64,000 nucleotides of DNA from positions 1 through 64,000 of the forward strand of contig JAJEFJ010000034.1 in the NCBI GenBank assembly GCA_022820485.1, read 5' to 3'. The DNA comes from Candidatus Latescibacterota bacterium (lineage in GTDB: Bacteria > Latescibacterota > UBA2968 > UBA8231). A program made the position numbers and the translations under genes. The notes beneath the pieces were generated by a model, which was not told the origin of the DNA, ran no database searches, and worked only from the letters and a program-made list of their open reading frames with translations. Position 1 is the stretch's first letter. The number at the start of each line of letters is the position of its first letter. This document shows positions 1-64,000 of the stretch, one piece after another.

Positions 1-20
1 GGGCGGTTCGCGAACCGCCC
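1..20. repeat. Palindromic intergenic-type repeat (GGGCGGTT family)
   Basis: A perfect 20-nt palindrome, GGGCGGTTCGCGAACCGCCC, followed by CTAC. It resembles the element at 14960-14982 (GGGGGCGGTTT-G-AAACCGCCCCC followed by CTAC). The SGNH hydrolase frame on the minus strand reads through it without a stop, so here the repeat may supply the C-terminal codons of that gene. Confidence 0.75.
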
Positions 21-1557
21 CTACACCTAACCCCAACGGCCCCACCAACTCGTCCAGCGCATCAGCCAACGGCTGTGGGTCGGCGAGGTCGGCGATGACA
101 GCCGCCAAGAAGGCCACGCCGCCGCGACGGGCAAAATCCGCAATCTGTGCGTAGCTCAGCTTGGGCAGGTCGGCTAGCTGCTCGCCGACTAAGTGCGCAA
201 GCCGCTGCTCTAAGATCGGCGGCCGCTCGGCGTACGGCATGTTCTTCAGCAGCAGGATTAGGTCGTTGCGCGCTAGCACGCGCTCGCGGACTCCGTAGCC
301 CAAGCGGCGGCAATATCCGGCAAAATCGTCCAAGGCATCCGCACGACCCTCCGCCAAACCCACCACATCCTCCCGCGCAAATAGGCTCGTCATTACGGTC
401 TGCGCGATCAGGTAGTGGCCCCAAACCGTAGGGTGCAAATACTCGGTGATTAGCTCGTCGCCGACCAAACCAGCCGGCGCATGGGCGGCAAACGCCTGCT
501 CCACGTCGATCAAAATCACACCCGACTCAGCGGCCAAGGCGCGGATGGTGCGATTGAAGGGCGAGGAAGCCCGCAGGCGAATGCCGTCTAAATCGCGGGC
601 GCGCACAAACGCGGCGAGTGCCTGCGCTGAATCTCCAGCCGCCTGGTGCGCCAAACCCGCGTCAAAGTGCAGAGCCGCGTGCTGCGGATAATCCGCGGAT
701 GTGGCGTCCGGCGGGACCGGTCCCTGCGAGCGCAGGGGATAAAATCCGGCCAAATTGGAAACCAGCGTACAGAGCGCGACCGGCACCTCGCGCTCGCGCA
801 GCGCTTCGACTATCTCGGCCATATTGCGCTGGTAATGGGCCTCGGTCTGCCGGTGCGCTTCGTCCTCCAAGTAGATCTCGCGCTGCACCAAGTGGACGCC
901 AAAGGACTCGGCGGGTGCGGCGGGACGCAGTGCAGCCGCGACGTAATGCAGCAGACTGTCGAGCAAGTAGTAGGTCTTGGTCCGCTGTAGGAACATCTGC
1001 AACTGGATGAAGGACCAGTTGCCACTCAAGCGCACAAACGGAGTCGCGGCCCCGTACGGTCCCACGAACTCGTTGTGACCGGCGTAGATCAGGACCAGAT
1101 CCGGCTCGTGCTCGACCACCTCCTCGACAAATTCGCGCACGACGAAGGAATTGATGGCCGTGACGCCGCAGTTGACGACCTCGACCTCGCGCTCCGAGTA
1201 CGCATCGGCGAGCATCTGTTGCAAGAAATTGGGAAACGAAGTATAGGCGGGGTTGGGGAAGCCGAGCAGGGTCGAAGCTCCCAGCGCAAACACGCGAAAT
1301 GCGCGCGCGTCTTTGTCGCGGGCAAAGCGATCCTGCCCAGGGGCCAAGCGCACGTACTGGCGGGGAAAGAAGCGCCGCGCAGCTTGCGGGTTTATGCGGT
1401 ATGATGAGTCGCTGGCCACAAAAAGGGCGTCGTCCGGCCCGACGCTTACCAGCCACAAGCCTGCCTCAAAGAGCGCGACGAACGACAAACCAATCAGCAG
1501 GGCTATGATCCGGCTTTTTGCTCTATTTGCCGTTTTTGCTTTGTTTGTCGCGTTCAT
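1..1557 (-). CDS. SGNH/GDSL-type hydrolase with N-terminal membrane anchor (3' end missing)
   Basis: The frame is open for 519 codons from ATG 1557 to the left edge, so the C-terminus is missing. Residues 16-40 form one hydrophobic signal/anchor segment. GAST at about 93-96 matches block I (nucleophile Ser95), AGHNE at about 159-163 matches the Asn-bearing block III of SGNH esterases, and a late LHPTxxGH segment fits the catalytic His block. A TPR-like stretch (AxxFDAGLAHQAAGDSAQAL) lies between the last two blocks. The family is mostly extracytoplasmic and acts on acyl esters of unknown identity; the substrate cannot be read here. No Shine-Dalgarno is visible, because an AT-rich repeat abuts the start codon. 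The gene is divergent from the DUF6785 gene. Confidence 0.75.
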   Translation of the reverse strand, partial: MNATNKAKTANRAKSRIIALLIGLSFVALFEAGLWLVSVGPDDALFVASDSSYRINPQAARRFFPRQYVRLAPGQDRFARDKDARAFRVFALGASTLLGFPNPAYTSFPNFLQQMLADAYSEREVEVVNCGVTAINSFVVREFVEEVVEHEPDLVLIYAGHNEFVGPYGAATPFVRLSGNWSFIQLQMFLQRTKTYYLLDSLLHYVAAALRPAAPAESFGVHLVQREIYLEDEAHRQTEAHYQRNMAEIVEALREREVPVALCTLVSNLAGFYPLRSQGPVPPDATSADYPQHAALHFDAGLAHQAAGDSAQALAAFVRARDLDGIRLRASSPFNRTIRALAAESGVILIDVEQAFAAHAPAGLVGDELITEYLHPTVWGHYLIAQTVMTSLFAREDVVGLAEGRADALDDFAGYCRRLGYGVRERVLARNDLILLLKNMPYAERPPILEQRLAHLVGEQLADLPKLSYAQIADFARRGGVAFLAAVIADLADPQPLADALDELVGPLGLGVGAVREPP

Positions 1558-1711
1558 AAGAATTAGGAATTAAAAATTAAAAATTAGGAATTAGGACGCT
1601 GGGGGCCGCCGCGTGGGGCATCTCCCCCTTACGAGATGCTGACATTTATGAAATAGCTTGAATTAATAGTAAATTCGCAATTTCTAATTCGTAATTCCTA
1701 ATTCATCAGCC
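1558..1711. repeat. Paired AT-rich AATTAGGAATT-type repeats in a divergent intergenic region
   Basis: Left block 1558-1597 is built of AATTAGGAATT/AAAAATT units. Right block 1670-1704 is built of the reverse complement (CTAATTCGTAATTCCTAATTC). The blocks face each other around a GC-rich core containing a 7-bp hairpin (GCATCTC-N8-GAGATGC, about 1619-1640). The left block touches the hydrolase start codon and the right block ends 7 nt before the DUF6785 start codon, so neither gene shows a Shine-Dalgarno. A second paired copy lies at 12171-12283. Confidence 0.65.
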
Positions 1712-3661
1712 ATGTCCACCATCCCCTCCCCTGACAATACGCCAGCCGCCATTACGGGCCGGAGCATCCTCGTCGGTGCCGCGCTGAGCTTGGTCATTGC
1801 CATCGGCATTCCTTACGGGAGCATGGTCATCCAAGGCTCGCGCCTCGGGCTAAGCTCGGCCACGCCAGCGGCGTTCTTTTTGCTATTCGTCCTGCTGCTG
1901 ACTATCCAAGTCGCCTTGGGACGCTGGGGTTTTCGGCGCGGCGAGTTGGTAGTAATCTTCGCCATGATGGCCGTCGCCACAGCCATCCCCACGCGCGGCG
2001 TAGTAGGGATGCTGCTGCCGATGATCACCGGCACCTTCTACTACGCCACCCCTGAAAACCAATGGGCCGACATAGTCCATCCGTTTCTCTCCGATTGGAT
2101 GGTGGTGTACGATCCGGCCGCAGTAAAGGCATTTTACGAGGGCACCAAAGGCTCGGCCATCCCCTATGACGTCTGGCTCAAGCCGCTCGGGCGCTGGTTT
2201 GCATTCTACGCGGCGTTCTACGCAACCATTATCGCGGCCATATCCATCTTGCGCCGCCAGTGGGTTGACAACGAGCGCCTCGTTTTTCCGCTGGCCCAAG
2301 TCCCCCTCGCCATGATCCAGGACGACGAGGGCAAGCAAAGAAGCCTCAAGCCCTTTTTTCGCAACCCCATCATGTGGTGCGGCTTGCTGTTGCCCTTCTT
2401 GTTCAACAGCACCAACGCCCTGCACCACTACTTCAACTTCGTCCCCTCCCTCGCCCTCCAGACCAGCGTCGAACTCTTCAGCCGCACGGCCTCGCTCAAC
2501 ATCCGCATCAACTTCCTGATGTTCGGCTTTGCGTACTTCATCAACTCCAATATCGCCTTCAGCCTGTGGTTTTTCTACCTGCTGCACGTCATACAAGAAA
2601 GCATCTTCCGCTACATCGGCATCTTCAGCCCCGAGGAACTGGGGCCTTGGACCGGGTCGGGACCGGTGGGTGCGATCATGGGGCATCAGATGATGGGCGC
2701 GCTCATCGTCTTGGTGTTCTACGGGCTGTGGACGGCGCGGCCCCATCTCAAAAACGTCCTGCGCAAGGCCCTGTGGGGCGACGACCGAATCGACGACTCT
2801 GCGGAGATCCTCTCCTATCGGGCCGCGTTTTGGCTCTTCATCGGCGGTACCAGCGCAATGGGCTTCTGGCTGTGGAAGAGCGGAATCCCGGCTTGGATCG
2901 TGCCCTTCTTTCTGTTTTCGTCATTGGTCATATTCATCGGCCTAGCGCGCGTCATCGCCGAAGCGGGCATGCCCACCGTAACCCCGGAAATGGTCCCAGC
3001 CGGCTTTGTCGTCTCCGGCGTTGGGGTCCCCGCGCTCGGCGCGCCGGGCATGGTCGCCACGGGCTACTCTTTGGTCTGGGCGGGGGACCTGCTGGTCTTT
3101 ATGACCGCGCCCCTAGCCAACAGCCTGCGCTTGGGCAGCGCGATCAGCGGTACCCGCCGCCGGCTCTTTTGGGCGATTGTCGCGGCCATACTTATCAGCC
3201 TCGTGGTCTCCTGCTGGTTCATGCTCTACCTCGCGTACCGCGACGGCGCGATCAACCTGCATCCCCAGTACTTCACGGGCTTTGCCAGATACCCCTCGGA
3301 CTTTGCCGCGAAAAAGCTCGCCAATCCCACGGGGCCGAGCCTCGTCGGATGGCTGTGGACGGGTTTTGGTGCCCTGATCATGGGCGGCTTGATGACCGCC
3401 CGCCACTTTTTCGTGTGGTGGCCTTTTCACCCGCTCGGCTTTGCCGTCAGCACCGGCTGGGTAATGAACAGCATCTGGTTTTCGATCTTCTTAGCTTGGC
3501 TCATCAAGATCACCGTCCTCAAATACGGCGGTCCCCGCACGTATCTCCTCACCCGCCCCTTTTTCGTCGGGGTCGTGCTCGGCCAGTTCGTCGCCGCCGG
3601 CCTATGGCTGGTGGTGGATGGCTTTACCGGCATGGTCGGCAATCGAACACCTGTATATTAG
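1712..3661 (+). CDS. DUF6785/DUF6784-family polytopic membrane protein
   Basis: A 649-aa protein made largely of hydrophobic helices (at least 12 by eye, the first at about residues 17-37). It has the pattern I associate with the DUF6785/DUF6784 family of OPT-transporter-like proteins in environmental bacteria: a charged loop around residues 110-155, QWVDNERLVFPLAQVP near 190-205, and a second hydrophobic half ending near 645. A transport role in the inner membrane is likely by family resemblance; the substrate is unknown. The start at ATG 1712 is the first in the frame and has no Shine-Dalgarno, lying just behind an AT-rich repeat. The parvulin lipoprotein gene follows after 15 nt, so cotranscription is possible. 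Confidence 0.7.
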   Translation: MSTIPSPDNTPAAITGRSILVGAALSLVIAIGIPYGSMVIQGSRLGLSSATPAAFFLLFVLLLTIQVALGRWGFRRGELVVIFAMMAVATAIPTRGVVGMLLPMITGTFYYATPENQWADIVHPFLSDWMVVYDPAAVKAFYEGTKGSAIPYDVWLKPLGRWFAFYAAFYATIIAAISILRRQWVDNERLVFPLAQVPLAMIQDDEGKQRSLKPFFRNPIMWCGLLLPFLFNSTNALHHYFNFVPSLALQTSVELFSRTASLNIRINFLMFGFAYFINSNIAFSLWFFYLLHVIQESIFRYIGIFSPEELGPWTGSGPVGAIMGHQMMGALIVLVFYGLWTARPHLKNVLRKALWGDDRIDDSAEILSYRAAFWLFIGGTSAMGFWLWKSGIPAWIVPFFLFSSLVIFIGLARVIAEAGMPTVTPEMVPAGFVVSGVGVPALGAPGMVATGYSLVWAGDLLVFMTAPLANSLRLGSAISGTRRRLFWAIVAAILISLVVSCWFMLYLAYRDGAINLHPQYFTGFARYPSDFAAKKLANPTGPSLVGWLWTGFGALIMGGLMTARHFFVWWPFHPLGFAVSTGWVMNSIWFSIFLAWLIKITVLKYGGPRTYLLTRPFFVGVVLGQFVAAGLWLVVDGFTGMVGNRTPVY

Positions 3662-3676
3662 AAGGAAAAAATATCT

Positions 3677-5320
3677 ATGCGTCCTCTGTACATACTCGCT
3701 ATCACTATCGCCCTCGCGGCCTGCTCGCAGGAAACGAACGCGCCCGTGGCGCGAGTCGATGAAGTGCCCATCTCAGGGGAGAGCCTGCGGTCCTTTGTCG
3801 AAAAGCTGCCCGTAGGCTTGCGCAACCCCGAAGGCGGCGACGCGGCGCGGCGGCAATACATGCAATCGCTCATCGACCGCCAACTAATCCTCAAAGAGGC
3901 CCTCGCCCACGGATTGGATACGCTGCAATCGGTAAAACGCACCGTCGATGAGGCCGTGGATGCGCGGGTCATCGCCCTCTATCGGGCGCGTAACCTAACC
4001 GCTCAGGTGCAAGTGCCCGAAGAGGATGTGCGGCGCGTCTTTGCCGAAGAAGGCTACCACCGCGAGCGCAAGCTCAACGCAATCTTGGTCCACACCCGCG
4101 CTGAAATCGAAGCGGCCGTGGCTGCCCTCGACGCCGGCCAGCCCTTTGCCGAAGTGGCCCGCGCTCACTCGCTCGACAAGCGCTCGGCTGAACAGGGCGG
4201 CGAGTTGGGTTTTATTGGCCGCGAGGCCGCGCCCAGCCTACACGTCCCGGCCGAGGTATTCAATACGCTGCCCTTGGGAGAAATATCCGCTCCTTTGCGC
4301 GCCGGCCTCAGTTGGCACATCGTCCGCTTCACCGAAGACCGCGACACGCCCTACGAGCGCTACCGATCCCTCATCGAGGAGCAGTTGTTCAGGGAGCGCT
4401 TAGCCCAAGTTGAGGCCGAGCACTTTGAGTCGCTCCGCGTGGCAGCGGGTGCGGCCCTCGACCGCGACGGACTGCAACTCATGCTCAGCGCGGCCCAGCG
4501 GGAAGACGGCGCACTACTCGACACGTGCACTGCGCCGCTCTACACCTTTGCCGAGGGCCAGGCCACAGTCGCCGCGGCGTACAAGGCATTGCGGCGGCTC
4601 AATGCCCAGCGCAGCCTCAAAGACAGCACGCGCGCGCGCACCGCGCTAGACAGGCTCGTGCTGCGGCCCCTCCTCCAGCGCCGCGCTGCCCGCGAACAGG
4701 GCCTGCACGACGACCCGGACATCCAACGACTGGCCAAGCGAGCCTACCAAGACGCGCTGCTCAACGCCGTGCGCGATCGCTTCGCAGCCGTCGAAATGCT
4801 CTCCGACGCCGAGGTGTGGGAGTACTACGACAGCCATCCCGACATGTTTTATCACGAAGAATCCGTCGAGGTCGAAGAACTGCTCGCGTCCACCCCGGCC
4901 GAGGCCCAGTGGCTCAGCGACCAACTCGCGGCCGGTGCGAGTTTTGCCGATCTCGCCGACCGTAGCGTGCGCGCCCAAGCCGTCCAGTCGCAAGCCCGCT
5001 TCCACTTCCATCCGCGCGACGAGAAGCTCTATCCGCGCCTAGTCCCCGCCATCTATGCGGCGGAACCCGACCAGCTCGTCGGGCCGATTCGGGTGCGCGA
5101 CGGGTACTCCATTTTCCGCGTCCAAGGACGCAACCCCGGCCGGGTCGAACCGTACGAGCAGGTCGAGCGCCGCGCCCGCGCCCTGTTGCGCCGCGAGCGG
5201 GAAAACGCGGCCTTCACCAGCTTCGTCCAAGACTTGCGCCAGCGCTATCAGAGCCGGGTCGAGATCGACGAGCGCGCACTCAAGGCCGCCCTGCCGGATT
5301 CGTTGGTCCAAGGCACCTGA
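3677..5320 (+). CDS. SurA/PrsA-like parvulin peptidyl-prolyl isomerase lipoprotein
   Basis: The N-terminus is a short lipoprotein signal ending in the lipobox LAAC with Cys16. Residues about 130-220 form a rotamase (parvulin) domain, with LVHTRAEIEAAVAALDAGQPFAEVARAHS and then GGELGFIGR. A second, more degenerate parvulin-like domain lies at about 395-490 (LADQL-type helix, then GPIRVRDGYSIFRVQ). The helical N-terminal and middle parts resemble SurA-type chaperone regions. The expected role is folding of exported or outer-membrane proteins in the periplasm, which suits the exoprotein genes downstream. A good AGAAGGA lies 10 nt before ATG 3677. The next gene starts 4 nt after the stop, so this heads a four-gene operon up to 12140. 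Confidence 0.85.
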   Translation: MRPLYILAITIALAACSQETNAPVARVDEVPISGESLRSFVEKLPVGLRNPEGGDAARRQYMQSLIDRQLILKEALAHGLDTLQSVKRTVDEAVDARVIALYRARNLTAQVQVPEEDVRRVFAEEGYHRERKLNAILVHTRAEIEAAVAALDAGQPFAEVARAHSLDKRSAEQGGELGFIGREAAPSLHVPAEVFNTLPLGEISAPLRAGLSWHIVRFTEDRDTPYERYRSLIEEQLFRERLAQVEAEHFESLRVAAGAALDRDGLQLMLSAAQREDGALLDTCTAPLYTFAEGQATVAAAYKALRRLNAQRSLKDSTRARTALDRLVLRPLLQRRAAREQGLHDDPDIQRLAKRAYQDALLNAVRDRFAAVEMLSDAEVWEYYDSHPDMFYHEESVEVEELLASTPAEAQWLSDQLAAGASFADLADRSVRAQAVQSQARFHFHPRDEKLYPRLVPAIYAAEPDQLVGPIRVRDGYSIFRVQGRNPGRVEPYEQVERRARALLRRERENAAFTSFVQDLRQRYQSRVEIDERALKAALPDSLVQGT

Positions 5321-5323
5321 GCG

Positions 5324-6844
5324 ATGACCGCGCGCCTGCTTCGACTTGAGCTCAGCCGAAAGTTGCTGATTTTGGGCGCACTCGCCTGCGCCGACCAACC
5401 CGACCCGCAAGACGCGGCGCGACCCGCAGAAGCCCACCGCTTGCTCCAGCGCGGCACGCTCTTTCTGCAACAGAATCGGCCCGCCCGCGCCCTAGCAGAA
5501 CTCACACAGGCCGTGGCGCTCGATTCCTCGTCGAGCACTGCCCATTTTCAGCAAGGGCTAGCTCACGCTCGGCTCGACCAGCCCGCACTCGCCATCGCGG
5601 CCTTTGAACGCGCCTTGGCCCTGACGCCCGACCATCCCCGCGCTCACTTTGCCCTCGCCGCGGTGCTGCGCGACCAGCACCGCTACCTAGAAGCCGCAGC
5701 CCATCTAGAGCAGGCCATCGCCCTCGCACCCGAACGAGCCAAATATCACTTCTACCTAGGCGAGATGCGCCGCGCCACCGGCGATTTTGCGGGCGCACTC
5801 ACAGCCTTCAAACGCACCATTGAACTCGCGCCCGACGACTCGACGACTCGACTGAGCTCGCCGAAGTCTGAGCTCGCCGAAGTCCACCTTGAAGCCCGCT
5901 ACTACCACAGCGATCTCCTCGTGCGCAACCAGCAATTGTCCCAAGCACGCGCGGGTTTTGCCGACCTGCTCGCCCGCGACCCCGACCACGTCCAAGGCGG
6001 CCTTGGCTTGGGCGGCTTGCTCATCCGCCTCAGGGAACCCGTAGCCGCCATTCCCGTGCTCGAGCGCGTCGCTGCCGCCGACCCGCACAACCCCGCTCCC
6101 CACTACCTGTTGGCCCAAGCCTACACCGCGTGCAACCGCCCTGACGACGCCCGCAACGCGCAGGGCCGCTTCCAGCAGTTGAGCGCAGCCGAACGCCACC
6201 TCAATCAGGGCAACATTTACATCCGCCAAGGCGCGTGGGACAAGGCGATCGACTCCCTAAAGCGCGCCCTCGCCAGCGACTCTACTTCGGTGGAAATTCG
6301 CCTGCGCCTCGCCACCGTGTACGCGCAGCAAAAGCGCTTCGCCGACGCCCGCGCCGTGCTGGCGCAAATCCTCGCCCACAACCCCGACCACCGCGACGCC
6401 TACATCATGCTCGGCGACCTGTACTTGCACGAGGGAAGATCCAAAGAAGCTGCCACGCATTTTATGCACTCTTTGGCGCTCGATCCCGACTCCTTTGCCG
6501 CAGCCTATGGCTTAGGCCGCGCGCGTTTCAAAAGCGGCGATTTTGCCGGAGCCGTTGCCGCGTTGCACCAAGCCCTCGCTCGCAATCCCGATCACCGCGA
6601 CGCCCACTATGTCCTCGGGCTGGCCTACGTCCGCCAAGCCAACTACCGCGATGCCCGCGCCCATTTCGCCCGCAGCATTGCGCTCGACCCAGACCACGCG
6701 GAATCGCACTACGGGCTGGCGCTGATCCTCATGCAGCAAGGGCAGCGGGAACAAGCGCGACAAGCCTTGCAAAAGGTGCTCGCCCTCGCCCCGGATCACC
6801 AACGCGCCCGGGCCAAGCTAGGCGAGCTGGACCAAGCGCCGTGA
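5324..6844 (+). CDS. TPR-repeat lipoprotein
   Basis: 506 aa, with a probable lipoprotein signal (LGALAC, Cys22) followed by about a dozen tetratricopeptide repeats. Typical units read AHFQQGLAHARLDQPALAIAAFERALALTPDHP. It probably acts as an envelope scaffold; no catalytic domain is seen. Two pieces of its DNA look foreign to the TPR pattern. Positions 5339-5362 form an imperfect palindrome around GAGCTC inside the signal-peptide codons. Positions 5833-5884 contain short tandem repeats, including two copies of TGAGCTCGCCGAAGTC, and add about 17 residues between TPR units without breaking the frame. Its TGA overlaps the GTG of the next gene (GTGA). Confidence 0.85.
   Translation: MTARLLRLELSRKLLILGALACADQPDPQDAARPAEAHRLLQRGTLFLQQNRPARALAELTQAVALDSSSSTAHFQQGLAHARLDQPALAIAAFERALALTPDHPRAHFALAAVLRDQHRYLEAAAHLEQAIALAPERAKYHFYLGEMRRATGDFAGALTAFKRTIELAPDDSTTRLSSPKSELAEVHLEARYYHSDLLVRNQQLSQARAGFADLLARDPDHVQGGLGLGGLLIRLREPVAAIPVLERVAAADPHNPAPHYLLAQAYTACNRPDDARNAQGRFQQLSAAERHLNQGNIYIRQGAWDKAIDSLKRALASDSTSVEIRLRLATVYAQQKRFADARAVLAQILAHNPDHRDAYIMLGDLYLHEGRSKEAATHFMHSLALDPDSFAAAYGLGRARFKSGDFAGAVAALHQALARNPDHRDAHYVLGLAYVRQANYRDARAHFARSIALDPDHAESHYGLALILMQQGQREQARQALQKVLALAPDHQRARAKLGELDQAP
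5339..5362. repeat. GAGCTC-centred palindromic repeat inside a CDS
   Basis: CTTCGACTTGAGCTCAGCCG and the following AAAG form an imperfect palindrome around GAGCTC. It lies within the signal-peptide codons of the TPR lipoprotein and shares GAGCTC-GCCGAAG elements with 5853-5884. Confidence 0.5.
5853..5884. repeat. Two tandem 16-nt repeats inside a CDS
   Basis: TGAGCTCGCCGAAGTC occurs twice back to back (5853-5868 and 5869-5884), just after a short GACGACTC tandem. The stretch is in frame but does not fit the 34-residue TPR periodicity, so it looks like an inserted repeat element. Confidence 0.7.
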
Positions 6845-9132
6845 GCCGCCGCTTCCGCGTCCTGTGCTTGGCCGGCCTTTGCCTCGGCTGCCAAGCCCCG
6901 CCCGAGGCCGAAAGCGACCGCGTCTATGCCGAGGCCCTGAGCCTGCTGCACCAAGGGCGGTTCTCCGAGTCCGAGGCCCTCTTCCGGCGCGTCGTCAGCT
7001 TGGCACCCGACAGCGCGATTGCCCAAATCCGCATCGGCGAAGCCATGATCCGCCAAGGCCGCAGGCAGAGCGCGGGCCACCTGCTCGATGACTTGCCGAC
7101 ACCAGCGCGCCAGCGACCAGAGGCTCGCTTGCTCGAAGCGCGGCTCCTCGCCTTTGGCGGTTTTGCCCGCGAAGCCGAACTCGCCGTCAATGAAATCCTC
7201 GACGAATACCCCAACTCGCTCGACGGCCGCCTGCTGCTGGCCGAACTGTATTTGCAGGCCGCTGCCACCATGAACCTCGAGCGAGCCACGGCCCTGTGCA
7301 GCGAAGCACTATCCGCCCAACCTCAGCGACGCGACGCGCATTACCTGTTGCTCCAAGCCACGCTGCGCCTCGGCCGTTTTCCCGCCGCCTTGGAACGCAG
7401 CCGCTCGTTACTCGACGCCTATCCAGACGATGGGTACGCCTATCTCTTGGCCGGCACCGCGGCTTTCTGGGCGGGGGACGACCGCACGCGGCCTTGGCTC
7501 GAAAGAGCGGTCGATCTGTTGGAGTCGATCGACCGCTTAGAGGCCCTGTGGCTACTCAAGCTGACTCACGAGCGGCCGGGCCAAGATGCACCGGCCCTGC
7601 TGCCGCGCTATCGCTTTCCCCTGCGCACCTCAATGCCAGCAGCGACCGACTTGCGCTTTGTCGATGTGGCTGCGCGCGTCGGCGTGGCCAAGAAAGATCG
7701 CGGTCGCGGCAGTGCTTGGCTCGACTTTGACGGCGACGGCGACTTCGATCTCTTCAGCGTTGGCATCCAAGTCAAACATTCGCTCTACCGCAACGACGGC
7801 GGCCAATTTCGCGATGTCGCCCAAGCGGCCGGATTAGCCGACGCGCACGGTGGTTGGGCCGCGGCTAGCGCGGACTTTGACAACGACGGCGACGACGATC
7901 TCTTTGTCAGCCGCGACGCTTGGGAGGGCCGGGCACCCAACTCACTGTACAGAAACGATTCGGGCGCATTCATCGACAGCGGGTGCGCCGCAGGCATGGC
8001 CGACTCCAGCGACAGCTTTACGGCCGCTTGGCTCGACTTCGACGGCGACGGATACCTCGATTTGTACGTGGCCAACGGCGTCACCGGTACGGGCGCGCCA
8101 AACGCACTCCTGCACAACCAGCAAAACGGTGCGTTCCTCAACATAGCGACCGCCGCCGCAGTCGCCGACTCGGGCCAGACCATTGGCACGGCTGCTGGCG
8201 ACTTCGACAGCGATGGCCTGACCGACTTGTACGCGGTCAACATCGGCCAACTCAACCGCCTCTATCGCAACCTCGGCGACGGCACCTTTGCCGATGTGGC
8301 CGAGCGCGCTGGAGTCCTTTTTCCAGTGGAAGGGGGGTATGTGGCGTTCTTTTTTGACCTTGACAACGACGGTCATCTCGACCTATTTGCTTCAACTATG
8401 AGCGCCTTTCCCGATGTCCTCAATAGCATGGTCACCGGTGAGGCCATAGAGCCGAACCGGCCCTTTCTCTATCGCAACCTCGGCGACGGCACCTTTGCCG
8501 ACATCGCGGTCGCCGCGGGACTCAAGCGCTCTTTCGGCAGTATGGGCGCGGGCCTTGGCGACCTAGACAACGACGGCTTCGTCGATATTTACCTCGCCAA
8601 CGGCGGCCCGCAAATGGCCCGCCTCGAACCCAACGCGCTCTACCGCAACATGGGCGACGGCACTTTCGCCGACATCACGGCCACTGCGGGCACCGGCAGC
8701 CTCGGCAAGGGCCACGGGGCCACCTTCGCCGACTTCGATCAAGACGGCGACTTGGACCTGTACGCTGGCTTGGGTGGCCACTACGACGCCGACACGTGGG
8801 ACAACGCGCTCTACCGCAACGACGGCCCGGCGCAGCACTATCTTTCCATCGAACTCGTGGGCACGCCGGCCAATCGCAGCGCCATCGGTGCGCGCGTGGC
8901 CGCCTTTGCCGCTGGCCGCATCATCCGCGCTCAGCGCCAGAGCGGCTTTGGCTTCGGCAGCAGCAACGAGCCGCTCCTGCACCTCGGGCTGGGGTCGGCC
9001 ACCCGCGTCGATAGCCTATACGTGCTCTGGCCCGGCCAGCCCCCACAGCGCTTCTTTGACCTGCCCGTCGATTGCCGCATCCGCATCGCACAACGCGAGG
9101 CGCACTACCAGATGCTTAGGAGGCCACCATGA
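6841..9132 (+). CDS. TPR / FG-GAP (VCBS) / ASPIC-UnbV lipoprotein
   Basis: 763 aa from GTG 6841, which overlaps the TGA of the preceding gene. That start places a lipoprotein signal at the N-terminus with LCLGC as lipobox; the open frame extends upstream only because it shadows the TPR gene. Residues about 25-240 are TPR-like. From about 270 there are at least seven FG-GAP/VCBS-type repeats, each with an Asp-rich calcium-loop motif such as DFDGDGDFDLF, DFDNDGDDDLF or DLDNDGFVDIY. The C-terminal roughly 90 residues match the ASPIC/UnbV domain (IGARVAAFAAGR, then GSNEPLLHLGLG-type and VLWPG). The family is usually surface-exposed and calcium-binding, and adhesion or complex assembly is a reasonable guess. 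It sits between a TPR lipoprotein and an exoprotein that starts in its stop codon. Confidence 0.88.
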   Translation: MSRRFRVLCLAGLCLGCQAPPEAESDRVYAEALSLLHQGRFSESEALFRRVVSLAPDSAIAQIRIGEAMIRQGRRQSAGHLLDDLPTPARQRPEARLLEARLLAFGGFAREAELAVNEILDEYPNSLDGRLLLAELYLQAAATMNLERATALCSEALSAQPQRRDAHYLLLQATLRLGRFPAALERSRSLLDAYPDDGYAYLLAGTAAFWAGDDRTRPWLERAVDLLESIDRLEALWLLKLTHERPGQDAPALLPRYRFPLRTSMPAATDLRFVDVAARVGVAKKDRGRGSAWLDFDGDGDFDLFSVGIQVKHSLYRNDGGQFRDVAQAAGLADAHGGWAAASADFDNDGDDDLFVSRDAWEGRAPNSLYRNDSGAFIDSGCAAGMADSSDSFTAAWLDFDGDGYLDLYVANGVTGTGAPNALLHNQQNGAFLNIATAAAVADSGQTIGTAAGDFDSDGLTDLYAVNIGQLNRLYRNLGDGTFADVAERAGVLFPVEGGYVAFFFDLDNDGHLDLFASTMSAFPDVLNSMVTGEAIEPNRPFLYRNLGDGTFADIAVAAGLKRSFGSMGAGLGDLDNDGFVDIYLANGGPQMARLEPNALYRNMGDGTFADITATAGTGSLGKGHGATFADFDQDGDLDLYAGLGGHYDADTWDNALYRNDGPAQHYLSIELVGTPANRSAIGARVAAFAAGRIIRAQRQSGFGFGSSNEPLLHLGLGSATRVDSLYVLWPGQPPQRFFDLPVDCRIRIAQREAHYQMLRRPP

Positions 9133-12100
9133 AACTCTTAGCGTTTCTCGTCCTCTGCTTGGCACCACTGATCGCAGCCGACGCCCAACAGGGCCACCGC
9201 GTCACTAGCCGCTCCGTAGTGGTCAACAGAGCCGCGCACTGGCAAAATTGGCAGCTCCCTACCCACGCCGTGAAGGTGTCGCCGGACGGCACAGTCGAGC
9301 CGCACTTTTTCCGCGAGCACTTCAATTTGCTCGACGACCTAGCAACCTTCACCCGCCCCATTCCCGAGCTGCGTCGCCGCAGCAACCAAACCGCCATCCT
9401 CAACATAGATAGCACCCAGACCCGCGACGTAAAAGGCGAGGTCATCGTCGACCGCAAGGGCAACCCCATTTACTCCTACTTCTTTCGCCCGGGTATCAGC
9501 CGCGTCGGCTCGAATGCGGCCGCGGCCGCCAACATCCTCGACGACGATCCAACCACCTTCTGGGAGCCCGACCCGCAGGCACCGCTCGACGACTGGTGGA
9601 TCGAAATAGACTTGGGTCGCGTCGTGGCGGTCGATTCCCTCGTCCTCCACTTCGTCGAAGAAGAACTAGGCGACCCCTTCTTCCAGTTCCGCGTCCTCGC
9701 CGCGCCCGACCAAGAGCCGGTGCAGGAAAACGCCGACAAAATCACCTTTGAACGCATCGCCAACACCAAGGCCCCCAACCGCGACCAGCGCACCTTTCGC
9801 ATCGGTCTCGAACAGCTCAACGCCGATCCCGGCTGGCAGGGCAAGCTGGTAGAGACCATCCGCATAGTGGTCAGCGATACCCGCGGCGAGCGCGGCGCGC
9901 TCATTAGCGCAGAGGAATGGCAGGCTCTGCCGGCCGACGAGCGCGGCGCGATCGTCTATTTCATCCGCGACGAACAGGGCTTTGAAGAGCCGGTCGAGCA
10001 AGCGATCTATGAAAGCCTCGACCTCCAGCGCCAAGGCCGTTTGGATTACTACCGGCGCGAGCGGCCGCGGCTGGCCGGAATCGAGGTGTACGGGTTTGGC
10101 GATAACATCAGCAACGGCTTGGTGGCCGGCGGCGGCCAGCTCGACCTGACCGGCGACGGCTTCATACCAGGACCGGCTTTCGACGCGGATTTCAACACCA
10201 ACTTCCTGCATCTGGTTTGGTCGCCGACCATCGAGCGCGGCGTGCTCACCGTTGATATGGGCGCGTCGTTTTGGCTCGACGCCATGCGCATTTCCTCGAC
10301 CCGGCCCCGGCCCTATATAGACGGGTATTTGATCCGAGGCTCCGACGGCTCGCGCGACACGCGCGGCAAGATCAAGTGGTCGCGCCTCAGTCCCCGCTTT
10401 CGCGAGGACAATAGCCGCGACCGCTTTGAACACATTCTCGACACCTATGATCCTAGTCCCAAGCTCCGCTTTCTCGAAATAAGCATCATCTCGGCAGACC
10501 CGCGCCGTCGAGGCGGGTACAACACCGGGCCGAACATTGCCGAGTACCAGCTTTTTTCCACGGGCTATCCAGCGCAAGTAGTGCTGACCTCCGACCTTAT
10601 TGCATTGCCTGGGGCGCGCAACTTCGGGGCCATTACTTGGGAGGCCGAGACACCCCCAGGTACGACCGTCGCAATCCGCACCCGCACCGGCGACCTGCTG
10701 GGCAAGGTCGTTCGCTACTTCGACAAAACGGGCAACGAAATCACCTATGACGCTTGGAAAAACCTCTTGGCCCGACTCAAGGGGCCAGCCGATACCACCT
10801 TCGTGTCCACCAGCGGCTGGAGCCCTTGGAGCCGCGCCTACCAGCAGCCCGGCGACATCGTCACCTCCCCCGGCCTGCGCAAATTCATGCAGTTCCAAGT
10901 CGAGATGATTACCACCGACCGCGAGGCCGCAGCTTCGATTCGCTCGCTCGCGGTCGAACTGCTCAATCCCGTGGCCGAGCGCATCGCGGCCGAGCTGTGG
11001 CCGGCCTCGGTGGAAGTCTCCGGTGTGCGGGAGACCTTTGACGTCTTTGCTCAGCCCTACTTCATCGAGTCGCCTGCGGCCTCGCGCAGTTCTGGCTTCA
11101 ACGAGATTCTGCTGACCATGCCGGCCTCGGAAAAGCTCGAACTCTTGGAGCTTGGCATCAGCGGCCCAGATGGCGAAAAGGTCTTTCGCCCTGGGACCGA
11201 GCGCGGCGTGTTCACAGCCAGCGACCAGACTCAAGCCGCGCTTTTGGCCAACGGCGGCGATTCGATCTGGGTGCGCCTAGACGACGCGCTCAACATCCTG
11301 CCCGCAGCCAGCCGCACGTACAATCGCATTACCCTTGAAGGCGAAGAGGTGCCTGTGACCCAAGACGGCTTGCCGCTTACGGGCGCGGCGTACGGCACCC
11401 TCGACGAAGACGAGCGGGGGGCCATCCGCTACTTCCGCCGCAATGGTGACCAGTTCAGCGAGATCGACCAAACCAGCTACCAAGATCTGCCCGGCGAGGA
11501 GCAAGGCCCCGTCCGCTACTTCCGCATTCTGCGCGGCGACGGCGCTCAGTTCCCCTTTGACGCGCTCGGCGACTCGCTCGACTCGCGCGCGTACAACCGC
11601 CTTTCCGCGACCGAGCGCGGCATTGTAACCGGGCCGGGCCAGCGCTTCCGCTTGCGCCTTTCAGCACCGGTTTTTCTCAACGGCACCACATTACGCCTGT
11701 TCGTGCGCAATGCAGCGAGCGCTGATGCTGAGGTGGCTTGGCAGGCCGTTGAAGCGGGCAACGCCGACGAAGGGGTTACCAGCAACACGCTGTCGATCAA
11801 CGTCCCCATCGACAGCGATCTCGTCCATGGTCTCACCGTCGGTCCCAACCCCTTTACCCCCAACGGCGACGGGATCAACGACGCGGCTGAAATCTCGCTG
11901 GATATCTTCAAGCTCACTTCTAGCCGCCGCCTGCAAGTGCGGATTTACACGCTCAATGGGCGACGGGTTTGGCGGCGCGAGGAAATGGTGCTAAGCGGCC
12001 GCACCACCGTGCGTTGGGACGGCGTCGATGACCACGGTCGCCGTGCGCCGCCCGGGCTATATCTGTGCCAAGTCCAACTCGACGCCGACGCCGAGGGGCA

Positions 12101-12140
12101 ACCGACGACCCAAGCGCGTATTATCGCCGTGGCCTACTAG
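9129..12140 (+). CDS. Secreted exoprotein with discoidin-like region and C-terminal FlgD/CHU_C-type domain
   Basis: 1003 aa. The signal peptide is residues 1-19 or so (cleavage near ADA-QQ). A region at about 120-200 (ILDDDPTTFWEPDP, then WIEIDLGRVVAVDSLVLHF) resembles F5/8 type C (discoidin) carbohydrate-binding modules. The middle is beta-rich and shares short blocks with the proteins at 17334-19424 and 19570-21690 (RTRTGD, SPWSRAY, KFMQFQVEM). The last 110 residues begin VGPNPFTPNGDGINDAAEI and end IIAVAY, the FlgD Ig-like / gliding-motility C-terminal pattern that serves as a sorting signal in type IX secretion. Strong Shine-Dalgarno GGAGG; ATGA overlap with the gene upstream. The ligand is unknown. 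Confidence 0.85.
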   Translation: MKLLAFLVLCLAPLIAADAQQGHRVTSRSVVVNRAAHWQNWQLPTHAVKVSPDGTVEPHFFREHFNLLDDLATFTRPIPELRRRSNQTAILNIDSTQTRDVKGEVIVDRKGNPIYSYFFRPGISRVGSNAAAAANILDDDPTTFWEPDPQAPLDDWWIEIDLGRVVAVDSLVLHFVEEELGDPFFQFRVLAAPDQEPVQENADKITFERIANTKAPNRDQRTFRIGLEQLNADPGWQGKLVETIRIVVSDTRGERGALISAEEWQALPADERGAIVYFIRDEQGFEEPVEQAIYESLDLQRQGRLDYYRRERPRLAGIEVYGFGDNISNGLVAGGGQLDLTGDGFIPGPAFDADFNTNFLHLVWSPTIERGVLTVDMGASFWLDAMRISSTRPRPYIDGYLIRGSDGSRDTRGKIKWSRLSPRFREDNSRDRFEHILDTYDPSPKLRFLEISIISADPRRRGGYNTGPNIAEYQLFSTGYPAQVVLTSDLIALPGARNFGAITWEAETPPGTTVAIRTRTGDLLGKVVRYFDKTGNEITYDAWKNLLARLKGPADTTFVSTSGWSPWSRAYQQPGDIVTSPGLRKFMQFQVEMITTDREAAASIRSLAVELLNPVAERIAAELWPASVEVSGVRETFDVFAQPYFIESPAASRSSGFNEILLTMPASEKLELLELGISGPDGEKVFRPGTERGVFTASDQTQAALLANGGDSIWVRLDDALNILPAASRTYNRITLEGEEVPVTQDGLPLTGAAYGTLDEDERGAIRYFRRNGDQFSEIDQTSYQDLPGEEQGPVRYFRILRGDGAQFPFDALGDSLDSRAYNRLSATERGIVTGPGQRFRLRLSAPVFLNGTTLRLFVRNAASADAEVAWQAVEAGNADEGVTSNTLSINVPIDSDLVHGLTVGPNPFTPNGDGINDAAEISLDIFKLTSSRRLQVRIYTLNGRRVWRREEMVLSGRTTVRWDGVDDHGRRAPPGLYLCQVQLDADAEGQPTTQARIIAVAY

Positions 12141-12170
12141 TTATTGCTGGAACGCCTAGGGCCGATTATC

Positions 12171-12283
12171 ATTGAGAATTACGAATTAGGAATTGAGAAT
12201 TGCGAATTAGAGTTTGCCAAGCAGCGCGAGGTGGGAAGCGTTTGGGTCCATATCGTAATTCCTAATTCTTAATTCCTAATTGA
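12171..12283. repeat. Second paired AT-rich AATTAGGAATT-type repeat
   Basis: Block 12171-12211 carries GAATTACGAATTAGGAATTG units and block 12251-12283 carries the inverse, TCGTAATTCCTAATTC. They enclose about 40 nt of GC-rich spacer. The layout matches 1558-1704. Here the downstream gene keeps its Shine-Dalgarno (AAGGAGG, 12283-12289) at the edge of the repeat. Confidence 0.65.
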
Positions 12284-12296
12284 AGGAGGGATTGCA

Positions 12297-14960
12297 GTGA
12301 ACCGGAAATGGATGTTCTGGACGGCAATAGCCATTCTATGGCTCGGCAGTGCTGCTGCTAACGCCCAAGAATACGGCGCTCGCCTCGGCACGGTCAAAAG
12401 GGGTGGGGTGGTTTCCTTTGAGCCACAGGGGTCCGGTGTCCTGTTCGGCGCCCTCGACCCGGCTAAGCGCAGGTGGTACGTGCCGCAGGAGCTTTTTAAC
12501 GAATACCAGTGGCGGCAGTGGGAATACTCCAATTACGCCCGCGATCACTACCAGCGCTACGTCAGCGCCATCCGCGAAGGCGATTACTACTACGACCTCT
12601 ACGGCAACCTCGTCACCCGAGGCTGGCTGGTTTTCAACAACTCGCAGACCCAACCCCGGCAGTTTGGCTCTTCGGTGCTGAAGTCCAGTAATTTCGAGCG
12701 CTGGTTTAGCGGCGTGGTCATCTCGGCCGACTCCAAGGGCCAGCACCACTACGCCCTGACGGCCGGCACCAAAATTCGCTCGACCCTGACGCCGATGACC
12801 TTCTCTAAGCCGCGCTGGGACGGCATTCAATTCGACTACGCAGCCGATAAATACCAAGGCACCCTGATCTACTCCCGTATCAGCCGCCCCGGCGGCGCGT
12901 CAACCAACGATCAAGAGAGCTTGGTCACCAATGCCACATCCATGTTCGGCAGCCGCGCCACCGCGCAGGTAGGCGATTTCGCCACCGTGGGGTTGACCAT
13001 GGTCAACGCCCACCAGTCCAACACCCTTATCGACGGCTTTACCGGCAACCCCTTCACCGGCGAGCTATCGGTCGATCAGAACCAGACCGTTTCGATCGTC
13101 GAGATCGTCTTGCGCGACGACAGCCCCGAGGACGGCGTCGGCGGTGCGGCCTTCTTCAGCGCCGGTTCGGACATCATCATCACCTATCTCGACGGCACCC
13201 AAGACAACGGCAAGGCCATCCGCTTTGAGCCGATCGTCGAGGGCGGCCTCGTGGGGGAGGGCTTCCTTTCGGCCGATGGGGCCGAAGAGATCCGCCTGCG
13301 CTACGACTTTGACAGCCCGGCCTTTGTCAACCGCGCCTCGGGCACCAAAGAAGAAATCAAAAAGGTCGAATTCCGCCTCGTGCTGGGCAACGACTATCAG
13401 GTCTGGGTCACCTCCGACAGCCAACTCAATGCCAGCGGTGAGTCCGTACTCTTGCTCGTCGCCCAAGCCGAGGGCAACGTCCGCGACAACACCAATTTGC
13501 AGATCGTCAGTTTCGACTACGGCCTACCGACCTCCACCCAGATCTGGGGCGCAACCCTAGAGCTGCAACAGGTCCTCGGCTTCGATTTCTACGGCGAGTA
13601 CGACCTCAACTACAACTACACCAAATATCCCAATGTTGTCGCCAAAACCCACACCACCTTCTCGGGCATCCGCGGCGACCGCGCCGCGTCCGCGTGGATG
13701 ATGAACCTCTCGCGGGTCGCGTTTCCCTTCTTCTTCTTTGGCGAGGCGTACAGCATGGATCCTCGCTACTCCACCCGTACATTCACCGCCCAAGGCGATG
13801 GCTTTATCGACTACGAGGACGAACGCATCCACGTCGTCGAACTAGTCGAGGACAACGACGACCAAGACGAATTTCCCGACACCGTGCGCAAAGACTGGCA
13901 GGTCGGCGATCCGAGCGTCTTCCCCGGCTGGGATGAGAACAACGACTTTATCTCGGATTTCAACCAGAACGACAACCGCTTCTTGAGCAACCTCATCCCG
14001 GACTACGAGGAGCCGTTCCTGCGCCACAACGTCGATCGGCCCGACTTCCTCTTCGGCATCGACCTGAACAACAACCTGTGGGTCGATCGCTTTGAAAACG
14101 ACGAATTGCCCGACTACCCTTACAAGAAAGATCACCAAGGATACAATGCCTACGGCGGCGTCCATTTCACCCCAGAGCTGCGGCTGATGGTCGGCGTCTT
14201 GCGCGAGGATCTCATTTCTTCCAACCAAAAAAACCACGCCAATTACGTCCTGCTGACCCTCGACCGCGACACCCCTGCTTGGGGTCGCTTCCGCGTCTTT
14301 GAGATGCTCAAGTCCACGACCGACGACATTCCCGACGACCTCTTGCAGTGGCTGCCCAACGCCAATATCCGCACTGGTGAACCGACCAAAGTCGAGGATC
14401 CTCTCATCGCTCGCGACGCTTGGATCAACAGCCTGTGGGTCGGCCACGACTACAAGCTGCGCGGCCTGCTGACGGCCAATTACCTCAAATACGATCTGTA
14501 CCACCAGCGGCTGAATGCCAATGAGCGCGCGCTGTTGGGCCTGCGCGAGCGCGACTTTTTCTTTGGCCTAATCAACAAAATCAGCTACCGCTTCGACTTT
14601 GGGCACCTGTGGCTGGAGCCGCGCTGGAAAAGCGAGTACCGCCGTCAGAGCCGCGACCTGATTTCAGCCGACGAACGCACCGAACTGGCCGAGATCGGCG
14701 GCTTCATCCTCGGCTTTCCCCTGCTCAGCCACACAACCCTGATGAGCGGGCTGGAGATGACCTTCCTCAACGACCTGAAGCGCGACTCTAACGACTTCAA
14801 CGGCCTAGTCTGGGCCTTGCAGTTGGCCAATATCTCCGATTATCTCGGCTACAAGGTCACAACCCATGCGGGCATGAAAATCGACCGCCGCCAGCCACGG
14901 GGCGAGGACGCGGTAATTATCAATCAGATCTTTATCTCGATCTACGCGGGATTGCAGTAG
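12297..14960 (+). CDS. Large probable outer-membrane beta-barrel protein, function unknown
   Basis: 887 aa from GTG 12297, with AAGGAGG 7 nt upstream. The signal peptide ends near ANAQ-EYG (about residue 24). The rest is rich in aromatic residues and alternating hydrophobic/polar stretches. The last 250 residues look like successive amphipathic beta-strands (DYKLRGLLTANYLKYDLY, NKISYRFDFGHLWLEPRWKS), and the chain ends IFISIYAGLQ, as outer-membrane barrels often do. An acidic insert at about 500-600 (DENNDFISDFNQNDNRF) could bind calcium. I do not recognise a named family. It follows the T9SS-type exoprotein with its own translation start, so it may be a surface partner, but that is inference. 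Confidence 0.6.
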   Translation: MNRKWMFWTAIAILWLGSAAANAQEYGARLGTVKRGGVVSFEPQGSGVLFGALDPAKRRWYVPQELFNEYQWRQWEYSNYARDHYQRYVSAIREGDYYYDLYGNLVTRGWLVFNNSQTQPRQFGSSVLKSSNFERWFSGVVISADSKGQHHYALTAGTKIRSTLTPMTFSKPRWDGIQFDYAADKYQGTLIYSRISRPGGASTNDQESLVTNATSMFGSRATAQVGDFATVGLTMVNAHQSNTLIDGFTGNPFTGELSVDQNQTVSIVEIVLRDDSPEDGVGGAAFFSAGSDIIITYLDGTQDNGKAIRFEPIVEGGLVGEGFLSADGAEEIRLRYDFDSPAFVNRASGTKEEIKKVEFRLVLGNDYQVWVTSDSQLNASGESVLLLVAQAEGNVRDNTNLQIVSFDYGLPTSTQIWGATLELQQVLGFDFYGEYDLNYNYTKYPNVVAKTHTTFSGIRGDRAASAWMMNLSRVAFPFFFFGEAYSMDPRYSTRTFTAQGDGFIDYEDERIHVVELVEDNDDQDEFPDTVRKDWQVGDPSVFPGWDENNDFISDFNQNDNRFLSNLIPDYEEPFLRHNVDRPDFLFGIDLNNNLWVDRFENDELPDYPYKKDHQGYNAYGGVHFTPELRLMVGVLREDLISSNQKNHANYVLLTLDRDTPAWGRFRVFEMLKSTTDDIPDDLLQWLPNANIRTGEPTKVEDPLIARDAWINSLWVGHDYKLRGLLTANYLKYDLYHQRLNANERALLGLRERDFFFGLINKISYRFDFGHLWLEPRWKSEYRRQSRDLISADERTELAEIGGFILGFPLLSHTTLMSGLEMTFLNDLKRDSNDFNGLVWALQLANISDYLGYKVTTHAGMKIDRRQPRGEDAVIINQIFISIYAGLQ

Positions 14961-14982
14961 GGGGCGGTTTGAAACCGCCCCC
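14960..14982. repeat. Palindromic repeat docked on a stop codon
   Basis: GGGGGCGGTTT-G-AAACCGCCCCC is a perfect palindrome with 11-bp arms, starting on the last base of the TAG of the barrel gene. It belongs to the same family as 1-20 and also continues with CTAC. No T tract follows, so it is not an ordinary intrinsic terminator. Confidence 0.75.
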
Positions 14983-15027
14983 TACCCGGATGCGTAACAG
15001 TAGTTATGAATGATGTAGAATTGCTAC

Positions 15028-17241
15028 ATGGCTAGACGCTGGATGTTCGTGGGGGTGGTGGCCGTCTTTGCGCTCGCCCTCTCAGCGCGCCTGTACTACC
15101 TTCACGAAATACGCGCCAGCCCGCTTTTCACCGCACCTGTCGTCGATGCCCGCACCTATACCGAGGAAGCACGCTACCTAAGCGATGTCTCCTTTGCAGG
15201 TCGGCCCGCGCCTTTCTGGCAACCGCCGCTCTACCCCGTGCTCCTCGGCGTCCTCTTTGCACTCGCCGGAGATGACCTCTACCTGCCGCGCCTCATCCAA
15301 GCCGTCATCGGCGCGCTCGTCTGCGTCCTCATCTGCCTGTTGGGACACCGGGTCTTTGGCGCGAAAATCGGACTCGGCGCGGGTTTTGCCGCAGCGTTGT
15401 ACGGTCCCCTGATCTACTTTGGCGGCGAGTTGCTGCCGACTCTGCTGGCCTGTTGCCTCAACTTGCTCGTGCTATTGCTCGCAGTCGGCGAGGGCGGTTG
15501 GGCGCGCTGGCTAGCAGCCGGTGTGCTGCTGGGCCTGTCCGCGCTCGCCGTGGCCAACGTGCTGCTCTTCGCGCCCGTGCTGTTGGGCCATCTCTACTGG
15601 CGCCAGCGTCAGTTTCGCCCGGCGGCTTTTCTGCTCTTGGGCTGTGCGCTGGTCATCGCGCCGGTCGCGTATCGCAACTGGGCGGTCGGTGGCGATTTAG
15701 TGCTTATCTCGCACAACGCGGGCATCAACTTTTACATCGGCAACAATGCCGACTACGAGCAAACGACCCGCATCCGCCCGGGACGGGATTGGGTCGAGTT
15801 GGTGGAAATGCCCGAACGCCGCGCCGGTATCGAGCAGCCTTCAGCCAAGTCGCGCTATTTTTTTGCCCAATCTTGGCAATACATAACCTCCGAGCCGCTC
15901 GATTTCTTGCGCTTGCTGGCCTACAAGGGCTACCTATTCCTGCGCGGCGACGAAATTCCGCGCAACCGCGACCTCTACTTCGCCCGCAATGACTCCTCGC
16001 TTTTGTCGATCCTGCTGTGGAAAAAGGGGCTGGCGTTCCCCTTCGGTTTGGTCGCGCCGCTGGCCCTCTTGGGGCTTTTTGCCTTTCTGCGCTCCTCCGA
16101 ATCGCCCGAGGGACGCTTGCTGGCGCTCTTTGTGGCCTGCTACGCGCTTTCCGTGGTTCTGTTTTTCGTCACCGGGCGCTATCGCTTGCCAGCCATACCA
16201 GTACTGTTGCTGTTTGCGGCTTGTGGGGTGCGTGCCCTGTGGCACCGGCCTTGGCCCGCGCTCGCCGCCGTTGCCGGGCTATTGGTCTTTTGCAATCTGG
16301 CCACGGGGGCGATGGACCGCGAAGGCAATGCCCACGAGCACTACTATCTCGGCTACGCGTACGAAGAACGGGACATGCCAGCCCACGCCGCCCGCCACTA
16401 CCGCCGCGCCATTGCTCGCGATTCCACTTTTGCCGAACCACTCCTCGGCCTCGCCGCGCTCCACGGCGAGGCCGAGCGCTACGGCAAGGCCATGGACCTC
16501 TATCGGCGCTACCTTAAAACGCAGCCTAACGACGTGGACATGCGCTTTCTCCTCGGCCACACCGCGCTGCTCGCCCGGCGCTACGACGCAGCCGCAGCCG
16601 CGTACTCCGAGGTTGCCGCGGCGCGGCCCAACTGGGCAGCCGCGCACGGCGGCCTCGGCTATGCCCTCCTGATGACGGACCAACCCCAACGCGCTGCCCG
16701 AGCTTATAGCCGCACGCTCAAACTAAACCCAGACTCGACGCTCGTGCGCTATCAACTGGCTCGCCTGTACGCGGAGCAGGGGCAACACCGCGAGGCCATC
16801 GCCGAGTTTGAGCAGCTAATGCAGCGCGAGCCGCACGTGACCGAGTACCCAGCCCGCCTCGCCGACCTGCTCATCCAACTCGAACAAGGGACGGGCATGG
16901 CCCTCGGGCAGACAGACCAACTAGCGGAGGCCGAAAAACTCTTGCGCCACGCCAGCGCGCTTGATTCCAAGGCCGCGCATCCCCACTGGAGCTTGGGTAT
17001 GCTCTATGCCCGCCAAGGGCGCTATGCAGAAGCCGTGCCCCTGTTTGAGCATCTGCTCCAGATCGCTCCGCGCGACTACCAAGCCCATCTGTTCCTTGGG
17101 CACCTCTACCAACGCACTGGACGCCAAGCCGACGCGGACGCCCAATTCGCGGCCTTTAGCCGCAACCAGCGCGCCCACCGCATAGAAAAGGTGGCGCGGC
17201 GGGAAATGGAAGCCCAGATCGAACAAATTTTCGGCGGTTGA
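15028..17241 (+). CDS. GT-C (PMT/ArnT-like) membrane glycosyltransferase fused to TPR repeats
   Basis: 737 aa. Residues 1-430 hold about ten membrane helices. The first extracytoplasmic loop contains PVVDARTYTEEARYL, the Asp-bearing motif of GT-C enzymes that take polyprenyl-phosphate sugars, and WQPPLYPVLLG follows. From about 435 to 715 there are TPR repeats (HYYLGYAYEERDMPAHAARHYRRAIARDSTF and onwards). A role in protein or lipid glycosylation on the outer face of the inner membrane is inferred from the fold; acceptor and sugar are unknown. No Shine-Dalgarno is seen before ATG 15028. The gene converges on the exoprotein gene at 17334-19424. Confidence 0.75.
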   Translation: MARRWMFVGVVAVFALALSARLYYLHEIRASPLFTAPVVDARTYTEEARYLSDVSFAGRPAPFWQPPLYPVLLGVLFALAGDDLYLPRLIQAVIGALVCVLICLLGHRVFGAKIGLGAGFAAALYGPLIYFGGELLPTLLACCLNLLVLLLAVGEGGWARWLAAGVLLGLSALAVANVLLFAPVLLGHLYWRQRQFRPAAFLLLGCALVIAPVAYRNWAVGGDLVLISHNAGINFYIGNNADYEQTTRIRPGRDWVELVEMPERRAGIEQPSAKSRYFFAQSWQYITSEPLDFLRLLAYKGYLFLRGDEIPRNRDLYFARNDSSLLSILLWKKGLAFPFGLVAPLALLGLFAFLRSSESPEGRLLALFVACYALSVVLFFVTGRYRLPAIPVLLLFAACGVRALWHRPWPALAAVAGLLVFCNLATGAMDREGNAHEHYYLGYAYEERDMPAHAARHYRRAIARDSTFAEPLLGLAALHGEAERYGKAMDLYRRYLKTQPNDVDMRFLLGHTALLARRYDAAAAAYSEVAAARPNWAAAHGGLGYALLMTDQPQRAARAYSRTLKLNPDSTLVRYQLARLYAEQGQHREAIAEFEQLMQREPHVTEYPARLADLLIQLEQGTGMALGQTDQLAEAEKLLRHASALDSKAAHPHWSLGMLYARQGRYAEAVPLFEHLLQIAPRDYQAHLFLGHLYQRTGRQADADAQFAAFSRNQRAHRIEKVARREMEAQIEQIFGG

Positions 17242-17333
17242 TCCAACGACTTCTCGATGCACAACGCGAGCCACTGGGCCGTTTTCGGGCATGTGCTACT
17301 CGGCGTGCAAAATCGGTTGGAGAGATTGGTGCG

Positions 17334-19424
17334 TTAGTACGCGACGGCTACGACGCGGCTCTGCTCGGCATCGCCCGAATCCCCGGCGACAAAGACGCGG
17401 GCCACGTACAGACCCGGGGGAACTAGCTGGCCTTGGTCGTCGCGGCCGTTCCACACCTTGTCTGTGTAGCGGCCATTTGCCTCTTCACCGGCGAAGAGGA
17501 CGCGCACGCGCTGACCGCTCAAGTCATAGAGCGCGACTTCGACCGGCCGCGGGGTGCTCAGCGATAGCAGGCTATAGTGGATGATCGCCTCGTCGTTGAT
17601 GCCATCGCCATTGGGGGTAAAGGGGTTGGGCGCAGCCTGCACCTGACCCAATAGCTGCCCTTCGGCCAATACGGACGGGCTGAGTACCGTGGTGCCGGAA
17701 AAGGCGTCCTCGTCGCCGGCGCCCAAAAAGGCCACATTGCCTGGGTCAATGACTTGGGCGGCACCCGGCTCGGTGGTGAGCCGCGCCGCCGCGGTGAAAT
17801 TGGTGCTGTACGTTAGCACGTTGGTCTGGAAGCGAATATGCACCTCGGTCTGGTCATCGGTTACCACGGGGAAGCGCACGGCAAAGTGGTCGTCGGTCAC
17901 CTCGGCAATGGCGAAATCCCCACTGGCCGCGTCGAGGCTGTCGAATAGGTGCTCGGCCACGACCGCGTCAGCGCTATCAATGATCTGCACTGCGTCGATG
18001 CTCGACACCCGCGTCGGCGTGTTGATGTCGATGGTGTCAAAGCCGCGCAGGCCGTCCGTGCCCATAGTGGTGCGCACGGCAAAGGTGAAGGACACTTCCT
18101 CAGATACCTTTACCTCGCGCGGAAAAACCTCGCCGACTAAGGCGTCGGCAAACGGCGGCGTCAACAAGTCGAAGCTCAGCGACTTGATCACCCGCGCGGC
18201 CTCTAGGTCGCTGCTGTTAAAGACGACCTCAAACTGCATGTAGCGGCGCGGACTAGGCGAAACAATGGGCAGGCCCGGGCCGTTGGCCGCGTCTGCCGGA
18301 TAAGGCGTGCTAAAAGGACTCCAATTGATCAGGTCGTCGGTCACGGCTCCGGCCATCCACTCGCGGCCCGCGTCATCGGTAATGGGCGTCTGACCGGCCT
18401 CTTGGGGAAATTTCCGATACTCGGCTAGGCCCATCTCCTCCCCGGGGTTTGCCAGCGAAAAAGGAATGTCCTCGGCGTCTTGCTTGCCGCGCAGTCGGCG
18501 GGTGTACACAAAGGGCGAGGTGTCCGTGCCGGTGCGCGTGCGAATCTGTGCGCTGGAGAAGCGCGGATCGCCCAACACCTCTTCCACCCAGCGCAAGGTG
18601 CCCCACACAGCGGGTTGCCCAGCGTCGAAAATGTCCGACACGTACTGAGCCCGCGACAAAAAGCCCTTGCCGAAAACCTCGATCTCGTCGATCTCAAAAT
18701 CTACCGGCGAAGTCGCCCGCAAGCGCAGGTGCTGAACGTAGCGCGGCGGGTCGAGCGGCACGTCGATAACCGCGACTTGGTTGTCGGTCTCGGCGATCAG
18801 CGGCCTCCAGATAGGCGTGTTCTCGCTGGTCAGATTCAGGCCGTCGTTGGTAAAAAGCTCATACGCCCGCAGGTAGTCGTTTTGGAAGGGGGTCGAGGGC
18901 GAGGGCACAACCGTATTGCGCGGGTAGATGCGTATGCGCTCGACCCCGAAGCGCGCTCCTAAATTGAGCAGGACTAGGATGCCGAGGGAATTCTGATTCT
19001 TGCGCTCAAAGGCCAACAGCTCGCCGCCCGGCTCGTCCGAGAGCAACTCCTTTAGCATCATCTCCAAGTCGAGCGGCTTGAACGTGCCGCTGAAGTCGAA
19101 GACATTGGGCGAATCTATATCGCCGCCGCGTTCGATAGTGCCGACGGCCACGTTCTCTCCCTCGGCAATGCGCAGAGGCAGGATGCTGTGGGAAAAGTCG
19201 TCGCGTGCGAATTCGATTAAGTCGCCAGGTGCGTTGCCCACCAGCAGGTTGTTGGGATCTAAGGGCGAGCGGTGCTCGGCGTCAATGGCGGTGACGACTG
19301 CCTCGCCTTCACCCTGCCAGTCCAACTCGCCGCCCTCTCCAATCGAGACCGTATCGAGAGCCCAACTTCCACTCGGCAGCCAGAGCACTAAGACGAGGCT
19401 GGCCGCGGCACAATGCGCTTTCAT
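17334..19424 (-). CDS. Secreted exoprotein with C-terminal FlgD/CHU_C-type domain
   Basis: Start chosen at ATG 19424 (MKAHCAAASL), 6 nt behind GGAGG; an in-frame ATG at 19451 would add nine residues ahead of the signal peptide. The product is about 696 aa. The signal peptide ends near SWA-LD. The middle is beta-rich and paralogous to the proteins at 9129 and 19570: IRTRTGTDTSPFVYTRR, RRYMQFEVVF and LLTPPFADALVGEVFPREV have counterparts in both. The C-terminus starts AAPNPFTPNGDGINDEA and ends VVAVAY, a FlgD Ig-like/CHU_C-type domain. It is a likely surface or secreted protein and type IX cargo; the ligand is unknown. The gene is divergent from its paralogue at 19570 with 145 nt between starts. 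Confidence 0.82.
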   Translation of the reverse strand: MKAHCAAASLVLVLWLPSGSWALDTVSIGEGGELDWQGEGEAVVTAIDAEHRSPLDPNNLLVGNAPGDLIEFARDDFSHSILPLRIAEGENVAVGTIERGGDIDSPNVFDFSGTFKPLDLEMMLKELLSDEPGGELLAFERKNQNSLGILVLLNLGARFGVERIRIYPRNTVVPSPSTPFQNDYLRAYELFTNDGLNLTSENTPIWRPLIAETDNQVAVIDVPLDPPRYVQHLRLRATSPVDFEIDEIEVFGKGFLSRAQYVSDIFDAGQPAVWGTLRWVEEVLGDPRFSSAQIRTRTGTDTSPFVYTRRLRGKQDAEDIPFSLANPGEEMGLAEYRKFPQEAGQTPITDDAGREWMAGAVTDDLINWSPFSTPYPADAANGPGLPIVSPSPRRYMQFEVVFNSSDLEAARVIKSLSFDLLTPPFADALVGEVFPREVKVSEEVSFTFAVRTTMGTDGLRGFDTIDINTPTRVSSIDAVQIIDSADAVVAEHLFDSLDAASGDFAIAEVTDDHFAVRFPVVTDDQTEVHIRFQTNVLTYSTNFTAAARLTTEPGAAQVIDPGNVAFLGAGDEDAFSGTTVLSPSVLAEGQLLGQVQAAPNPFTPNGDGINDEAIIHYSLLSLSTPRPVEVALYDLSGQRVRVLFAGEEANGRYTDKVWNGRDDQGQLVPPGLYVARVFVAGDSGDAEQSRVVAVAY

Positions 19425-19513
19425 GTCCATCCTCCGTGCGGTTTGCTGCATAAAACAACCAAAGTACAGGCATAAATCAAGTTAAATAAGGTGCGCCGTG
19501 TGCATATCTTAAC

Positions 19514-19544
19514 TTGCCAAATCGACCTCTTCTTTTTTTATATT
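19514..19544 (+). promoter_or_regulatory. Possible sigma70-type promoter of the exoprotein gene
   Basis: TTGCCA (19514-19519) and TATATT (19539-19544) are separated by 19 nt, in the divergent gap ahead of the gene at 19570. The spacing is long, so this is tentative. Confidence 0.3.
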
Positions 19545-19569
19545 ACCAGCATCTCAAGGAAGAGACGCC

Positions 19570-21690
19570 ATGCAGTACATCATTGTTTCGTGTTTCCTGC
19601 TCGTCCTATCGATTGCGCCGGCGCACAGCCGCGGGGAGTTTCGCGTCGGGGGAGACGAGGGCAACCCTTGGCCCAGCCTGCTGTCCGAAGAAGGGGCTGG
19701 TGAGTACTGGCTCTTTGATGCCGAGGGCCAACTCGTGGGCACCGAACCCGTGGGCGTCACGCCCCACGGCGCGGCTGCGGATACCCTCATCGACTTTGCC
19801 GACAACGCCATTGGGCCGCGCTTCATCGACCCAGCGGTCAACCTAACCCTGATTGACCCCAATGCCGCGGATATCAACACTCTACTGCCGTACACTGGAG
19901 GCCAAATCCAGACGACCGACGGCTGCTCGGCCCGCGACGACCAGATCCGCGCCGTGAAAAAGCAATTCGACGGCGATTTCACTACAGCCCACTTCCGCCG
20001 CTTCACCCCAGGCCAAGGCATCTTCAGCGGCGGCAGAATCGTCGCCGGGGTCACCGGCGAAGGCTGGAAAAACTCCGTGGTCATCGACTTTAGCACAGCT
20101 GTGCCAGTCAACCGCATCCGCTTTCTTCCCCGCCTCGGGCAGGAAGACGACATCTTGCTCATCGAGGAACTCACTGAGCCTAAGCCGCCCCTAGAGGCAT
20201 TTGGCGAAGACAGCTTCGCCGCCAACTTCCTCGCTTGGTACGAACTGCGCAAAGGCGACAACAACGTGCGCTTTGCCAACAGTCCCTGCGACCGAGTCAG
20301 CCGCGTCACTAAAGGCCTGCGCTGGGTCCGCAACCAAGACCCCGCGCTTACCGTAATCGAATCCAACCGCGAAAATCTCGATCCCGTAGTAGAGTTGCGC
20401 TTTCCCACCGAGTCGATCCGCTACATCACCGCCCAAGCCTTTCCCCTGCGCGACTGGGAGGTCGCCGAATTCGAGGTGTACGGCGAGGGCTTTGTCGAGG
20501 AGACCGTCCTCGTCACCCAGATTCTCGACTTTGGCCAGCCAATCAACTGGGGCAAAATTCGCTGGGACGCCGACGTGCCCGAGGGCACCCGCATCGAGGT
20601 TCGCACCCGCACTGGCAACACCCCCGATCCCAGCCTCTACTTCGACGAAAACATCAACGGCGACATCCGCCCGATCACCTTAAAAGAATACGAAAAACTC
20701 GACCCGTCCGGTCGCCTGCCCACCGTGTACGACACCGACAACTGGAGCTTCTGGTCACCGCCCTACGACTTTGCCGCGGGTTTGCGCGACAGCGACGAGC
20801 CGGCTGAGGCGTGGCGCGACGGCACGCCGCTTTTGTCGCCCGGGCCGAGCCGCTACATCCAACTCGCCTTTCGCCTGTTTTCTACCTTTACCACTGCGCC
20901 GCGCATCCGCTCACTCACGATCCAATTCGGCGATGCGCCGGCTGCCCGAGAAATCCTCGGCGAAGTGTGGCCCATTGCCGTCGATTCCTTCGCGCCCACG
21001 GAATTTACCTACGTCATCCGGCCGGAATTTACCGCTGGCGACACCGGCTTCGACCGGCTGGAGATCCGCACCCATGCCCAAGTCCAAGCCGTCTCTGCGG
21101 TCAAACGCGACGGCACCGAACTGGACTTGAACGCCTTTGTTCCAGATATACAAGACGACCACTTCGTGGTGTCCTTCCCCCGCTTGCAAGGCGAAGACGA
21201 CAGCTTCAAACAGCTCGAAGTGAGCTTTGTGGTGCCGGTCCTGCGCTTTGGTACTGAGTTTTCGGGCTGGGTCTTCGACAGCAACGACCCCGACCAGATC
21301 AAACAGCAAGTTCGCCCGGGTAACGCCACCTTTCGCTTTTCAGGCGATGCCCTCGCCGTCAACACGCCCGTCGGCGGCCGGCTCCTCGTCGATATTGCCG
21401 TGACTTCCAACCCGCTTACGCCGAATGGCGACGGAGTGAACGAGACCGTGGAAATCGCCTATAAGCTGCGCGAAGTTACAGCTAGCCGCCCAGTGCAACT
21501 GGCGATCTACAATCTCGCTGGTCAACTCGTAGTCGAGTTGCCGCCCATCACCGCGCGCAGCGGCGAATTCGCCCATCGCTGGGACGGCCGCGACGCCGCT
21601 CAGCAGCTCGTGCCCCCGGGTACCTATATCTGGCGACTGCAACTAGAAGACAAAGAAGAACGCGCTGGTATTCTCTCAGTCGCTTATTGA
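19570..21690 (+). CDS. Secreted exoprotein with C-terminal FlgD/CHU_C-type domain
   Basis: 706 aa, with signal peptide 1-20 (cleavage near AHS-RG). An AAGGAAGAG Shine-Dalgarno precedes ATG 19570. The region FGQPINWGKIRWDADVPEGT, followed by IEVRTRTGNTPDPSLY and WSFWSPPYDF, matches blocks of the paralogues at 9129 and 17334, so the three form one family. The C-terminus begins SNPLTPNGDGVNETVEI and ends ILSVAY, the FlgD/CHU_C-type Ig fold. Probably surface-exposed or secreted through the type IX route; role unknown. An intrinsic terminator lies 28 nt after the stop. Confidence 0.82.
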   Translation: MQYIIVSCFLLVLSIAPAHSRGEFRVGGDEGNPWPSLLSEEGAGEYWLFDAEGQLVGTEPVGVTPHGAAADTLIDFADNAIGPRFIDPAVNLTLIDPNAADINTLLPYTGGQIQTTDGCSARDDQIRAVKKQFDGDFTTAHFRRFTPGQGIFSGGRIVAGVTGEGWKNSVVIDFSTAVPVNRIRFLPRLGQEDDILLIEELTEPKPPLEAFGEDSFAANFLAWYELRKGDNNVRFANSPCDRVSRVTKGLRWVRNQDPALTVIESNRENLDPVVELRFPTESIRYITAQAFPLRDWEVAEFEVYGEGFVEETVLVTQILDFGQPINWGKIRWDADVPEGTRIEVRTRTGNTPDPSLYFDENINGDIRPITLKEYEKLDPSGRLPTVYDTDNWSFWSPPYDFAAGLRDSDEPAEAWRDGTPLLSPGPSRYIQLAFRLFSTFTTAPRIRSLTIQFGDAPAAREILGEVWPIAVDSFAPTEFTYVIRPEFTAGDTGFDRLEIRTHAQVQAVSAVKRDGTELDLNAFVPDIQDDHFVVSFPRLQGEDDSFKQLEVSFVVPVLRFGTEFSGWVFDSNDPDQIKQQVRPGNATFRFSGDALAVNTPVGGRLLVDIAVTSNPLTPNGDGVNETVEIAYKLREVTASRPVQLAIYNLAGQLVVELPPITARSGEFAHRWDGRDAAQQLVPPGTYIWRLQLEDKEERAGILSVAY

Positions 21691-21717
21691 CCAATACATA
21701 CAATTGGTGCTGTGGCA

Positions 21718-21754
21718 ACGGGCGAGGGATTTATTTCCCCGCCCGTATTTTTTT
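21718..21754 (+). terminator. Intrinsic terminator
   Basis: Arms ACGGGCG (21718-21724) and CGCCCGT (21740-21746) extend inward with AGGGA/TCCCC, and seven Ts follow an A at 21748-21754. It closes the exoprotein gene at 19570. Confidence 0.85.
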
Positions 21755-21774
21755 GTGGAAAAGCGAGGAAGTGC

Positions 21775-21809
21775 TTGACACGTAAGTTTTTTTTTTTTTA
21801 GACTTACGT
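21775..21809 (+). promoter_or_regulatory. Promoter with inverted-repeat operator and T tract
   Basis: Consensus -35 TTGACA (21775-21780), 18-nt spacer and TAGACT (21799-21804). A perfect inverted repeat ACGTAAGT (21780-21787) / ACTTACGT (21802-21809) lies over the -35/spacer edge and the -10. The spacer is mainly a run of 13 Ts. It drives the CBM9-like gene, whose start codon lies about 75 nt further on, and the repeat looks like a repressor site. Confidence 0.6.
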
Positions 21810-21889
21810 CATCTTTGAGCTTGGGCCTAAACCCTTGGTGCAGTTTTTTTACACAGCATTTCTCACTTCTCCTAAGGAGGATTTTCGCT

Positions 21890-22792
21890 ATGAAAGAGCG
21901 GACCAAATTCGTTTTAGCGGCAGCTTTGGTCATGGGCTTGTGCGGTACGTCCTTTGGCCATGCGCCTCCCGGCGAACTCTATTTCGCCGTGCAGTTCCCC
22001 GACAATCTCGTCCCCACCATGGATGGCGATCTGTCGGACTGGGACGTCGTGCCAATCGATCCGTACACGATTCGCAACGACCGTCTCTATTCGCCGGTGG
22101 CCGACATCCAGCCCGTGGGCCGTGGCGAGATTGATGTTAGCGACATTAATATCCGCCACCTCATCGGCTGGAACGACAACGCGAATAAGCTCTACTACAT
22201 GACCGAGGTCTTCGACAATGTCCACAACCTGGACCGCGAAAACCCCTCGGCCTTCTGGCAGGACGACGCCTGGGAAGTAGAGGTCAACCCAGACCACACG
22301 CCGACCGAAGAGCACAACCTCGAAGGCGAACCGGCCAACAACTTTAGCTACAAATGGGCCGTGCCACCGGTGGAAGGTGCCTATCAGTTCTACCGTCCGG
22401 TGCGGGCGCTGGAGTGGTTCGTGGATGGCAGCGACTTTATTACTTTCGGCTGGGGCTACGACGGCGAGCAGTTCGGCGAGAGTACCTATTACTACGAACT
22501 GGCTATCACGCCGATCATTTCGATGCCCAACGACGAGTCGGCCACCCCAGAGCAAGCCGTGATCTTCGACCTCGCGGAAGACGAGATCATCCACACGTCC
22601 GTGACTGTGGGTGACTTCGACGAGCCATGCACTGAGTGCGCACTCGAAAGCTATCAGGGCTTCTGGACCATGTCACCGGAAAGCTGCTGCACGGCCACCA
22701 ACGATGTGTTGCTGGATCAGCTATTGCCGGAGATGGAGTCCGCGACCGCCGTCGAGGACGTAAGCTGGGGCCAGATCAAGGCCGCTCAGTAG
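21890..22792 (+). CDS. Secreted CBM9-like (DOMON-fold) sugar-binding protein
   Basis: 300 aa from ATG 21890, placed by CTAAGGAGG 9 nt upstream; the longer open frame upstream lacks such a site. The signal peptide ends near SFG-HAPP. The rest matches carbohydrate-binding family 9-like proteins: DGDLSDWDVVPID, then DINIRHLIGWNDNANKLYYMTEVFDN and FWQDDAWEVEVNPDH. It is predicted to be extracellular or periplasmic and to bind glycans; no catalytic domain is present. Two cysteine pairs (CTEC, ESCC) lie near the C-terminus. It is expressed alone, between a strong promoter and a terminator. Confidence 0.75.
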   Translation: MKERTKFVLAAALVMGLCGTSFGHAPPGELYFAVQFPDNLVPTMDGDLSDWDVVPIDPYTIRNDRLYSPVADIQPVGRGEIDVSDINIRHLIGWNDNANKLYYMTEVFDNVHNLDRENPSAFWQDDAWEVEVNPDHTPTEEHNLEGEPANNFSYKWAVPPVEGAYQFYRPVRALEWFVDGSDFITFGWGYDGEQFGESTYYYELAITPIISMPNDESATPEQAVIFDLAEDEIIHTSVTVGDFDEPCTECALESYQGFWTMSPESCCTATNDVLLDQLLPEMESATAVEDVSWGQIKAAQ

Positions 22793-22806
22793 AGCAAGAC
22801 GCAACA

Positions 22807-22860
22807 GCTTTTTCAGGGTATGCGAAACGCCCTGCTTCCCTTGGGGAGCAGGGCGTTTGT
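22807..22860 (+). terminator. Intrinsic terminator, copy 1 of a 54-nt repeat
   Basis: AAACGCCCTGCT (22825-22836) pairs with AGCAGGGCGTTT (22847-22858), extended by TTCCC/GGGGA. The 54 nt from GCTTTTTCAGGGTATGCG onward recur at 23280-23333; the two copies differ only in the four loop bases (CTTG here, TTAC there). Confidence 0.85.
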
Positions 22861-22930
22861 ATTGCCCCAAGTTCATTGATCGCATAGCTTCTGCAAGGAT
22901 ACTCTTTTCTGTCGTATTGCGGAGGTTGCT

Positions 22931-23179
22931 ATGGCTGTCAATGTTACGATAAAGAATATGCCGCTCAAACTCTATAAAGAACTAGAGGTACGTGCTGCCG
23001 CACATCGTCGAAGTGTGAGCAGCGAGGCAATCGGCTGCCTAGAGGAAGTCTTGATTCGCCAGCGCGAGAGTACGGAAGAACTGCTGAAAAAGTTAGCAGA
23101 ATTGAGAAACCGAGTTTCGGATGCCCCACCTTTGACGGATGAGTTTTTGAGAAAAGCTAAAGCGGAGGGACGCCCTTGA
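22931..23179 (+). CDS. FitA/VapB-like ribbon-helix-helix antitoxin
   Basis: 82 aa. The N-terminus MAVNVTIKNMPLKLYKELEVRAAAHRRSVSSEAI is the Arc/FitA-type ribbon-helix-helix pattern, which binds DNA as a dimer. The C-terminal acidic helix would wrap the toxin. A GCGGAGG Shine-Dalgarno lies just upstream. The TGA overlaps a TTG that begins the PIN-domain reading frame, the usual vapBC coupling, but that toxin is truncated, so the antitoxin is now without an intact partner here. Confidence 0.8.
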   Translation: MAVNVTIKNMPLKLYKELEVRAAAHRRSVSSEAIGCLEEVLIRQRESTEELLKKLAELRNRVSDAPPLTDEFLRKAKAEGRP

Positions 23180-23382
23180 TTGTTGTCGATACAAATTTGA
23201 TCGCTTATTTGCTGATTAGCGGAGAACGGACACAACAAGCAGAAGCGATCAAGCGGTATCTACTAAGCAAGCCGCGACTGCTTTTTCAGGGTATGCGAAA
23301 CGCCCTGCTTCCTTACGGGAGCAGGGCGTTTGTTTTGAAAGCAATAGGTGGCTACGGGAGAGCGTACTTAAGAATGAGTTGA
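23176..23382 (+). pseudogene. Truncated VapC-type PIN-domain toxin
   Basis: The frame from TTG 23176 begins MIVVDTNLIAYLLISGERTQ, the PIN-domain start with its first catalytic Asp. After about 34 residues it runs into the 54-nt terminator repeat (23280-23333) and continues only as non-PIN sequence to a stop at 23382. The central and C-terminal acidic residues needed for RNase activity are therefore missing. I read this as a decayed toxin gene cut off by repeat-mediated rearrangement. Confidence 0.75.
23280..23333 (+). repeat. Copy 2 of the 54-nt terminator repeat
   Basis: Identical to 22807-22860 except for the 4-nt loop (TTAC in place of CTTG). The stem is AAACGCCCTGCT (23298-23309) with AGCAGGGCGTTT (23320-23331). 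It interrupts the PIN-toxin frame, and TTTTG follows, so it may still terminate transcription. Confidence 0.8.
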
Positions 23383-23636
23383 ACGGCCACTAGCCCCACA
23401 CTAACGGCCGTTGCTAGTGTCTTGGCACCACTTTTTAACCCAGCGACCTCTTTCTCCACAGTCCCGATTTTTTTCGTCAAATCGTCGTTCAGCGCCTGTA
23501 TATCGGCCTGAGTGGCTGCTTTGAGTTCAGCAATATCGGCCTGAGTGGCTGCTTTGAGTTCAGCAATATCAGCTTTGGTCGCCAGATGGTCATACGCTCC
23601 TTCGAGCCGAGCAACCCGCTCCGTAAGCTCCGTCAT
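23352..23636 (-). CDS. Small coiled-coil protein with C-terminal membrane helix
   Basis: 94 aa. Residues 1-65 are a predicted coiled coil that includes two exact 11-residue repeats (ADIAELKAATQ, hendecad periodicity), encoded by two tandem 33-nt units at 23500-23532 and 23533-23565. Residues about 70-92 form one membrane helix. The layout is like small XhlA-type or DUF1640-type proteins, but I cannot assign a function. AAGGAG precedes ATG 23636, and a promoter with an inverted repeat lies upstream at 23652-23703. Confidence 0.6.
   Translation of the reverse strand: MTELTERVARLEGAYDHLATKADIAELKAATQADIAELKAATQADIQALNDDLTKKIGTVEKEVAGLKSGAKTLATAVSVGLVAVQLILKYALP
23500..23565. repeat. Two tandem 33-nt repeats in the coiled-coil gene
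   Basis: Two identical 33-nt units (23500-23532, 23533-23565), followed by a degenerate partial third, encode successive 11-residue coiled-coil turns. Confidence 0.8.
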
Positions 23637-23651
23637 AGCATATCTCCTTTC

Positions 23652-23703
23652 TGTTGGGTTGAAGTCATACCCAACAATACCATACAGAAAATATCCTTGT
23701 CAA
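23652..23703 (-). promoter_or_regulatory. Promoter plus inverted repeat upstream of the coiled-coil gene
   Basis: Read on the minus strand: TTGACA (23698-23703), 18 nt, TATTGT (23674-23679). A perfect inverted repeat TGTTGGGT-N9-ACCCAACA follows directly, overlapping the -10 and ending just before the Shine-Dalgarno. It could be an operator or a leader hairpin. Confidence 0.55.
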
Positions 23704-23718
23704 GAGAGCCACCAGCAC

Positions 23719-24450
23719 TCACTCGCCGATCATCTCCTGCATCTTAGCGGCGACCCAATCAATGGCCACATCGGCCATCACCCGCCCCTTCTTGGGCGTG
23801 GCTAAGTCGCGGCCCGCCTCAAAGTAGATCGGGTCGCGCGGCGCGTAGCTCTCGCTCTGTATCTGGAGATTGGCTCCCTCGTAATCGACCCCTTTCCACT
23901 GCACGTTCTCGGGAAACGCCGCCATGGCAAACGAGGTCTCAAACTCGGCTGCGTGCGCCGGGCAATCCCCCGACTCCAGCACCTCGACGACCAACTCCTT
24001 CGAATACGCTGCCCAATACGAATAAAACTGCACATCCATATCCAGCCGCTGGCTGAACTCCTCGACTTGGCCGCCCAACGGGCCGTTGCCAGCGTGGCCA
24101 TTGCATATCAGGACGTGCTCAACCCCGTGCCGCTTGAGCGACTCGCACACGTCGTAGGCCACGGCAAAGAAGGTCTCTGGCCGCAGGCTCAAGGTGCCGG
24201 GGAACTCCATCCAATGCTCGGATATGCCTATGGACAGAGGCGTGGCCACCACCACTTGCGGATAGAGCTGCAAGGCCGCTTGGTGCGCCACATGCGCCGC
24301 ACTGGCGGTATCGTGCTCCATGGCCAAGTGCTCGTTGTGCTGCTCTGTGCTACCAGTGGGCAGGATTGCCCCCTTGATCAGGCCCTGTTCCAGCCGCTCG
24401 CGCACGTGGCGACGAGTCAACTTCCACAGCCGTACTTCTTCGACGATCAT
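23719..24450 (-). CDS. Creatininase-family amidohydrolase
   Basis: 243 aa, the usual family length. The metal-site motif GSTEQHNEHLAMEHD (residues 33-47) supplies Glu36, His38 and Asp47. NGHAGN and HAAEFETS correspond to the family's NGHGGN and HAGELETS, with the second His and Glu ligands. Members hydrolyse creatinine or related cyclic amides, or act in cofactor side-chain pathways such as MftE; the substrate here is unknown. It is cytoplasmic, with no signal peptide. It stands alone, divergent from the DUF4380 gene. Confidence 0.88.
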   Translation of the reverse strand: MIVEEVRLWKLTRRHVRERLEQGLIKGAILPTGSTEQHNEHLAMEHDTASAAHVAHQAALQLYPQVVVATPLSIGISEHWMEFPGTLSLRPETFFAVAYDVCESLKRHGVEHVLICNGHAGNGPLGGQVEEFSQRLDMDVQFYSYWAAYSKELVVEVLESGDCPAHAAEFETSFAMAAFPENVQWKGVDYEGANLQIQSESYAPRDPIYFEAGRDLATPKKGRVMADVAIDWVAAKMQEMIGE

Positions 24451-24562
24451 TGGTTTTCTCCTTTGTTGCGTTGACGAGTATATTCGGAGGCCCTATCATG
24501 CACAATTAATCGGTCGCCGACAACTCCCTGACTGTCTCCTACCCTTAAAGCAGAGGAATCCC

Positions 24563-25477
24563 ATGCGCATCGCCTGTTGTGTTCTACTCTTGACCGCCCT
24601 GCCCCTAGCCGCTCAAACCGACCAGTACGAAGGCTTTACTGGCTTTTGGCTCAAAAACGACCACGCCGAGGCTTTTGCCATTGCCACGCCCTATCCTCGG
24701 GTCCTCGCCTTCCGCCTCAAAGGCGGCGAAAACCCCCTCCACGTCTCCCGCGAATACGAATACATCGGCGTGCGCTCGTGGTTTTTCGAGCCGACCCAGA
24801 TCCCCGAATCCGGGCTGCCGGCCCTGCAACCAGCCACCGCTGAGCTGACCGGCGCGCGCGCCGTGCGCCTCACCGCCGCCCCAGACGACAGCTCGGGTTT
24901 GCGCTTGACTATGGAGATCGCGCTCGACGCCGAACGACCAATGCTCCACATCCGCCACGGCTTCAAAAACATGCGCGACAAACCGCGCCGCATCGCCTGC
25001 TGGGCCCTCAATGTCATCCGCCCCGATGCGGGTGTCGGCGTCACCCCCTGGCGTAGCACAAGCCGCCGCAGCTTGTTGTTCTGGCCGAGTACCGACCCCA
25101 ACGAAGTCGGCATCCACCTAGGCCCCCGCGCGCTCGCGCTCGACTATCGGATCGAGCCGCAAAACGGCTGGCACAAGGTCGGCACTAATAGCGACGCCGG
25201 TTGGATCGCCTTTGTATGGAATGGAAATGCGCTCAAATCTACGGTCGCCCACATCGCCGAAGCCGAATACCCCGAAGACGGCGGCACGGTGACGATGTTC
25301 AATTCCACGTCTGAAGTGTTCGACGGCAAGCCGCGCTTCGGCGAAATCGAAAACGTCGGGCCGCTGAGCGAACTGATGCCGGGGGACACCTTGTGGATGG
25401 AACAAACCTTGGAACTGATCGTCGGAATTGACGGCGACGATCCCGAAAGCTGGGTCGAAATGCTGGGGGACGAATAG
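24563..25477 (+). CDS. Secreted DUF4380-like protein (mutarotase-like fold)
   Basis: 304 aa from ATG 24563 with AGAGGA 5 nt upstream; the frame is open further upstream but has no signal there. The signal peptide ends near LAAQ-TDQ. Sequence order fits DUF4380: GFWLKNDHAEAFAI near the start, PRVLAFRLKGGEN, LLFWPSTDPNEVGIHLGPRAL and KVGTNSDAGWIAF. This family has an aldose-epimerase-like beta fold and occurs with sugar-catabolic genes in environmental bacteria. No biochemical role can be stated. Confidence 0.7.
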   Translation: MRIACCVLLLTALPLAAQTDQYEGFTGFWLKNDHAEAFAIATPYPRVLAFRLKGGENPLHVSREYEYIGVRSWFFEPTQIPESGLPALQPATAELTGARAVRLTAAPDDSSGLRLTMEIALDAERPMLHIRHGFKNMRDKPRRIACWALNVIRPDAGVGVTPWRSTSRRSLLFWPSTDPNEVGIHLGPRALALDYRIEPQNGWHKVGTNSDAGWIAFVWNGNALKSTVAHIAEAEYPEDGGTVTMFNSTSEVFDGKPRFGEIENVGPLSELMPGDTLWMEQTLELIVGIDGDDPESWVEMLGDE

Positions 25478-25495
25478 CGGTTTACCGACAGACCT

Positions 25496-26971
25496 TCAAG
25501 CCCGCCACAAGTCGAGCTGGGGCCTGTCGCCGATTTGGATCAGCGATCCGGCCGCTTCAAGGGGCATGCGCCCGCCAATGCAGTACGTACACAAGTCGCG
25601 CTCGGGCAGGCCGGCGCGCGCAAAGGCATCTAGCATCCCCTGCTGCGACAAATAAATCACCGGCATCCCCATCGCCTCGCCGATGGCCTCGGCCGTGCGT
25701 CCACGCGCGATAAACTCGTCGCCCGGCGGCGGGTCCGGTGGCATATCCACCCCAAAGGTGCATCCCCTCGGCACGCCATCGTCGCCAATGATGCCAATCG
25801 GCGGCGTGTAACTCACCAAATAGGCCTGCTCAACGCCAGCTTCCTCGTAGAGCAGGTCGCAGGCGCGCTTGGAGTTGTTGCCGCGGATGATGCTGTCGTC
25901 GATCAGGATCACGGTCTTGCCCTTGAGCCTTTGCGCCATCCCGGGCAAAAGGTGCAGGTTCTGGTCGATCGAGTTCTTGCGCTCACCAGCGGTCGAGCCT
26001 TGGAACGAGCGCTCGCCGCGCATCTTGTAAAACACGGGTTCAAAGGGCAGTTCCGCCTGCTTGGCGTAGGCGCGGGCCGCCACCTCGGGACAGCGCGGCA
26101 AGTACGTAACCAGATCGACGTCGGGCGGCAGAAACTCCTCGCTGAGCATCTCGCCCAGCGATTCGCGGATGCGGCGCACGCTGACGCCGTTGATGATCGA
26201 GTCGAGGTCGGTGATGTAGTTCCATTCAAAAAAGCAATAGGCGAGGTTAGTCGAGACCACGACTTCCTTGTGGTAGTTCCCCTCGGGTGTGAGAGAATAG
26301 ATCGCTCCCGGCTCCAAATCTTCGACGTATTCGCCACCGTTCTTGCGGAAGGCGATGTCCTCCGAGGCCATCACGTACTTGCCGTCTTTCCAGCCGAGCA
26401 CTCCGGGTTTGATCCCGGTGCGGTCGCGTATTGCGATCACGTCGCGCTCGCGCTTGTCGGCGATGGCCAAGGTATAGGCACCCGGTACTTCCTTGAGGAA
26501 GTTGTGTGCGCCGTGCTCGCGGTAGAGGTAGAGCAGGGCTTCGGTGTCGCAACTCGAATACAGGTGCAAGGGAGCCGAGTCTTGGAAGAAGGCCCGGTCA
26601 ACTTGGCCGTTGTGGACGGCCGCCACGTCGCAGTCCCAGATCAGGATGTGGTTGTCGCGGTGTTCGACTGTGCCGCCGATGACGTGCGGATGCGCCTCTT
26701 CGAGGATTTTGTCCTTCGAGCCGCGGGTGGCGTAGCGCACATGGGCCATGTAGGTGTGGTAATTGGGGCTGAGGAAAATTTTGTGGAGGTCAGTTACGTC
26801 GAAGCGCGAGACCCCGCCCTTCCACTTGATTACGTCGATGCGGCCATCGCCTACTGCAGCAATACCGGCCGCCTCTCGGCCCCGATGCTGTAGCGAATGA
26901 ATAAAGCGGTAGGCGTCGTGCAGAGAGTGGGCTACGGTCAAACCACAGTTGTGGCGAACGACTTCGGCCAT
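25496..26971 (-). CDS. purF: Amidophosphoribosyltransferase
   Basis: Catalyses the first step of purine synthesis, PRPP plus glutamine to phosphoribosylamine. Start chosen at ATG 26971 (MAEVVRHNCG), with GAGGA 7 nt upstream, giving 491 aa and an eight-residue propeptide before the nucleophile Cys9, as in B. subtilis PurF. SLQHRGREAAGIA follows the glutaminase start. The PRPP-binding loop VILIDDSIIRGNNSK lies in the C-terminal half. Cysteines in AYCFFEW, GCTFGVDMP and CTYC match the positions that ligate the 4Fe-4S cluster in Bacillus-type PurF. It is downstream of, and on the same strand as, the aminotransferase gene, with a gap of about 80 nt. Confidence 0.93.
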   Translation of the reverse strand: MAEVVRHNCGLTVAHSLHDAYRFIHSLQHRGREAAGIAAVGDGRIDVIKWKGGVSRFDVTDLHKIFLSPNYHTYMAHVRYATRGSKDKILEEAHPHVIGGTVEHRDNHILIWDCDVAAVHNGQVDRAFFQDSAPLHLYSSCDTEALLYLYREHGAHNFLKEVPGAYTLAIADKRERDVIAIRDRTGIKPGVLGWKDGKYVMASEDIAFRKNGGEYVEDLEPGAIYSLTPEGNYHKEVVVSTNLAYCFFEWNYITDLDSIINGVSVRRIRESLGEMLSEEFLPPDVDLVTYLPRCPEVAARAYAKQAELPFEPVFYKMRGERSFQGSTAGERKNSIDQNLHLLPGMAQRLKGKTVILIDDSIIRGNNSKRACDLLYEEAGVEQAYLVSYTPPIGIIGDDGVPRGCTFGVDMPPDPPPGDEFIARGRTAEAIGEAMGMPVIYLSQQGMLDAFARAGLPERDLCTYCIGGRMPLEAAGSLIQIGDRPQLDLWRA

Positions 26972-27050
26972 AGACGTTCCTCGCGGCATAATGTGAAGGA
27001 AATGTAACAAAAAACTACAGACGACTTCACCATACGGCAAGGCCGCAGTG

Positions 27051-28415
27051 TTACAATGTCAGAATCAACCCTTGCGCCAAAAGCAAGTCAACCGTCTGGG
27101 CAAATGCCGCAGTCGCCTCCGCGACATCTTGGGCCGTGTGCGCCGACGAGAGCACGCCGCCGGTAGAGCTCATGTTATCGACCCCGTAAAAGCGCAGATT
27201 GCGCTGGTACTCTTCGATCAGCTTGCCCGGCATCCCCTTGAGCCGCTCGGCCTCGGTCGTGTGCAAATCCGCCCGGCTCTGGGCCTTTTGCACGCGCTGG
27301 CGATCGGTCTCAAAATAGACGTGGAAGGTCGAACACACTCCGTACACGTATCCAGCGATACCTCGGCGCTCCAGTATTTTGTCCCAAGCGGCGCGCAGTT
27401 CAGCGGCGCGGGCGTTGGCTTGGTCTATCGGCTCGCCCGTGGCCACGCGCTTGAGCACGGCGATTCCAGCCGCGGCCGAAAGCGGTGCCCCGTTAAAAGT
27501 CCCTTGATGCGTCACCCGCGGGCGGGCATCGCCCGTCACGTCGAAGAGTTCCATAATATCCGCCCGTCCCACCACGGCCCCGCCGGGCATGCCGCCGGCG
27601 ACCACCTTGGCAAAACAAGACAGGTCCGGCCGCATCCCGTAGAGCACTTGCGCACCGCCCGGACTAAAGCGGAAGCCGGTGACCACTTCGTCAAAAATCA
27701 ATATCACCCCACGCGCTCTGGTCATCGTTCGCAGATCGCGCAAAAACTCCGGTGCCAAAGGCACTCTTCCCCACGACCCTCCCGACGGCTCGATAATCGC
27801 CGCCGCAATATCGGCGTCGGCGTCGAGGACGCGGGAGACTTGGTCCGCATCGCCCGCTGGCACGCAGACCACCTGCTCGCGCACGTGCGGTGGGATACCC
27901 AACGAGCCGTCCGCGTCAAAGGGCGGCTGCACGCCGCGCATCACGTCGTCGTGCCAGCCGTGGAAGTGGCCGGCAAAGCGCAGGATCTTGCGGCGGCCGG
28001 TAAACGCCCGCGCCAAGCGCAACGCTAGCAGGGTGGCCTCCGTCCCCGAATTGACCAAGCGCACGCGCTCGGCCGAGGGGACCAGCGCCTGTATGCGTTC
28101 GGCCCACTCAATGTGCAGCGGATGGTCGTTGCCAAAGTGCGTCCCGCGCCCCATCGCCTCGGCGATGGCTGCTACAACTTCGGCGGGCGCGTGCCCCAAG
28201 AGTAGGGCACCATTGCCAAGCAGGAAGTCGATGTACTCGTTGCCATCGACATCCCACTTGCGGCCGCCAACCCCCCGCTCGATGTAGAGCGGCACCGGCG
28301 TTGCGTAGCGCAGGTCGTGCCCGGCCTTGCCGCCGAGCGTTTTGCTGGCGCGGTCAAAGTACTCCTGCGACCGGGGGCGCGCAGCGCCGTATCGCTCGTA
28401 TATCTGGTTGCTCAT
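27051..28415 (-). CDS. Class III aminotransferase, glutamate-1-semialdehyde aminomutase-like
   Basis: 454 aa from ATG 28415 (MSNQIYERYG), with AAAGG 8 nt upstream; the frame is open ten codons further. The order is that of the GSA/class III family: WDVDGNEYIDFLLGNGALLLGH near 60-80, NSGTEATLLALRLARAFTGR, FDEVVTGFR (PLP-contacting Asp) and the PLP lysine in SCFAKVVAGGMPGGA. It could be hemL-like, but no other haem genes are near and many paralogues in this type of genome act on other amino acids. It sits between an SDR gene and purF on the same strand. Confidence 0.85.
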   Translation of the reverse strand: MSNQIYERYGAARPRSQEYFDRASKTLGGKAGHDLRYATPVPLYIERGVGGRKWDVDGNEYIDFLLGNGALLLGHAPAEVVAAIAEAMGRGTHFGNDHPLHIEWAERIQALVPSAERVRLVNSGTEATLLALRLARAFTGRRKILRFAGHFHGWHDDVMRGVQPPFDADGSLGIPPHVREQVVCVPAGDADQVSRVLDADADIAAAIIEPSGGSWGRVPLAPEFLRDLRTMTRARGVILIFDEVVTGFRFSPGGAQVLYGMRPDLSCFAKVVAGGMPGGAVVGRADIMELFDVTGDARPRVTHQGTFNGAPLSAAAGIAVLKRVATGEPIDQANARAAELRAAWDKILERRGIAGYVYGVCSTFHVYFETDRQRVQKAQSRADLHTTEAERLKGMPGKLIEEYQRNLRFYGVDNMSSTGGVLSSAHTAQDVAEATAAFAQTVDLLLAQGLILTL

Positions 28416-28467
28416 GGACCGTTGCCTTTCTTCAATACACGACACCCAGATTTCCGTTAGTGTGCTT

Positions 28468-28488
28468 GGGCAACCACAAGGGTTGCCC
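28468..28488. repeat. GGGCAACC palindromic repeat
   Basis: GGGCAACC (28468-28475) and GGTTGCCC (28481-28488), followed by CTAC. It is the same family as 36133-36153, in the opposite loop orientation, and ends 8 nt from the SDR stop codon. Confidence 0.7.
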
Positions 28489-28496
28489 CTACGGGC

Positions 28497-29246
28497 TTAC
28501 GACCGTCCGCCGCAGGCGGTAATCGTCTGTCCGGTGATAAAACTGGACTCTTCGGACAATAAAAAGCGCACCACCGACGCCATCTCCGCCGGGTCGGCCA
28601 TCCGTCCCAGCGGGGTGCTGGCGATGAGCTCGGCGACTTGGCCGGGGTTGGCCGAGCGCGCCAGCTCGGTATCTGTCAGCCCTGGCGCTAGGCAGTTGAT
28701 CCGCACGTTGTGCTCGGCAAACGCTTGGGCGCATTGCCGGGTGAAGGCGATGACGGCCGCCTTCGTGGTCGCGTAGTGGATCATGTTCGGCTTGAGGAGC
28801 CAAGCGGCCAGCGAGGAGATATTGACGATCCGCCCAAAGCGCCGCGCAATCATCTCGTCCTTGACAGCCCAAGTAGTCAAAAACGGCCCGTGGACGTTGA
28901 CCGCAAACATCCTTTCCCACTCGGCAAAGCCGAACTCGCCGTGCCCTTCGGTGGAGGCGATCCCGGCATTGTTGACCAGCAGTTCGACCGGCCCGAATGC
29001 CGCGCGCACTTGGGCGATCATCCGCTCGACTTCTGCCTGCTGCGACACGTCGGCTTGGACGGCCATGCCCTCGGTGCCGCCTGCCTCGACCTGCGCCAAG
29101 ATCTCCTGCGCGGCCTCGGCGTTGTGTTGGTAGTTGATGGCAACCTTGGCTCCGTGCTCGGCCAGCATCCGGCCGATGGCGCGGCCGATGCCGCGACTGC
29201 CGCCCGTTACCAAGGCGGTGCGCCCGGCAAATATCGCGGTGGTCAT
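28497..29246 (-). CDS. Short-chain dehydrogenase/reductase (FabG-like)
   Basis: 249 aa from ATG 29246. The classical SDR layout is complete: the NAD(P) loop TGGSRGIG at residues 14-21, NNAG near 92-95, and the catalytic Ser144, Tyr158 and Lys162 (HYATTK). Gly16-Ser17-Arg18 suggests NADPH preference. The substrate is unknown; the gene is directly upstream of an aminotransferase and may act with it. The open frame extends 14 codons upstream without supporting features. Confidence 0.88.
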   Translation of the reverse strand: MTTAIFAGRTALVTGGSRGIGRAIGRMLAEHGAKVAINYQHNAEAAQEILAQVEAGGTEGMAVQADVSQQAEVERMIAQVRAAFGPVELLVNNAGIASTEGHGEFGFAEWERMFAVNVHGPFLTTWAVKDEMIARRFGRIVNISSLAAWLLKPNMIHYATTKAAVIAFTRQCAQAFAEHNVRINCLAPGLTDTELARSANPGQVAELIASTPLGRMADPAEMASVVRFLLSEESSFITGQTITACGGRS

Positions 29247-29324
29247 GTGCGTTGGCTTTCGTTGAACGAGTATAGAGGATTTATCCAACCGCTCGTAGAA
29301 AGTAACTCAAAAAAGTGTTTTTAG

Positions 29325-30188
29325 TTAATCGGCCAAATAGCCCTCCATCTGGGCGACTTGGTGCAAGAAGAAGTTCTCGCTCCACATCTGCAAGCCCTCT
29401 TGTTCCTTGGTCGGCAGGAAGCGCTGCACATCGCTGCGGGCGACTCGCCAGTCAATGGTGCCGATCTTGTCGCGCAGGGCATTTAGCAACCACGCCACAG
29501 TGATTTTCTGCCTTTCATTTTTCCAAGGGCCTTGCTGCAAGAGGGCATTGGCCAAGAGTTCGAGATCGGGCTCAATCCGGCGTCCTACATACCAAATTAA
29601 ATCATACCAATCTCGACCTTTGGTATAGGTGCGGCACAAGAGCGCATGGGATTTGGTAGCAAAACCCGAAGCTAGGGACTGAACGGTGATAGGAGCCGTC
29701 GTCGGGAAGGAGAGATAACTGGTTTCAAAACGGGAGCTCTCTGGGGGATTGGTATCGATTTCGAGCTTTACCCGAATTTTTCTTTGGGCCTGTCGCCCAT
29801 AGGGAAGTCCTAGGGTCATCACTTTGCCGATAGAATCCGTTTTTACAAAGGCTTTGCGCATGGCCTTATCGACATCCGATTTGTCTTGGATTTCAAAGTC
29901 GATCCCCTCTTGGGCGCAATCGCGCTGCACCCTTGCCAAATAAGGCTGCCAAACAAAGTGCGGATTGGGCTTTTTTAACAAAAAAGCTAGGTCTTGTGAA
30001 AAACGGTTTATACCATAGACGATGCGCAGGCACGTTCCGCCGTGAAACATGGCCTCCGCAAACAGTCCGGCGCGGGATAAGCTGGCTAGGATATAGTGCT
30101 GCATCAACTCCTGCAATGCGTTTTCCTGTTCCACTGCATTGCCTAGATCGTATTCGCCGAGTTTGGCCGCGACCACGTCACGAAACAT
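29325..30188 (-). CDS. AbiEii-type nucleotidyltransferase toxin
   Basis: 287 aa. FHGGTCLRIVYGINRFSQDLAF (residues 48-69) is the nucleotidyltransferase motif of AbiEii/AbiGii toxins, which block growth and act in phage abortive infection. In most relatives the motif ends SEDLDF; here the second Asp is Ala68 (GCT), while Asp66 is kept. That is one base from an Asp codon and could weaken or abolish activity. The gene overlaps the antitoxin gene by 11 nt, as is usual for type IV pairs. Confidence 0.82.
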   Translation of the reverse strand: MFRDVVAAKLGEYDLGNAVEQENALQELMQHYILASLSRAGLFAEAMFHGGTCLRIVYGINRFSQDLAFLLKKPNPHFVWQPYLARVQRDCAQEGIDFEIQDKSDVDKAMRKAFVKTDSIGKVMTLGLPYGRQAQRKIRVKLEIDTNPPESSRFETSYLSFPTTAPITVQSLASGFATKSHALLCRTYTKGRDWYDLIWYVGRRIEPDLELLANALLQQGPWKNERQKITVAWLLNALRDKIGTIDWRVARSDVQRFLPTKEQEGLQMWSENFFLHQVAQMEGYLAD

Positions 30189-30837
30189 GGTTCACCGCCT
30201 TTTCGAGTCCTTCCAGATAGGCCCTCGTCCGGCGATTGCACACGGCAGCGCAAATTTCTTCGCTATGTGCAAAGGAGATCTGGGCCAGATCGTCTTCCTC
30301 AATCCGCAGGGACTCGGTACAATAACTCAGTCCATCTCGCTTCCAGCTAATTTCTCGATTGAGGTACACGGCGTCGGCAATGGTGCGCAACGGCGAGGCA
30401 ATAAACGCCCACTCGCCTCCCGCTAGCGGGGTCGCCTCAACGCCGGCCCGGGGATGGAGCGATGGAACTCGATCAAAGGAGAAGACACCTAGGGGGGTTG
30501 AAACGGTCCGACTCCGCGCCGTGGTAACGCTGCTGATCTGGTAAACAGCTTCGGGAATGAGACCGTGGTGCCAAAGGGCGGCTTCAAGGCTGATATGCGA
30601 AGGGGCATGCAGCATGGCTGCAAGGGCAAAGGGGTGGAGTTCGGACTTGCGGAACACTTTGTCCAATGTAAACAGTCCCCGTTTGAGGCGCAGAACTTCA
30701 CCAGCGCGGGTAGCCCGGTGAATCAACTGCTTTCTGGCCCCTACGGACGCATCGGCGAACAGATTGCCTATGACAGTATAGTCGAAGAGGCCTCCAGGGG
30801 GAGATAGTCGGATAATTTGTTCGGTTAATTGTTGCAT
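30178..30837 (-). CDS. AbiEi-type antitoxin/transcription regulator
   Basis: 219 aa. An N-terminal winged-helix region (residues 15-60, ending RLKRGLFTLDKVFRKSEL) precedes a C-terminal AbiEi domain with HISLEAALWHHGLIPEAVYQISSVTTARSR. AbiEi proteins repress their own operon by binding inverted repeats and neutralise the AbiEii toxin. The start codon lies against a 41-bp palindrome (30837-30877) and no Shine-Dalgarno fits in front of it, which points to a leaderless transcript. Confidence 0.85.
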   Translation of the reverse strand: MQQLTEQIIRLSPPGGLFDYTVIGNLFADASVGARKQLIHRATRAGEVLRLKRGLFTLDKVFRKSELHPFALAAMLHAPSHISLEAALWHHGLIPEAVYQISSVTTARSRTVSTPLGVFSFDRVPSLHPRAGVEATPLAGGEWAFIASPLRTIADAVYLNREISWKRDGLSYCTESLRIEEDDLAQISFAHSEEICAAVCNRRTRAYLEGLEKAVNHVS

Positions 30838-30877
30838 TTTGCTCTTAAGTTACGAAATAAGTAACTTAAGAGCAAAA
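30837..30877 (-). promoter_or_regulatory. 41-bp palindromic operator containing the abiE promoter
   Basis: Two perfect 17-nt arms, TTTTGCTCTTAAGTTAC and GTAACTTAAGAGCAAAA, flank a 7-nt spacer. On the minus strand TTGCTC (30870-30875) and TAACTT (30847-30852) are 17 nt apart, one in each arm. The -10 ends 9 nt before the ATG, so the start site would fall almost on the start codon. Confidence 0.75.
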
Positions 30878-30906
30878 ATTGACCTACTGCCAACTTAGTC
30901 TTTCCC

Positions 30907-32769
30907 CTAGTACAAACGGTACGCCAGCAGCGCCTCATGCCTCGTCGCGTAAAGATACCCATTGGCCACGGATAGGGCGTTGAAGCCCCAAAGGTCTTTT
31001 TCAAGATAGTCGGGTCCGATCAAGGAAAAGCCTTCGATCAGTGCCCCGTACTCGGCTATAGTCCACGCTTTCATTTTAACGTCTGACGACCACCATGCTC
31101 GGCTGTAGGCCATTCCATCGACAACCTGCAAAGAGAGCATGTCGCCCCTTCCAGACAACGGCAGATATCCTACTTCGCGCAATTGGTCGGGATTGGTGAT
31201 ATCGAACTCGACCAACTCGCTTGGCCAGAAGCGCTCGACATAGAGCTTGTCGCCATCAGTAGCTACTAGCTTAGCTCTATAGTAAGACTCAGGCCGAAAG
31301 GACTCTATGGTGCGCCGTCCAGTCTCGCGCAAAGCATGCACATCGTCCACATCAATGACCACCAATTCGCGCCCAGTCCCAATGTAGGCGCGCCTTCCAC
31401 GTACACTTACATGGCATAGGTCGGGACCGCCCATAGGGGTAATAGTGGTTATCACCTGTACATCGCCCGCCACCGGCATTCCTTCTGCGTCGAGGAAGAA
31501 AGCCTCGACGACGATCAAGTTGGGGTCCTGCTCCCGGACGAGGAGCAAACCATCGTCCGTGGCTCCCCAATACCGGTAGCCTCCGCCGCTCCACCTATCC
31601 TTTTTAATGGCGGCGAACATGAGGTAGCCCTTGAGCGTGGGTGCAGCCGGATCGCTGACGTCGAAGACAACCACCCCGAGGCTGTCGCTGGGCAGCCCCT
31701 TGCGCCACCCGACGATGTACGCCAGCGAATCGACTACGCATATATTGTTTCTACTCTGCCACAACTTATAAGACTCTGGCCGAGCACTGCCGAGCAGGCG
31801 CATTTGCTGCGGGTTGCTCAAGTCGGCAATGGCGATACCGCTTTGCCCGATGGTCATATAGGCGAGCCCGCCTTGGACAGCGAGACCCCCATAGTACTGC
31901 TTATCGGGCGCTGCTAGCACCCCAGCAGGCATCCGTTGGTTGACGAGCGGTCCCCCATAGGAAATCGCAAAGACGACGGCAATGACCGCACCCCACCCTA
32001 TCGCTACCGTGCGCCACGAGAGCATTGCCTCGCGGTAACGGCGCAAAAGCACTACCGCCATGGCCAGCACTGCCACTGTCAAACCCAGATTGGCCAAAAC
32101 CTTCACCCAAAACCGAGCGGAGTCCGTCGCCAAGCGCACCAAATGCCCTTGGTCATCCAAACCGATTGAGACGAGTGGGTAGCGATTGAGAATCGGAAAA
32201 ATGGCCGTCGCCGGGCCCGTGAGGAAAACCCCCAATATCACGGCCAGCGCAATACCCACGGCGACGCCCTTGAAGGGATGATCCGTCACCACCGAGCCGA
32301 TAAAAATCAGGGCGTAGAGCAGCGAAAATTGAGTAAACGACAGGGCGACCATTGAGGTATAGTCAATGCTCTGTACGGTGATCGGTTTATATGCCAGCCA
32401 CGAGCGTTCCACCTCAAGACTGGCCAAGTCTATGTACACCGTCGTCCAAGCCATTAGCGCGACCAACAGCAGCCCGCCAAGCCCTAACAAAAACTTGACA
32501 GTTAGAACCGTCGCGCCCGCTACCGGCTTGTCTATGAGGAAAGACAAGGTGCCGGTGCTGCGCTCGCGGGCGATGGCGTCCATGGCCAGCACAATCGCCA
32601 TTACCACCAGACCACCCATAATCAGCACTTCGAAACCTTCTGCATAGCTGCGGTTGAAATCGACATTGTTCCGCATTAGACAGACCACCACGGCGAGCGC
32701 GACGCCCACCAGCACCTTGGGCAGGATTTCGCGGCCTTCTTTCCACAACAGCGCGTATAAAGTGCTCAT
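30907..32769 (-). CDS. ABC-2-type permease fused to LVIVD-like beta-propeller domain
   Basis: 620 aa from ATG 32769, with AAAGGAG upstream; it overlaps the preceding gene by 4 nt. Residues 1-290 hold about six membrane helices in the pattern of ABC-2 permeases (LLWKEGREILPKVLVG, then RERSTGTLSFLIDKPV). The remaining roughly 330 residues are repeated strands with LVIVD-type units (GIAIADLSNPQQMRLLG, LVVIDVDDVHALRETG, VEFDITNPDQLREVG), which should form an extracytoplasmic propeller. It is a paralogue of the next gene, and the two would pair with the ATPase at 34622-35518. The cargo is unknown. Confidence 0.8.
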   Translation of the reverse strand: MSTLYALLWKEGREILPKVLVGVALAVVVCLMRNNVDFNRSYAEGFEVLIMGGLVVMAIVLAMDAIARERSTGTLSFLIDKPVAGATVLTVKFLLGLGGLLLVALMAWTTVYIDLASLEVERSWLAYKPITVQSIDYTSMVALSFTQFSLLYALIFIGSVVTDHPFKGVAVGIALAVILGVFLTGPATAIFPILNRYPLVSIGLDDQGHLVRLATDSARFWVKVLANLGLTVAVLAMAVVLLRRYREAMLSWRTVAIGWGAVIAVVFAISYGGPLVNQRMPAGVLAAPDKQYYGGLAVQGGLAYMTIGQSGIAIADLSNPQQMRLLGSARPESYKLWQSRNNICVVDSLAYIVGWRKGLPSDSLGVVVFDVSDPAAPTLKGYLMFAAIKKDRWSGGGYRYWGATDDGLLLVREQDPNLIVVEAFFLDAEGMPVAGDVQVITTITPMGGPDLCHVSVRGRRAYIGTGRELVVIDVDDVHALRETGRRTIESFRPESYYRAKLVATDGDKLYVERFWPSELVEFDITNPDQLREVGYLPLSGRGDMLSLQVVDGMAYSRAWWSSDVKMKAWTIAEYGALIEGFSLIGPDYLEKDLWGFNALSVANGYLYATRHEALLAYRLY

Positions 32770-34625
32770 GGCCGATCTCCTTTGATTTGCTCCAGTGAGA
32801 ACACCACGAGCGAACCCCCGATTGGGAGGTATAAATGACCGTGGACGAGATGGAGCCGTTGCCAATCACGACGAAAAGAAGACGAAGGTTCTCGCCAATA
32901 ATACACGCGCTCATGGGCGTGATAAGGGATCAGCCGATACGCGGACAACCCATCCTGTCCCGCGCTGTACACCCAGCCGTCGATTATTTTTATGGTAGTT
33001 CTAGCATTAAGAGACCAGTTTCCGATCTCGCGTGGGGTATTGGGATTGGTGATGTCGAAGGCTACTAGGTCTCCGGGCCAGTACCGCCGGACATAGAGTG
33101 TATTGCCCTCACGGGCTATCGGGCGACTTTTGTGCGCGTCATACTCGCTGTTGTAGTCGCCCATTTCCACCCGCACGATCTCCCGCAGCCCCCCCAGATT
33201 CCGGGCATCCACCGCCAAGAAACCAGCTCCGTACCCTACCCATATCCGCTCGTCGTGTATGTGCATGGACAGTTTGTGGTTCCACCAACTGTCCATGCGG
33301 TCATTCTTGTAATCTGCTGGTAGCTCTTCGACGACCAGTTCATCAGCCCGTGCCGGTAGCCCCTCCTCATCTAACGCAAACGACACTAATCCCAACTCGC
33401 CACCCCAACGCCCGCTGAGGATTAGCCCCGCCCCGCAGCGATCCCAGTCCCAAGATGCTTCTATATCGTCGCCGATTATCCGATACCCTTTAAAGACCGG
33501 GTGGGCCGAGTCGCCAATGCTGAAGACGGCGATGCCGAGGCTGTCAGCGGGCAACCCCTTGCGCTGGCCGAGGAGATAGGCCAGCGAATCCACGACCGCG
33601 ACCCGGCTCATCGTCCACAGCGGAGCCTCCGCGGAAGCCAGTAGCTCAGGCTTGGTAGGATCGCGCAAATCTACGACCGCCAAGCCCCCTTCAGTCGCCA
33701 CATACCCCCGATCCCCGACGACGGCCAAGTTGAGATAAGCCCCTTCTTCGGGCGTCAGCACACTCAGCGGTCCTGGGCTTGGCGGCGGAAGTTCGTGGGT
33801 CAGATCACCGAGATTCATGAAAGCGATCAGGGCCAGCCAGCCGATGACAATGAGCTTCCAACCAATGCTAATTCCACGGAAGCGACGCAAAAGCGCGATG
33901 GAAACCGCCGCACAAGCGGCCATCACCACCGCTGTCGCGCTTAGTCGTACGAAATAGAGCCAAGAGTCGCTCACCATGCGGACTATCGCAACCCGGTCTG
34001 AAAGGAACGCGAGGGGTGGCTTGAGCGCGGGGAAATAGTGAAGCACACTGTCTGATAACGTGTCCAAGACGACCAGTAGCAAAACGCCCAAGGCCCCCCC
34101 TTTGAGCGGGTGATCGGTCACCGTCGAACTGGCAAAGATCAGGCTATAGGTTACCAATCCCGTCGTAAGGTGGACCAGCACCGTGTTGACATAGCCTACC
34201 TCCTCGGCGAACTGCTTAAGAGGAAGGGACCAAGCGCCGCCAGAGCTATAGAATATGTATCTCCTAGACACCAGCCCCTCCAAGTCCACATACACCGTCA
34301 CCCAAGCCCCAGCAGCCAGCACCAACAGGGCCACCGCGCCGACGACGTACTTAGGCAGCAATACTTCCATTGCCGACAGGGGCTTGCCCAACAAAAACGG
34401 CAACGTGCCCTTGCTGCTTTCCTTGGCGACCAAGCCCATACCCAGCGCGACGCCGCAGACCACGATAAAATTCGTAATCCAGCGAGCAAAGTCTCGGGCG
34501 AATTCCTCGTTGAACTCCGCGTTCTGCCGCAGCGCCACCACTACTGCGCACAGCCCCAACCCCACCAGCACCTTCGGCAGTTCCTCGCGGCCTTCCTTCC
34601 ACAGCAATGCGCGCCAAGCCCTCAC
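32766..34625 (-). CDS. ABC-2-type permease fused to LVIVD-like beta-propeller domain (paralogue)
   Basis: 619 aa from a GTG at 34625 that overlaps the ATPase stop (GTGA). Its layout is the same as that of its downstream paralogue: LLWKEGREELPKVLVGLGLC at the N-terminus, KESSKGTLPFLLGKPLSAMEVL in the first cytoplasmic loop, about six membrane helices up to residue 285, then propeller units (GGLAVVDLRDPTKPELLA, GFLAVDARNLGGLREIV, LVAFDITNPNTPREIG). The gene pair looks like a tandem duplication encoding a heterodimeric membrane domain with two external propellers. Confidence 0.8.
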   Translation of the reverse strand: MRAWRALLWKEGREELPKVLVGLGLCAVVVALRQNAEFNEEFARDFARWITNFIVVCGVALGMGLVAKESSKGTLPFLLGKPLSAMEVLLPKYVVGAVALLVLAAGAWVTVYVDLEGLVSRRYIFYSSGGAWSLPLKQFAEEVGYVNTVLVHLTTGLVTYSLIFASSTVTDHPLKGGALGVLLLVVLDTLSDSVLHYFPALKPPLAFLSDRVAIVRMVSDSWLYFVRLSATAVVMAACAAVSIALLRRFRGISIGWKLIVIGWLALIAFMNLGDLTHELPPPSPGPLSVLTPEEGAYLNLAVVGDRGYVATEGGLAVVDLRDPTKPELLASAEAPLWTMSRVAVVDSLAYLLGQRKGLPADSLGIAVFSIGDSAHPVFKGYRIIGDDIEASWDWDRCGAGLILSGRWGGELGLVSFALDEEGLPARADELVVEELPADYKNDRMDSWWNHKLSMHIHDERIWVGYGAGFLAVDARNLGGLREIVRVEMGDYNSEYDAHKSRPIAREGNTLYVRRYWPGDLVAFDITNPNTPREIGNWSLNARTTIKIIDGWVYSAGQDGLSAYRLIPYHAHERVYYWREPSSSFRRDWQRLHLVHGHLYLPIGGSLVVFSLEQIKGDRP

Positions 34626-35518
34626 GATGGAAGCTCCCCTTGCGGCGTCACGTGTTCGACGAAACTTTCCTCCAAGCTCAAGTCGATCACCTCGACGACT
34701 TGTCCACCCGCCTGTTCGATCTGTGCTTTGGCCTCGTCTCCATAGTCGAAAACGGTCAAGAGCCGCTGACGGCCCTCGCCCTGCACGCCGCGCAGCCCGG
34801 TCACTCCGGCAAAATCCACCGCGTCCTCGGCCCGCACCAGCACTCGTTTAACCTGCTGCCGCACTGCGTCCAACTCGCCGCAGACCAAGAGCTTGCCCTG
34901 TTCGATAATGGCGACTTGATCGGCTACTCGCTCGACCTCGTGGACCAAATGCGACGAGAAAAACACCGTCCGGCCTTCCGCGCTGATGACTTGGATGATG
35001 CTTTCGAGCACATCGCGGCGCACGATCACGTCCAGCCCCGAAGCCGGCTCGTCGAGGATCAACAGCTCCGGGTCGTGACCCAGCACCAAGGCCAGATTGA
35101 GTTGGGCGTTCATGCCCCGCGACAGGTGCTTGATCTTCTGCTTGGGATCGAGACCAAAGTGCTCAATCAGTGCGGCGACCTTTTGCTGGTCCCAGCGCGG
35201 ATACAACTGCCCGGCAAACCACGCCACCTCCTCGACCTTCATCCAGTCGTACAGCACCGGATTGTCCGAGATGTAGCCCACCCGTTCCTTGAGCTCCTTT
35301 TCGTGGATGTGCGGGTCTTGATCCAGCACCTCCACCGTGCCGACGGTGGGTTTGAGCATGTTCATCAGTATTTTGATGGTCGTGGTCTTGCCGGCCCCGT
35401 TGCGGCCCAGAAAGCCGAAGATGCTGCCCTCGGGCACCTCCAAGTCCAGCCCATCTACCGCTCGGTGATTGCCAAAGGTCTTAACCAGGCCTGTGATGCG
35501 AATTGCCGTTGCTGCCAT
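34622..35518 (-). CDS. ABC transporter ATP-binding protein
   Basis: 298 aa. Walker A GRNGAGKTT lies at 38-46, the signature LSRGM at 132-136 (G kept, otherwise divergent from LSGGQ), Walker B with LLILDEPASGLD from 152, and SSHLVHEVE as the H-loop. The C-terminal 80 residues form the extra domain common in ABC-2-type exporters' ATPases (CcmA/YtrB-like). It powers the two downstream permease-propeller proteins; the regulator gene lies 11 nt upstream. Confidence 0.92.
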   Translation of the reverse strand: MAATAIRITGLVKTFGNHRAVDGLDLEVPEGSIFGFLGRNGAGKTTTIKILMNMLKPTVGTVEVLDQDPHIHEKELKERVGYISDNPVLYDWMKVEEVAWFAGQLYPRWDQQKVAALIEHFGLDPKQKIKHLSRGMNAQLNLALVLGHDPELLILDEPASGLDVIVRRDVLESIIQVISAEGRTVFFSSHLVHEVERVADQVAIIEQGKLLVCGELDAVRQQVKRVLVRAEDAVDFAGVTGLRGVQGEGRQRLLTVFDYGDEAKAQIEQAGGQVVEVIDLSLEESFVEHVTPQGELPS

Positions 35519-35529
35519 CGTTGCTTCTC

Positions 35530-35949
35530 CTATTGGCTGCTGAATTTTTCTAGGGTTTCCTCAAACACTCGGCGCAGGCTCGCCGCATCCAACCCAAGCT
35601 GCGTCCCTTCCACCAGTGCTCTTTCCATTAGGTTGCGCACGATGTTCAGCCGCTCTTCAGTACTCATAGAAACCCCCTTTTCAGCGACATACGTTCCCAT
35701 GCCGCGCCTTTTGTAGATGACGCCCTCGCGCTCCAATTCGAGGTAAGCGCGGGCGACGGTATTCGGGTTGATTAGCTGGGCGCTGGCCACGGCCCGCACC
35801 GAGGGCAACTCGTCGTCGGCTTTGAGGGTGCCGGTGGCGATGTGGTACTTGATCTGCTCGATCAGTTGCAGGTAGATCGGTACCCCTCCGGCCGTATCGA
35901 GGCGCAGATGCAGCGCATCTCCTCCACGTGCGATCTTGCGTTTAGCCAT
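35530..35949 (-). CDS. GntR-family regulator, YtrA subfamily
   Basis: 139 aa. An N-terminal winged helix (PIYLQLIEQIKYHIATGTL, then LPSVRAVASAQLINPNTVARAYLELEREGVIYKRRGMGTYV) is followed by a short helical tail of about 45 residues, the YtrA type. These regulators usually repress an ABC operon in which they are encoded first, as here. Inverted TGTATTAA half-sites overlap its promoter just upstream. Confidence 0.88.
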   Translation of the reverse strand: MAKRKIARGGDALHLRLDTAGGVPIYLQLIEQIKYHIATGTLKADDELPSVRAVASAQLINPNTVARAYLELEREGVIYKRRGMGTYVAEKGVSMSTEERLNIVRNLMERALVEGTQLGLDAASLRRVFEETLEKFSSQ

Positions 35950-35965
35950 AAACGTCTTCCCAGAT

Positions 35966-36022
35966 TGTATTAATGATTCGCTGTATTAAGTCATTAATAC
36001 AGAGCAGAAAAAGTCTTGTCAA
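35966..36022 (-). promoter_or_regulatory. Promoter and operator of the YtrA-type ABC operon
   Basis: Minus-strand TTGACA (36017-36022), 17 nt, TATTAA (35994-35999). TGTATTAATGA (35966-35976) and TCATTAATACA (35991-36001) are perfect inverse copies, and a third half-site TGTATTAA (35982-35989) forms a tighter repeat with TTAATACA (35994-36001). Binding of the GntR protein here would cover the -10. Confidence 0.7.
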
Positions 36023-36033
36023 GCGCTTTTTGC

Positions 36034-36068
36034 AAAAAAACGGGCGAGGGAACCATGTCCCTCGCCCG
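36034..36068 (-). terminator. Intrinsic terminator after the P-II gene
   Basis: CGGGCGAGGGA (36041-36051) pairs with TCCCTCGCCCG (36058-36068). On the minus strand a run of seven Ts follows (36034-36040). Confidence 0.85.
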
Positions 36069-36082
36069 CGTCGTCGGCAAAT

Positions 36083-36110
36083 TAGGGGTGCCACGAGGGA
36101 CGCCCCTACC
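36083..36110. repeat. TAGGGG...CCCCTA imperfect palindromic repeat
   Basis: TAGGGG (36083-36088) and CCCCTA (36103-36108) enclose GCCACGAGGGACG-type bases. It lies beside the GGGCAACC repeat at 36133 and looks like a second member type of the same class of small intergenic repeats. Confidence 0.55.
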
Positions 36111-36132
36111 AACGTTCTTAGGAAATATGTAG

Positions 36133-36153
36133 GGGCAACCCTTGTGGTTGCCC
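36133..36153. repeat. GGGCAACC palindromic repeat
   Basis: GGGCAACC (36133-36140) and GGTTGCCC (36146-36153), flanked by GTAGG on both sides. It stops just short of the P-II stop codon at 36161-36163. Same family as 28468-28488. Confidence 0.7.
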
Positions 36154-36160
36154 GTAGGGG

Positions 36161-36499
36161 TTAAATAGCCGCGTCGCCGGTCTCCCCGGTGCGGATCCGC
36201 ACTACCTCATCCACCGACAGCACGAAAATTTTGCCGTCGCCAATATGGCCCGTGCGTGCCGCCCCGCACACAGCATCTACGCACTGCTCGGCGAGGTCGT
36301 CTTTCACTACCACCTCGACCTTGATTTTGGGCGTAAAATCAACGACGTACTCGGCACCGCGATAAATCTCCTTGTGGCCCTTCTGGCGGCCAAAGCCCTT
36401 GACCTCGCTGACTGTTATGCCTTGGATACCCAACTTGCTCAGTGCCTCTTTGATCGCGTCTAGCGCGTTGGGCCGCACTACGCACATTAGCATTTTCAT
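36161..36499 (-). CDS. Nitrogen regulatory protein P-II
   Basis: 112 aa, the typical trimer subunit length. The T-loop carries RGAEY with Tyr51, the uridylylation residue in many P-II proteins. The B-loop region reads AARTGHIGDGKIFVL, and the C-terminal IRTGETGDAAI matches the family. It senses 2-oxoglutarate and ATP/ADP to control nitrogen assimilation enzymes or transporters. GAGGAG precedes ATG 36499. No amtB or glnA is next to it, so its partner cannot be named; GlnB and GlnK are not separable here. Confidence 0.92.
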   Translation of the reverse strand: MKMLMCVVRPNALDAIKEALSKLGIQGITVSEVKGFGRQKGHKEIYRGAEYVVDFTPKIKVEVVVKDDLAEQCVDAVCGAARTGHIGDGKIFVLSVDEVVRIRTGETGDAAI

Positions 36500-36621
36500 A
36501 TCGCCATCTCCTCGCGCTTATGTTTCCAGACAGCTTCTAAGGTAGGTTGCCGCATCCTCTGGCGCAATAACTAGGATCGCTTTAGACTTTTAACTTTCCT
36601 TTTTCGCTACCCTAGCTCAAT

Positions 36622-38592
36622 ATGATGATTGTGAATGCAGTGCCGACCGTCGGCCTGCTCGCGCTTTTAGCCCTAGTAGGATGCGGCCGAGAAAGTCAAG
36701 CGGCACCCCCAGCGGCCGAGGGCGATATTCCGCGCACAGCGTGGCCCGAAAGCTGGTTCCACCCGCCGCGCACGGCCTCAGAAGTCGGCTTGACGACCTT
36801 CCGCCAGTCACCCATGCTCGACGAACTCGTGGCCGCTGGCGAGTTGCCGCCGGTGGAGGAGCGGCTCCCCGACGACCCGATTGTCGTCGAGCCAATCGAC
36901 GGGATTGGGACCTACGGAGGCACCGCGCGGCTGTTCCTCGCTGGTGAACAGCTCCTCAACGTGCCCGAAGGAACCCTGCGCCCGGGTCCGCAACTCCAGC
37001 TAACCTTGCCCAACTTTGCCGCGCGGGTCGAGTACCACAACGACGCACAGACCCTGACGGTCTTCCTCCGACCCGGCCACAAGTGGTCCGACGGCCACCC
37101 AGTGACGGCCGACGACTTTGTCTTTTGGTTTGATCGCGTCCACATGAACAAAAACCTCACGCCCGTGGTGTCGCCCCGCTTTAAGGGGGCCCGCATCGAA
37201 AAGCACAGTCCCCACGTCTTTAGCTATCACTTTCCCCAGCCGATGCCGCTTTTTGTCAAGCACCTCGCCCACAACAGCTCGCATCTGTCGGCCCCAGCGC
37301 ACTTTATGCGCCGCTATCATCCCGACTTTACCGACGCGGATCAGCTAGAGCGCGAAGCAGTAGAACTCGGCCTGCAAGACTGGCGCACCTACTTCCAAGC
37401 CGTTGTCAGCACGCGCGACCTAATGGTCTTTTACAAGCCTGTGCAGACCGCTTACGTGGTGGTCAGCAAGACTTCGACGCGCGTCCGCTACCGCCGCAAC
37501 CCCTACTACCCCAAAGTAGATCCAGCCGGCAATCAACTGCCCTATATAGATTACCTCGAAGTCCAGCGGGTTGACAGCCCCGAGATCATGGCGGCCAAGG
37601 CCGCCACCGGGCAGATCGATTTTGCCGGGCGGCAGTTTAAGACCGCCGACATCCCGCTGTTTAAGCGCTTCGAGCAAGACAACGACTACGAGACGTACCT
37701 CTGGCCTCGTCCCTACGGCTCGGACGTGACCTTCATGGTCAATATGACCCACCCCGACGAGCGGCTCCGGCAGATTTTTCAGGACGTGCGCTTTCGCCGT
37801 GCGCTTTCGCTGGCTATCAATCGCGTGGAGATCAACGACATCGCCTATTACGGGCAGGGAATCCCGCGCCAGTTGACGGTCGTATCTTCGAGCCGCTACT
37901 TTGAGCCTTCCTTTGCCGCAGCTTGGGCCGAGTACGATCCGCAACGCGCCCGCGCCCTGCTCGACGAGGTGGGGCTAATCGACCGCAACGGCGACGGTCG
38001 GCGCGAGCATCCCGATGGCCGCCCGCTCGAAATCACCCTGGAGTACACGATTGGGGAGACGCCGAAGCAAGTCACGGTGGATTTGGTAACCGCCCACTGG
38101 CGCGAAGTGGGACTGCACATCAACCGCAAGCAAATAAGCGGCGCACTGCAAGGCATCCGCACTCGAGGCGGGGTTATGGACATGAGCATCTGGCACGCCG
38201 ATCGCAACGCCGACATTCTCTTTCCCATCGAGCCTTATTGGTACGTGCCCATGCACGTGGGGCAGGAGGTGACTCAGTGGCCGGAGTGGTCGCGGTGGTA
38301 CCGGTCGGACGGAGCGCGTGGCTGGATGCCGCCCGGCGAGGTCCGGGAACTAATCGCTTGGTGGGAGGTGCTCCGCCGCACATCCGACCTCCAAGAGCGC
38401 ATCGCCATGGGCAAGAAAATTCTCCAGAGCCAAGCCGAAAACCTGTGGGCGCTCGGCGTCATCGGCCTAGGGCCACATCCCGTCATCGTTAGCAACCGGC
38501 TGCGCAATGTCCCGCGCCAGGGCTATTGGGGATGGGATTCGCGCTGGTCTTGGCCCTACTATCCAGAAACTTGGTACCTGCAACAAGACTAA
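36622..38592 (+). CDS. Peptide ABC transporter substrate-binding lipoprotein (family 5)
   Basis: 656 aa with lipoprotein signal LALVGC (Cys at about residue 21). The SBP_bac_5 layout is clear: a region with HKWSDGHPVTADDFVFWFDRV, then RRNPYYPKVDPAGNQLPYIDYL, DVRFRRALSLAINRVEIND and the C-terminal ITLEYTIGETPKQ. It binds oligopeptides or similar ligands in the periplasm. It is longer than classic DppA/OppA (about 540 aa), as are many relatives in environmental genomes. Two permease genes follow at once, so this begins the dpp-like operon. No clear Shine-Dalgarno. Confidence 0.9.
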   Translation: MMIVNAVPTVGLLALLALVGCGRESQAAPPAAEGDIPRTAWPESWFHPPRTASEVGLTTFRQSPMLDELVAAGELPPVEERLPDDPIVVEPIDGIGTYGGTARLFLAGEQLLNVPEGTLRPGPQLQLTLPNFAARVEYHNDAQTLTVFLRPGHKWSDGHPVTADDFVFWFDRVHMNKNLTPVVSPRFKGARIEKHSPHVFSYHFPQPMPLFVKHLAHNSSHLSAPAHFMRRYHPDFTDADQLEREAVELGLQDWRTYFQAVVSTRDLMVFYKPVQTAYVVVSKTSTRVRYRRNPYYPKVDPAGNQLPYIDYLEVQRVDSPEIMAAKAATGQIDFAGRQFKTADIPLFKRFEQDNDYETYLWPRPYGSDVTFMVNMTHPDERLRQIFQDVRFRRALSLAINRVEINDIAYYGQGIPRQLTVVSSSRYFEPSFAAAWAEYDPQRARALLDEVGLIDRNGDGRREHPDGRPLEITLEYTIGETPKQVTVDLVTAHWREVGLHINRKQISGALQGIRTRGGVMDMSIWHADRNADILFPIEPYWYVPMHVGQEVTQWPEWSRWYRSDGARGWMPPGEVRELIAWWEVLRRTSDLQERIAMGKKILQSQAENLWALGVIGLGPHPVIVSNRLRNVPRQGYWGWDSRWSWPYYPETWYLQQD

Positions 38593-38595
38593 GCC

Positions 38596-39579
38596 ATGAT
38601 TAACTACATCATCCGCCGCGTCCTAATTATGATCCCCACCTTGCTGGCCGTCTCGGTGCTGGTCTTCGTCGTCATCCAGTTGCCGCCCGGGGACATCATC
38701 ACGTCGCGCCTGCAAGAGCTACAGGCCGAGGGCCAAGACATCTCCGAAGAACAAATCGCCGCCCTGCGCGCCCGCTACCACCTCGACGACCCGATGGTTA
38801 TCCAATACTTCAAGTGGATGGGCGGCTTCCTACGAGGCGATATGGGCTATTCGGTGATGTACGGCCAGTCGGTCAACAACCTGATTTGGGAGCGGCTTGG
38901 CTACACCTTGCTGATTACCTCGACCGCGACCTTGTTGACTTGGCTGGTCGCCTTCCCGGTAGGCATCTATTCGGCTCTGCGCCAGTACTCAGCGCTCGAC
39001 TACACAGCAACCCTCGCTGCCTTCGTCGGCCTAGCGACGCCCAATTTCCTGCTCGCGCTGGTTTTGATGTACCTGGGCTACGAGTGGTTTGGGATCGCCG
39101 TAGGCGGGTTGTTTTCCCCCGAGTACGCGAGTGCGCCGTGGAGCTTGGCCAAATTCGGCGATTTGCTCGGGCATCTGTGGATCCCGGCCGTGGTCGTCGG
39201 CACGGCTGGCATGGCCGGGCTGATGCGGATCATGCGCGCCAATCTCCTCGACGAGTTGGGCAAGCCCTACGTAACCACGGCGCTGGCCAAGGGCCTTGGC
39301 CCAGTCCGCTTGGTGATTAAGTACCCGTTGCGGATTGCCATCAATCCCTTTATCAGCACGGTCGGCTGGATGCTGCCGCACCTGATCTCCGGTTCGGCCA
39401 TCACCAGCGTGGTGTTGAGCCTGCCGACGACTGGCCCCTTGCTGCTCGACTCCCTGCGCAATCAAGACATGTATTTGGCGGGCAGTTTCCTGCTCATGCT
39501 CAGCGTCCTGACGATAATAGGCACCCTGCTGTCGGACATTCTCTTGGCCATTGCCGACCCGCGCATCCGCTATGAGTGA
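38596..39579 (+). CDS. Oligopeptide ABC transporter permease, DppB type
   Basis: 327 aa, about six membrane helices. The N-terminus YIIRRVLIMIPTLLAVSVLVFVVIQLPPGD is characteristic of DppB/OppB. The ATPase-contacting EAA loop is at DELGKPYVTTALAKGLGPVRLVIKYPLR. It starts 3 nt after the binding protein stop and ends overlapping the next permease by 8 nt. Confidence 0.92.
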   Translation: MINYIIRRVLIMIPTLLAVSVLVFVVIQLPPGDIITSRLQELQAEGQDISEEQIAALRARYHLDDPMVIQYFKWMGGFLRGDMGYSVMYGQSVNNLIWERLGYTLLITSTATLLTWLVAFPVGIYSALRQYSALDYTATLAAFVGLATPNFLLALVLMYLGYEWFGIAVGGLFSPEYASAPWSLAKFGDLLGHLWIPAVVVGTAGMAGLMRIMRANLLDELGKPYVTTALAKGLGPVRLVIKYPLRIAINPFISTVGWMLPHLISGSAITSVVLSLPTTGPLLLDSLRNQDMYLAGSFLLMLSVLTIIGTLLSDILLAIADPRIRYE

Positions 39580-40678
39580 AGACCGCCCCACAACTCAACT
39601 ATCCGACGCCTCGCAGTGGCGTTTGATGTGGATGCGCTTCCGCCGCCATCGGCTGGCCCTAGCCGGCAGCGCGGTGTTGATTGCGCTCTATGGCCTCGCG
39701 GCTTTGTGCGAATTTATCTCGCCTTACCAGCCCGACCAGCGCCACGCGCAATACGTTCTCTGCCCGCCGCAGTCGATTCGCTTTTTCGACGGCGAGGGGC
39801 GCTTTCACTGGCGGCCCTTTGTCCACGGCGTGCGGCAAGACACGGCCGCTGGCCCGTGGCAGCGCGAATATCTCGTCGATACCGAGGCCGTGTATCCGAT
39901 CCGCTTTTTCGCGCACGGCCCGGCCTACGAGTTTTGGGGGCTTTTCAATGCGGACTTGCACCTGTTCAGCGCCGGCAGCGGGCCGTTGTTCCTCTTTGGC
40001 ACTGACGACTTAGGCCGCGACCTGTTCAGCCGAATTATACATGGGGCGCGCATTTCGCTCACCATTGGGCTAATCGGCGTGGCCCTGACCTTCCTCATCG
40101 GCATTCTGCTCGGGGGAGTAGCGGGTTATTACAGCGGCTGGGTCGATGTGATAGTGCAGCGGATGATCGAGGTCTTGATGGCCGTGCCACAGCTACCGCT
40201 GTGGATGGCGCTAAGCGCGGCGCTGCCAGCGCACTGGCCGCCGCTGCATATTTACTTCGGCGTCACCATCATCCTCTCGCTGATGGGCTGGACTGGGTTG
40301 GCGCGGGTGGTGCGCGGCCGCTTCCTGTCGCTGCGCGACGAGGACTTCGTAGTCGCCGCCCGCCTGTCGGGCACCCACGAGTTAAAGATCATTTTCAAAC
40401 ACCTGCTGCCGTCGTTCCTCAGCCACGTAATCACCTCGGCCACCCTAGCAGTGCCGGGCATGATTCTCGGCGAGACCGCGCTGAGTTTTTTGGGGATTGG
40501 GCTGCGGGCACCCGTGGTTAGCTGGGGCGTGCTGCTGCAAAAGGCGCAAAACTTTCAGGCCGTGGCCATGGCGCCGTGGCTGTTGCTGCCCGGGCTTTTC
40601 GTGGTCATCGCGGTCTTGGCTTTCAACTTGGTCGGCGATGGGATGCGCGACGCGGCCGATCCGTATGCTAGCCATTAG
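39572..40678 (+). CDS. Oligopeptide ABC transporter permease, DppC type
   Basis: 368 aa from ATG 39572 (MSEDRP), which overlaps the stop of the previous permease; a further ATG at 39551 is in frame but lies deeper in that gene. An N-terminal hydrophobic segment is followed by an about 100-residue extracytoplasmic insert, then [24 protein letters not shown] and the EAA loop [25 protein letters not shown]. It forms the membrane pore with the DppB-type subunit. The matching ATPase genes are displaced to 42070 and 43082. Confidence 0.9.
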
Positions 40679-40720
40679 TTGCCTTTTGGCGAGGCGAGAA
40701 AACTTCGGCCCAGCGAATCT

Positions 40721-40749
40721 TTGTAGCCATTTTCCTCTTGGTGTACATT
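40721..40749 (+). promoter_or_regulatory. Promoter of the vapBC pair, probably leaderless
   Basis: TTGTAG (40721-40726), 17 nt, TACATT (40744-40749). The ATG at 40756 lies 6 nt past the -10, so transcription should start on or beside the start codon. GTGTA occurs twice around the -10 (40741 and 40752), which would suit an antitoxin operator. Confidence 0.5.
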
Positions 40750-40755
40750 AGGTGT

Positions 40756-40959
40756 ATGTCTCGTACCAACGTAAATATCGACGATCAGGCGTGTGCAGAG
40801 GTAATGCGCCGCTATCGGCTGACGACCAAGAGAGAGGCGATCAACTTCGCGCTGCGCTCACTCGCGGCCGAGCCCCTGTCTATTGACGAGGCTCGTCAGC
40901 TTCGCGGGTCAGGTTGGGAAGGCGATCTCGACACGTTGCGCTCTAGTCGGACGACGTGA
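40756..40959 (+). CDS. vapB: VapB-type antitoxin
   Basis: 67 aa from ATG 40756 ([11 protein letters not shown]); the frame is open six codons upstream. The pattern [34 protein letters not shown] is the ribbon-helix-helix VapB family, which binds the operon promoter. The C-terminal third would hold the toxin. The stop overlaps the vapC GTG (GTGA). Confidence 0.85.
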
Positions 40960-41342
40960 TTCTGATCGACACTTCAGCTTGGTTCGAATTTCTGCGCGAC
41001 ACCGGCTCGGCAGTCTGCATTCGCGTCGATGCCCTATTGGCGCACGAGATTGCCATCTGTGATGCCGTGCGGATGGAGGTCTGCGCCGGTGCGCGGAACG
41101 AATCTCATCTGCAAAGTCTGCGCCGGCTGCTCGCACGAGCAGCCATCATTCCGACGCTGCCGACGGACTACGATGATGCCGCGGCCCTCTACCGCCGTTG
41201 TCGGCGGGAGGGGGAGATCGTGCGCAAACTGATAGACTGTCTCATCTCTTCCATCGCCATACGCGCCGGTATTCCCATTCTGCACAACGATTCCGACTTC
41301 AACGCGATCGCGCGCCACACGGAGTTGCAGATTGACGTGTGA
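40956..41342 (+). CDS. vapC: VapC-type PIN-domain RNase toxin
   Basis: 128 aa from GTG 40956. All acidic residues of the PIN site are in place: Asp in [10 protein letters not shown], Glu in RMEVCAG, Asp in [11 protein letters not shown] and Asp in NDSDFNAI. It should be a Mg-dependent endoribonuclease held by the VapB encoded just upstream. It is an intact counterpart of the broken copy at 23176. Confidence 0.88.
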
Positions 41343-41348
41343 TGTGGG

Positions 41349-41594
41349 TTGCGGAGGACCCGACGCTCCCGACGCAAGCTAGACAAGCGCAGGATTGACC
41401 TCGCCGCGTTCGCTGACCGCATCCTCGTCGCCAACGCCGAAAAAGGCGGCAAAACGGAGGCATTGTGCCGAGAATCACTCGCCGCTGGAAAGCCGGTATT
41501 TGCCATGGATTCGCCAGATAACGCGCATCTGGTGGAGCTAGGCATTGTGCCGGTCCAAGCGGAAGACGTTGCACCTTTGGTTATGGATAAATGA
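41349..41594 (+). CDS. Small protein resembling a DprA/SLOG-type fragment
   Basis: 81 aa from TTG 41349, preceded by no strong ribosome site. FADRILVANAEKGGKTEALCRESLAAGKPVFAMDSPDNAHLVELG resembles the Rossmann-like nucleotide-binding end of SMF/DprA-like or SLOG proteins, but only that piece is present. The first 20 residues (RRKLDKRRIDLAAF) instead resemble residues of the nearby DppD protein ([14 protein letters not shown]). It may be a gene remnant or chimera left by the insertion of this toxin-antitoxin cluster. Confidence 0.4.
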   Translation: MRRTRRSRRKLDKRRIDLAAFADRILVANAEKGGKTEALCRESLAAGKPVFAMDSPDNAHLVELGIVPVQAEDVAPLVMDK

Positions 41595-41866
41595 GTGACA
41601 TGCCATCCGAATCGAGGAAACTAGAATGTACCAAACACGCGATTCATGCGATGGCCGAACGAGTGATCCCCATGGAGTGGGTCGAATTAGCAGTAGCCGA
41701 ACCAGCGTTGCGTATGCCCGACCCAAACGACCCCGCAGTCGAGCGTTTTTTTCGTTCTATCCCAGCACGGGGCAACCGAATACTGCGCGTCGCTGTCAAC
41801 ACCTGTGTTGCACCTTGGCGAGTGGTGAGTGTATTTTTTGACCGAAACATGAAAGGAAAATTATGA
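41591..41866 (+). CDS. DUF4258-family putative toxin
   Basis: 91 aa. KHAIHAMAERVIPMEWVELAVAEPALRMPDPND followed by ILRVAVNTCVAPWRVVSVFFDR fits DUF4258, a small fold related to RelE/BrnT-like toxins. It overlaps the DUF2283 gene by 4 nt (ATGA); this pairing recurs in bacteria and is regarded as a probable toxin-antitoxin module. No activity is proven for it here. Confidence 0.7.
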   Translation: MSDMPSESRKLECTKHAIHAMAERVIPMEWVELAVAEPALRMPDPNDPAVERFFRSIPARGNRILRVAVNTCVAPWRVVSVFFDRNMKGKL

Positions 41867-42063
41867 AACTGCATGTTGATAAAAAAACTGACGCGCTCTA
41901 CCTGCGCCTCGATGATTCGGTCATCGTCGAGTCCGAAGAAGTCTCGCCGGGAGTGGTACTCGATTACAACGAATCGAACGAAGTGGTGGGCGTGGAAATG
42001 CTCTATCTGTCGAAACGATCGTCCGATCTGAATCTCTCCACTTTGGAATTCGAGACCGCTTAG
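41863..42063 (+). CDS. DUF2283-family protein, probable partner of the DUF4258 protein
   Basis: 66 aa, nearly the whole DUF2283 domain: DKKTDALYLRLDDSVIVESEEVSPGVVLDYNESNEVVGVEML. It is coupled to the DUF4258 gene and ends 6 nt before dppD. Because dppD has no Shine-Dalgarno of its own, its translation may depend on this gene. Confidence 0.8.
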   Translation: MKLHVDKKTDALYLRLDDSVIVESEEVSPGVVLDYNESNEVVGVEMLYLSKRSSDLNLSTLEFETA

Positions 42064-42069
42064 CCACTT

Positions 42070-43077
42070 ATGACCGCTCCCCTCCTCGACGTCCACGACC
42101 TAAGCGTGCTCATCACTCGCGACGAAGGCGTGGTGCGGCCGCTCAACGGCGTCAGCTTCCGCATCAACACCGGCCAAGCTGTGGGCATCGTCGGCGAGAG
42201 CGGCTGCGGCAAAACCATGACCTCCAATGCCCTGCTGCAGATTTTGCCACCGGCAGCCGAGATTACCAGCGGCCACATCCGCTACCGCCGCAAGCTGGAC
42301 GAACGCGAGATTGACCTCGCCGCACTCGACGCGCACAGCGACGAGATGCACCAGATCCGAGGCGGCGACATCTCCATGATCTTCCAAGAGCCAATGACCG
42401 CGTTCTCGCCGGTGCACACCATTGGCAACCAAATCGCCGAGATGATCCAACTCCACGACTCGCTGTCCTCAGAAGCAACGCGGCAGCGGGTCGTCGAGCT
42501 GCTGCACTTAGTCGGCATCCCCGATCCACAGGACCGCGCTGACGACTATCCCTTCCAGCTTTCGGGCGGCATGCGCCAGCGGGCGATGATTGCCATGGCG
42601 CTGGCGAGCAATCCGCGACTCCTGATCGCCGACGAGCCAACCACAGCGCTCGACGTGACCGTCCAAGCGCGGGTGCTCAAGCTAATCCAGCGGCTCCAGC
42701 GCGAGCTAGGACTAGCGCTCATGCTGATTACCCACGATCTAGGCGTGATCGCGCACACAGTCGAATACGTCTATGTGATGTACATGGGGCGGATCGTCGA
42801 AGAAGGGCCGGTCGCCGCAATTTTCGACAGCCCGGCACATCCCTATACCGCGGCCCTGTTGCAATCCATCCCCAGCTTGACGGGCAAACGCCGGCACATC
42901 GAGCCGATTGAGGGCAGCGTCCCCAGCGCGTACGCCCTGCCCGAGGGATGCCCCTTCCACACCCGCTGCACGCAAAAAGTCGGCCCCATTTGCGAGCAGC
43001 AAATGCCCGCGTCCGCGGAAGTGGGGCCACATCACCACACCCGTTGTTTCATCCACACCGAAGAAGGAGGGGACTAG
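42070..43077 (+). CDS. Oligopeptide ABC transporter ATPase, DppD type
   Basis: 335 aa. Walker A GESGCGKT lies at about 41-48, then Q-loop [12 protein letters not shown], signature [16 protein letters not shown], Walker [17 protein letters not shown] and H-loop ITHDLG. The C-terminal Cys-rich stretch [20 protein letters not shown] is the oligopeptide-ATPase tail that holds a 4Fe-4S cluster in some relatives. It belongs with the permeases at 38596-40678 despite the toxin-antitoxin genes between. Confidence 0.93.
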
Positions 43078-43081
43078 CCCA

Positions 43082-44095
43082 ATGTCCAACGGGGCCACAA
43101 ACGCCCTCCTGCAAGTGCGAGGGTTAAAAAAGCACTTTCCCGTACACCGGGGGCTTTTACAGCGACAAACGGGTTGGGTAAAGGCCGTGGATGGCGTGAG
43201 CTTCTCGCTCGCCCAAGGCAAAATTTTGGGGCTGGTCGGCGAGAGCGGCTGCGGCAAGACCACCACCGGGCGGATGATTCTCCGCGCCCTAGACCCGACC
43301 GCCGGAGAAATCCTCTTTCGGCAACAGGATGGTCAGGTCGTCGATATGGCCCAACTCGGCCGCCGCGAAGTCGTCCAAGCGCGCCGGCAGATGCAAATGA
43401 TCTTCCAAGACCCGTACTCGTCCCTAAATCCGCGAATGCCCGTGCGCGACCTAATCGCCGAACCGCTCCGGTCTTATGGCTGGTCGGCGCGCGACAGCCA
43501 CGAGCGAGTGGGCGATCTGATGGAGCGAGTAGGGCTAGACCCCAGATACGCGCGCCGCTATCCGCACGCCTTCTCCGGCGGCCAGCGACAGCGCATCGGC
43601 ATTGCCCGCGCCTTGGCCTTGAGCCCGTCGCTCATCGTCGCCGACGAGCCGGTCTCCGCACTCGACGTCAGCGTGCAAGCGCAGATTCTCAACTTGCTCC
43701 GCCAATTGCAGACTGACCTTGACCTCACTTTGCTCTTTATCGCCCACGACCTGAGCGTAGTGCGCTATCTCTGCGATGAAGTGGCCGTCATGTACCAAGG
43801 CCGAATCGTCGAACAGGCCGCAACCGAAACCCTCTTTACCCAACCACAGCACCCCTATACGGCCATGTTGCTAGAGGCCGCGCCCGCACCCGACCCCCAC
43901 GCCTCGTGGATGGAAGAAGACGAAGACGCCAGCGAGGCGGGCGAACCAACGCCGGCCGACGACCAAGGATGCGCGTTCGCACCGCGCTGCCGCTACAAAA
44001 GCGACCTGTGCAGCCAGCAGATGCCCGCGCTGGAGGGCGAGTCGCATCTGGCCGCCTGCCACCACAAAGACGAGTTAGACCTGCACGGCGTGTAG
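43082..44095 (+). CDS. Oligopeptide ABC transporter ATPase, DppF type
   Basis: 337 aa from ATG 43082 ([12 protein letters not shown]), placed by GGAGGGG upstream; the longer open frame is a shadow of dppD. The N-terminus [33 protein letters not shown] is typical of DppF/OppF. Walker [10 protein letters not shown], signature [15 protein letters not shown], Walker [17 protein letters not shown] and H-loop IAHDLS are all present, with the Cys-bearing C-terminal tail [15 protein letters not shown]. It completes the transporter. Confidence 0.93.
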
Positions 44096-44109
44096 CGATA
44101 GGAACAGAG

Positions 44110-44138
44110 TTGACCAAATAAGTAAACCAACCTATATT
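44110..44138 (+). promoter_or_regulatory. Promoter of the HTH-methyltransferase gene
   Basis: TTGACC (44110-44115), 17 nt, TATATT (44133-44138): near-consensus. TGACC at 44111 and GGTCA at 44146 form a possible wide inverted repeat for autoregulation by the protein's own HTH domain. Confidence 0.6.
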
Positions 44139-44177
44139 ACGCGAAGGTCATCCACCCTCATGGAGGAGAACGTCTGT

Positions 44178-45431
44178 ATGGTCCAGTTTGGGGATCACCT
44201 GCGGCAAACTCGCCTCGAAAGCGGATTGACCCAAGCCGATGTCGCAAACCGCCTTGGGGTCTCGAAAGGGTACATCTCCCGCCTCGAAAGTGGCAAGGCC
44301 CGACCCGCCGAAGCGACAGTCCGACGTCTAGCCCAAATCTGTGAGACCGATCCTGATCCGCTCCTCATCTTGGCCGATTACCTGCCCTCCGACCTTCGAG
44401 AAATTCTATCGCAGCACCCAGCCGAGGCGTCGGCGATGCTGCGTGGCACCTTTGGGCGTACCACTCACCAGCAAAATGCGCCTCCCGCTGTCGCCGAGTC
44501 CCAAGTCCTCTACCAGCCTAGCGAAGCCTCATATCAAATCGTCCAAGAGGATTGCTTCGCGTGGATGGAGCATCGCCCCCCCAACAGCGTCCACGCCATC
44601 GTCACCGACCCACCCTACGGCCTGAAAGAGTACACCACTCAAGAAAAGGACAAACTCCGGCGCGGACGGGGTGGCGTCTGGCGCATCCCACCAGCTTTGG
44701 ACGGCTGCGTCCGCCAGCCCCTACCTCGGTTTACCGTCCTCAGTAACGGCGATAAGCAGCAGCTTGCTGCGTTCTTTGGACAATGGGGCGAGCGGGCATT
44801 GCGAGTGCTCGTGCCGGGGGGGCACGTTTTTATTGCCGCCAACCCTCTGCTGTCGCATCTAGTCTATGCCGCCCTCGTCGAAAGCGGATTTGAGAAACGC
44901 GGCGAGATCATCCGCCTAGTACAGACGCTGCGGGGCGGCGACCGTCCCAAGAATGCACACGACGAATTTGCGGACGTCACCGTTATGCCTCGCTCCGGTT
45001 GGGAGCCTTGGGGTCTGTTTCGCAAGCCGTGTGAGGGCCGCGTGCAGGACAACCTACGCGAGTGGAAAACGGGCGGACTGAGGCGGATCAGTGCCGAGCG
45101 CCCTTTCGGCGACGTCATCCGCAGTGCGCCCACTCGGCCAGCGGAACGCGACATTGCGCCGCATCCCTCTCTCAAGCCGCAGAGCTTTATGCGCCAGATC
45201 GTGCGCGCAGCTCTGCCGCTGGGCGAGGGGATAGTGCTCGACCCTTTCATGGGCGGGGGTTCGACCATCGCCGCCGCGTGTGCCGTAGGCTATGAGAGTA
45301 TTGGCATTGAAAGCGACCCCGCGTTTTTCGAGACCGCAAAAGCCGCAATTCCGCAATTGGCCACGCTGGAGGTCAACGGAGAGAGCAAGCTGGTTCCGAA
45401 AGCAGGGAAACAGCCGAGCTTGTTCGGCTGA
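44178..45431 (+). CDS. XRE-HTH / DNA N4- or N6-methyltransferase fusion
   Basis: 417 aa from ATG 44178 (MVQFGDHLRQ), 10 nt behind GGAGGAG; an ATG six codons earlier overlaps that ribosome site. Residues 4-66 are an XRE/Cro-type helix-turn-helix (LTQADVANRLGVSKGYISRLESGKARP). After a linker, DPPYG at 144-148 is motif IV, HPSLKP at 329-334 replaces the common HPTQKP, and LDPFMGGGST at 354-363 is motif I. Motif IV before motif I is the beta-class order. The HTH could let the enzyme control its own promoter, as in HTH-bearing cytosine methyltransferases. The convergent neighbour carries a nuclease-like domain, so this is probably the modification half of a restriction system. Confidence 0.85.
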   Translation: MVQFGDHLRQTRLESGLTQADVANRLGVSKGYISRLESGKARPAEATVRRLAQICETDPDPLLILADYLPSDLREILSQHPAEASAMLRGTFGRTTHQQNAPPAVAESQVLYQPSEASYQIVQEDCFAWMEHRPPNSVHAIVTDPPYGLKEYTTQEKDKLRRGRGGVWRIPPALDGCVRQPLPRFTVLSNGDKQQLAAFFGQWGERALRVLVPGGHVFIAANPLLSHLVYAALVESGFEKRGEIIRLVQTLRGGDRPKNAHDEFADVTVMPRSGWEPWGLFRKPCEGRVQDNLREWKTGGLRRISAERPFGDVIRSAPTRPAERDIAPHPSLKPQSFMRQIVRAALPLGEGIVLDPFMGGGSTIAAACAVGYESIGIESDPAFFETAKAAIPQLATLEVNGESKLVPKAGKQPSLFG

Positions 45432-45437
45432 AGACGC

Positions 45438-46889
45438 TTATGCTTCAGCTAGGATGGAGCGATGGCGACCGACGCCGACGCCGGGTAGCCGGTAGATAAA
45501 ATTGTTCCGCAGCTTCTCGACACCAGTCTTAGTTATTGATGCTGTGGGCGTCCGGCGCGAATCACCGGTGCGGCCTGAGAATGACCAATCCGCTTCGTCG
45601 AGCTTGGCGCAGAGAATTTCGAGAAATGTCAGCGGCGTAGAAGTCCCTTCTTCCTGCTCGCCAATCGCATAGCGAAATACCATTAGCCAACCGTCCTCTG
45701 GGTTGTGTCCCTGCCAGCCACCGCTTTGAATGGACGACTTGATTTCGATACCCTCGTCCCCTTTTAACACTATATTCGATGCGTAATGGCCTTTCGGCAG
45801 CAGGTCGGGATGCCCTCCTACCTTCGCATTCGCCTCCAGCGTTTCGGCAGCGCGGGCGATATTTTTTACGAGGAACTCGGAAATCATGCCGGACAGCGAG
45901 TTACCCAGCAGTAATTCTTCCAATGGACGGAAGCCGCTGCTTTCGAGGAAGTCGTTCAATCCGTGAAAAAGTCGGTACGTCTCCGCCACCGCCTGTTCTA
46001 TTTCTTCTACTTTGAGTCCGTAGGGAAGGACGATACGACGATTCACGTAGCGGGGGTCAAGCGTCCCCGAATCGTCGTTCCTCGCCGTGCGATAGGGGGC
46101 AGGATCAAATCCCGGATACCGCGTCGCCATCCCCGCAATAAATTCTTCCGTCCACAGCGCGTCACCCGGCGGCGGGAAGCCGAGCAGTTCGCGCTGGCGC
46201 GGGGTGGCTTCAGCCATGAAGCGATTCATGGCCGCACCTTGAGCACCACTCTTATACGTGAAGGTGCGACCGCCGTCCCAAGGGCGGTCCTTGCGAGTGA
46301 AGCCCACCCACATGACCGGGCGGTGTCCCGCTGGCGCGGTAAAATCGGAGGCAGCGTGGCGGGTGAAGACGCTGTAGAGGCACACCGAGCCACCGGGGAC
46401 GATCATCGGCACGGCTTCCGCGTCGGAGTGGCCCTTGGGCACCATGCGGATCGGGGCCATCCCTTCCTCGACGTCGTCGAAGCAGTAGAAACAGACCAAA
46501 TTCATAAAGTCGTCTGGCTCAATGATCGGCCCCAGCGTGTTGTTGCCGTAGTCGATGTGGAAATTGGTTCCGTATTCCTCGCCGGCGTATTTCATGCCTA
46601 GATGGCCCTCGCAGAGCCGAATCGCGCGCGTACCCAAGACGCGCTCGGCCGCGTCAATCAGGTCGGGATGAACGGTGACGTGATTGAGGCCGGAGTGGTC
46701 CCAAGGGAAGAGTCTTTGCTGAGGGGTGTCGTTGCGGCGGTCGTTGGCTAGGTATTGGTCGTAGGGCGGGGCAAAATGGGTGAAGAAGCCATCGAGCGCG
46801 GCTTGCTGCTCGTCTTTAGTAAGGAAGTTCTCGACGATCAGGAAGCCTTGTTCTTTGTACGTAGCAAGTTGGGCGTCGGTGATGTGCAT
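45438..46889 (-). CDS. Phytanoyl-CoA dioxygenase-like domain fused to a PD-(D/E)xK nuclease-like domain
   Basis: 483 aa in one unbroken frame. Residues 1 to about 270 are a PhyH-type Fe(II)/2-oxoglutarate dioxygenase: HID at 111-113 for iron, a distal His near 178, and GHRPVMW with the 2-oxoglutarate Arg. Residues about 281-483 do not belong to that family. GHPDLLPKG (Asp362) followed 20 residues later by IEIKSS (Glu382, Lys384) is a PD-(D/E)xK nuclease signature, and QSGGWQGHNPEDGW and WSFSGRTGDSRRT look like a type II restriction enzyme. An in-frame GTG at codon 282 (46046) could have been, or may still be, the start of a separate nuclease. Its stop is 6 nt from the end of the convergent methyltransferase gene. 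Confidence 0.75.
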   Translation of the reverse strand: MHITDAQLATYKEQGFLIVENFLTKDEQQAALDGFFTHFAPPYDQYLANDRRNDTPQQRLFPWDHSGLNHVTVHPDLIDAAERVLGTRAIRLCEGHLGMKYAGEEYGTNFHIDYGNNTLGPIIEPDDFMNLVCFYCFDDVEEGMAPIRMVPKGHSDAEAVPMIVPGGSVCLYSVFTRHAASDFTAPAGHRPVMWVGFTRKDRPWDGGRTFTYKSGAQGAAMNRFMAEATPRQRELLGFPPPGDALWTEEFIAGMATRYPGFDPAPYRTARNDDSGTLDPRYVNRRIVLPYGLKVEEIEQAVAETYRLFHGLNDFLESSGFRPLEELLLGNSLSGMISEFLVKNIARAAETLEANAKVGGHPDLLPKGHYASNIVLKGDEGIEIKSSIQSGGWQGHNPEDGWLMVFRYAIGEQEEGTSTPLTFLEILCAKLDEADWSFSGRTGDSRRTPTASITKTGVEKLRNNFIYRLPGVGVGRHRSILAEA

Positions 46890-46890
46890 C

Positions 46891-47000
46891 TATAGCAATC
46901 CTGAATGACTTGAACGATTCGCTATGCAGATCGTCTTGTTTCTACTTCTGCGTCCATCTGCGTCCATCTGCGGATTCTCTTATGAATGTAGGACTGCTAT
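46891..47000. repeat. Small element with inverted ends and CTGCGTCCAT direct repeats
   Basis: ATAGCAATCCTGAAT near 46892 and the inverse of ATAGCAGTCCTACAT at 46986-47000 bound a segment that holds two copies of CTGCGTCCAT (46948-46967) followed by CTGCGG. The right end supplies the TAG of the aldolase gene and the left end abuts the start codon of the fused dioxygenase gene. Confidence 0.5.
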
Positions 47001-47911
47001 TGCTCGTCGGCGTAGATCCCCACAATGCGCTGCAACAGGTCCAGGGCCTGCCCGCGCTCGCGCTGAAAGGCATTGCGGCCGATGATGGAGCCAAAGCCGC
47101 CGCCATCGCGGATGCCGGTGATCTCCTCGATAATTTCCTCTTCGCCCTTGGCTGGGCCGCCAGAAAAGATCACCACGCGCCGCCCGTTAAAGGCCGATTG
47201 CACCACGTGGCTCACGCACTCGGCCAAGGTGCCAGCTGGCACATCCGCGTACGCCTTGCGGGCCTCGTCCTGCTCGATGTGAGCCGTAGGCGGTTTGACC
47301 TTGATAACATGGGCACCTAGCTGGGCGGCGATTTGAGCGGCGTACGCAGTGACGTCGAGCGCGGTTTCACCGTCCTTGCTCAAATCCGTGCCGCGCGGAT
47401 AAGACCAGACCACCACCACCAAACCGTACCGCTTGGCCTCTTCAGCTAGGGCTTGCAGCTTCTCGTACATCTCTTGCCGTAGCGCCGAACCCGGATAGAC
47501 CGTGTAGCCGATGCCAACACAACCCAAGCGCAGGGCAGCGGCGATGGAGCCAGTGAGCGACTGGGTGGGGTCTGCGTCGGAGTGAAGATTTTCCCGGTTG
47601 TTGAGCTTGAGGATCAGCGGTAGGTCGCCCGCGTAGTCGCGCGCACCCGCTTCGAGGAACCCGAGCGGGGCGGCGTATGCACTGAGGCCAGCGTCAATGG
47701 CCAACTCAAAGTGATAGCGCGGATCATACGCGGGTGGGTTGGGAGCGAAGCTGCGCCCAGGCCCGTGCTCAACGCCCTGATCTACGGGCAGGATGACCAG
47801 CTTGCCCGTGCCGCCGAGCGCGCCGTGGTTGAGCAGACGCGCCAAGTTGGTCAAGGTGCCGGGGTTGTCGCTGCCATACCAGCTTAGAATTTCGCGGATG
47901 CGATCTTGCAT
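46997..47911 (-). CDS. fbaB: Class I fructose-bisphosphate aldolase (DhnA/FbaB type)
   Basis: 304 aa from ATG 47911 (MQDRIREILS) with AAAGG upstream; ATGs further upstream lie outside the domain. VDQGVEHGPGRSF and the Schiff-base region HVIKVKPPT (Lys204 or Lys206) mark the archaeal-type class I aldolase, and WSYPRG and FSGGPAKG form the phosphate site. It splits fructose-1,6-bisphosphate into two triose phosphates in glycolysis/gluconeogenesis. The stop codon lies inside a small repeat element. Confidence 0.9.
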   Translation of the reverse strand: MQDRIREILSWYGSDNPGTLTNLARLLNHGALGGTGKLVILPVDQGVEHGPGRSFAPNPPAYDPRYHFELAIDAGLSAYAAPLGFLEAGARDYAGDLPLILKLNNRENLHSDADPTQSLTGSIAAALRLGCVGIGYTVYPGSALRQEMYEKLQALAEEAKRYGLVVVVWSYPRGTDLSKDGETALDVTAYAAQIAAQLGAHVIKVKPPTAHIEQDEARKAYADVPAGTLAECVSHVVQSAFNGRRVVIFSGGPAKGEEEIIEEITGIRDGGGFGSIIGRNAFQRERGQALDLLQRIVGIYADEQ

Positions 47912-47956
47912 TTTGTACCTTTCTCGCATGTAATGAGTAGGAATTGACAAAAGAAA

Positions 47957-47991
47957 AGCTCCTCAATCGCGCAAAGCGCGCTCAAGGAGCT
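47957..47991 (-). terminator. Intrinsic terminator of tRNA-Asp
   Basis: AGCTCCT (47957-47963) pairs with AGGAGCT (47985-47991), and inside it CGCGC pairs with GCGCG around AAA. On the minus strand a T-rich tract follows. It lies just after the tRNA. Confidence 0.75.
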
Positions 47992-47998
47992 GGCAAAA

Positions 47999-48075
47999 TG
48001 GCGGGGACGACGAGACTCGAACTCGCGACCTTCGGCGTGACAGGCCGACGTTCTAACCAACTGAACTACGCCCCC
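47999..48075 (-). tRNA. tRNA-Asp (GTC)
   Basis: 77 nt on the minus strand. Acceptor GGGGGCG pairs with CGTCCCC, discriminator G, and CCA is encoded. The D arm contains AGTTCAGTTGGTTAGAAC, the anticodon loop CCTGTCACG gives GTC, and the T arm holds GTTCGAGTC. Confidence 0.95.
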
Positions 48076-48111
48076 ATTGCTTAAAGAAGGTAAAAGCCAG
48101 ATCAAAGGCTG

Positions 48112-48645
48112 TCAATGGACAGCCGAGGCTTTGGCCTGTGCAGCGCTCTCTTTTCTCAACCGCTTGAGCGCACCGCGCATGAGCTGGCGCTTGAGCGGGC
48201 TGAGGTGGTCGATGAAGAGCTTGCCGTCGAGGTGGTCGATTTCGTGCTGGAGAGCACGGGCGTAAAAGCCTTCGCCCGAGGTTTTGAAAGGCTGGCCGTC
48301 GAGACCAATAGCCTCGACTTCAACCCAAGCGTAGCGCTTGACATCGCCGTACAGGTCGGGAAAGCTCAGACAACCTTCCTCGTCGATTTGCTCGCCCTCG
48401 TGGCCTGTGATCTTGGGATTGATCAAGGCCACAGGTTGGCAGTTTGGCTGATGGACGGTCACATCGACGACGCAGGCTCGCTTGAGGACGCCAATTTGCG
48501 GAGCGGCAAGCCCAACCCCCTCCGCGGCGCGCATCGAATCGAAGAGGTCGGCGACAAGGGCACGGATGGCTTCATCCACCTCGACAACCCGCGCACACTT
48601 CTGGCGGAGGCACTGCGCCCCGAACAGCGCAATTTCGCGTTTCAT
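48112..48645 (-). CDS. def: Peptide deformylase
   Basis: 177 aa. Three motifs are intact: GVGLAAPQIG (43-52), EGCLSFP with Cys92, and QHEIDHLDG with His134, Glu135 and His138. It removes the formyl group from nascent proteins using a metal ion held by Cys92 and the two His. It overlaps larE by 4 nt, being the last gene of a three-gene minus-strand run. Confidence 0.95.
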   Translation of the reverse strand: MKREIALFGAQCLRQKCARVVEVDEAIRALVADLFDSMRAAEGVGLAAPQIGVLKRACVVDVTVHQPNCQPVALINPKITGHEGEQIDEEGCLSFPDLYGDVKRYAWVEVEAIGLDGQPFKTSGEGFYARALQHEIDHLDGKLFIDHLSPLKRQLMRGALKRLRKESAAQAKASAVH

Positions 48646-49691
48646 GTGTCCAAGGGGTCTAATTCGAGGGCAATATAGCGCAGGCCCAAATCGGCGAACG
48701 CGGCCACTAGGGCCGAGCGCAACGGGGACTCAGCAAGGCGAGCAATGGCTGCTGTGGGCAAGCGCAGGATGAGCATCTGGTCGCGCTGCTCGTACGCGGC
48801 CGGCAGCAGCGAGTGCGCTGCGAGCAGCGGATTGACCCGCGCAAACAGCGGCTCGTCGGCACCGGAGTCGGCGATGGAGAGCAGCGCCTCGTTCATGCTG
48901 CCGGAGCGGAAGCCGCACAGATCGACGGTAGTTTGCAGATAGCCAATTTCGCGCAAGTATTCCATCAAAGATCGACGCGCATCCGAATCGCCCAGCAGGC
49001 GCGTCAAGCCCTCAGCGGGCAACTCAATGCGCGACAGCGTCTCGTGGTGGCGGGCACGAACTTGGTCAAATCCACCGACCTCGCGCAGATAGCGCTCGGC
49101 GCGGTCAATTTGGCGCAGCCCCTCGGCGGTAACGGGCGTGCCGTAGGGAAAGCGCGACGAGAGGCAGGCCATGGCCGGGCGGTCCCATACCGTCAGCCCC
49201 CAGCGCTTGGCTAGGGCGCGCACATCGTCCTTGGTCAGGCCCGCTTCGGCTAAGGGCGCGTGTACGCCGCGCTCGCGGGCAGCCGCAGCCCCAGGGCGAA
49301 AATCGCCGATGTCGTCGGCGTTTTGGCCGTAGAGGATGTAATTGACATTGAGGGTGCGCGCGAGCTGCTCCATGTGGGTGAACAGCTCTTGTTTGCAGTA
49401 GTAGCAGCGATTGGGCGCGTTTTTGGCGTAGTCGGGATTGTCCAACTCGCGGGTCTTGACCACCTCGTGGCGGATGCCGAACTCGCGGGTGATCTCGGCG
49501 GCCTTCTCCAACTCGCCGGTGGCATAGCTCTCAGAATCCGCAGTGACGCAGATGGCACCCTCGCCCAAGACCCGCTGGGCTGCTACCGCCAGTGTAGCAC
49601 TATCGACCCCGCCCGAATAGCCGACCAGCACCTGTCCCATCGGGCGCAGAATTTCTTCGAGGTGCGTTAGCTTTTCGTCTAGGGAAAGCAT
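48642..49691 (-). CDS. larE: ATP-dependent sacrificial sulfur transferase LarE
   Basis: 349 aa. PP-loop SGGVDS at 26-31; NRCYYCK at 95-100; and Cys176 in RPAMACLSSRFPYG, the same position as the Cys that L. plantarum LarE gives up to make the nickel-pincer cofactor. LarE adds sulfur to the carboxylates of the LarB product. Neither larB nor larC is within the window, so the cofactor pathway would have to be completed elsewhere. It lies between def and an ATP-grasp-like gene. Confidence 0.9.
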   Translation of the reverse strand: MLSLDEKLTHLEEILRPMGQVLVGYSGGVDSATLAVAAQRVLGEGAICVTADSESYATGELEKAAEITREFGIRHEVVKTRELDNPDYAKNAPNRCYYCKQELFTHMEQLARTLNVNYILYGQNADDIGDFRPGAAAARERGVHAPLAEAGLTKDDVRALAKRWGLTVWDRPAMACLSSRFPYGTPVTAEGLRQIDRAERYLREVGGFDQVRARHHETLSRIELPAEGLTRLLGDSDARRSLMEYLREIGYLQTTVDLCGFRSGSMNEALLSIADSGADEPLFARVNPLLAAHSLLPAAYEQRDQMLILRLPTAAIARLAESPLRSALVAAFADLGLRYIALELDPLDT

Positions 49692-49696
49692 GGCAA

Positions 49697-51145
49697 TCAG
49701 AAGGAGGATTTTTCCGCGGACGCAGCACAGGGCATGATCGCAGCGTCAACCATGCCGTGCAGGATTTTCTTGTCGGCTGGGAACACCAGCGCTTGGATGC
49801 CGCACAGGCGCGGTTCATCGCCGACGATGTAGTAATAAGGACGCAACATCACCCGGCCCCGCATGGGCACGATTTCGTCGCGGTGGAAGTCGTAGTAGCG
49901 CACGGTGCGGCGGGCGGCCTTGTGGAATTCCTGCAAGATATAGGGCTGGTGATCAAAGCGGTCCAGGGCCTCTTGCACGCGCTCGGCCCATTCGGCTTCG
50001 GACAGATCGTGGCCAATGGACACGCCCTTGCTCTCATACGCTATGTTGGAAAAACCCGAGGGCTTGAGCACCAATTCGCGCTGCTTCTTGGTTAGGTGCT
50101 TCAACTGCTGCCAGTCGCCGACGGGCTGGCCGCCAATGTCGAGGCCGGGAATGATGGCGTGAGGCGGCAGCGGCCGCGCATCGACAATCCACGAGCGCGG
50201 GATCAGGCTATCCAAGGCGGCAAAAGGCTCCTTGCCCAAGGTGCGGCGCCAATAGGATTTGAGCGCGGGGTGGTGGTAAAACGCCAGCCAGAGTTTTTCT
50301 TCGAGGTATGCCTTCGGCGGCGGGGTCAGGCACAGGGCGTTTTTTTTGGTGAAATAGGTAAAAAGCTCGGCCTTGGGGATGTTTTTGAGATCAAACAGCT
50401 CAAAGAAGCGATAGGCCGCGTCAATGCGCCAAGGAACCGACTTGTCAGCGTCTTGAAGGAAGAGGCCATTTTCGTCAAAGCGGGCCTCGCGCGGGTGGGC
50501 ACTGCGGGCTGGCTTGCCAGCCGCCTGCAAGCGCTCAACCAGCCATTCCATTTCGCGGCGATAGGCTTCGGACTCGTCCGAGACAAAGAGGGCGAAATGC
50601 GGCTCATCCACCTTGGCGGCCGCGGCAATGGCTTCGTAGAATGGGTCAATCAGGCCGCGAGCACCACCGATGATATCGTAGCCGAGATCCGCATAGACCT
50701 CCGAGACTTGGGCGGTGAAGCCCATGCCGCCGGGGATGGCGTCCAGCTCGACTAGCTTGAAGCCGTCCTCGGTGAGCAGCAGGTCCGGACGGATGACCAA
50801 AGGCAACTGGGACTTGATGCGATTCCAGAGGCCCATTTCGCGCACGGCACTCGGTTTGCCCAAATCCAAGTATTCGTGAATCCAAGGCGGCTCGACGCCC
50901 TTGACGCTCTGGTGGTAGAGCTGGTTGGAGGCCTTGTAAAACTGATGCAGGACCCCGCCGAGTTGGTCTAGGTAGCGGTGTTGCGCCGGCGAAAGCCAGA
51001 ACGGCTCCGGGGCAATGCGCCACGGCAGATTACTGTCCGGGTGTAAATGGGTGCGGTCGCCTTCAAAAAGGCCGCCGGTGGGACAATGGGCATTGATGTG
51101 GAGGCAGAGCGCTTTGAGGTCGGGTGCAGTACTGGGCAGGGACAT
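49697..51145 (-). CDS. Uncharacterised protein with ATP-grasp-like C-terminal half
   Basis: 482 aa, no signal peptide. The N-terminal half contains IRPDLLLTEDGFKLVELDAIPGGMG, and the C-terminal half has LVLKPSGFSNIAYESKGV and, later, PYILQEFHKA, patterns seen in ATP-grasp ligases such as the glutathionylspermidine synthase type. The reaction is unknown. It stops 5 nt before larE, so cotranscription with larE and def is likely. Confidence 0.5.
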   Translation of the reverse strand: MSLPSTAPDLKALCLHINAHCPTGGLFEGDRTHLHPDSNLPWRIAPEPFWLSPAQHRYLDQLGGVLHQFYKASNQLYHQSVKGVEPPWIHEYLDLGKPSAVREMGLWNRIKSQLPLVIRPDLLLTEDGFKLVELDAIPGGMGFTAQVSEVYADLGYDIIGGARGLIDPFYEAIAAAAKVDEPHFALFVSDESEAYRREMEWLVERLQAAGKPARSAHPREARFDENGLFLQDADKSVPWRIDAAYRFFELFDLKNIPKAELFTYFTKKNALCLTPPPKAYLEEKLWLAFYHHPALKSYWRRTLGKEPFAALDSLIPRSWIVDARPLPPHAIIPGLDIGGQPVGDWQQLKHLTKKQRELVLKPSGFSNIAYESKGVSIGHDLSEAEWAERVQEALDRFDHQPYILQEFHKAARRTVRYYDFHRDEIVPMRGRVMLRPYYYIVGDEPRLCGIQALVFPADKKILHGMVDAAIMPCAASAEKSSF

Positions 51146-51276
51146 CGAATAGGCTCGCTAAGATGTATGCTTACTAATTTAGGATGAATGGTCCGCTAGG
51201 TCAACGACGGGCCTGTTGGCCTTTGGCAAGAACAAGCCAACACCGCATATTTGCTCAAACGACGGAGGAGCGCGAT

Positions 51277-52107
51277 ATGGAGCTGATAGGCAGGCGTTGC
51301 CTAGTAACCGGCGGGGGGCGCGGCATTGGCCGGGCCATTGCCTTGGCCTTGGCGCGAGAAGGAGCGCATGTGGCGATTTTGGCCCGCACCGGATCAGAGC
51401 TGGACGAGACAGCCGCGCTTTTGGCAGACCAAGGCCAAACAACGTTGAAACTACAGGCGGATGTGGTGCGGCGCGAGGAAGTAGATGCGGCTATTGAGCG
51501 CGTAATCGCAGCTTGGGGCAGGGTCGATGTGCTGGTCAACAACGCGGGAATTCAGGGGCCTATAGGGCGGGTGGAAGAGGTCGATCCAGACGCTTGGATG
51601 CAGGTGGTACAGGTCAACCTCGGCGGCTGTTTCTACTGCACCCGCAAGGTCTTGCCGGCCATGGTCGCCCAGCACTACGGCAAAATCATTAACCTCTCGG
51701 GCGGCGGCGCGGTAGGACCGCGGCCCTTTTTTAGCGCGTATAGCGCCTCCAAGGCCGCAGTCGTGCGCTTTAGCGAAAACTTGGCGGGAGAAGTGGCTGA
51801 GCACGGCATTGACGTCAACGCCATTGCCCCCGGAGCGGTCAACACGCGGATGCTCGACCAACGGCTAGCGGCCGGCGCGGCCGTAAGCGCAGAGGAACGA
51901 GAGCAGGACCAGCGCCTGCTGCGCGAGGGCGACGCTACGGGCGAGCGAGCGGCCGCGCTGGCAGTCTATCTGGCTTCGGCGCGCTCAGACGGGCTGACGG
52001 GGCGGCTGCTGTCAGCGGTTTGGGATCCGTGGGAAACCTTCGATGTCGAGGCGATTATGGCCACGGAGGCCTTTGCCGTGCGGCGCGTCCAACAGCAGGA
52101 GGACTGA
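51277..52107 (+). CDS. Short-chain dehydrogenase/reductase
   Basis: 276 aa from ATG 51277 behind GGAGGAG; the open frame begins earlier without support. TGGGRGIG at 11-18, NNAG near 88-91, and the catalytic Ser141, Tyr155 and Lys159 are all present. The tail of about 40 residues after ARSDGLTGRLLSAVWDPWE is longer than in FabG. It is coupled to the MocA-type gene, which starts directly after its TGA, so the two may oxidise or reduce the same sugar-like substrate. Confidence 0.87.
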   Translation: MELIGRRCLVTGGGRGIGRAIALALAREGAHVAILARTGSELDETAALLADQGQTTLKLQADVVRREEVDAAIERVIAAWGRVDVLVNNAGIQGPIGRVEEVDPDAWMQVVQVNLGGCFYCTRKVLPAMVAQHYGKIINLSGGGAVGPRPFFSAYSASKAAVVRFSENLAGEVAEHGIDVNAIAPGAVNTRMLDQRLAAGAAVSAEEREQDQRLLREGDATGERAAALAVYLASARSDGLTGRLLSAVWDPWETFDVEAIMATEAFAVRRVQQQED

Positions 52108-53127
52108 GTGTACAAGGTGGGGATCATCGGAGCGGGTCGGATAGGGCGGCGGCGAGCGGCTACGGCCCACGCCCATCCCGCGTCCGCAGTAACCCTGATC
52201 TACGACGAGTACTCGCCCGCCGCGGCTGAACTGGCCGCCGAATGCGGGGCCGCAGTCGCCGCTTCGTGGGCGGAACTCGTCGCGGCCGACCTCGACATCG
52301 CGGTGGTCGCGACGACGCACGACGCACTAGCTCCCATCAGCGCCGCCGCACTCTTGGCCGGTAAACACGTCTTGTGCGAAAAGCCGCTAGGGCGCAACCC
52401 CGAGGAAGCTCGGCAGGCCGTCGCCGCGGCCGAGCAAAGCGGGCGCGTGCTCAAGGTCGGCTACAACCACCGCTATCATCCCGCTATCCAAAAGCTGCAC
52501 GAGGTTTGCACGGCGGGCGAGATCGGCCCGCTACTGAGCATCCGGGCGCGCTATGGCCACGGCGGGCGGCCCGGTTATGAACGAGAGTGGCGGACCAATC
52601 CCAAGAAGGCGGGCGGCGGCGAGCTTTTAGACCAGGGAGCGCATCTAATCGACTTGGCCAAATGGCTCGTGGGGGACTTTGCCGAAGTCACAGGCTATGC
52701 CGAGACCCACTTCTGGGACTCGCCCGTGGAAGACAACGCCTACTGTCTCTTTCGCACCGCCACCGGACAGATCGCCTCGCTGCACGCGAGTTGGACGCAG
52801 TGGAAAAACCTCTTCAGCTTTGAGGTTTTCGGACGCGATGGTTACGTCTGCGCCGAGGGGTTAGGAGGCGCTTATGGGCCAGAACGCGCCGTAGTAGGGC
52901 GGCGGAATTCCCAAGGCGGCGCACCCGACAGCGAGCATTTTGACTACCCGGGCGAGGATCGCTCGTGGGAGCTGGAGTGGGCCGATTTTTTGCGCGGCCT
53001 AGCCGGCGCGGGAACCCCTTATTCGCTTGGCCGGGAGGCTTTGGAGACTATCGAGTGGATCTACCGCCTCTACCGGGCTGCGGCCGAAAGGCGCTCGGTG
53101 CGGCGGGAAGAATCTCTAAACATGTAA
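52108..53127 (+). CDS. Gfo/Idh/MocA-family oxidoreductase
   Basis: 339 aa from GTG 52108, immediately after the SDR stop and behind CAGGAGG. Rossmann loop GIIGAGRIGRRR at the N-terminus; HVLCEKPLGRNPEEA contains the EKP motif; GYNHRYHP and GGGELLDQGAHLIDLAKWLVG fit the C-terminal catalytic part. NAD(P)-dependent sugar or inositol dehydrogenases belong here; the substrate is not identifiable. Confidence 0.92.
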   Translation: MYKVGIIGAGRIGRRRAATAHAHPASAVTLIYDEYSPAAAELAAECGAAVAASWAELVAADLDIAVVATTHDALAPISAAALLAGKHVLCEKPLGRNPEEARQAVAAAEQSGRVLKVGYNHRYHPAIQKLHEVCTAGEIGPLLSIRARYGHGGRPGYEREWRTNPKKAGGGELLDQGAHLIDLAKWLVGDFAEVTGYAETHFWDSPVEDNAYCLFRTATGQIASLHASWTQWKNLFSFEVFGRDGYVCAEGLGGAYGPERAVVGRRNSQGGAPDSEHFDYPGEDRSWELEWADFLRGLAGAGTPYSLGREALETIEWIYRLYRAAAERRSVRREESLNM

Positions 53128-53151
53128 AAAAAAAAGAGTTACGAATAGTAT

Positions 53152-53187
53152 AGCCGCCACGCCATTAGGTGCTGCGGTTATTTTTTT
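53152..53187 (+). terminator. Intrinsic terminator after the MocA gene
   Basis: AGCCGC (53152-53157) pairs with GCGGTT (53174-53179), extended by CAC/GTG, and seven Ts follow at 53181-53187. Confidence 0.65.
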
Positions 53188-53214
53188 GTCGTGCGCGTTA
53201 TTTTTTTGAAAATT

Positions 53215-53242
53215 TTGCGCGAAAATTTCTTACCATTATAGA
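53215..53242 (+). promoter_or_regulatory. Promoter in the AT-rich gap before the 83-aa gene
   Basis: TTGCGC (53215-53220), 16 nt, TATAGA (53237-53242). AAATTTT-GCGCG-AAAATTT around the -35 is an inverted repeat. About 120 nt of leader would precede the next start codon. Confidence 0.45.
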
Positions 53243-53364
53243 TAGCTAGACGGTAAACACTACTCTTTTGTCTATAGAAAGGAAGGAACGCTTTTAGACG
53301 AAGTTAAGCACCTCAATTCTTTATTTGTCGCATTTCATATACCCTTAACCCCGCAGGAAGTGCT

Positions 53365-53616
53365 ATGAGAACAGATCAGGATATTGCCCAAGTGGAACGC
53401 ATTGCGATGGCTTATCGACGCCTTGCTAACGCTATGATTCTCAGTACTTTACGCGAAATATCCAAGATGGATGAGGTCGTGGTAACCCCAGATGGCACCC
53501 CGGAGATGGCCTTTGTCGAAAGCTCTAGGATTGATCCTTGGTGCGAGCTGGCTGGCCTCGAACCCGAAGTCGTGCGCAAGGCCGCTAAACGACTGATAGA
53601 GGAACGACCTTTTTAG
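53365..53616 (+). CDS. Small protein of unknown function
   Basis: 83 aa, start ATG 53365 behind AGGAAG. No recognised family. The N-terminal half is helical and the C-terminus (DPWCELAGLEPEVVRKAAKRLIEERPF) resembles short helix-turn segments found in phage or plasmid-type small proteins. It stands alone between its own promoter and a strong terminator. Confidence 0.6.
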   Translation: MRTDQDIAQVERIAMAYRRLANAMILSTLREISKMDEVVVTPDGTPEMAFVESSRIDPWCELAGLEPEVVRKAAKRLIEERPF

Positions 53617-53642
53617 CACCGCACAGCACAATCCAAAACAAG

Positions 53643-53674
53643 AAAGCTCCGGAAGTGTTCCTTCCGGAGCTTTT
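53643..53674. terminator. Bidirectional intrinsic terminator
   Basis: AAAGCTCCGGAAG (53643-53655) and CTTCCGGAGCTTT (53661-53673) are perfect inverse arms around TGTTC. T-rich tracts occur on both sides, serving the 83-aa gene and the convergent amidase gene. Confidence 0.85.
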
Positions 53675-53680
53675 CTGCGT

Positions 53681-55684
53681 TTAGTAGCCAGCGCGGAGCG
53701 TGGCGCGCGCGGCGTGGTCGAGGAGGCCGCGCACCACTTTTTCGGCATCGCGGTGGCGTAGATCCTCAAAGCGCAAGGCCCAGACGTGGTCCCGGTACGC
53801 CATGTTGCGTATTTCGATGAGGACCTTGACATCAGCGGGGTTGTTGCGCAAGACCCCTAGGTTCTGCCCGCGGAAGCGAGCACCAGCCCCTAAGGCCGGC
53901 AGCAGGGAGCGAGCGAACTGGCGCGAGACGCGATCTACGCGCCCACTCTTGCTGTTTTTGTAGTATAGAACCAGCGGCGCTTCTGGGGCCTTCGGTTCAA
54001 CATCAGCGTGGAAGGAGAGAAATATCCGCCGTCCCTTTGGAGCTTTGGCAAAGGCCTGGCGGGCAATGCGTACGCGGGTCGAAAGATTGCTGCCGCGCGG
54101 CCAAGCGCTGAGCTTGTTGGTCTGGTTGTAAGCGGCCGAGTTGTACACTTCGTTCTTTTCGTGGACAAAGGTCTGAGTCGGCGGCTCGCTTTGGCGGATT
54201 AGGTGGTTGGGGCTGAGTAAGGTCATGGTGACTTGGGCCCCGTGCAAGCGCGTCAAAACATAGACCCGCAGCGCAATGTCGAAGACGTACTCGTCCTCTA
54301 CTACATAGAGCTTATTGCCGTTGCCGTCGCGAGCAGAAACTAATGCGCCCGGGTCCAACCCGCCGTGCCCCGGGTCGAGGACGATGTGCCAGCCTTCTAA
54401 TCGAGAACTCAAGCGCCCCATGTTCCCGACCTTGCGCTCGAATTCCCGCCACAGACGCGCTGCTTGGCGATACGTCTGGCGCGGCGAGCTTGGATGGCCT
54501 TCGTAAGATTTCTTGTTCGGCTGGCGCGTTTTGCGAGGCCGTGAGAAGTAGTACGGACCGTTGCCGAGGGCGATTTTCGGCATGTCAGCGCGGTGGATTT
54601 GCAGGTCGTCCCAATTGATCTCAGACAATTCCACCCAGCGCATCGGGCGCACCTTGAGCCGGTCCCCTGGGTGAATGACGGCGTTCTTCTTCAGTTTGTT
54701 GATGCGGGTGATCTCAGCCACGCTCATCTGGTGTAGCCGAGCGATCTGTCCTAGGTAATCGCCCCGCTGCACCACGTACGTGGCCAGTCGCGGGCCGGCC
54801 GACGCGGTACTCGGTTCGAGCTTCCCGTCTGGGTAGAGCTTGATCTCTTGGCCTGGGTAGATGCGGTTTGACCGGAGGCCGTTGAGTATCTTGAGGCGAT
54901 AGACGCTGACTCCGTACGCGCGGGCAATCTCCCACAGCGCGTCCCCGCGCTCCACGATGTGTACCGTGCTCGCCGCATCTTTGAGGCGGAGCTTCTGGCC
55001 GATGAGAATCCGGTCGCCGACAAGGGCATTGAGGCTCTGCAACTGGCTGACCGAGACTCGGTAGCGCCGGGCAATCTCGGTCAGAGTTTCGCCCTCTTTC
55101 ACCACGTGGACGGCTTCCTCTAACCGCGAAGCGCGCAGGCGGAGCTTTTGCCCGGGCCGGATGAGGTCGCTTTTGAGCTTGTTGAGCTGGCGTAGGAAAC
55201 CCAAGCCCACGTCAAATCGCAGGGCGATTTTTGAGAGCGTGTCGCCGCGGCGAACCGTGTATTCGCGCGGCTCTTCGTCGTGATCGTCGGCTGAGACACT
55301 CCGAGCGGGCGCGGCCGATTTCAGGCGGAGCTTTTGCCCGACGTGGATGACATCCCCGTCGAGGCGGTTGATCGCCTTGAGTTTATAGACCGGGATGGAG
55401 AACTGTCGGGCGATTTTCGAGAGGGTGTCACCGCGCCGGACGCGATACCAATCGCTGCTTCGCGCTGGCGACCCAACTTTGAGTTTCTGGCCAGCGTATA
55501 TTCTACTGCTGCGGAGCTTGTTCCAGCGCTTGATTTGCTTCTGCGAGACTCGATAGCGTGCGGCAATCTCAGACAGAGTATCCCCTCGTTTGACCACGTG
55601 GACACTTGGACTTCTGCGCTCGGCGGCGTCCAGTGCAAAAGCACACAGGAGCAGCGCCACTAGGATGTAAACCGGGCGCGACAT
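53681..55684 (-). CDS. N-acetylmuramoyl-L-alanine amidase with six LysM domains
   Basis: 667 aa with signal peptide (about 1-20). Six LysM repeats lie at about 28-70, 79-122, 141-184, 192-234, 241-284 and 302-345, each starting with a (V/T)xRGDTL-like motif. The Amidase_3 domain begins at IVLDPGHGGLDPGA (His440 as zinc ligand) and includes SFHADVEP and VLIEIRNM for the other metal and catalytic residues. It cleaves the amide bond between muramic acid and the peptide stem, and the LysM array would anchor it to peptidoglycan. Six LysM modules is a high number for a bacterial amidase. Confidence 0.92.
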   Translation of the reverse strand: MSRPVYILVALLLCAFALDAAERRSPSVHVVKRGDTLSEIAARYRVSQKQIKRWNKLRSSRIYAGQKLKVGSPARSSDWYRVRRGDTLSKIARQFSIPVYKLKAINRLDGDVIHVGQKLRLKSAAPARSVSADDHDEEPREYTVRRGDTLSKIALRFDVGLGFLRQLNKLKSDLIRPGQKLRLRASRLEEAVHVVKEGETLTEIARRYRVSVSQLQSLNALVGDRILIGQKLRLKDAASTVHIVERGDALWEIARAYGVSVYRLKILNGLRSNRIYPGQEIKLYPDGKLEPSTASAGPRLATYVVQRGDYLGQIARLHQMSVAEITRINKLKKNAVIHPGDRLKVRPMRWVELSEINWDDLQIHRADMPKIALGNGPYYFSRPRKTRQPNKKSYEGHPSSPRQTYRQAARLWREFERKVGNMGRLSSRLEGWHIVLDPGHGGLDPGALVSARDGNGNKLYVVEDEYVFDIALRVYVLTRLHGAQVTMTLLSPNHLIRQSEPPTQTFVHEKNEVYNSAAYNQTNKLSAWPRGSNLSTRVRIARQAFAKAPKGRRIFLSFHADVEPKAPEAPLVLYYKNSKSGRVDRVSRQFARSLLPALGAGARFRGQNLGVLRNNPADVKVLIEIRNMAYRDHVWALRFEDLRHRDAEKVVRGLLDHAARATLRAGY

Positions 55685-55722
55685 AGACTAATAGTTGGAA
55701 TTGGACAACAGGGGAAGGGGTT

Positions 55723-55752
55723 TTGCAAGTATAAGGTTATTAAGACTATAGC
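55723..55752 (+). promoter_or_regulatory. Possible promoter of selA
   Basis: TTGCAA (55723-55728), 18 nt, TATAGC (55747-55752), 48 nt before the selA start codon. Confidence 0.4.
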
Positions 55753-55800
55753 GCAAAGACTACTTGCTGGCTACAGAGGGGCAACCTATACTTCGCCTCC

Positions 55801-57183
55801 ATGAATGAAGCTAAGCTGCCTTCGGTAGATCAGATGCTCAAGCAGGTCGCCGACCTCTTGCAAGAGTACGACCGCGCCTATGTCGTCGAGCAGGTGCGCC
55901 GCTGCATTGCGGACGTGCGTCGCCAAGTGCGGATGGGCACTGTAGATGAGGAGCGGGCGGCCTTGGACGCGCGGATCGAACGGGCCGTACGCCACGGTAT
56001 CGAACAAGAGGCCACGCCCCGGCTGCGCCGCGTCGTCAACGCCACCGGCGTGGTGCTGCACACCGGCTTGGGCCGAGCCCCGCTGCCCCAAGCGGCCCAA
56101 GCGGCCGTCGCGCGGGTGGCCACTGGCTATTGCAACCTCGAATTTGAACTGGAGTCGGGCAAACGCGGCGAGCGCGTCGCGCACGTCGAGGCCCTTATAT
56201 GCTCAATGACCGCTGCGGAAGCTGCCGTCGTGGTCAACAACAACGCCGCCGCCGTACTCCTGTTGCTCGACACCTTGGCGCGGGGGCGGGAAGTGGTGGT
56301 CTCGCGGGGGCAACAGGTCGAAATCGGCGGCTCATTCCGCCTGCCCGACATCATCGCGGCCAGCGGGGCCAAACTGCGCGAGGTTGGCACGACGAACCGC
56401 ACGCACTTGCGCGACTACGAGCGCGCCGTCGGCCCGGAAACCGGCGCTATTTTAGTGGTGCATCCGAGCAATTACAGGGTACAGGGCTTTACCGCGGAGG
56501 TGGACCTAAAGGACTTGGCCGCTCTGAGCCAGTGCGCGAAAGTGCCGCTGGTCCACGACTTAGGGAGTGGTGCCTTGGTCGATCTGGAGCAGTGGGGGCT
56601 GCCGCCCGAGCCGGTGGTCTCCGCCAGTCTCAAGGCCGGAGCGGCCGCGGTCAGCTTTAGCGGCGACAAGGTGCTGGGCGGCCCGCAAGCCGGTATCATC
56701 GCCGGCCAACGCCTATATGTAGAGCAAGTGCGCCAAAATCCGCTGATGCGCGCCCTGCGCTGCGACAAGCTGATCTACGCCGCGCTCGAAGCGGTGTTGT
56801 CGCTCTATCGCCTACCGCCGAACAAGCTAACGCAGACCCTGCCAGCGCTGGCTATGCTGCGGGCGCCGGTCGAGACGTTAGAGGAGCGTGCCCAGAGGCT
56901 GCTGTCCCTTTTGCCCGAGGAGGTCGGCCGCGCCCTGCGCCTCAAAGTGGTCGAATCGCTAGCGCAAGCCGGCAGCGGGTCTTTGCCTCTAGCCGAGATC
57001 CCCAGTCGGGCCGTGGCCCTCCAGCCAAGCGCGGTCCAGGTCGAGCAGCTAGGTCGCCAGCTCAGGCGGCAGGGCGTAGTCGGTCGCATCACCCGCGAGC
57101 GGCTCCTGCTCGACATGCGCACCGTGCGCGACGACGAGGTGGAATGGATCGCCCAAGCATTGTTGCACGTTACCGCGCAGTAA
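55801..57183 (+). CDS. selA: L-seryl-tRNA(Sec) selenium transferase
   Basis: 460 aa, full length for SelA. NATGVVLHTGLGRAPL (80-95), CNLEFELESGKRGER (111-125), a long middle with HDLGSGAL (252-259), and the PLP lysine Lys290 in SFSGDKVLGGPQAGII. It converts Ser-tRNA(Sec) to selenocysteinyl-tRNA(Sec) with selenophosphate. selB often follows selA, but the next gene here is a small lipoprotein overlapping its 3' end by 40 nt. selB, selD and tRNA-Sec are not in the window. Confidence 0.93.
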   Translation: MNEAKLPSVDQMLKQVADLLQEYDRAYVVEQVRRCIADVRRQVRMGTVDEERAALDARIERAVRHGIEQEATPRLRRVVNATGVVLHTGLGRAPLPQAAQAAVARVATGYCNLEFELESGKRGERVAHVEALICSMTAAEAAVVVNNNAAAVLLLLDTLARGREVVVSRGQQVEIGGSFRLPDIIAASGAKLREVGTTNRTHLRDYERAVGPETGAILVVHPSNYRVQGFTAEVDLKDLAALSQCAKVPLVHDLGSGALVDLEQWGLPPEPVVSASLKAGAAAVSFSGDKVLGGPQAGIIAGQRLYVEQVRQNPLMRALRCDKLIYAALEAVLSLYRLPPNKLTQTLPALAMLRAPVETLEERAQRLLSLLPEEVGRALRLKVVESLAQAGSGSLPLAEIPSRAVALQPSAVQVEQLGRQLRRQGVVGRITRERLLLDMRTVRDDEVEWIAQALLHVTAQ

Positions 57184-57605
57184 GAACTGCGCTGTTGCTA
57201 GCCGCTTGGCTGCTCAGCGGCTGTGGCGGCAAAGACTCCACCGCACCGCTTGCACCTGAGCCTGCGCCTGCGTCCCCCGAACCCACCAGCCAAGCCGGGA
57301 CCGTCGCGGTCGCCAATCACACCGCCTACGATCTCGAAGTGGCGTACCTCAACGAGACCGATGCGGACGCGCCGCGGATCGTGCGCACCCACGTACCGGC
57401 CGGCCAGCGCGCGGAGGTTTCGGGCGGGGTGCTGCCAGCGGGTCTAGAGGTGGAATTCGACTTGGTACTCGTGCCGCGCACGGAAGACGGGATTCGGGTG
57501 CGGCGCAAGATCCGGGTCTCGATTGACGGCGATTGGGTGTTAAATGTGCGCTTGGCGGACGAATCCGACCCCTTCAGCCTAGCGGTAGCCAGCGCGTCTC
57601 CATAG
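57144..57605 (+). CDS. Small lipoprotein of unknown function
   Basis: 153 aa; lipobox LLSGC (Cys at about residue 27), then a Pro/Ala-rich linker and one beta-rich domain (VAVANHTAYDLEVAYLNET, then VPAGQRAEVSGG). The start at ATG 57144 lies within selA, with GAGGTGGA in front. No family recognised. Probably anchored in the envelope. Confidence 0.6.
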   Translation: MDRPSIVARYRAVRTALLLAAWLLSGCGGKDSTAPLAPEPAPASPEPTSQAGTVAVANHTAYDLEVAYLNETDADAPRIVRTHVPAGQRAEVSGGVLPAGLEVEFDLVLVPRTEDGIRVRRKIRVSIDGDWVLNVRLADESDPFSLAVASASP

Positions 57606-57732
57606 GCTGCAAAGAGAGCGCAACATTTTCGCTTGCTTTATCGCGGGGTGGGTTTTACGTTTGTTATCCCCACGATGAATTTCAGCACTTTCCCCTTGCA
57701 TAATTTCATAGAGCACTTCCCTATAGTCTAGT

Positions 57733-57759
57733 AGTTGTGCCGCTCGTTTTGGCACAACT
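57733..57759. promoter_or_regulatory. Inverted repeat upstream of the helical-protein gene
   Basis: AGTTGTGCC (57733-57741) and GGCACAACT (57751-57759), perfect 9-bp arms with a 9-nt spacer, 17 nt before the start codon. It could be an operator or a leader hairpin. TATAGT at 57722 may be a -10. Confidence 0.5.
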
Positions 57760-57776
57760 ATGAGGATCAAAAACCT

Positions 57777-58772
57777 ATGGTGTTGGACATCCGCGACTTG
57801 CGCCAACAGGCCGCGCCAGTCGCCGAAACATCGCTAGACCAATTACTCCACGGCGAACAGGCCCAAATACATGGGCTGGTGCTCAGCGCGGACGATTTGG
57901 AGCAACTCTTGACCATCGCCGAGGACTCGGGCGACAGCCGCCGGCTAGCGGCCATCGACATCTTGAGTCATCACCGCTCCTGGCTGTCTTCGCTGCGCCT
58001 GCTGCGCCGGATCGTGCGGTTGGCGCACAAGGAACTCGATTCCCGACTAGCCGCAGCCTTGGTGCAAGCACTGCGCCAATGCGACGAAGTCGCCCAATTT
58101 CTAACCAGCAAAGAGCGCACGGTCGCCCGTGAAGCAGCGCAAGGCGTGCCGATCAGCCGCCAGACCCTCGCGCCGATCACTGAGGCACTAGCGGCGGGCC
58201 TCCCAGCCGACATCGCGGCCGTATTGCTCGACAAAATGCGCCGCACGCATCCATCTATGGTGCCCTATGCCGTCGATTGTCTCCTCAAGTGCGATCCCAA
58301 TGAGAGCCTCTTGCGCGCGTTCTTGGCGCACTTGCCGCAGATACCGCTCTTCGCGCTCTTTGTCGAGACCGGGCTGCCGCAAACTATGACTTCGACCACC
58401 CGCGTCTGGCAACGGGCAGCGCGGATAGCCGCTGAAATCCTCCAAGAGGCTCCATCGGCCAAGCTGCTGCGCCACCTGCTCAGCAAGTGCGGCGAGGACG
58501 CGGCTTTCGCCCGCAGCCACGCCCGCTTCCTGCACCAAATCACCCAACGCGCCGACACCTCGTCGGACGCCGATTTAATCGGTCACTTTGAGCGGCTCAC
58601 CTCCGGTGCATCCGAAGCCAAGGTCGCTCGCCTAGCCCCGCTATTAGTCGGATTAAGTGGGAGACTCGACGGCCAAGCAGGGCAGCAAGCGGCCGCCTTG
58701 CTAGAAAATTGGAAATCTCGCTCGGCTTCGCTCAAACTCAAGATCTATCACCTAGAGCAAGGCATCCGCTGA
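57777..58772 (+). CDS. Helical (HEAT-like) protein of unknown function
   Basis: 331 aa from ATG 57777 (MVLDIRDLRQ) with GAGGA 10 nt upstream; the frame begins 14 codons earlier. No signal peptide and no membrane helix. The protein is a succession of amphipathic helices (DSRLAAALVQALRQCDEVAQFLTSKERTVAREAAQ) reminiscent of HEAT or armadillo repeats. No catalytic motif seen. Followed by a strong terminator. Confidence 0.6.
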   Translation: MVLDIRDLRQQAAPVAETSLDQLLHGEQAQIHGLVLSADDLEQLLTIAEDSGDSRRLAAIDILSHHRSWLSSLRLLRRIVRLAHKELDSRLAAALVQALRQCDEVAQFLTSKERTVAREAAQGVPISRQTLAPITEALAAGLPADIAAVLLDKMRRTHPSMVPYAVDCLLKCDPNESLLRAFLAHLPQIPLFALFVETGLPQTMTSTTRVWQRAARIAAEILQEAPSAKLLRHLLSKCGEDAAFARSHARFLHQITQRADTSSDADLIGHFERLTSGASEAKVARLAPLLVGLSGRLDGQAGQQAAALLENWKSRSASLKLKIYHLEQGIR

Positions 58773-58801
58773 GCATTTGTTCCAATACGAGTCTCCCCAA
58801 G

Positions 58802-58832
58802 GGCCGTTCGCCGACGGGCGAACGGCCTTTTT
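58802..58832 (+). terminator. Intrinsic terminator
   Basis: GGCCGTTCGCC (58802-58812) and GGCGAACGGCC (58817-58827) with a 4-nt loop, followed by five Ts (58828-58832). The lptG stop codon on the other strand lies in the T tract. Confidence 0.9.
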
Positions 58833-59904
58833 ATTTGTGCACGCGCCACAGCAGCACCAAGGCCAATACGGCAAACAACAGGTTGGCTATCCACGCGCCT
58901 AGCCAAGGCGAGAGGATTTGATTCCAACCGAGGGCTTGGCCGGCCTTGACGCAACTGTAGTAAACAAAGCAGATCAGGACCCCCAAGCCGAAGCTGTTGG
59001 CCAAGCCAGCGCGGCGGGCATTGGCACCGAGGATCGCGCCAAGGGCGATGATGATGAAACTAGTCAGGGGAAAGGATACTTTCAGATGCAAATCGACGCG
59101 CTGGCGCGTGGCGTCCTCCCCGTTGAGCGTGGCGCGGGCGATGTAGTCGGCCAACTCGGCGTAGCTCATTTCCTCGGGATCCTTCTGCTGGCGAGCAAAG
59201 TCGCTGGGGAGCAACGACAAACTCGGTAAGGATAGGGTATCAAAAGAAGAAGTCGCCACAGCCTCGTCCGCGGCAAAACGAAAGCGGCGGCCTTCAAAAA
59301 GCACCCACATGCCCTCCCGCCACTCCATGCGCCGAGCCACGGCGCGCTCCAGCGGCGCGTAGCCGCGCAGTCGCTCCCAAGACACTTCGCTGGCGCGTTG
59401 CCGCTCCGCATCGTAGCTGCGGGCGTACACGAACTGGTTGTCCGCGTCTTGGAGCAGGACTTGGCGGCGCGATCCATCGCTGCGGTGATAGGACTTAATC
59501 TCATCGTTGATTTGGTTGTAGCGATAGGTGGCGGACGGCACCACCCAATCGGTAAAGAAAAAGGCCGCGACCGCAACGACGAGGGCACACGCCAAAACCG
59601 GGGCCAGCAGGCGATACAGGCTAATGCCAGTGGCCTTCATGGCGGCAATTTCATTCTGGCGCGCCAAGCTGGTCAAGGCAAAGAGCGCGCCCAGCAGGGC
59701 GGCGATGGGCAGGGTCAAGATGAGCCAGTACGGGAGCCGATAGACGTAGTAGAGCAAGATCTGCTCGGGACGAGCTTCAAAGTCGATAAACGTGTCGATG
59801 TTTTCGGTGAGATCGATAATCACCGCAATGAGCAACAGGCTGACCACGGCAATTCCCAGACACAACAGAAAGCGGCGCGTCAGATAGAGGTCGAGGATGC
59901 GCAT
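58831..59904 (-). CDS. lptG: LPS export permease LptG
   Basis: 357 aa from ATG 59904 (MRILDLYLTRRF); the open frame extends upstream into lptF. Three N-terminal helices, a periplasmic jellyroll-type segment of about 150 residues, and three C-terminal helices form the LptF/LptG pattern. LARQNEIAAMKATGISLYRLLAP is the conserved coupling helix region. With LptF and the LptB ATPase (not in the window) it lifts lipopolysaccharide out of the inner membrane. Its start nearly touches the lptF stop. Confidence 0.88.
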   Translation of the reverse strand: MRILDLYLTRRFLLCLGIAVVSLLLIAVIIDLTENIDTFIDFEARPEQILLYYVYRLPYWLILTLPIAALLGALFALTSLARQNEIAAMKATGISLYRLLAPVLACALVVAVAAFFFTDWVVPSATYRYNQINDEIKSYHRSDGSRRQVLLQDADNQFVYARSYDAERQRASEVSWERLRGYAPLERAVARRMEWREGMWVLFEGRRFRFAADEAVATSSFDTLSLPSLSLLPSDFARQQKDPEEMSYAELADYIARATLNGEDATRQRVDLHLKVSFPLTSFIIIALGAILGANARRAGLANSFGLGVLICFVYYSCVKAGQALGWNQILSPWLGAWIANLLFAVLALVLLWRVHK

Positions 59905-59905
59905 C

Positions 59906-61204
59906 TCAGGTCTCTTTCGCCCCTCGGCGGCCAGCGCGGTCGTACGCGACCACCCGCAACAGCCCCCATCCGACGAGGGCAAAAACCAAATTGGGCGCCC
60001 ACATCGCCAACGGCGGTGGAATATAGCCGCGGTCGGCCAACTCCTCGCCGCCGATGAGGAACATCCAGTAGATCCAAAAGAAGAACAGGCTGATGCCTAC
60101 GGAGACGGCGGCACCGCGGCGGCGAATCAGCGCCCCCAATGGGGCACCGACCAGCGCGAAGACCAGGCAGGCGGCCGGAATGGATAGCTTCTTGTGAATC
60201 TCGACCAAGTACTCGTTGATCCGCCCCGCGCGGCGGTCTATGTGCCGCCACTGTCGGCCCAGAGCCTCGGCCGCCTGTTCCCTTTCTCGCTCTAGCCCGT
60301 CAGCCGTGGAGTCGGCGAGTTGGCTTTGGTGCAGTTCGAGGTAGCGCGCGGCAATCGAATCGAGGCGTCCGTAGGCGCGCTCCTGCTCGCGGCGGCGCTC
60401 CTGCACCAAGCGGTGCATGGCCGCGATGTCTAGCTCGCGGTCGCTGCGATAGGACGAGGGGCGGTGCTCGTAGCGGCGGCGCTCGTCCTTGATGTGCAGC
60501 ACTTGGCGGGCAAAAGTGCCGTAGAAAAAGCGTTCCTCTTGGCCAGCTTCGACGCGCTGAACATGGCCTTCCTCCAACTCTAAGCGGATGTAAGCCCCAT
60601 CGCCTAACAGCGCGAGGCGGCCTCTAGGGGCGTGGACAATAACCGGCGGCCCGGGGCGCGAGGCGTCGTAGAGTGCGATGCCAGTTAGTTCGTTAGTCTC
60701 CGGGTCAATCTGGCGGATGAGCAGGTGATAATCGCCCAAGTCGGGTATGAAGACTCCTTCCTTTTCCCTCAGCACTAAGGCCGCTTTCGTCCGTTGCAAG
60801 CTCGACGACAGGACCCGGGCTTGGTGGTTCCAGTCCGGGAGGATCTGGTCGTTAAAAAGCACCATCAACAGGGTGAGCAAAAACGCGGCTACCAGCACCG
60901 GCCGCAGGAGCAGCCAAAAGCTCACCCCGCAGGCTTTGGCTGCGATGATTTCCCCGTCGGCTGCGAGGCGGGCAAAGGCCATGAGTACGGCGATGAGCAC
61001 GGCCATCGGCACGGCCAGCGCCACGATCCAAGCTAAGTTGAAAAGCAAAAGTTGGAGAGCGGCCAGCAGGGTTAGCCCCTTGCTCAGCACCTGATCCATC
61101 GTCTGCAATACGACGTCGATCAGCAGGATGAAGAGGATCAGCGCAAAGCCGAGCGCAAAGGGCCAACCGTGCTCTTTGAGCACATAGCGGGACAGGGTCG
61201 TCAT
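59906..61204 (-). CDS. lptF: LPS export permease LptF
   Basis: 432 aa. TTLSRYVLKEHGWPFALGFALILFILLIDVVLQ at the N-terminus; ARLAADGEIIAAKACGVSFWLLLRP is the coupling region. The periplasmic part carries an Arg/Glu-rich helical insert (about 255-310, RRREQERAYGRLDS) that makes it longer than usual. The C-terminal helices contain KLSIPAACLVFALVGAPLGALIRRRG. It precedes lptG in the customary order. Confidence 0.88.
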   Translation of the reverse strand: MTTLSRYVLKEHGWPFALGFALILFILLIDVVLQTMDQVLSKGLTLLAALQLLLFNLAWIVALAVPMAVLIAVLMAFARLAADGEIIAAKACGVSFWLLLRPVLVAAFLLTLLMVLFNDQILPDWNHQARVLSSSLQRTKAALVLREKEGVFIPDLGDYHLLIRQIDPETNELTGIALYDASRPGPPVIVHAPRGRLALLGDGAYIRLELEEGHVQRVEAGQEERFFYGTFARQVLHIKDERRRYEHRPSSYRSDRELDIAAMHRLVQERRREQERAYGRLDSIAARYLELHQSQLADSTADGLEREREQAAEALGRQWRHIDRRAGRINEYLVEIHKKLSIPAACLVFALVGAPLGALIRRRGAAVSVGISLFFFWIYWMFLIGGEELADRGYIPPPLAMWAPNLVFALVGWGLLRVVAYDRAGRRGAKET

Positions 61205-61682
61205 GGGTCGAAAGGGTTACGGGGCTGTGGCGCGTAGCACTCAGGGCACCTCGTTGCAAGCGGCGCGCACTCGGACCGGCCACGGACCTAGTTCCCTCAA
61301 ATATAACGACTTAGGCTGCCGACTAAAAAAGCACTCCCCGCACCGTGCGATAGGAATGGTTTTTGCAAGGGCTTCCTTGAAATAATTGCAGCCGCGTGCT
61401 ATGTTTTCAGGTAGTTGCCCGCTTCGTCTGGGCAGCGTCCTCCTGTTTTTGGGTCTGGAGACCGCCTATCGCGTTTGGTTAATACAGAAGCCGCTCGGCG
61501 CATTGCTTTGGCTGTGGCCGCATCACCAGTGAAGGCTTCTGAGTCGTTTCCGCGAAACCTCAATTGAAAGACTGCTCTTTAGTTGAGACTGCATTAAGAC
61601 TGCCGAGCGCATTCGGCTTGACGCCGCGAGCTCCCACCTTTTAGGGGCTTGCGATCACGTCAAACAATAGACGTCGATAGGT
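61205..61682. other. Gene-free region with promoter and several hairpins upstream of sprA
   Basis: No convincing protein gene. The first 115 nt lie upstream of lptF and probably hold its promoter. From 61377 a plus-strand promoter is present. Downstream are possible stems: TGCCC/GGGCA near 61415-61434, GAAGCC/GGCTTC enclosing about 45 nt, and GCCGAGCGCATTCGGC near 61600, and AGACTGC occurs three times between 61568 and 61606. It could be a long leader of sprA or a separate non-coding RNA. I could not match it to tmRNA, SRP RNA or a known riboswitch. Confidence 0.5.
61377..61405 (+). promoter_or_regulatory. Promoter reading toward sprA
   Basis: TTGAAA (61377-61382), exactly 17 nt, TATGTT (61400-61405). 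A transcript from here would run about 270 nt before the sprA start. Confidence 0.6.
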
Positions 61683-64000
61683 GTGAATTTAGAGGTGTTT
61701 CTCCGCTTTTCCCGCCAAGCGTTTTCCTCGTGGCTGTGTGTTTGCTTGCTCGCGGTAGTGGTGCGCGCCGAGCCCAAGCTACATTTTGAGCCGCTATACG
61801 GCCCGCTTTCCCAGCGCTTTGCCGTCCCTAGCCAAGCTGCCTTTGGGACTGGCCAGCCGCTCTTGCCCGCCCCCGACCGCGCGCTGATCTCGTACCAAGC
61901 CACAGTGGACTCCTTGGGAATGGCCCACTACGGCCGCCGCGTCAGCGGATTCACCGAGGGACCAACGGTCGCCGTGGCTTTAGACCACTATCTCCGCATG
62001 GAATACCAAGCGAGGCACCGACAGCTTTGGCACCAGCAAATCCGCCGCGACTTTCGCAGCACAGCTTCCGGGCAGCGCCAGCGCCGGGGCAGCCGCTTTG
62101 AGTGGACGGTGCCCTTTTCCGCGCCCAAGCCCCTGCGGCGCTTTATCGGCGACGAAGGCCCCAGCCTCGCGCTCAATGGTTCGCGCACCATCATCGTTTC
62201 TGGCAAGAGCGAGTGGACCGACGGCGAGGTGCAGACCTCGTTTGGCCGCAGTTCCAAGTTTCCCTCGCTGGGCATCGAACAGGAATCTGATTTCACGGTG
62301 GAAGGCAAAGTCGGCGAGCTGATCAACATCCGCATCAATCAAGACACCCAAAACTTCGGCTCGGCCATTGGCTCCGGTTTGGGCGATCAGCTATCCAACC
62401 AGATCAAGCTCGACTACGAAGGCGAGGAAGACTCCATATTCCAAGAGATACAGGCCGGCAACACCACGCTAGAGCTGCCCAACACGCGCTTCGTCGGCTT
62501 CCGGCAGAAGAACAAGGGCCTCTTTGGCATCCGCGCTAAAGGGCACGTCGGACCGCTGGCCTTTACGACCGTAGCCAGCCACGAAAAGAGCAAGTCCAAC
62601 CGCCAGACCTTCAAGGGCGGAGCGGCCATCGACACGCTCCAGCTAAGGGACTACCAATACATCCGCAACACGTATTTCTTCTTACACGAGTTCTATCGCG
62701 CCCACCTTGCCGACTTCCGCAGTCTGTTGGCAGGAGTGCCGTTTGGCGCGGAAAACTTCGTCGATATCAGCCGCCTCGAAGTCTATATCAACGACTTCAA
62801 TACGCGGAATGACGCCGAACTGTTCGCCAAGCCCGGCGTTGCGTGGGTCGATCCGTCCGATTCCCTCTCCACCATCGAGTGCTTTGACGCGGCGGGCAAT
62901 CGCCTGCGCAACAGCGGCTGCTTTGAGGAAGGAACTTGGCACCGGCTCGACCCGGACGACGACTACTCGGTCGTGGCCGAGGCGGGTTATATCATCCTCA
63001 ACAGGCCCGTATCCGCCCCCTATGCCATGGCCGTGCATTTCAAAACCAACGCGCCGGACTTCGACGGCACGCTCCAACAGGAGACAGCGCGGCTCACAGC
63101 CGGTGCCGAATCCGACTCCTTGTACCTGAAGCTGATCAAAGCCCGCAATCCCCGCCCGGGTTTTCCCACTTGGAACCTAGAGTGGAAAAACGTGTACCGC
63201 ATTGCCTCTGGGTTTTCCACTGGCCGCCGCTTCGACCCCAAGACTTTGCAGGTCGATATCGCCAAGGAAGTGCCCGGCCAAGAAGACCAACTTTCGCAAC
63301 AGGGGCGCTCCTACTTGCAGATTTTGGGCTTGGACGAGCGCGGCAAAGACCCCGGCAGCGCACCCGACCGCGTCATCGACGCCGACTACATAGGGCTGGA
63401 CGACATCCGCGGGCACTTGATTTTCCCCGACCAGCGCCCCTTTGATCCGCGCGCCAACAAATATCGCGGCCTGCTCGACGAACCCGTCCCGGCCATCTAC
63501 GACGAGCAGCAGCAGCGCACCCAGATCGAGGCCAGCCGCTACAAAATCCTCGTCCGCGCCGCCTCCTCCGAGCAGCGCATCCGGCTGGGCGGCATCTTCG
63601 GCGGCGTCCGGCCCGAGACCGTGGAGGTGCAGCTAAACGGCCGACCTCTAACGCGAGATACCGACTACCGAGTCGATTACACCGGCAGCGTGACGTTTAT
63701 TGGTTCGGTCGCTCAGGAAGTGGCCGACCCCGGCGCGGACTTGGAAATCTCCTTTGAATCCGAGGACGTCTTCAACATCGGCAGCCAGCAGAAGACCTTG
63801 TTGGGCTTGCGCACCGAGTACGAGTTCTGGGGCGGCGACGGGCGCGTGGGCAGCACCATGATCTACAACAACGAGCGTTCGAGCGACCGGCGGGTGCGGG
63901 TGGGCAATGAGCCGACGCGCACGGTGATCTGGAACCTCGACCTGCGCGCCCGGCGCGAAGTGCCAGTCCTCACCCGCGTCGTCGATATGCTGCCGCTGGT
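61683..64000 (+). CDS. sprA: SprA-like type IX secretion outer-membrane translocon (3' end missing)
   Basis: The frame runs from GTG 61683 (GTG 61695 also possible) off the right edge: 772 codons. Signal peptide about 1-32 (LCVCLLAVVVRA-EP). Residues about 200-305 match the SprA N-terminal region: VEGKVGELINIRINQDTQN, IKLDYEGEEDSIFQEIQAGN, GLFGIRAKGHVGPLAFTTVA. A second block at about 620-770 also matches: EVQLNGRPLTRDTDYRVDYTG, DPGADLEISFESEDVF, KTLLGLRTEYEFWGGDG, RVRVGNEPTRTVIWNLD. SprA forms the very large barrel through which type IX cargo crosses the outer membrane. Full SprA proteins exceed 2000 aa, so most of the gene lies outside. The match is by remembered family sequence; a profile search would settle it. 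Confidence 0.85.
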   Translation, partial: MNLEVFLRFSRQAFSSWLCVCLLAVVVRAEPKLHFEPLYGPLSQRFAVPSQAAFGTGQPLLPAPDRALISYQATVDSLGMAHYGRRVSGFTEGPTVAVALDHYLRMEYQARHRQLWHQQIRRDFRSTASGQRQRRGSRFEWTVPFSAPKPLRRFIGDEGPSLALNGSRTIIVSGKSEWTDGEVQTSFGRSSKFPSLGIEQESDFTVEGKVGELINIRINQDTQNFGSAIGSGLGDQLSNQIKLDYEGEEDSIFQEIQAGNTTLELPNTRFVGFRQKNKGLFGIRAKGHVGPLAFTTVASHEKSKSNRQTFKGGAAIDTLQLRDYQYIRNTYFFLHEFYRAHLADFRSLLAGVPFGAENFVDISRLEVYINDFNTRNDAELFAKPGVAWVDPSDSLSTIECFDAAGNRLRNSGCFEEGTWHRLDPDDDYSVVAEAGYIILNRPVSAPYAMAVHFKTNAPDFDGTLQQETARLTAGAESDSLYLKLIKARNPRPGFPTWNLEWKNVYRIASGFSTGRRFDPKTLQVDIAKEVPGQEDQLSQQGRSYLQILGLDERGKDPGSAPDRVIDADYIGLDDIRGHLIFPDQRPFDPRANKYRGLLDEPVPAIYDEQQQRTQIEASRYKILVRAASSEQRIRLGGIFGGVRPETVEVQLNGRPLTRDTDYRVDYTGSVTFIGSVAQEVADPGADLEISFESEDVFNIGSQQKTLLGLRTEYEFWGGDGRVGSTMIYNNERSSDRRVRVGNEPTRTVIWNLDLRARREVPVLTRVVDMLPL

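What the first reader, a model, noticed from the sequence alone, without database searches (positions are those of the whole stretch)
44110..46889. Restriction-modification unit whose nuclease domain is fused to a phytanoyl-CoA dioxygenase
Seen: one 483-codon frame reads PhyH dioxygenase motifs (HID 111-113) and then, after about residue 280, a segment with Asp362...Glu382-x-Lys384 spaced like a PD-(D/E)xK nuclease. Six nt past its stop ends a convergent XRE-HTH/beta-class methyltransferase gene (DPPYG, LDPFMGGGST). Known: methyltransferase and restriction nuclease genes usually sit together. Inference: the nuclease gene lost its own start region and was captured by the 3' end of a metabolic gene, or an in-frame GTG at 46046 still makes a separate nuclease. 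I know of no described dioxygenase-restriction enzyme fusion.
Basis: partly seen in the sequence, partly recalled or inferred. Interest (0 to 1): 0.85.

Follow-up and report, generated by a model that had tools for sequence, protein, structure and literature searches.

The report
Restriction enzyme fused onto metabolic gene
A small mobile DNA-cutting defence unit landed at the very end of a bacterial metabolic gene and lost the cutter's own start signal, so the cutter can now be made only as a tail of the metabolic enzyme or from a weak internal start.

Summary
In detail: one 483-codon frame (45438-46889, -) joins a PhyH-type oxygenase (residues 1-270) to a PD-(D/E)xK nuclease (residues ~276-483), convergent with an XRE-HTH/beta-class methyltransferase gene. 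The nuclease is a widespread stand-alone family (48 genome loci plus plasmids), beside a convergent methyltransferase in 48 of 52 inspected loci; its model resembles NaeI and EcoRV. Six same-genus genomes have an empty site, where phyH stops after about codon 270 and the ABC-transporter gene follows directly. So a ~2-kb type II restriction-modification unit inserted there. Stand-alone relatives start 11 codons before the GTG at 46046; in the window that codon is AAC, where most empty alleles carry the phyH stop. The nuclease's start codon and ribosome-binding site are gone, yet its reading frame stays under purifying selection. A congener (G007) has the same insertion with one C fewer, which ends PhyH at a TGA overlapping that GTG: coupling instead of fusion. 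Scars show an earlier copy of the unit elsewhere in this genome. I infer that restriction is expressed through phyH, as fusion or by reinitiation. No product or activity was measured, and the fusion is seen in one genome and rests on a homopolymer.

The parts
46080..46889 (-). PhyH-type 2OG-Fe(II) oxygenase part, residues 1-270 (H111, D113, H178, R190)
   Evidence: 93-97% identical to phyH of same-genus genomes, where it is a separate gene of about 271 codons; PDB 8xp6 E 1.9e-21
45438..46079 (-). nuclease part, residues 271-483 plus stop; recognisable homology from residue ~276 (46064)
   Evidence: 48 stand-alone homologous loci, alignment, AlphaFold2 model pLDDT 88, NaeI/EcoRV fold
45738..45806 (-). 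PD-(D/E)xK catalytic motif: D362 (45804-45806), E382 (45744-45746), K384 (45738-45740)
   Evidence: all three invariant in 43 homologues
46044..46046 (-). in-frame GTG (V282), the only near internal start candidate upstream of codon 301; in G007 it overlaps the phyH stop as GTGA
46077..46079 (-). codon 271 (AAC): position of the start codon in stand-alone nuclease genes and of the phyH stop in most empty alleles; the left junction of the insertion
44160..45431 (+). XRE-HTH (residues 9-67) fused to beta-class DNA methyltransferase (DPPYG, then DPFMGGGST); the real start may be ATG 44178
   Evidence: Pfam HTH_31 and N6_N4_Mtase; PADLOC MTase_II PDLC03215 E 3.4e-117; in G004 the reading upstream of M7 is interrupted by a stop
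44109..44127 (+). imperfect palindrome GTTGACCAAATAAGTAAAC overlapping the -35 hexamer of the methyltransferase promoter; presumed operator of the HTH domain
   Evidence: GTTNACN7GTNAAC lies upstream of the methyltransferase gene in 13 of 13 HTH-bearing loci and in no locus without the HTH; 0.02 expected per window
44110..44138 (+). sigma70-like promoter TTGACC-N17-TATATT of the methyltransferase gene
   Evidence: sequence; the G007 copy reads TTGACC-N17-TATAAT
44099..46061 (.). the inserted R-M unit as defined by DNA similarity to G004 (89% over 1965 columns); empty-site flanks resume at 44095/44096 and end at 46081-46105

Best explanation
A minimal type II restriction-modification unit (HTH-methyltransferase gene with its own promoter and operator, plus a convergent EcoRV/NaeI-like PD-(D/E)xK endonuclease gene, about 2 kb, no mobility gene) inserted in the few bases between two convergent host genes, phyH and an oligopeptide-type ABC-transporter ATPase gene. 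The left junction fell on the phyH stop codon and on the endonuclease's first codons, so both the phyH stop and the endonuclease's start codon and Shine-Dalgarno sequence were lost and one frame now runs through both (shown by sequence comparison). The methyltransferase gene still has its own promoter. The endonuclease has no start of its own except a poorly placed GTG and depends on phyH transcription and translation: mainly as a 483-residue PhyH-nuclease polypeptide whose C-terminal domain dimerises and cuts unmethylated DNA, with a possible minor product from GTG 46046 (inferred). In the sister allele of G007 one base fewer turns the same arrangement into a GTGA stop-start overlap, i.e. coupling (shown as sequence, function inferred).
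For: Empty sites in six same-genus genomes with phyH and ABC genes adjacent, and the same insertion with the same junction sequence in G007, a one-contig genome, so not an assembly chimera. Native start 11 codons upstream of the V282 position in 12 of the 13 close homologues listed other than G007, most with a good Shine-Dalgarno match (-5 to -13 kcal/mol in 9 of them), against -3.0 for GTG 46046. The C-run CCCCC in the window keeps the homologous LDPRYVNRR frame, so the fused frame looks like the older state. Catalytic residues intact. On the window branch the nuclease has 19 synonymous and 8 nonsynonymous codon changes, P 9e-7 against a neutral 3:1 expectation; the methyltransferase has 26 and 5: both are still used. 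PhyH dN/dS against relatives is 0.04-0.11. No second copy of the nuclease in the genome: only a scar at another site.
Against: No transcript, protein or methylation data. The fusion occurs in one genome and depends on five rather than four C in a run; an assembly error would make it a coupled pair as in G007. Initiation at GTG cannot be excluded by sequence. The 20 residues N-terminal of the nuclease are ordered in the model, so a PhyH tail might hinder the fold, dimerisation or DNA access.
Confidence: 0.72

Rival explanations
1. The fused frame is incidental: ribosomes make PhyH-nuclease only as a by-product or not at all, and the active endonuclease comes from reinitiation or internal initiation at GTG 46046, as the GTGA overlap of the G007 allele suggests.
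For: G007 has the same insertion with PhyH ending at TGA overlapping this GTG, and its nuclease shows the same constraint (19 synonymous, 7 nonsynonymous).
Against: Weak Shine-Dalgarno match; starting at V282 drops the conserved LDPRY segment, which is ordered in the model; no stop codon lies near the GTG in the window, so stop-start coupling cannot act there.
Confidence: 0.25
2. Sequencing or assembly error: the true window allele has CCCC like G007 and there is no fusion, only two overlapping genes.
For: The difference is one base in a homopolymer; the genome is a 107-contig assembly.
Against: Five C keep the reading frame homologous to stand-alone nucleases (LDPRYVNRR), four C do not; so if one of the two alleles is wrong, the G007 one is the likelier.
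Confidence: 0.12
3. The nuclease is a dying remnant: it lost its start and is no longer made, and the methyltransferase is becoming an orphan, as has happened at the other site in G008.
For: G008 retains an intact methyltransferase with only the first ~35 nuclease residues at site 2; patchy distribution, 6 of 47 genomes of the class.
Against: No stop or frameshift in 203 codons, all catalytic residues kept, excess of synonymous changes on the window branch.
Confidence: 0.12
4. A selected bifunctional enzyme in which oxygenase and nuclease act together on DNA.
For: Both domains have intact active sites.
Against: The same PhyH exists in relatives without any R-M neighbour, and the nuclease family exists everywhere without PhyH; the fusion is unique to one genome.
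Confidence: 0.04

Closest known systems
Type II restriction-modification pairs with PD-(D/E)xK endonucleases of the EcoRV/NaeI fold group
   Same: Invariant PD-x19-E-x-K, Foldseek match to NaeI (E 7e-4, prob 1.00) and EcoRV (prob 0.96), adjacent beta-class methyltransferase.
   Different: No sequence relative among solved structures, Pfam or NCBIfam; only a weak match to PADLOC REase_II PDLC03564 (E 3e-8 at best, 40 of 41 members). Here the endonuclease is fused behind a host enzyme.
[quoted passage not shown]
   Same: Complete minimal unit, site-specific occupied/empty alleles, scars of a former copy elsewhere.
   Different: Insertion removed both a host stop codon and the endonuclease start, giving an in-frame host-endonuclease fusion; no target duplication was found.
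EcoKI M-S fusion made by removing the frameshift between hsdM and hsdS (PMC3510504)
   Same: A one-nucleotide overlap with coupled translation versus one fused frame; the fused state was functional.
   Different: Laboratory mutant within one Type I system; here natural alleles, and the partner is a metabolic gene.
R-M systems regulated by an HTH in the methyltransferase (M.SsoII, PMC3978073) or by a C protein (C.PvuII, PMC2997769)
   Same: HTH with a palindromic site at the methyltransferase promoter, suggesting autoregulation.
   Different: SsoII is a C5 enzyme; here a beta-class amino-methyltransferase with XRE HTH. No separate C gene. The operator GTTNACN7GTNAAC lies only at the methyltransferase promoter.

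Membership tests
Type II restriction-modification system | DNA methyltransferase with catalytic and SAM motifs | tested here: met
   N6_N4_Mtase 65.6 bits, PADLOC MTase_II E 3.4e-117; DPPYG and DPFMGGGST present
Type II restriction-modification system | separate endonuclease with a nuclease fold and catalytic residues | tested here: met
   D/E/K invariant in 43 sequences; NaeI/EcoRV-like model. In the window it is not separate but fused.
Type II restriction-modification system | conserved linkage of the two genes | tested here: met
   convergent methyltransferase beside the nuclease in 48 of 52 loci; two of the four others are cut by contig ends
Type II restriction-modification system | cleaves DNA at a site that the methyltransferase protects | not testable with these tools
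   no activity or methylome data; recognition site unknown
PhyH / 2OG-Fe(II) oxygenase | HxD...H iron ligands and 2OG-binding arginine | tested here: met
   H111, D113, H178, R190 invariant in 16 relatives
PhyH / 2OG-Fe(II) oxygenase | Pfam PF05721 above gathering score | tested here: not met
   20.2 bits against 22; match to 8xp6 2OG-Fe(II) oxygenase E 1.9e-21. Divergent member; phytanoyl-CoA as substrate is not implied.
C-protein-controlled R-M system | separate small C gene upstream of the endonuclease gene | tested here: not met
   HTH is fused to the methyltransferase, and no HTH gene lies upstream of the nuclease
Conserved domain fusion (selected bifunctional protein) | fusion present in several lineages | tested here: not met
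   one genome only; the only other occupied allele is split by one base

The most novel reading that the evidence does not exclude
The PhyH-endonuclease fusion is the sole and working restriction enzyme of this bacterium, so that phage restriction is tied to expression of a metabolic oxygenase, and the two natural alleles (fusion, GTGA overlap) are two solutions to rescuing an endonuclease that lost its start on insertion.
Probability: 0.35. Interest if true: 0.68.

Novelty: new variant of a known kind. Interest (0 to 1): 0.52.

Why it matters
New R-M units must delay the cutter until the genome is methylated. Here the insertion itself destroyed the cutter's start signals and hung it on a host gene, which gives low, host-controlled expression without any regulator. 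Two natural alleles one nucleotide apart (fusion, GTGA overlap) and several empty alleles in one genus make a direct test of how mobile defence genes are domesticated. It also adds an endonuclease family absent from Pfam and NCBIfam, and a conserved methyltransferase operator.

Tried and rejected
Pfam, NCBIfam, PHROGs and PDB sequence searches for the nuclease part found nothing usable; phages gave no match. A combined PhyH plus nuclease alignment for folding the whole fusion misaligned, so the fusion was not modelled as a whole. Searches failed for a frame slip of one base. Assembly chimera rejected: G007 has the same insertion in a single-contig genome. The methyltransferase dN/dS against G004 is an artefact of a stop at codon 2 and was redone from codon 7. 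A claim of one clade for the two phyH-site copies was not kept: the methyltransferase tree is poorly supported. The recognition site and m4C versus m6A could not be assigned. Direct papers on a PhyH-restriction fusion: none found.

Full report
What is there. The frame at 45438-46889 (-) is 483 codons, ATG to TAA. Residues 1-270 are a PhyH-type oxygenase: 93-97% identical to phyH of same-genus genomes, related to a solved 2OG-Fe(II) oxygenase (8xp6, E 1.9e-21), with H111, D113, H178 and R190 invariant; the Pfam PhyH score is just below the cut-off. Residues ~276-483 match 48 loci in 48 contigs from many phyla at 35-93% identity (the hosts are named in the record titles: Latescibacteria, Nitrospinae, Desulfobacterota, Planctomycetes, Chloroflexi, cyanobacteria and others) and 21 plasmids. 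In 43 aligned members the P, D, E and K of GHPDL...GIEIK are invariant. In 48 of 52 loci a methyltransferase gene converges on the nuclease gene.

The nuclease. A 41-sequence alignment gave a confident AlphaFold2 model (pLDDT 88, pTM 0.86). Against solved structures the best matches are NaeI (E 7e-4, probability 1.00) and EcoRV (E 6e-3, probability 0.96), with NlaIV, SfiI and BglI lower; TM-scores are low (0.3-0.44), so this is fold-level kinship. Forty of 41 members weakly hit one PADLOC type II endonuclease model (best E 3e-8). The family is absent from Pfam and NCBIfam.

The insertion. In G001, G002, G003, G004, G008 and G010 phyH ends after about codon 270 and the ABC-transporter gene, convergent, follows within about 4-14 bases; window DNA from ~44097 to ~46081 is absent. 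G007, a one-contig genome (OY282352.1), has the same unit at the same place with the same junction sequence, 90% identical throughout. G004 (OX638377.1) has the unit elsewhere. At that second site G000, G001 and G007 carry short scars of the unit and G008 carries an intact methyltransferase with only the first ~35 nuclease residues. In the window's genome the scar reads the last codons of the nuclease and the end of the methyltransferase gene. So the unit once sat at site 2, was deleted there, and survives in this genome only behind phyH. The flank tree puts the window genome next to G008, whose phyH site is empty, so the occupied phyH allele was either exchanged between lineages or lost in G008; I cannot tell which.

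The lost start. Among the 13 close homologues listed apart from G007, 12 have an ATG, GTG or TTG exactly 11 codons before the position of V282, giving proteins that begin M-x-R-P-T-x-L-D-x-R-Y-V-N-R, most with a clear Shine-Dalgarno sequence. In the window that codon is 271, AAC, next to PhyH's R270; in most empty alleles codon 271 is the TAA stop. Thus the stop of phyH and the start of the nuclease were lost at one point. What remains is GTG 46046 (V282) with a weak upstream match (-3.0 kcal/mol). In G007 one C fewer (CCCC for CCCCC) makes PhyH end in TGA, overlapping this GTG as GTGA.

Selection. Polarised by G004 and G007, the window branch of the nuclease has 19 synonymous and 8 nonsynonymous codon changes and the methyltransferase 26 and 5; against a neutral three-to-one expectation P is 9e-7 and 1e-11. 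PhyH is also constrained (dN/dS 0.04-0.11 against relatives). Since the insertion is shared with G007 the window branch should lie after the insertion, so the nuclease has been in use after losing its start; this rests on the topology.

Control of the methyltransferase. An imperfect palindrome GTTNAC-N7-GTNAAC overlaps the -35 hexamer of a TTGACC-N17-TATATT promoter (44109-44138). It occurs in front of the methyltransferase gene in 13 of 13 fetched relatives whose methyltransferase carries the XRE-HTH and in none of the loci lacking it; 0.02 matches are expected in the whole window by chance and one is found. The likely reading is autoregulation by the HTH domain (inference).

Mechanism. Shown: insertion, loss of both signals, open fused frame, intact catalytic residues, constraint. 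Inferred: the methyltransferase is made from its own autoregulated promoter, the nuclease only from phyH mRNA as a fusion or by initiation at GTG, and the pair acts as ordinary type II restriction-modification. A fused frame replacing a coupled overlap is functional in EcoKI (PMC3510504), and R-M units that move without any mobile element are known (PMC3874152). Translational coupling cannot be assumed: it was tested and not found for overlapping pvuIIC/pvuIIR (PMC2997769).

Limits. The fusion is one allele in one assembled genome. No REBASE comparison, recognition site or experiment was possible.

Noticed in passing
window 44109-44127; L026-L034, L036-L038, L057: Conserved operator-like palindrome GTTNACN7GTNAAC overlapping the -35 of every XRE-HTH-methyltransferase gene of this family found, absent where the HTH is absent.
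   Followed up: yes
L090 and L093 (G008, contig C58): Orphan methyltransferase: the unit at site 2 has lost all but the first ~35 residues of the nuclease while the methyltransferase stays intact, a case of an orphan arising by decay in place.
   Followed up: partly
L089/L095 (G000 C60:40408-40517): Scar of a former copy of the same R-M unit in the window's own genome: about 100 bp with the 3' ends of the two convergent genes.
   Followed up: yes
L057 (JAPLUO010000198.1): A nuclease of the distant subfamily (37% identity) beside a methyltransferase of the close HTH subfamily (72% in the catalytic part): apparent swap of partners.
   Followed up: no
L083 (G027), L085 (Psychrobacter plasmid pA15BP4): Distant nuclease relatives of about 300 aa with an N-terminal XRE-HTH, in L085 beside a C5-cytosine methyltransferase: here the HTH sits on the nuclease instead of the methyltransferase.
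   Followed up: partly
L081 (G023 C14): A 31%-identical nuclease gene directly behind the 3' end of a co-oriented amidohydrolase gene, with a convergent methyltransferase gene: another unit placed behind a metabolic gene. In G004 (L026) the nuclease also starts nine bases after a co-oriented gene.
   Followed up: no
L028-L031, 30-45 bases upstream of the nuclease start: Shared motif TTAGCCGACCA (TTTAGCCGACCA in L028) upstream of stand-alone nuclease genes; may be a unit end or a regulatory site. Absent from the window.
   Followed up: no

What the first reader, a model, noticed from the sequence alone, without database searches (positions are those of the whole stretch)
61683..64000. SprA homologue: a type IX secretion translocon in a probable non-Bacteroidota genome
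Seen: two separate blocks (about residues 200-305 and 620-770) follow SprA order and wording, such as IKLDYEGEEDS, QLNGRPLTRDTDYRVDY and RVGNEPTRTVIWNLD. Known: SprA is the outer-membrane channel of T9SS, best studied in Bacteroidota. Inference: the gene content here points to another FCB phylum, so this may be a variant T9SS with different partners.
Basis: partly seen in the sequence, partly recalled or inferred. Interest (0 to 1): 0.75.

Follow-up and report, generated by a model that had tools for sequence, protein, structure and literature searches.

The report
Secretion channel gene, Latescibacterota bacterium
The gene is a complete outer-membrane protein-export channel (SprA) of the type IX secretion kind in a bacterium of the uncultured phylum Latescibacterota; the channel, its carrier proteins and about 80 exported proteins are all there, but the motor that drives the machine in its known hosts could not be found, so it may show how such a channel works with another power source.

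Summary
The ORF at 61683 is the first 772 codons of a full-length, intact sprA/sov gene (2167 codons, to 68186 on the contig). It scores 617 bits against the T9SS translocon model TIGR04189 (cut-off 200). The genome belongs to Latescibacterota (nearest named kin are MAGs of that phylum, often mislabelled Gemmatimonadetes). SprA is in 63 of 64 held genomes of the phylum, so it is native. The same genome has a porU-porV gene pair, 16 PorV-family proteins, about 85-90 type A C-terminal sorting domains, and many type-B-like tails, three of them in this window. So this is a T9SS outer-membrane module outside Bacteroidota. It differs in three ways: no recognisable GldK, GldL, GldM or GldN motor or ring (negative searches without a positive control); no PorP/SprF; and in this family PorU has Ser in place of the catalytic Cys690, while other families keep Cys. 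The SprA neighbourhood is shared with KSB1, Zixibacteria and Calditrichota, which suggests vertical descent. A 2024 paper does not list Latescibacterota among possible T9SS phyla. New variant of a known kind.

The parts
61683..64000 (+). sprA/sov, residues 1-772 of 2167; the gene ends at contig C22 position 68186 (stop TAA), outside the window. Signal peptide-like N terminus.
   Evidence: TIGR04189 290.7 bits on this part, 616.7 bits whole; PF14349 82.8 bits beyond the window
58831..59982 (-). lptF/lptG-type permease gene, divergent neighbour of sprA; the lptF/G - sprA junction is conserved in Latescibacterota, KSB1 and Calditrichota
   Evidence: gene-order table; family named from sequence and order, not from a profile run
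59906..61204 (-). second lptF/lptG-type permease gene, next to sprA
19570..21690 (+). putative T9SS cargo, type-B-like C-terminal sorting domain (PNPxTPNGDGxN...AVAY-type tail)
   Evidence: PF13585 CHU_C 41.3 bits, cut-off 27; TIGR04131 23.7 bits, below cut-off 35
17334..19451 (-). putative T9SS cargo, type-B-like tail
   Evidence: PF13585 26.4 bits (just under cut-off 27), FlgD_ig 27.1; alignment A4
9129..12140 (+). putative T9SS cargo, type-B-like tail
   Evidence: PF13585 33.5 bits; alignment A4
12297..14960 (+). 887-aa secreted protein of unknown family that accompanies the type-B-like cargo genes in many loci of this genome
   Evidence: fam1, 14 members in the sampled loci; no Pfam or NCBIfam match

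Best explanation
The gene encodes SprA (Sov), the giant outer-membrane channel of a type IX secretion system native to Latescibacterota. Most likely, Sec-exported proteins with a C-terminal sorting domain enter the SprA pore from the periplasm. There they are bound by a PorV-family carrier barrel and leave sideways to the cell surface. The genome supplies the channel, 16 PorV-family proteins, a porU-porV pair, about 85-90 type A tails and many type-B-like tails. The system departs from the Bacteroidota model in two ways. (1) The inner-membrane motor GldL/GldM and ring GldK/GldN are not recognisable, so energy comes either from a diverged motor or from another source. (2) In this family the sortase PorU has Ser at the catalytic Cys, so cargo is probably not cleaved and anchored by the usual cysteine chemistry. 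Shown here: gene identities, distribution, gene order, the Cys/Ser state. Inferred: transport route (from Flavobacterium structures), and the functional effect of the missing motor and Cys.
For: SprA 616.7 bits full length, profile match to PDB 6h3i. Present in 63 of 64 Latescibacterota genomes, incl. closed single-contig ones. PorV family 16 hits in own genome, all 17 tested genomes over cut-off; own PorV matches solved PorV. PorU 634 bits over cut-off 420, match to solved PorU 6za2, next to porV as one cluster. Type A CTD: about 85-90 hits over the cut-off, with the YPNPFN...K tail pattern. Type-B-like tails in the window. GldM none in 11 Latescibacterota plus 82 genomes of the phylum that holds the KSB1/Calditrichota loci; GldL none over cut-off in 64; GldN none in 18; GldK best 109.5 bits against cut-off 350 in 6 genomes; PorP none in own. 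PorU Ser at the Cys690 position (C690 named catalytic in PMC5121618).
Against: No secretion was measured. The absence of GldK/L/M/N rests on profiles built from Bacteroidota, and no Bacteroidota genome with a complete T9SS could be searched as a positive control (the tool warned of this). A short or diverged motor could escape. SprE/PorW, PorT, PorD, the PPI plug and PorX/Y were not searched. The genome is a MAG (93% complete, 8% contamination estimate), though two closed genomes of the genus agree.
Confidence: 0.82

Rival explanations
1. It is an ordinary, complete T9SS: GldK/L/M/N are present but too diverged for the Bacteroidota profiles.
For: SprA itself is only about 30% identical between Latescibacterota families; GldL is short and easily missed; weak GldL matches of about 20 bits occur, but also in control genomes without T9SS. 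GldK-like formylglycine-enzyme domains exist at 75-110 bits.
Against: PorV, PorU, SprA and CTD profiles score far over cut-off in the same genomes, while GldM and GldN give nothing near it in about 100 and 18 genomes. GldK-like hits cover only the common FGE domain.
Confidence: 0.3
2. SprA is a relic or does another job (e.g. assembly of other surface proteins) and is not a working secretion channel here.
For: Motor not found; PorU nucleophile lost in this family.
Against: The gene is intact and conserved across the phylum, the genome holds 16 PorV-family proteins and about 85-90 type A tails, and PorV genes lie beside CTD genes (L232, L233). A relic would not keep this.
Confidence: 0.06
3. 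The contig is a Bacteroidota contaminant in the bin.
For: The bin has an 8% contamination estimate.
Against: SprA and its flanks match Latescibacterota over the whole length (95% aa identity, same gene order), including closed chromosomes; SprA of Parabacteroides is only 24% identical.
Confidence: 0.01

Closest known systems
T9SS translocon SprA-PorV of Flavobacterium johnsoniae (PDB 6h3i; PMC10994853)
   Same: Full-length SprA match over residues 56-2046, PorV carrier, type A sorting tails.
   Different: There the GldLM motor and GldKN hub power release of the carrier-substrate complex; here none of these was found.
PorU-PorV attachment module of Porphyromonas gingivalis
   Same: porU and porV adjacent; PorU 634 bits over the equivalog cut-off, with its own CTD.
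   Different: Catalytic Cys690 is Ser in this family; His is kept. An M6-like protein, a 1029-aa MA-peptidase/propeller protein and a 302-aa protein follow in the cluster.
SprA loci of KSB1, Zixibacteria and Calditrichota MAGs
   Same: Same sprA neighbourhood (lptF/G or comEA-coaD flanks); GldM also not found in 82 genomes of the phylum holding the KSB1/Calditrichota loci.
   Different: They carry a peptidase-M28/glutaminyl-cyclase-like gene just after sprA; their PorU keeps Cys.

Membership tests
SprA/Sov translocon | Full-length match to the SprA equivalog model over cut-off | tested here: met
   TIGR04189 616.7 bits, cut-off 200; PDB 6h3i match over most of the chain
SprA/Sov translocon | Pfam SprA_N domain | tested here: met
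   PF14349 82.8 bits, cut-off 27, at contig 64731-66194
Type IX secretion system | PorV carrier | tested here: met
   16 NF033709 hits in own genome, best 234 bits. The strict PorV equivalog NF033710 gives 157.8 bits, below its cut-off of 250
Type IX secretion system | PorU sortase, family level | tested here: met
   NF033707 634 bits, cut-off 420
Type IX secretion system | PorU catalytic cysteine | tested here: not met
   Ser at the Cys690 position in own genome and all PorU-type C25 proteins of this family examined; only one C25 gene in own genome and in two closed genomes of the genus
Type IX secretion system | Cargo with type A C-terminal sorting domain | tested here: met
   About 85-90 TIGR04183 hits over cut-off 23; tails aligned
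Type IX secretion system | GldL/GldM (PorL/PorM) motor | tested here: inconclusive
   No hit over cut-off: GldM; GldL. No positive control was available
Type IX secretion system | GldK/GldN (PorK/PorN) ring | tested here: inconclusive
   GldN none in 18 genomes; GldK only sub-cut-off FGE-domain hits
Type IX secretion system | PorP/SprF partner of type B cargo | tested here: inconclusive
   TIGR03519 no hit in own genome; no positive control rang
Type IX secretion system | SprE/PorW, PorT, PorD, PPI, PorX/PorY | not tested
Type IX secretion system | CTD-dependent secretion measured in cells | not testable with these tools
   Needs culture or a host strain

The most novel reading that the evidence does not exclude
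A phylum-wide type IX secretion system that works without the rotary GldLM motor and GldKN ring: SprA and many dedicated PorV carriers, energised by another or no dedicated motor, and in this family with a sortase that has lost its cysteine.
Probability: 0.45. Interest if true: 0.82.

Novelty: new variant of a known kind. Interest (0 to 1): 0.6.

Why it matters
In Flavobacterium the motor is thought to pull the carrier-substrate complex out of the SprA channel (PMC10994853). A natural SprA-PorV-CTD system without that motor would show which part of the machine is the ancestral core and whether the motor was added later with gliding. It also corrects the statement that T9SS is restricted to Bacteroidetes (PMC4793230) and adds Latescibacterota to the phyla listed as possible hosts in 2024 (PMC11285876).

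Tried and rejected
Pfam on the window part alone: no hit, because SprA_N lies just beyond the window edge. Contamination: rejected by closed genomes and synteny. Horizontal gain from Bacteroidota: not favoured; SprA of Zixibacteria forms one clade, the KSB1/Calditrichota loci group together and most Latescibacterota loci group together in the quick tree; one row, L076, is a wrong ORF, some Latescibacterota-labelled rows fall elsewhere on a long branch, and the support is SH-aLRT only. PilM-like gene after sprA as a replacement motor: the fold is PilM (Foldseek E 2e-16), but it lies with comEA, coaD and dprA, so a competence or pilus role is likelier; kept only as a lead. Positive control for GldM: none reachable; the only Bacteroidota record found with sprA (NZ_OY725768) is a 388-kb piece and held no GldK hit. 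The glutaminyl-cyclase name for the KSB1 neighbour is from sequence memory, not a profile run. Literature: no held paper joins 'type IX secretion' and 'Latescibacter'.

Full report
Observation. The ORF starting at 61683 (GTG) is open to the window end, and its contig (C22, 113 kb) carries it on to 68186: 2167 aa, no internal stop. The window part alone scores 290.7 bits against TIGR04189 and the full protein 616.7 bits (cut-off 200). Pfam SprA_N (82.8 bits) lies just outside the window. A profile of 14 Latescibacterota SprA proteins matches the solved Flavobacterium SprA over residues 56-2046.

Which organism. The best named relatives of this SprA (95% aa identity) are MAGs labelled Latescibacterota or Gemmatimonadetes; two closed chromosomes (OX638377, OY282352) are labelled Latescibacteria. 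In the SprA tree the window sits inside this group, sister to a clade that holds a Handelsmanbacteria MAG. PAUC34f, a sponge-associated lineage placed beside Latescibacteria (PMC7081726, PMC5596340), is a likely identity, but this is inference. SprA is found in 63 of 64 held genomes of the phylum.

The rest of the system. Own genome: 16 PorV-family proteins, one C25 peptidase that is PorU by the equivalog model, 634 bits over 420, and about 85-90 type A sorting domains over cut-off. Their tails have the (Y/F)PNPFN start and mostly a basic end. porU and porV are neighbours, followed by an M6-like protein (matches 'T9SS-dependent M6-like' NF052323, below cut-off), a 1029-aa protein with PD40 propeller and MA-peptidase matches, and a 302-aa protein. 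This cluster recurs whole or in part in families f1, f4, f7, f9 and f10 of the phylum and in Calditrichota G065. In f4 (G038) porV and the downstream genes remain but PorU is absent from the cluster; a 1897-aa C25 protein lies elsewhere. Several PorV genes lie beside CTD genes (C2, C79, C49), as expected for carrier-cargo pairs.

Type-B-like cargo in the window. The proteins at 9129-12140, 17334-19451 and 19570-21690 end in a PNPxTPNGDGxN ... GxY ... VAY domain that matches Pfam CHU_C (33.5, 26.4 and 41.3 bits; cut-off 27); TIGR04131 matches only one of them, below cut-off. They belong to a family with 48 members in the loci sampled (20 own-genome loci, the porUV locus and the window), often in rows and next to an 887-aa-type protein without any profile match (window 12297-14960), a PPIase-like protein (window 3677-5320) and TPR proteins. 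No PorP/SprF was found.

What is missing or changed. GldM: none in 11 Latescibacterota genomes and 82 genomes of the phylum that holds the KSB1/Calditrichota loci. GldL: none over cut-off in 64. GldN: none in 18. GldK: only common FGE-domain hits, at most 109.5 bits against 350. These are negative results with Bacteroidota profiles and no positive control. PorU: the catalytic Cys690 (named in PMC5121618) aligns with Ser in own genome and in all PorU-type proteins of five other genomes of this family, the His being kept; families f7, f10, KSB1 and Zixibacteria keep Cys. Longer C25 proteins with Cys exist in other genera of the family, but own genome and two closed genomes of its genus have only the Ser form.

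How it probably works. By the Flavobacterium structures (PMC10994853), the CTD is bound in the SprA pore by PorV and the carrier-substrate complex must then be released, a step that needs the motor there. Here channel, carriers and cargo are in place, so the same route is the best guess. The energy source is open. PorU without its cysteine may act as a binding partner of PorV instead of a cutting enzyme. Both last points are inference.

Neighbourhood and history. sprA lies divergent to lptF/lptG and before comEA, a PilM-fold gene (pLDDT 90, Foldseek to PilM E 2e-16), a bitopic protein, coaD and dprA. The lptF/G flank and the comEA-coaD order recur in Latescibacterota, KSB1, Zixibacteria and Calditrichota in various combinations, so the locus is old and vertical descent is the simplest account.

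Known or new. T9SS was described as restricted to Bacteroidetes (PMC4793230); a 2024 paper lists other FCB phyla as possible hosts but not Latescibacterota (PMC11285876). No held paper joins the two terms, but the library lacks most subscription journals. SprA, PorU and PorV here are members of known families; the combination is a variant.

Noticed in passing
window 1712-22792: One copy of a repeated gene cassette: type-B-like tail proteins with an 887-aa protein, PPIase-like, TPR and other genes; similar cassettes occur many times in the genome.
   Followed up: partly
L190 12535-16251 (own PorU): Catalytic Cys replaced by Ser throughout the PorU-type proteins examined in this family.
   Followed up: yes
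L002 8222-10948: comEA, PilM-fold and bitopic genes between sprA and coaD; competence or pilus genes in one row with sprA.
   Followed up: partly
L100-L140 (KSB1, Zixibacteria, Calditrichota): A conserved peptidase-M28/glutaminyl-cyclase-like gene directly follows sprA in 14 loci.
   Followed up: no
L232, L233: CTD gene with a PorV-family gene on one side and a large outer-membrane-receptor-like gene on the other, in two places.
   Followed up: no
L085, L076: Records titled Gemmatimonas phototrophica and Gemmatimonadaceae hold SprA of the Latescibacterota type (50-52% identity to the window's): likely mislabelled MAGs.
   Followed up: no
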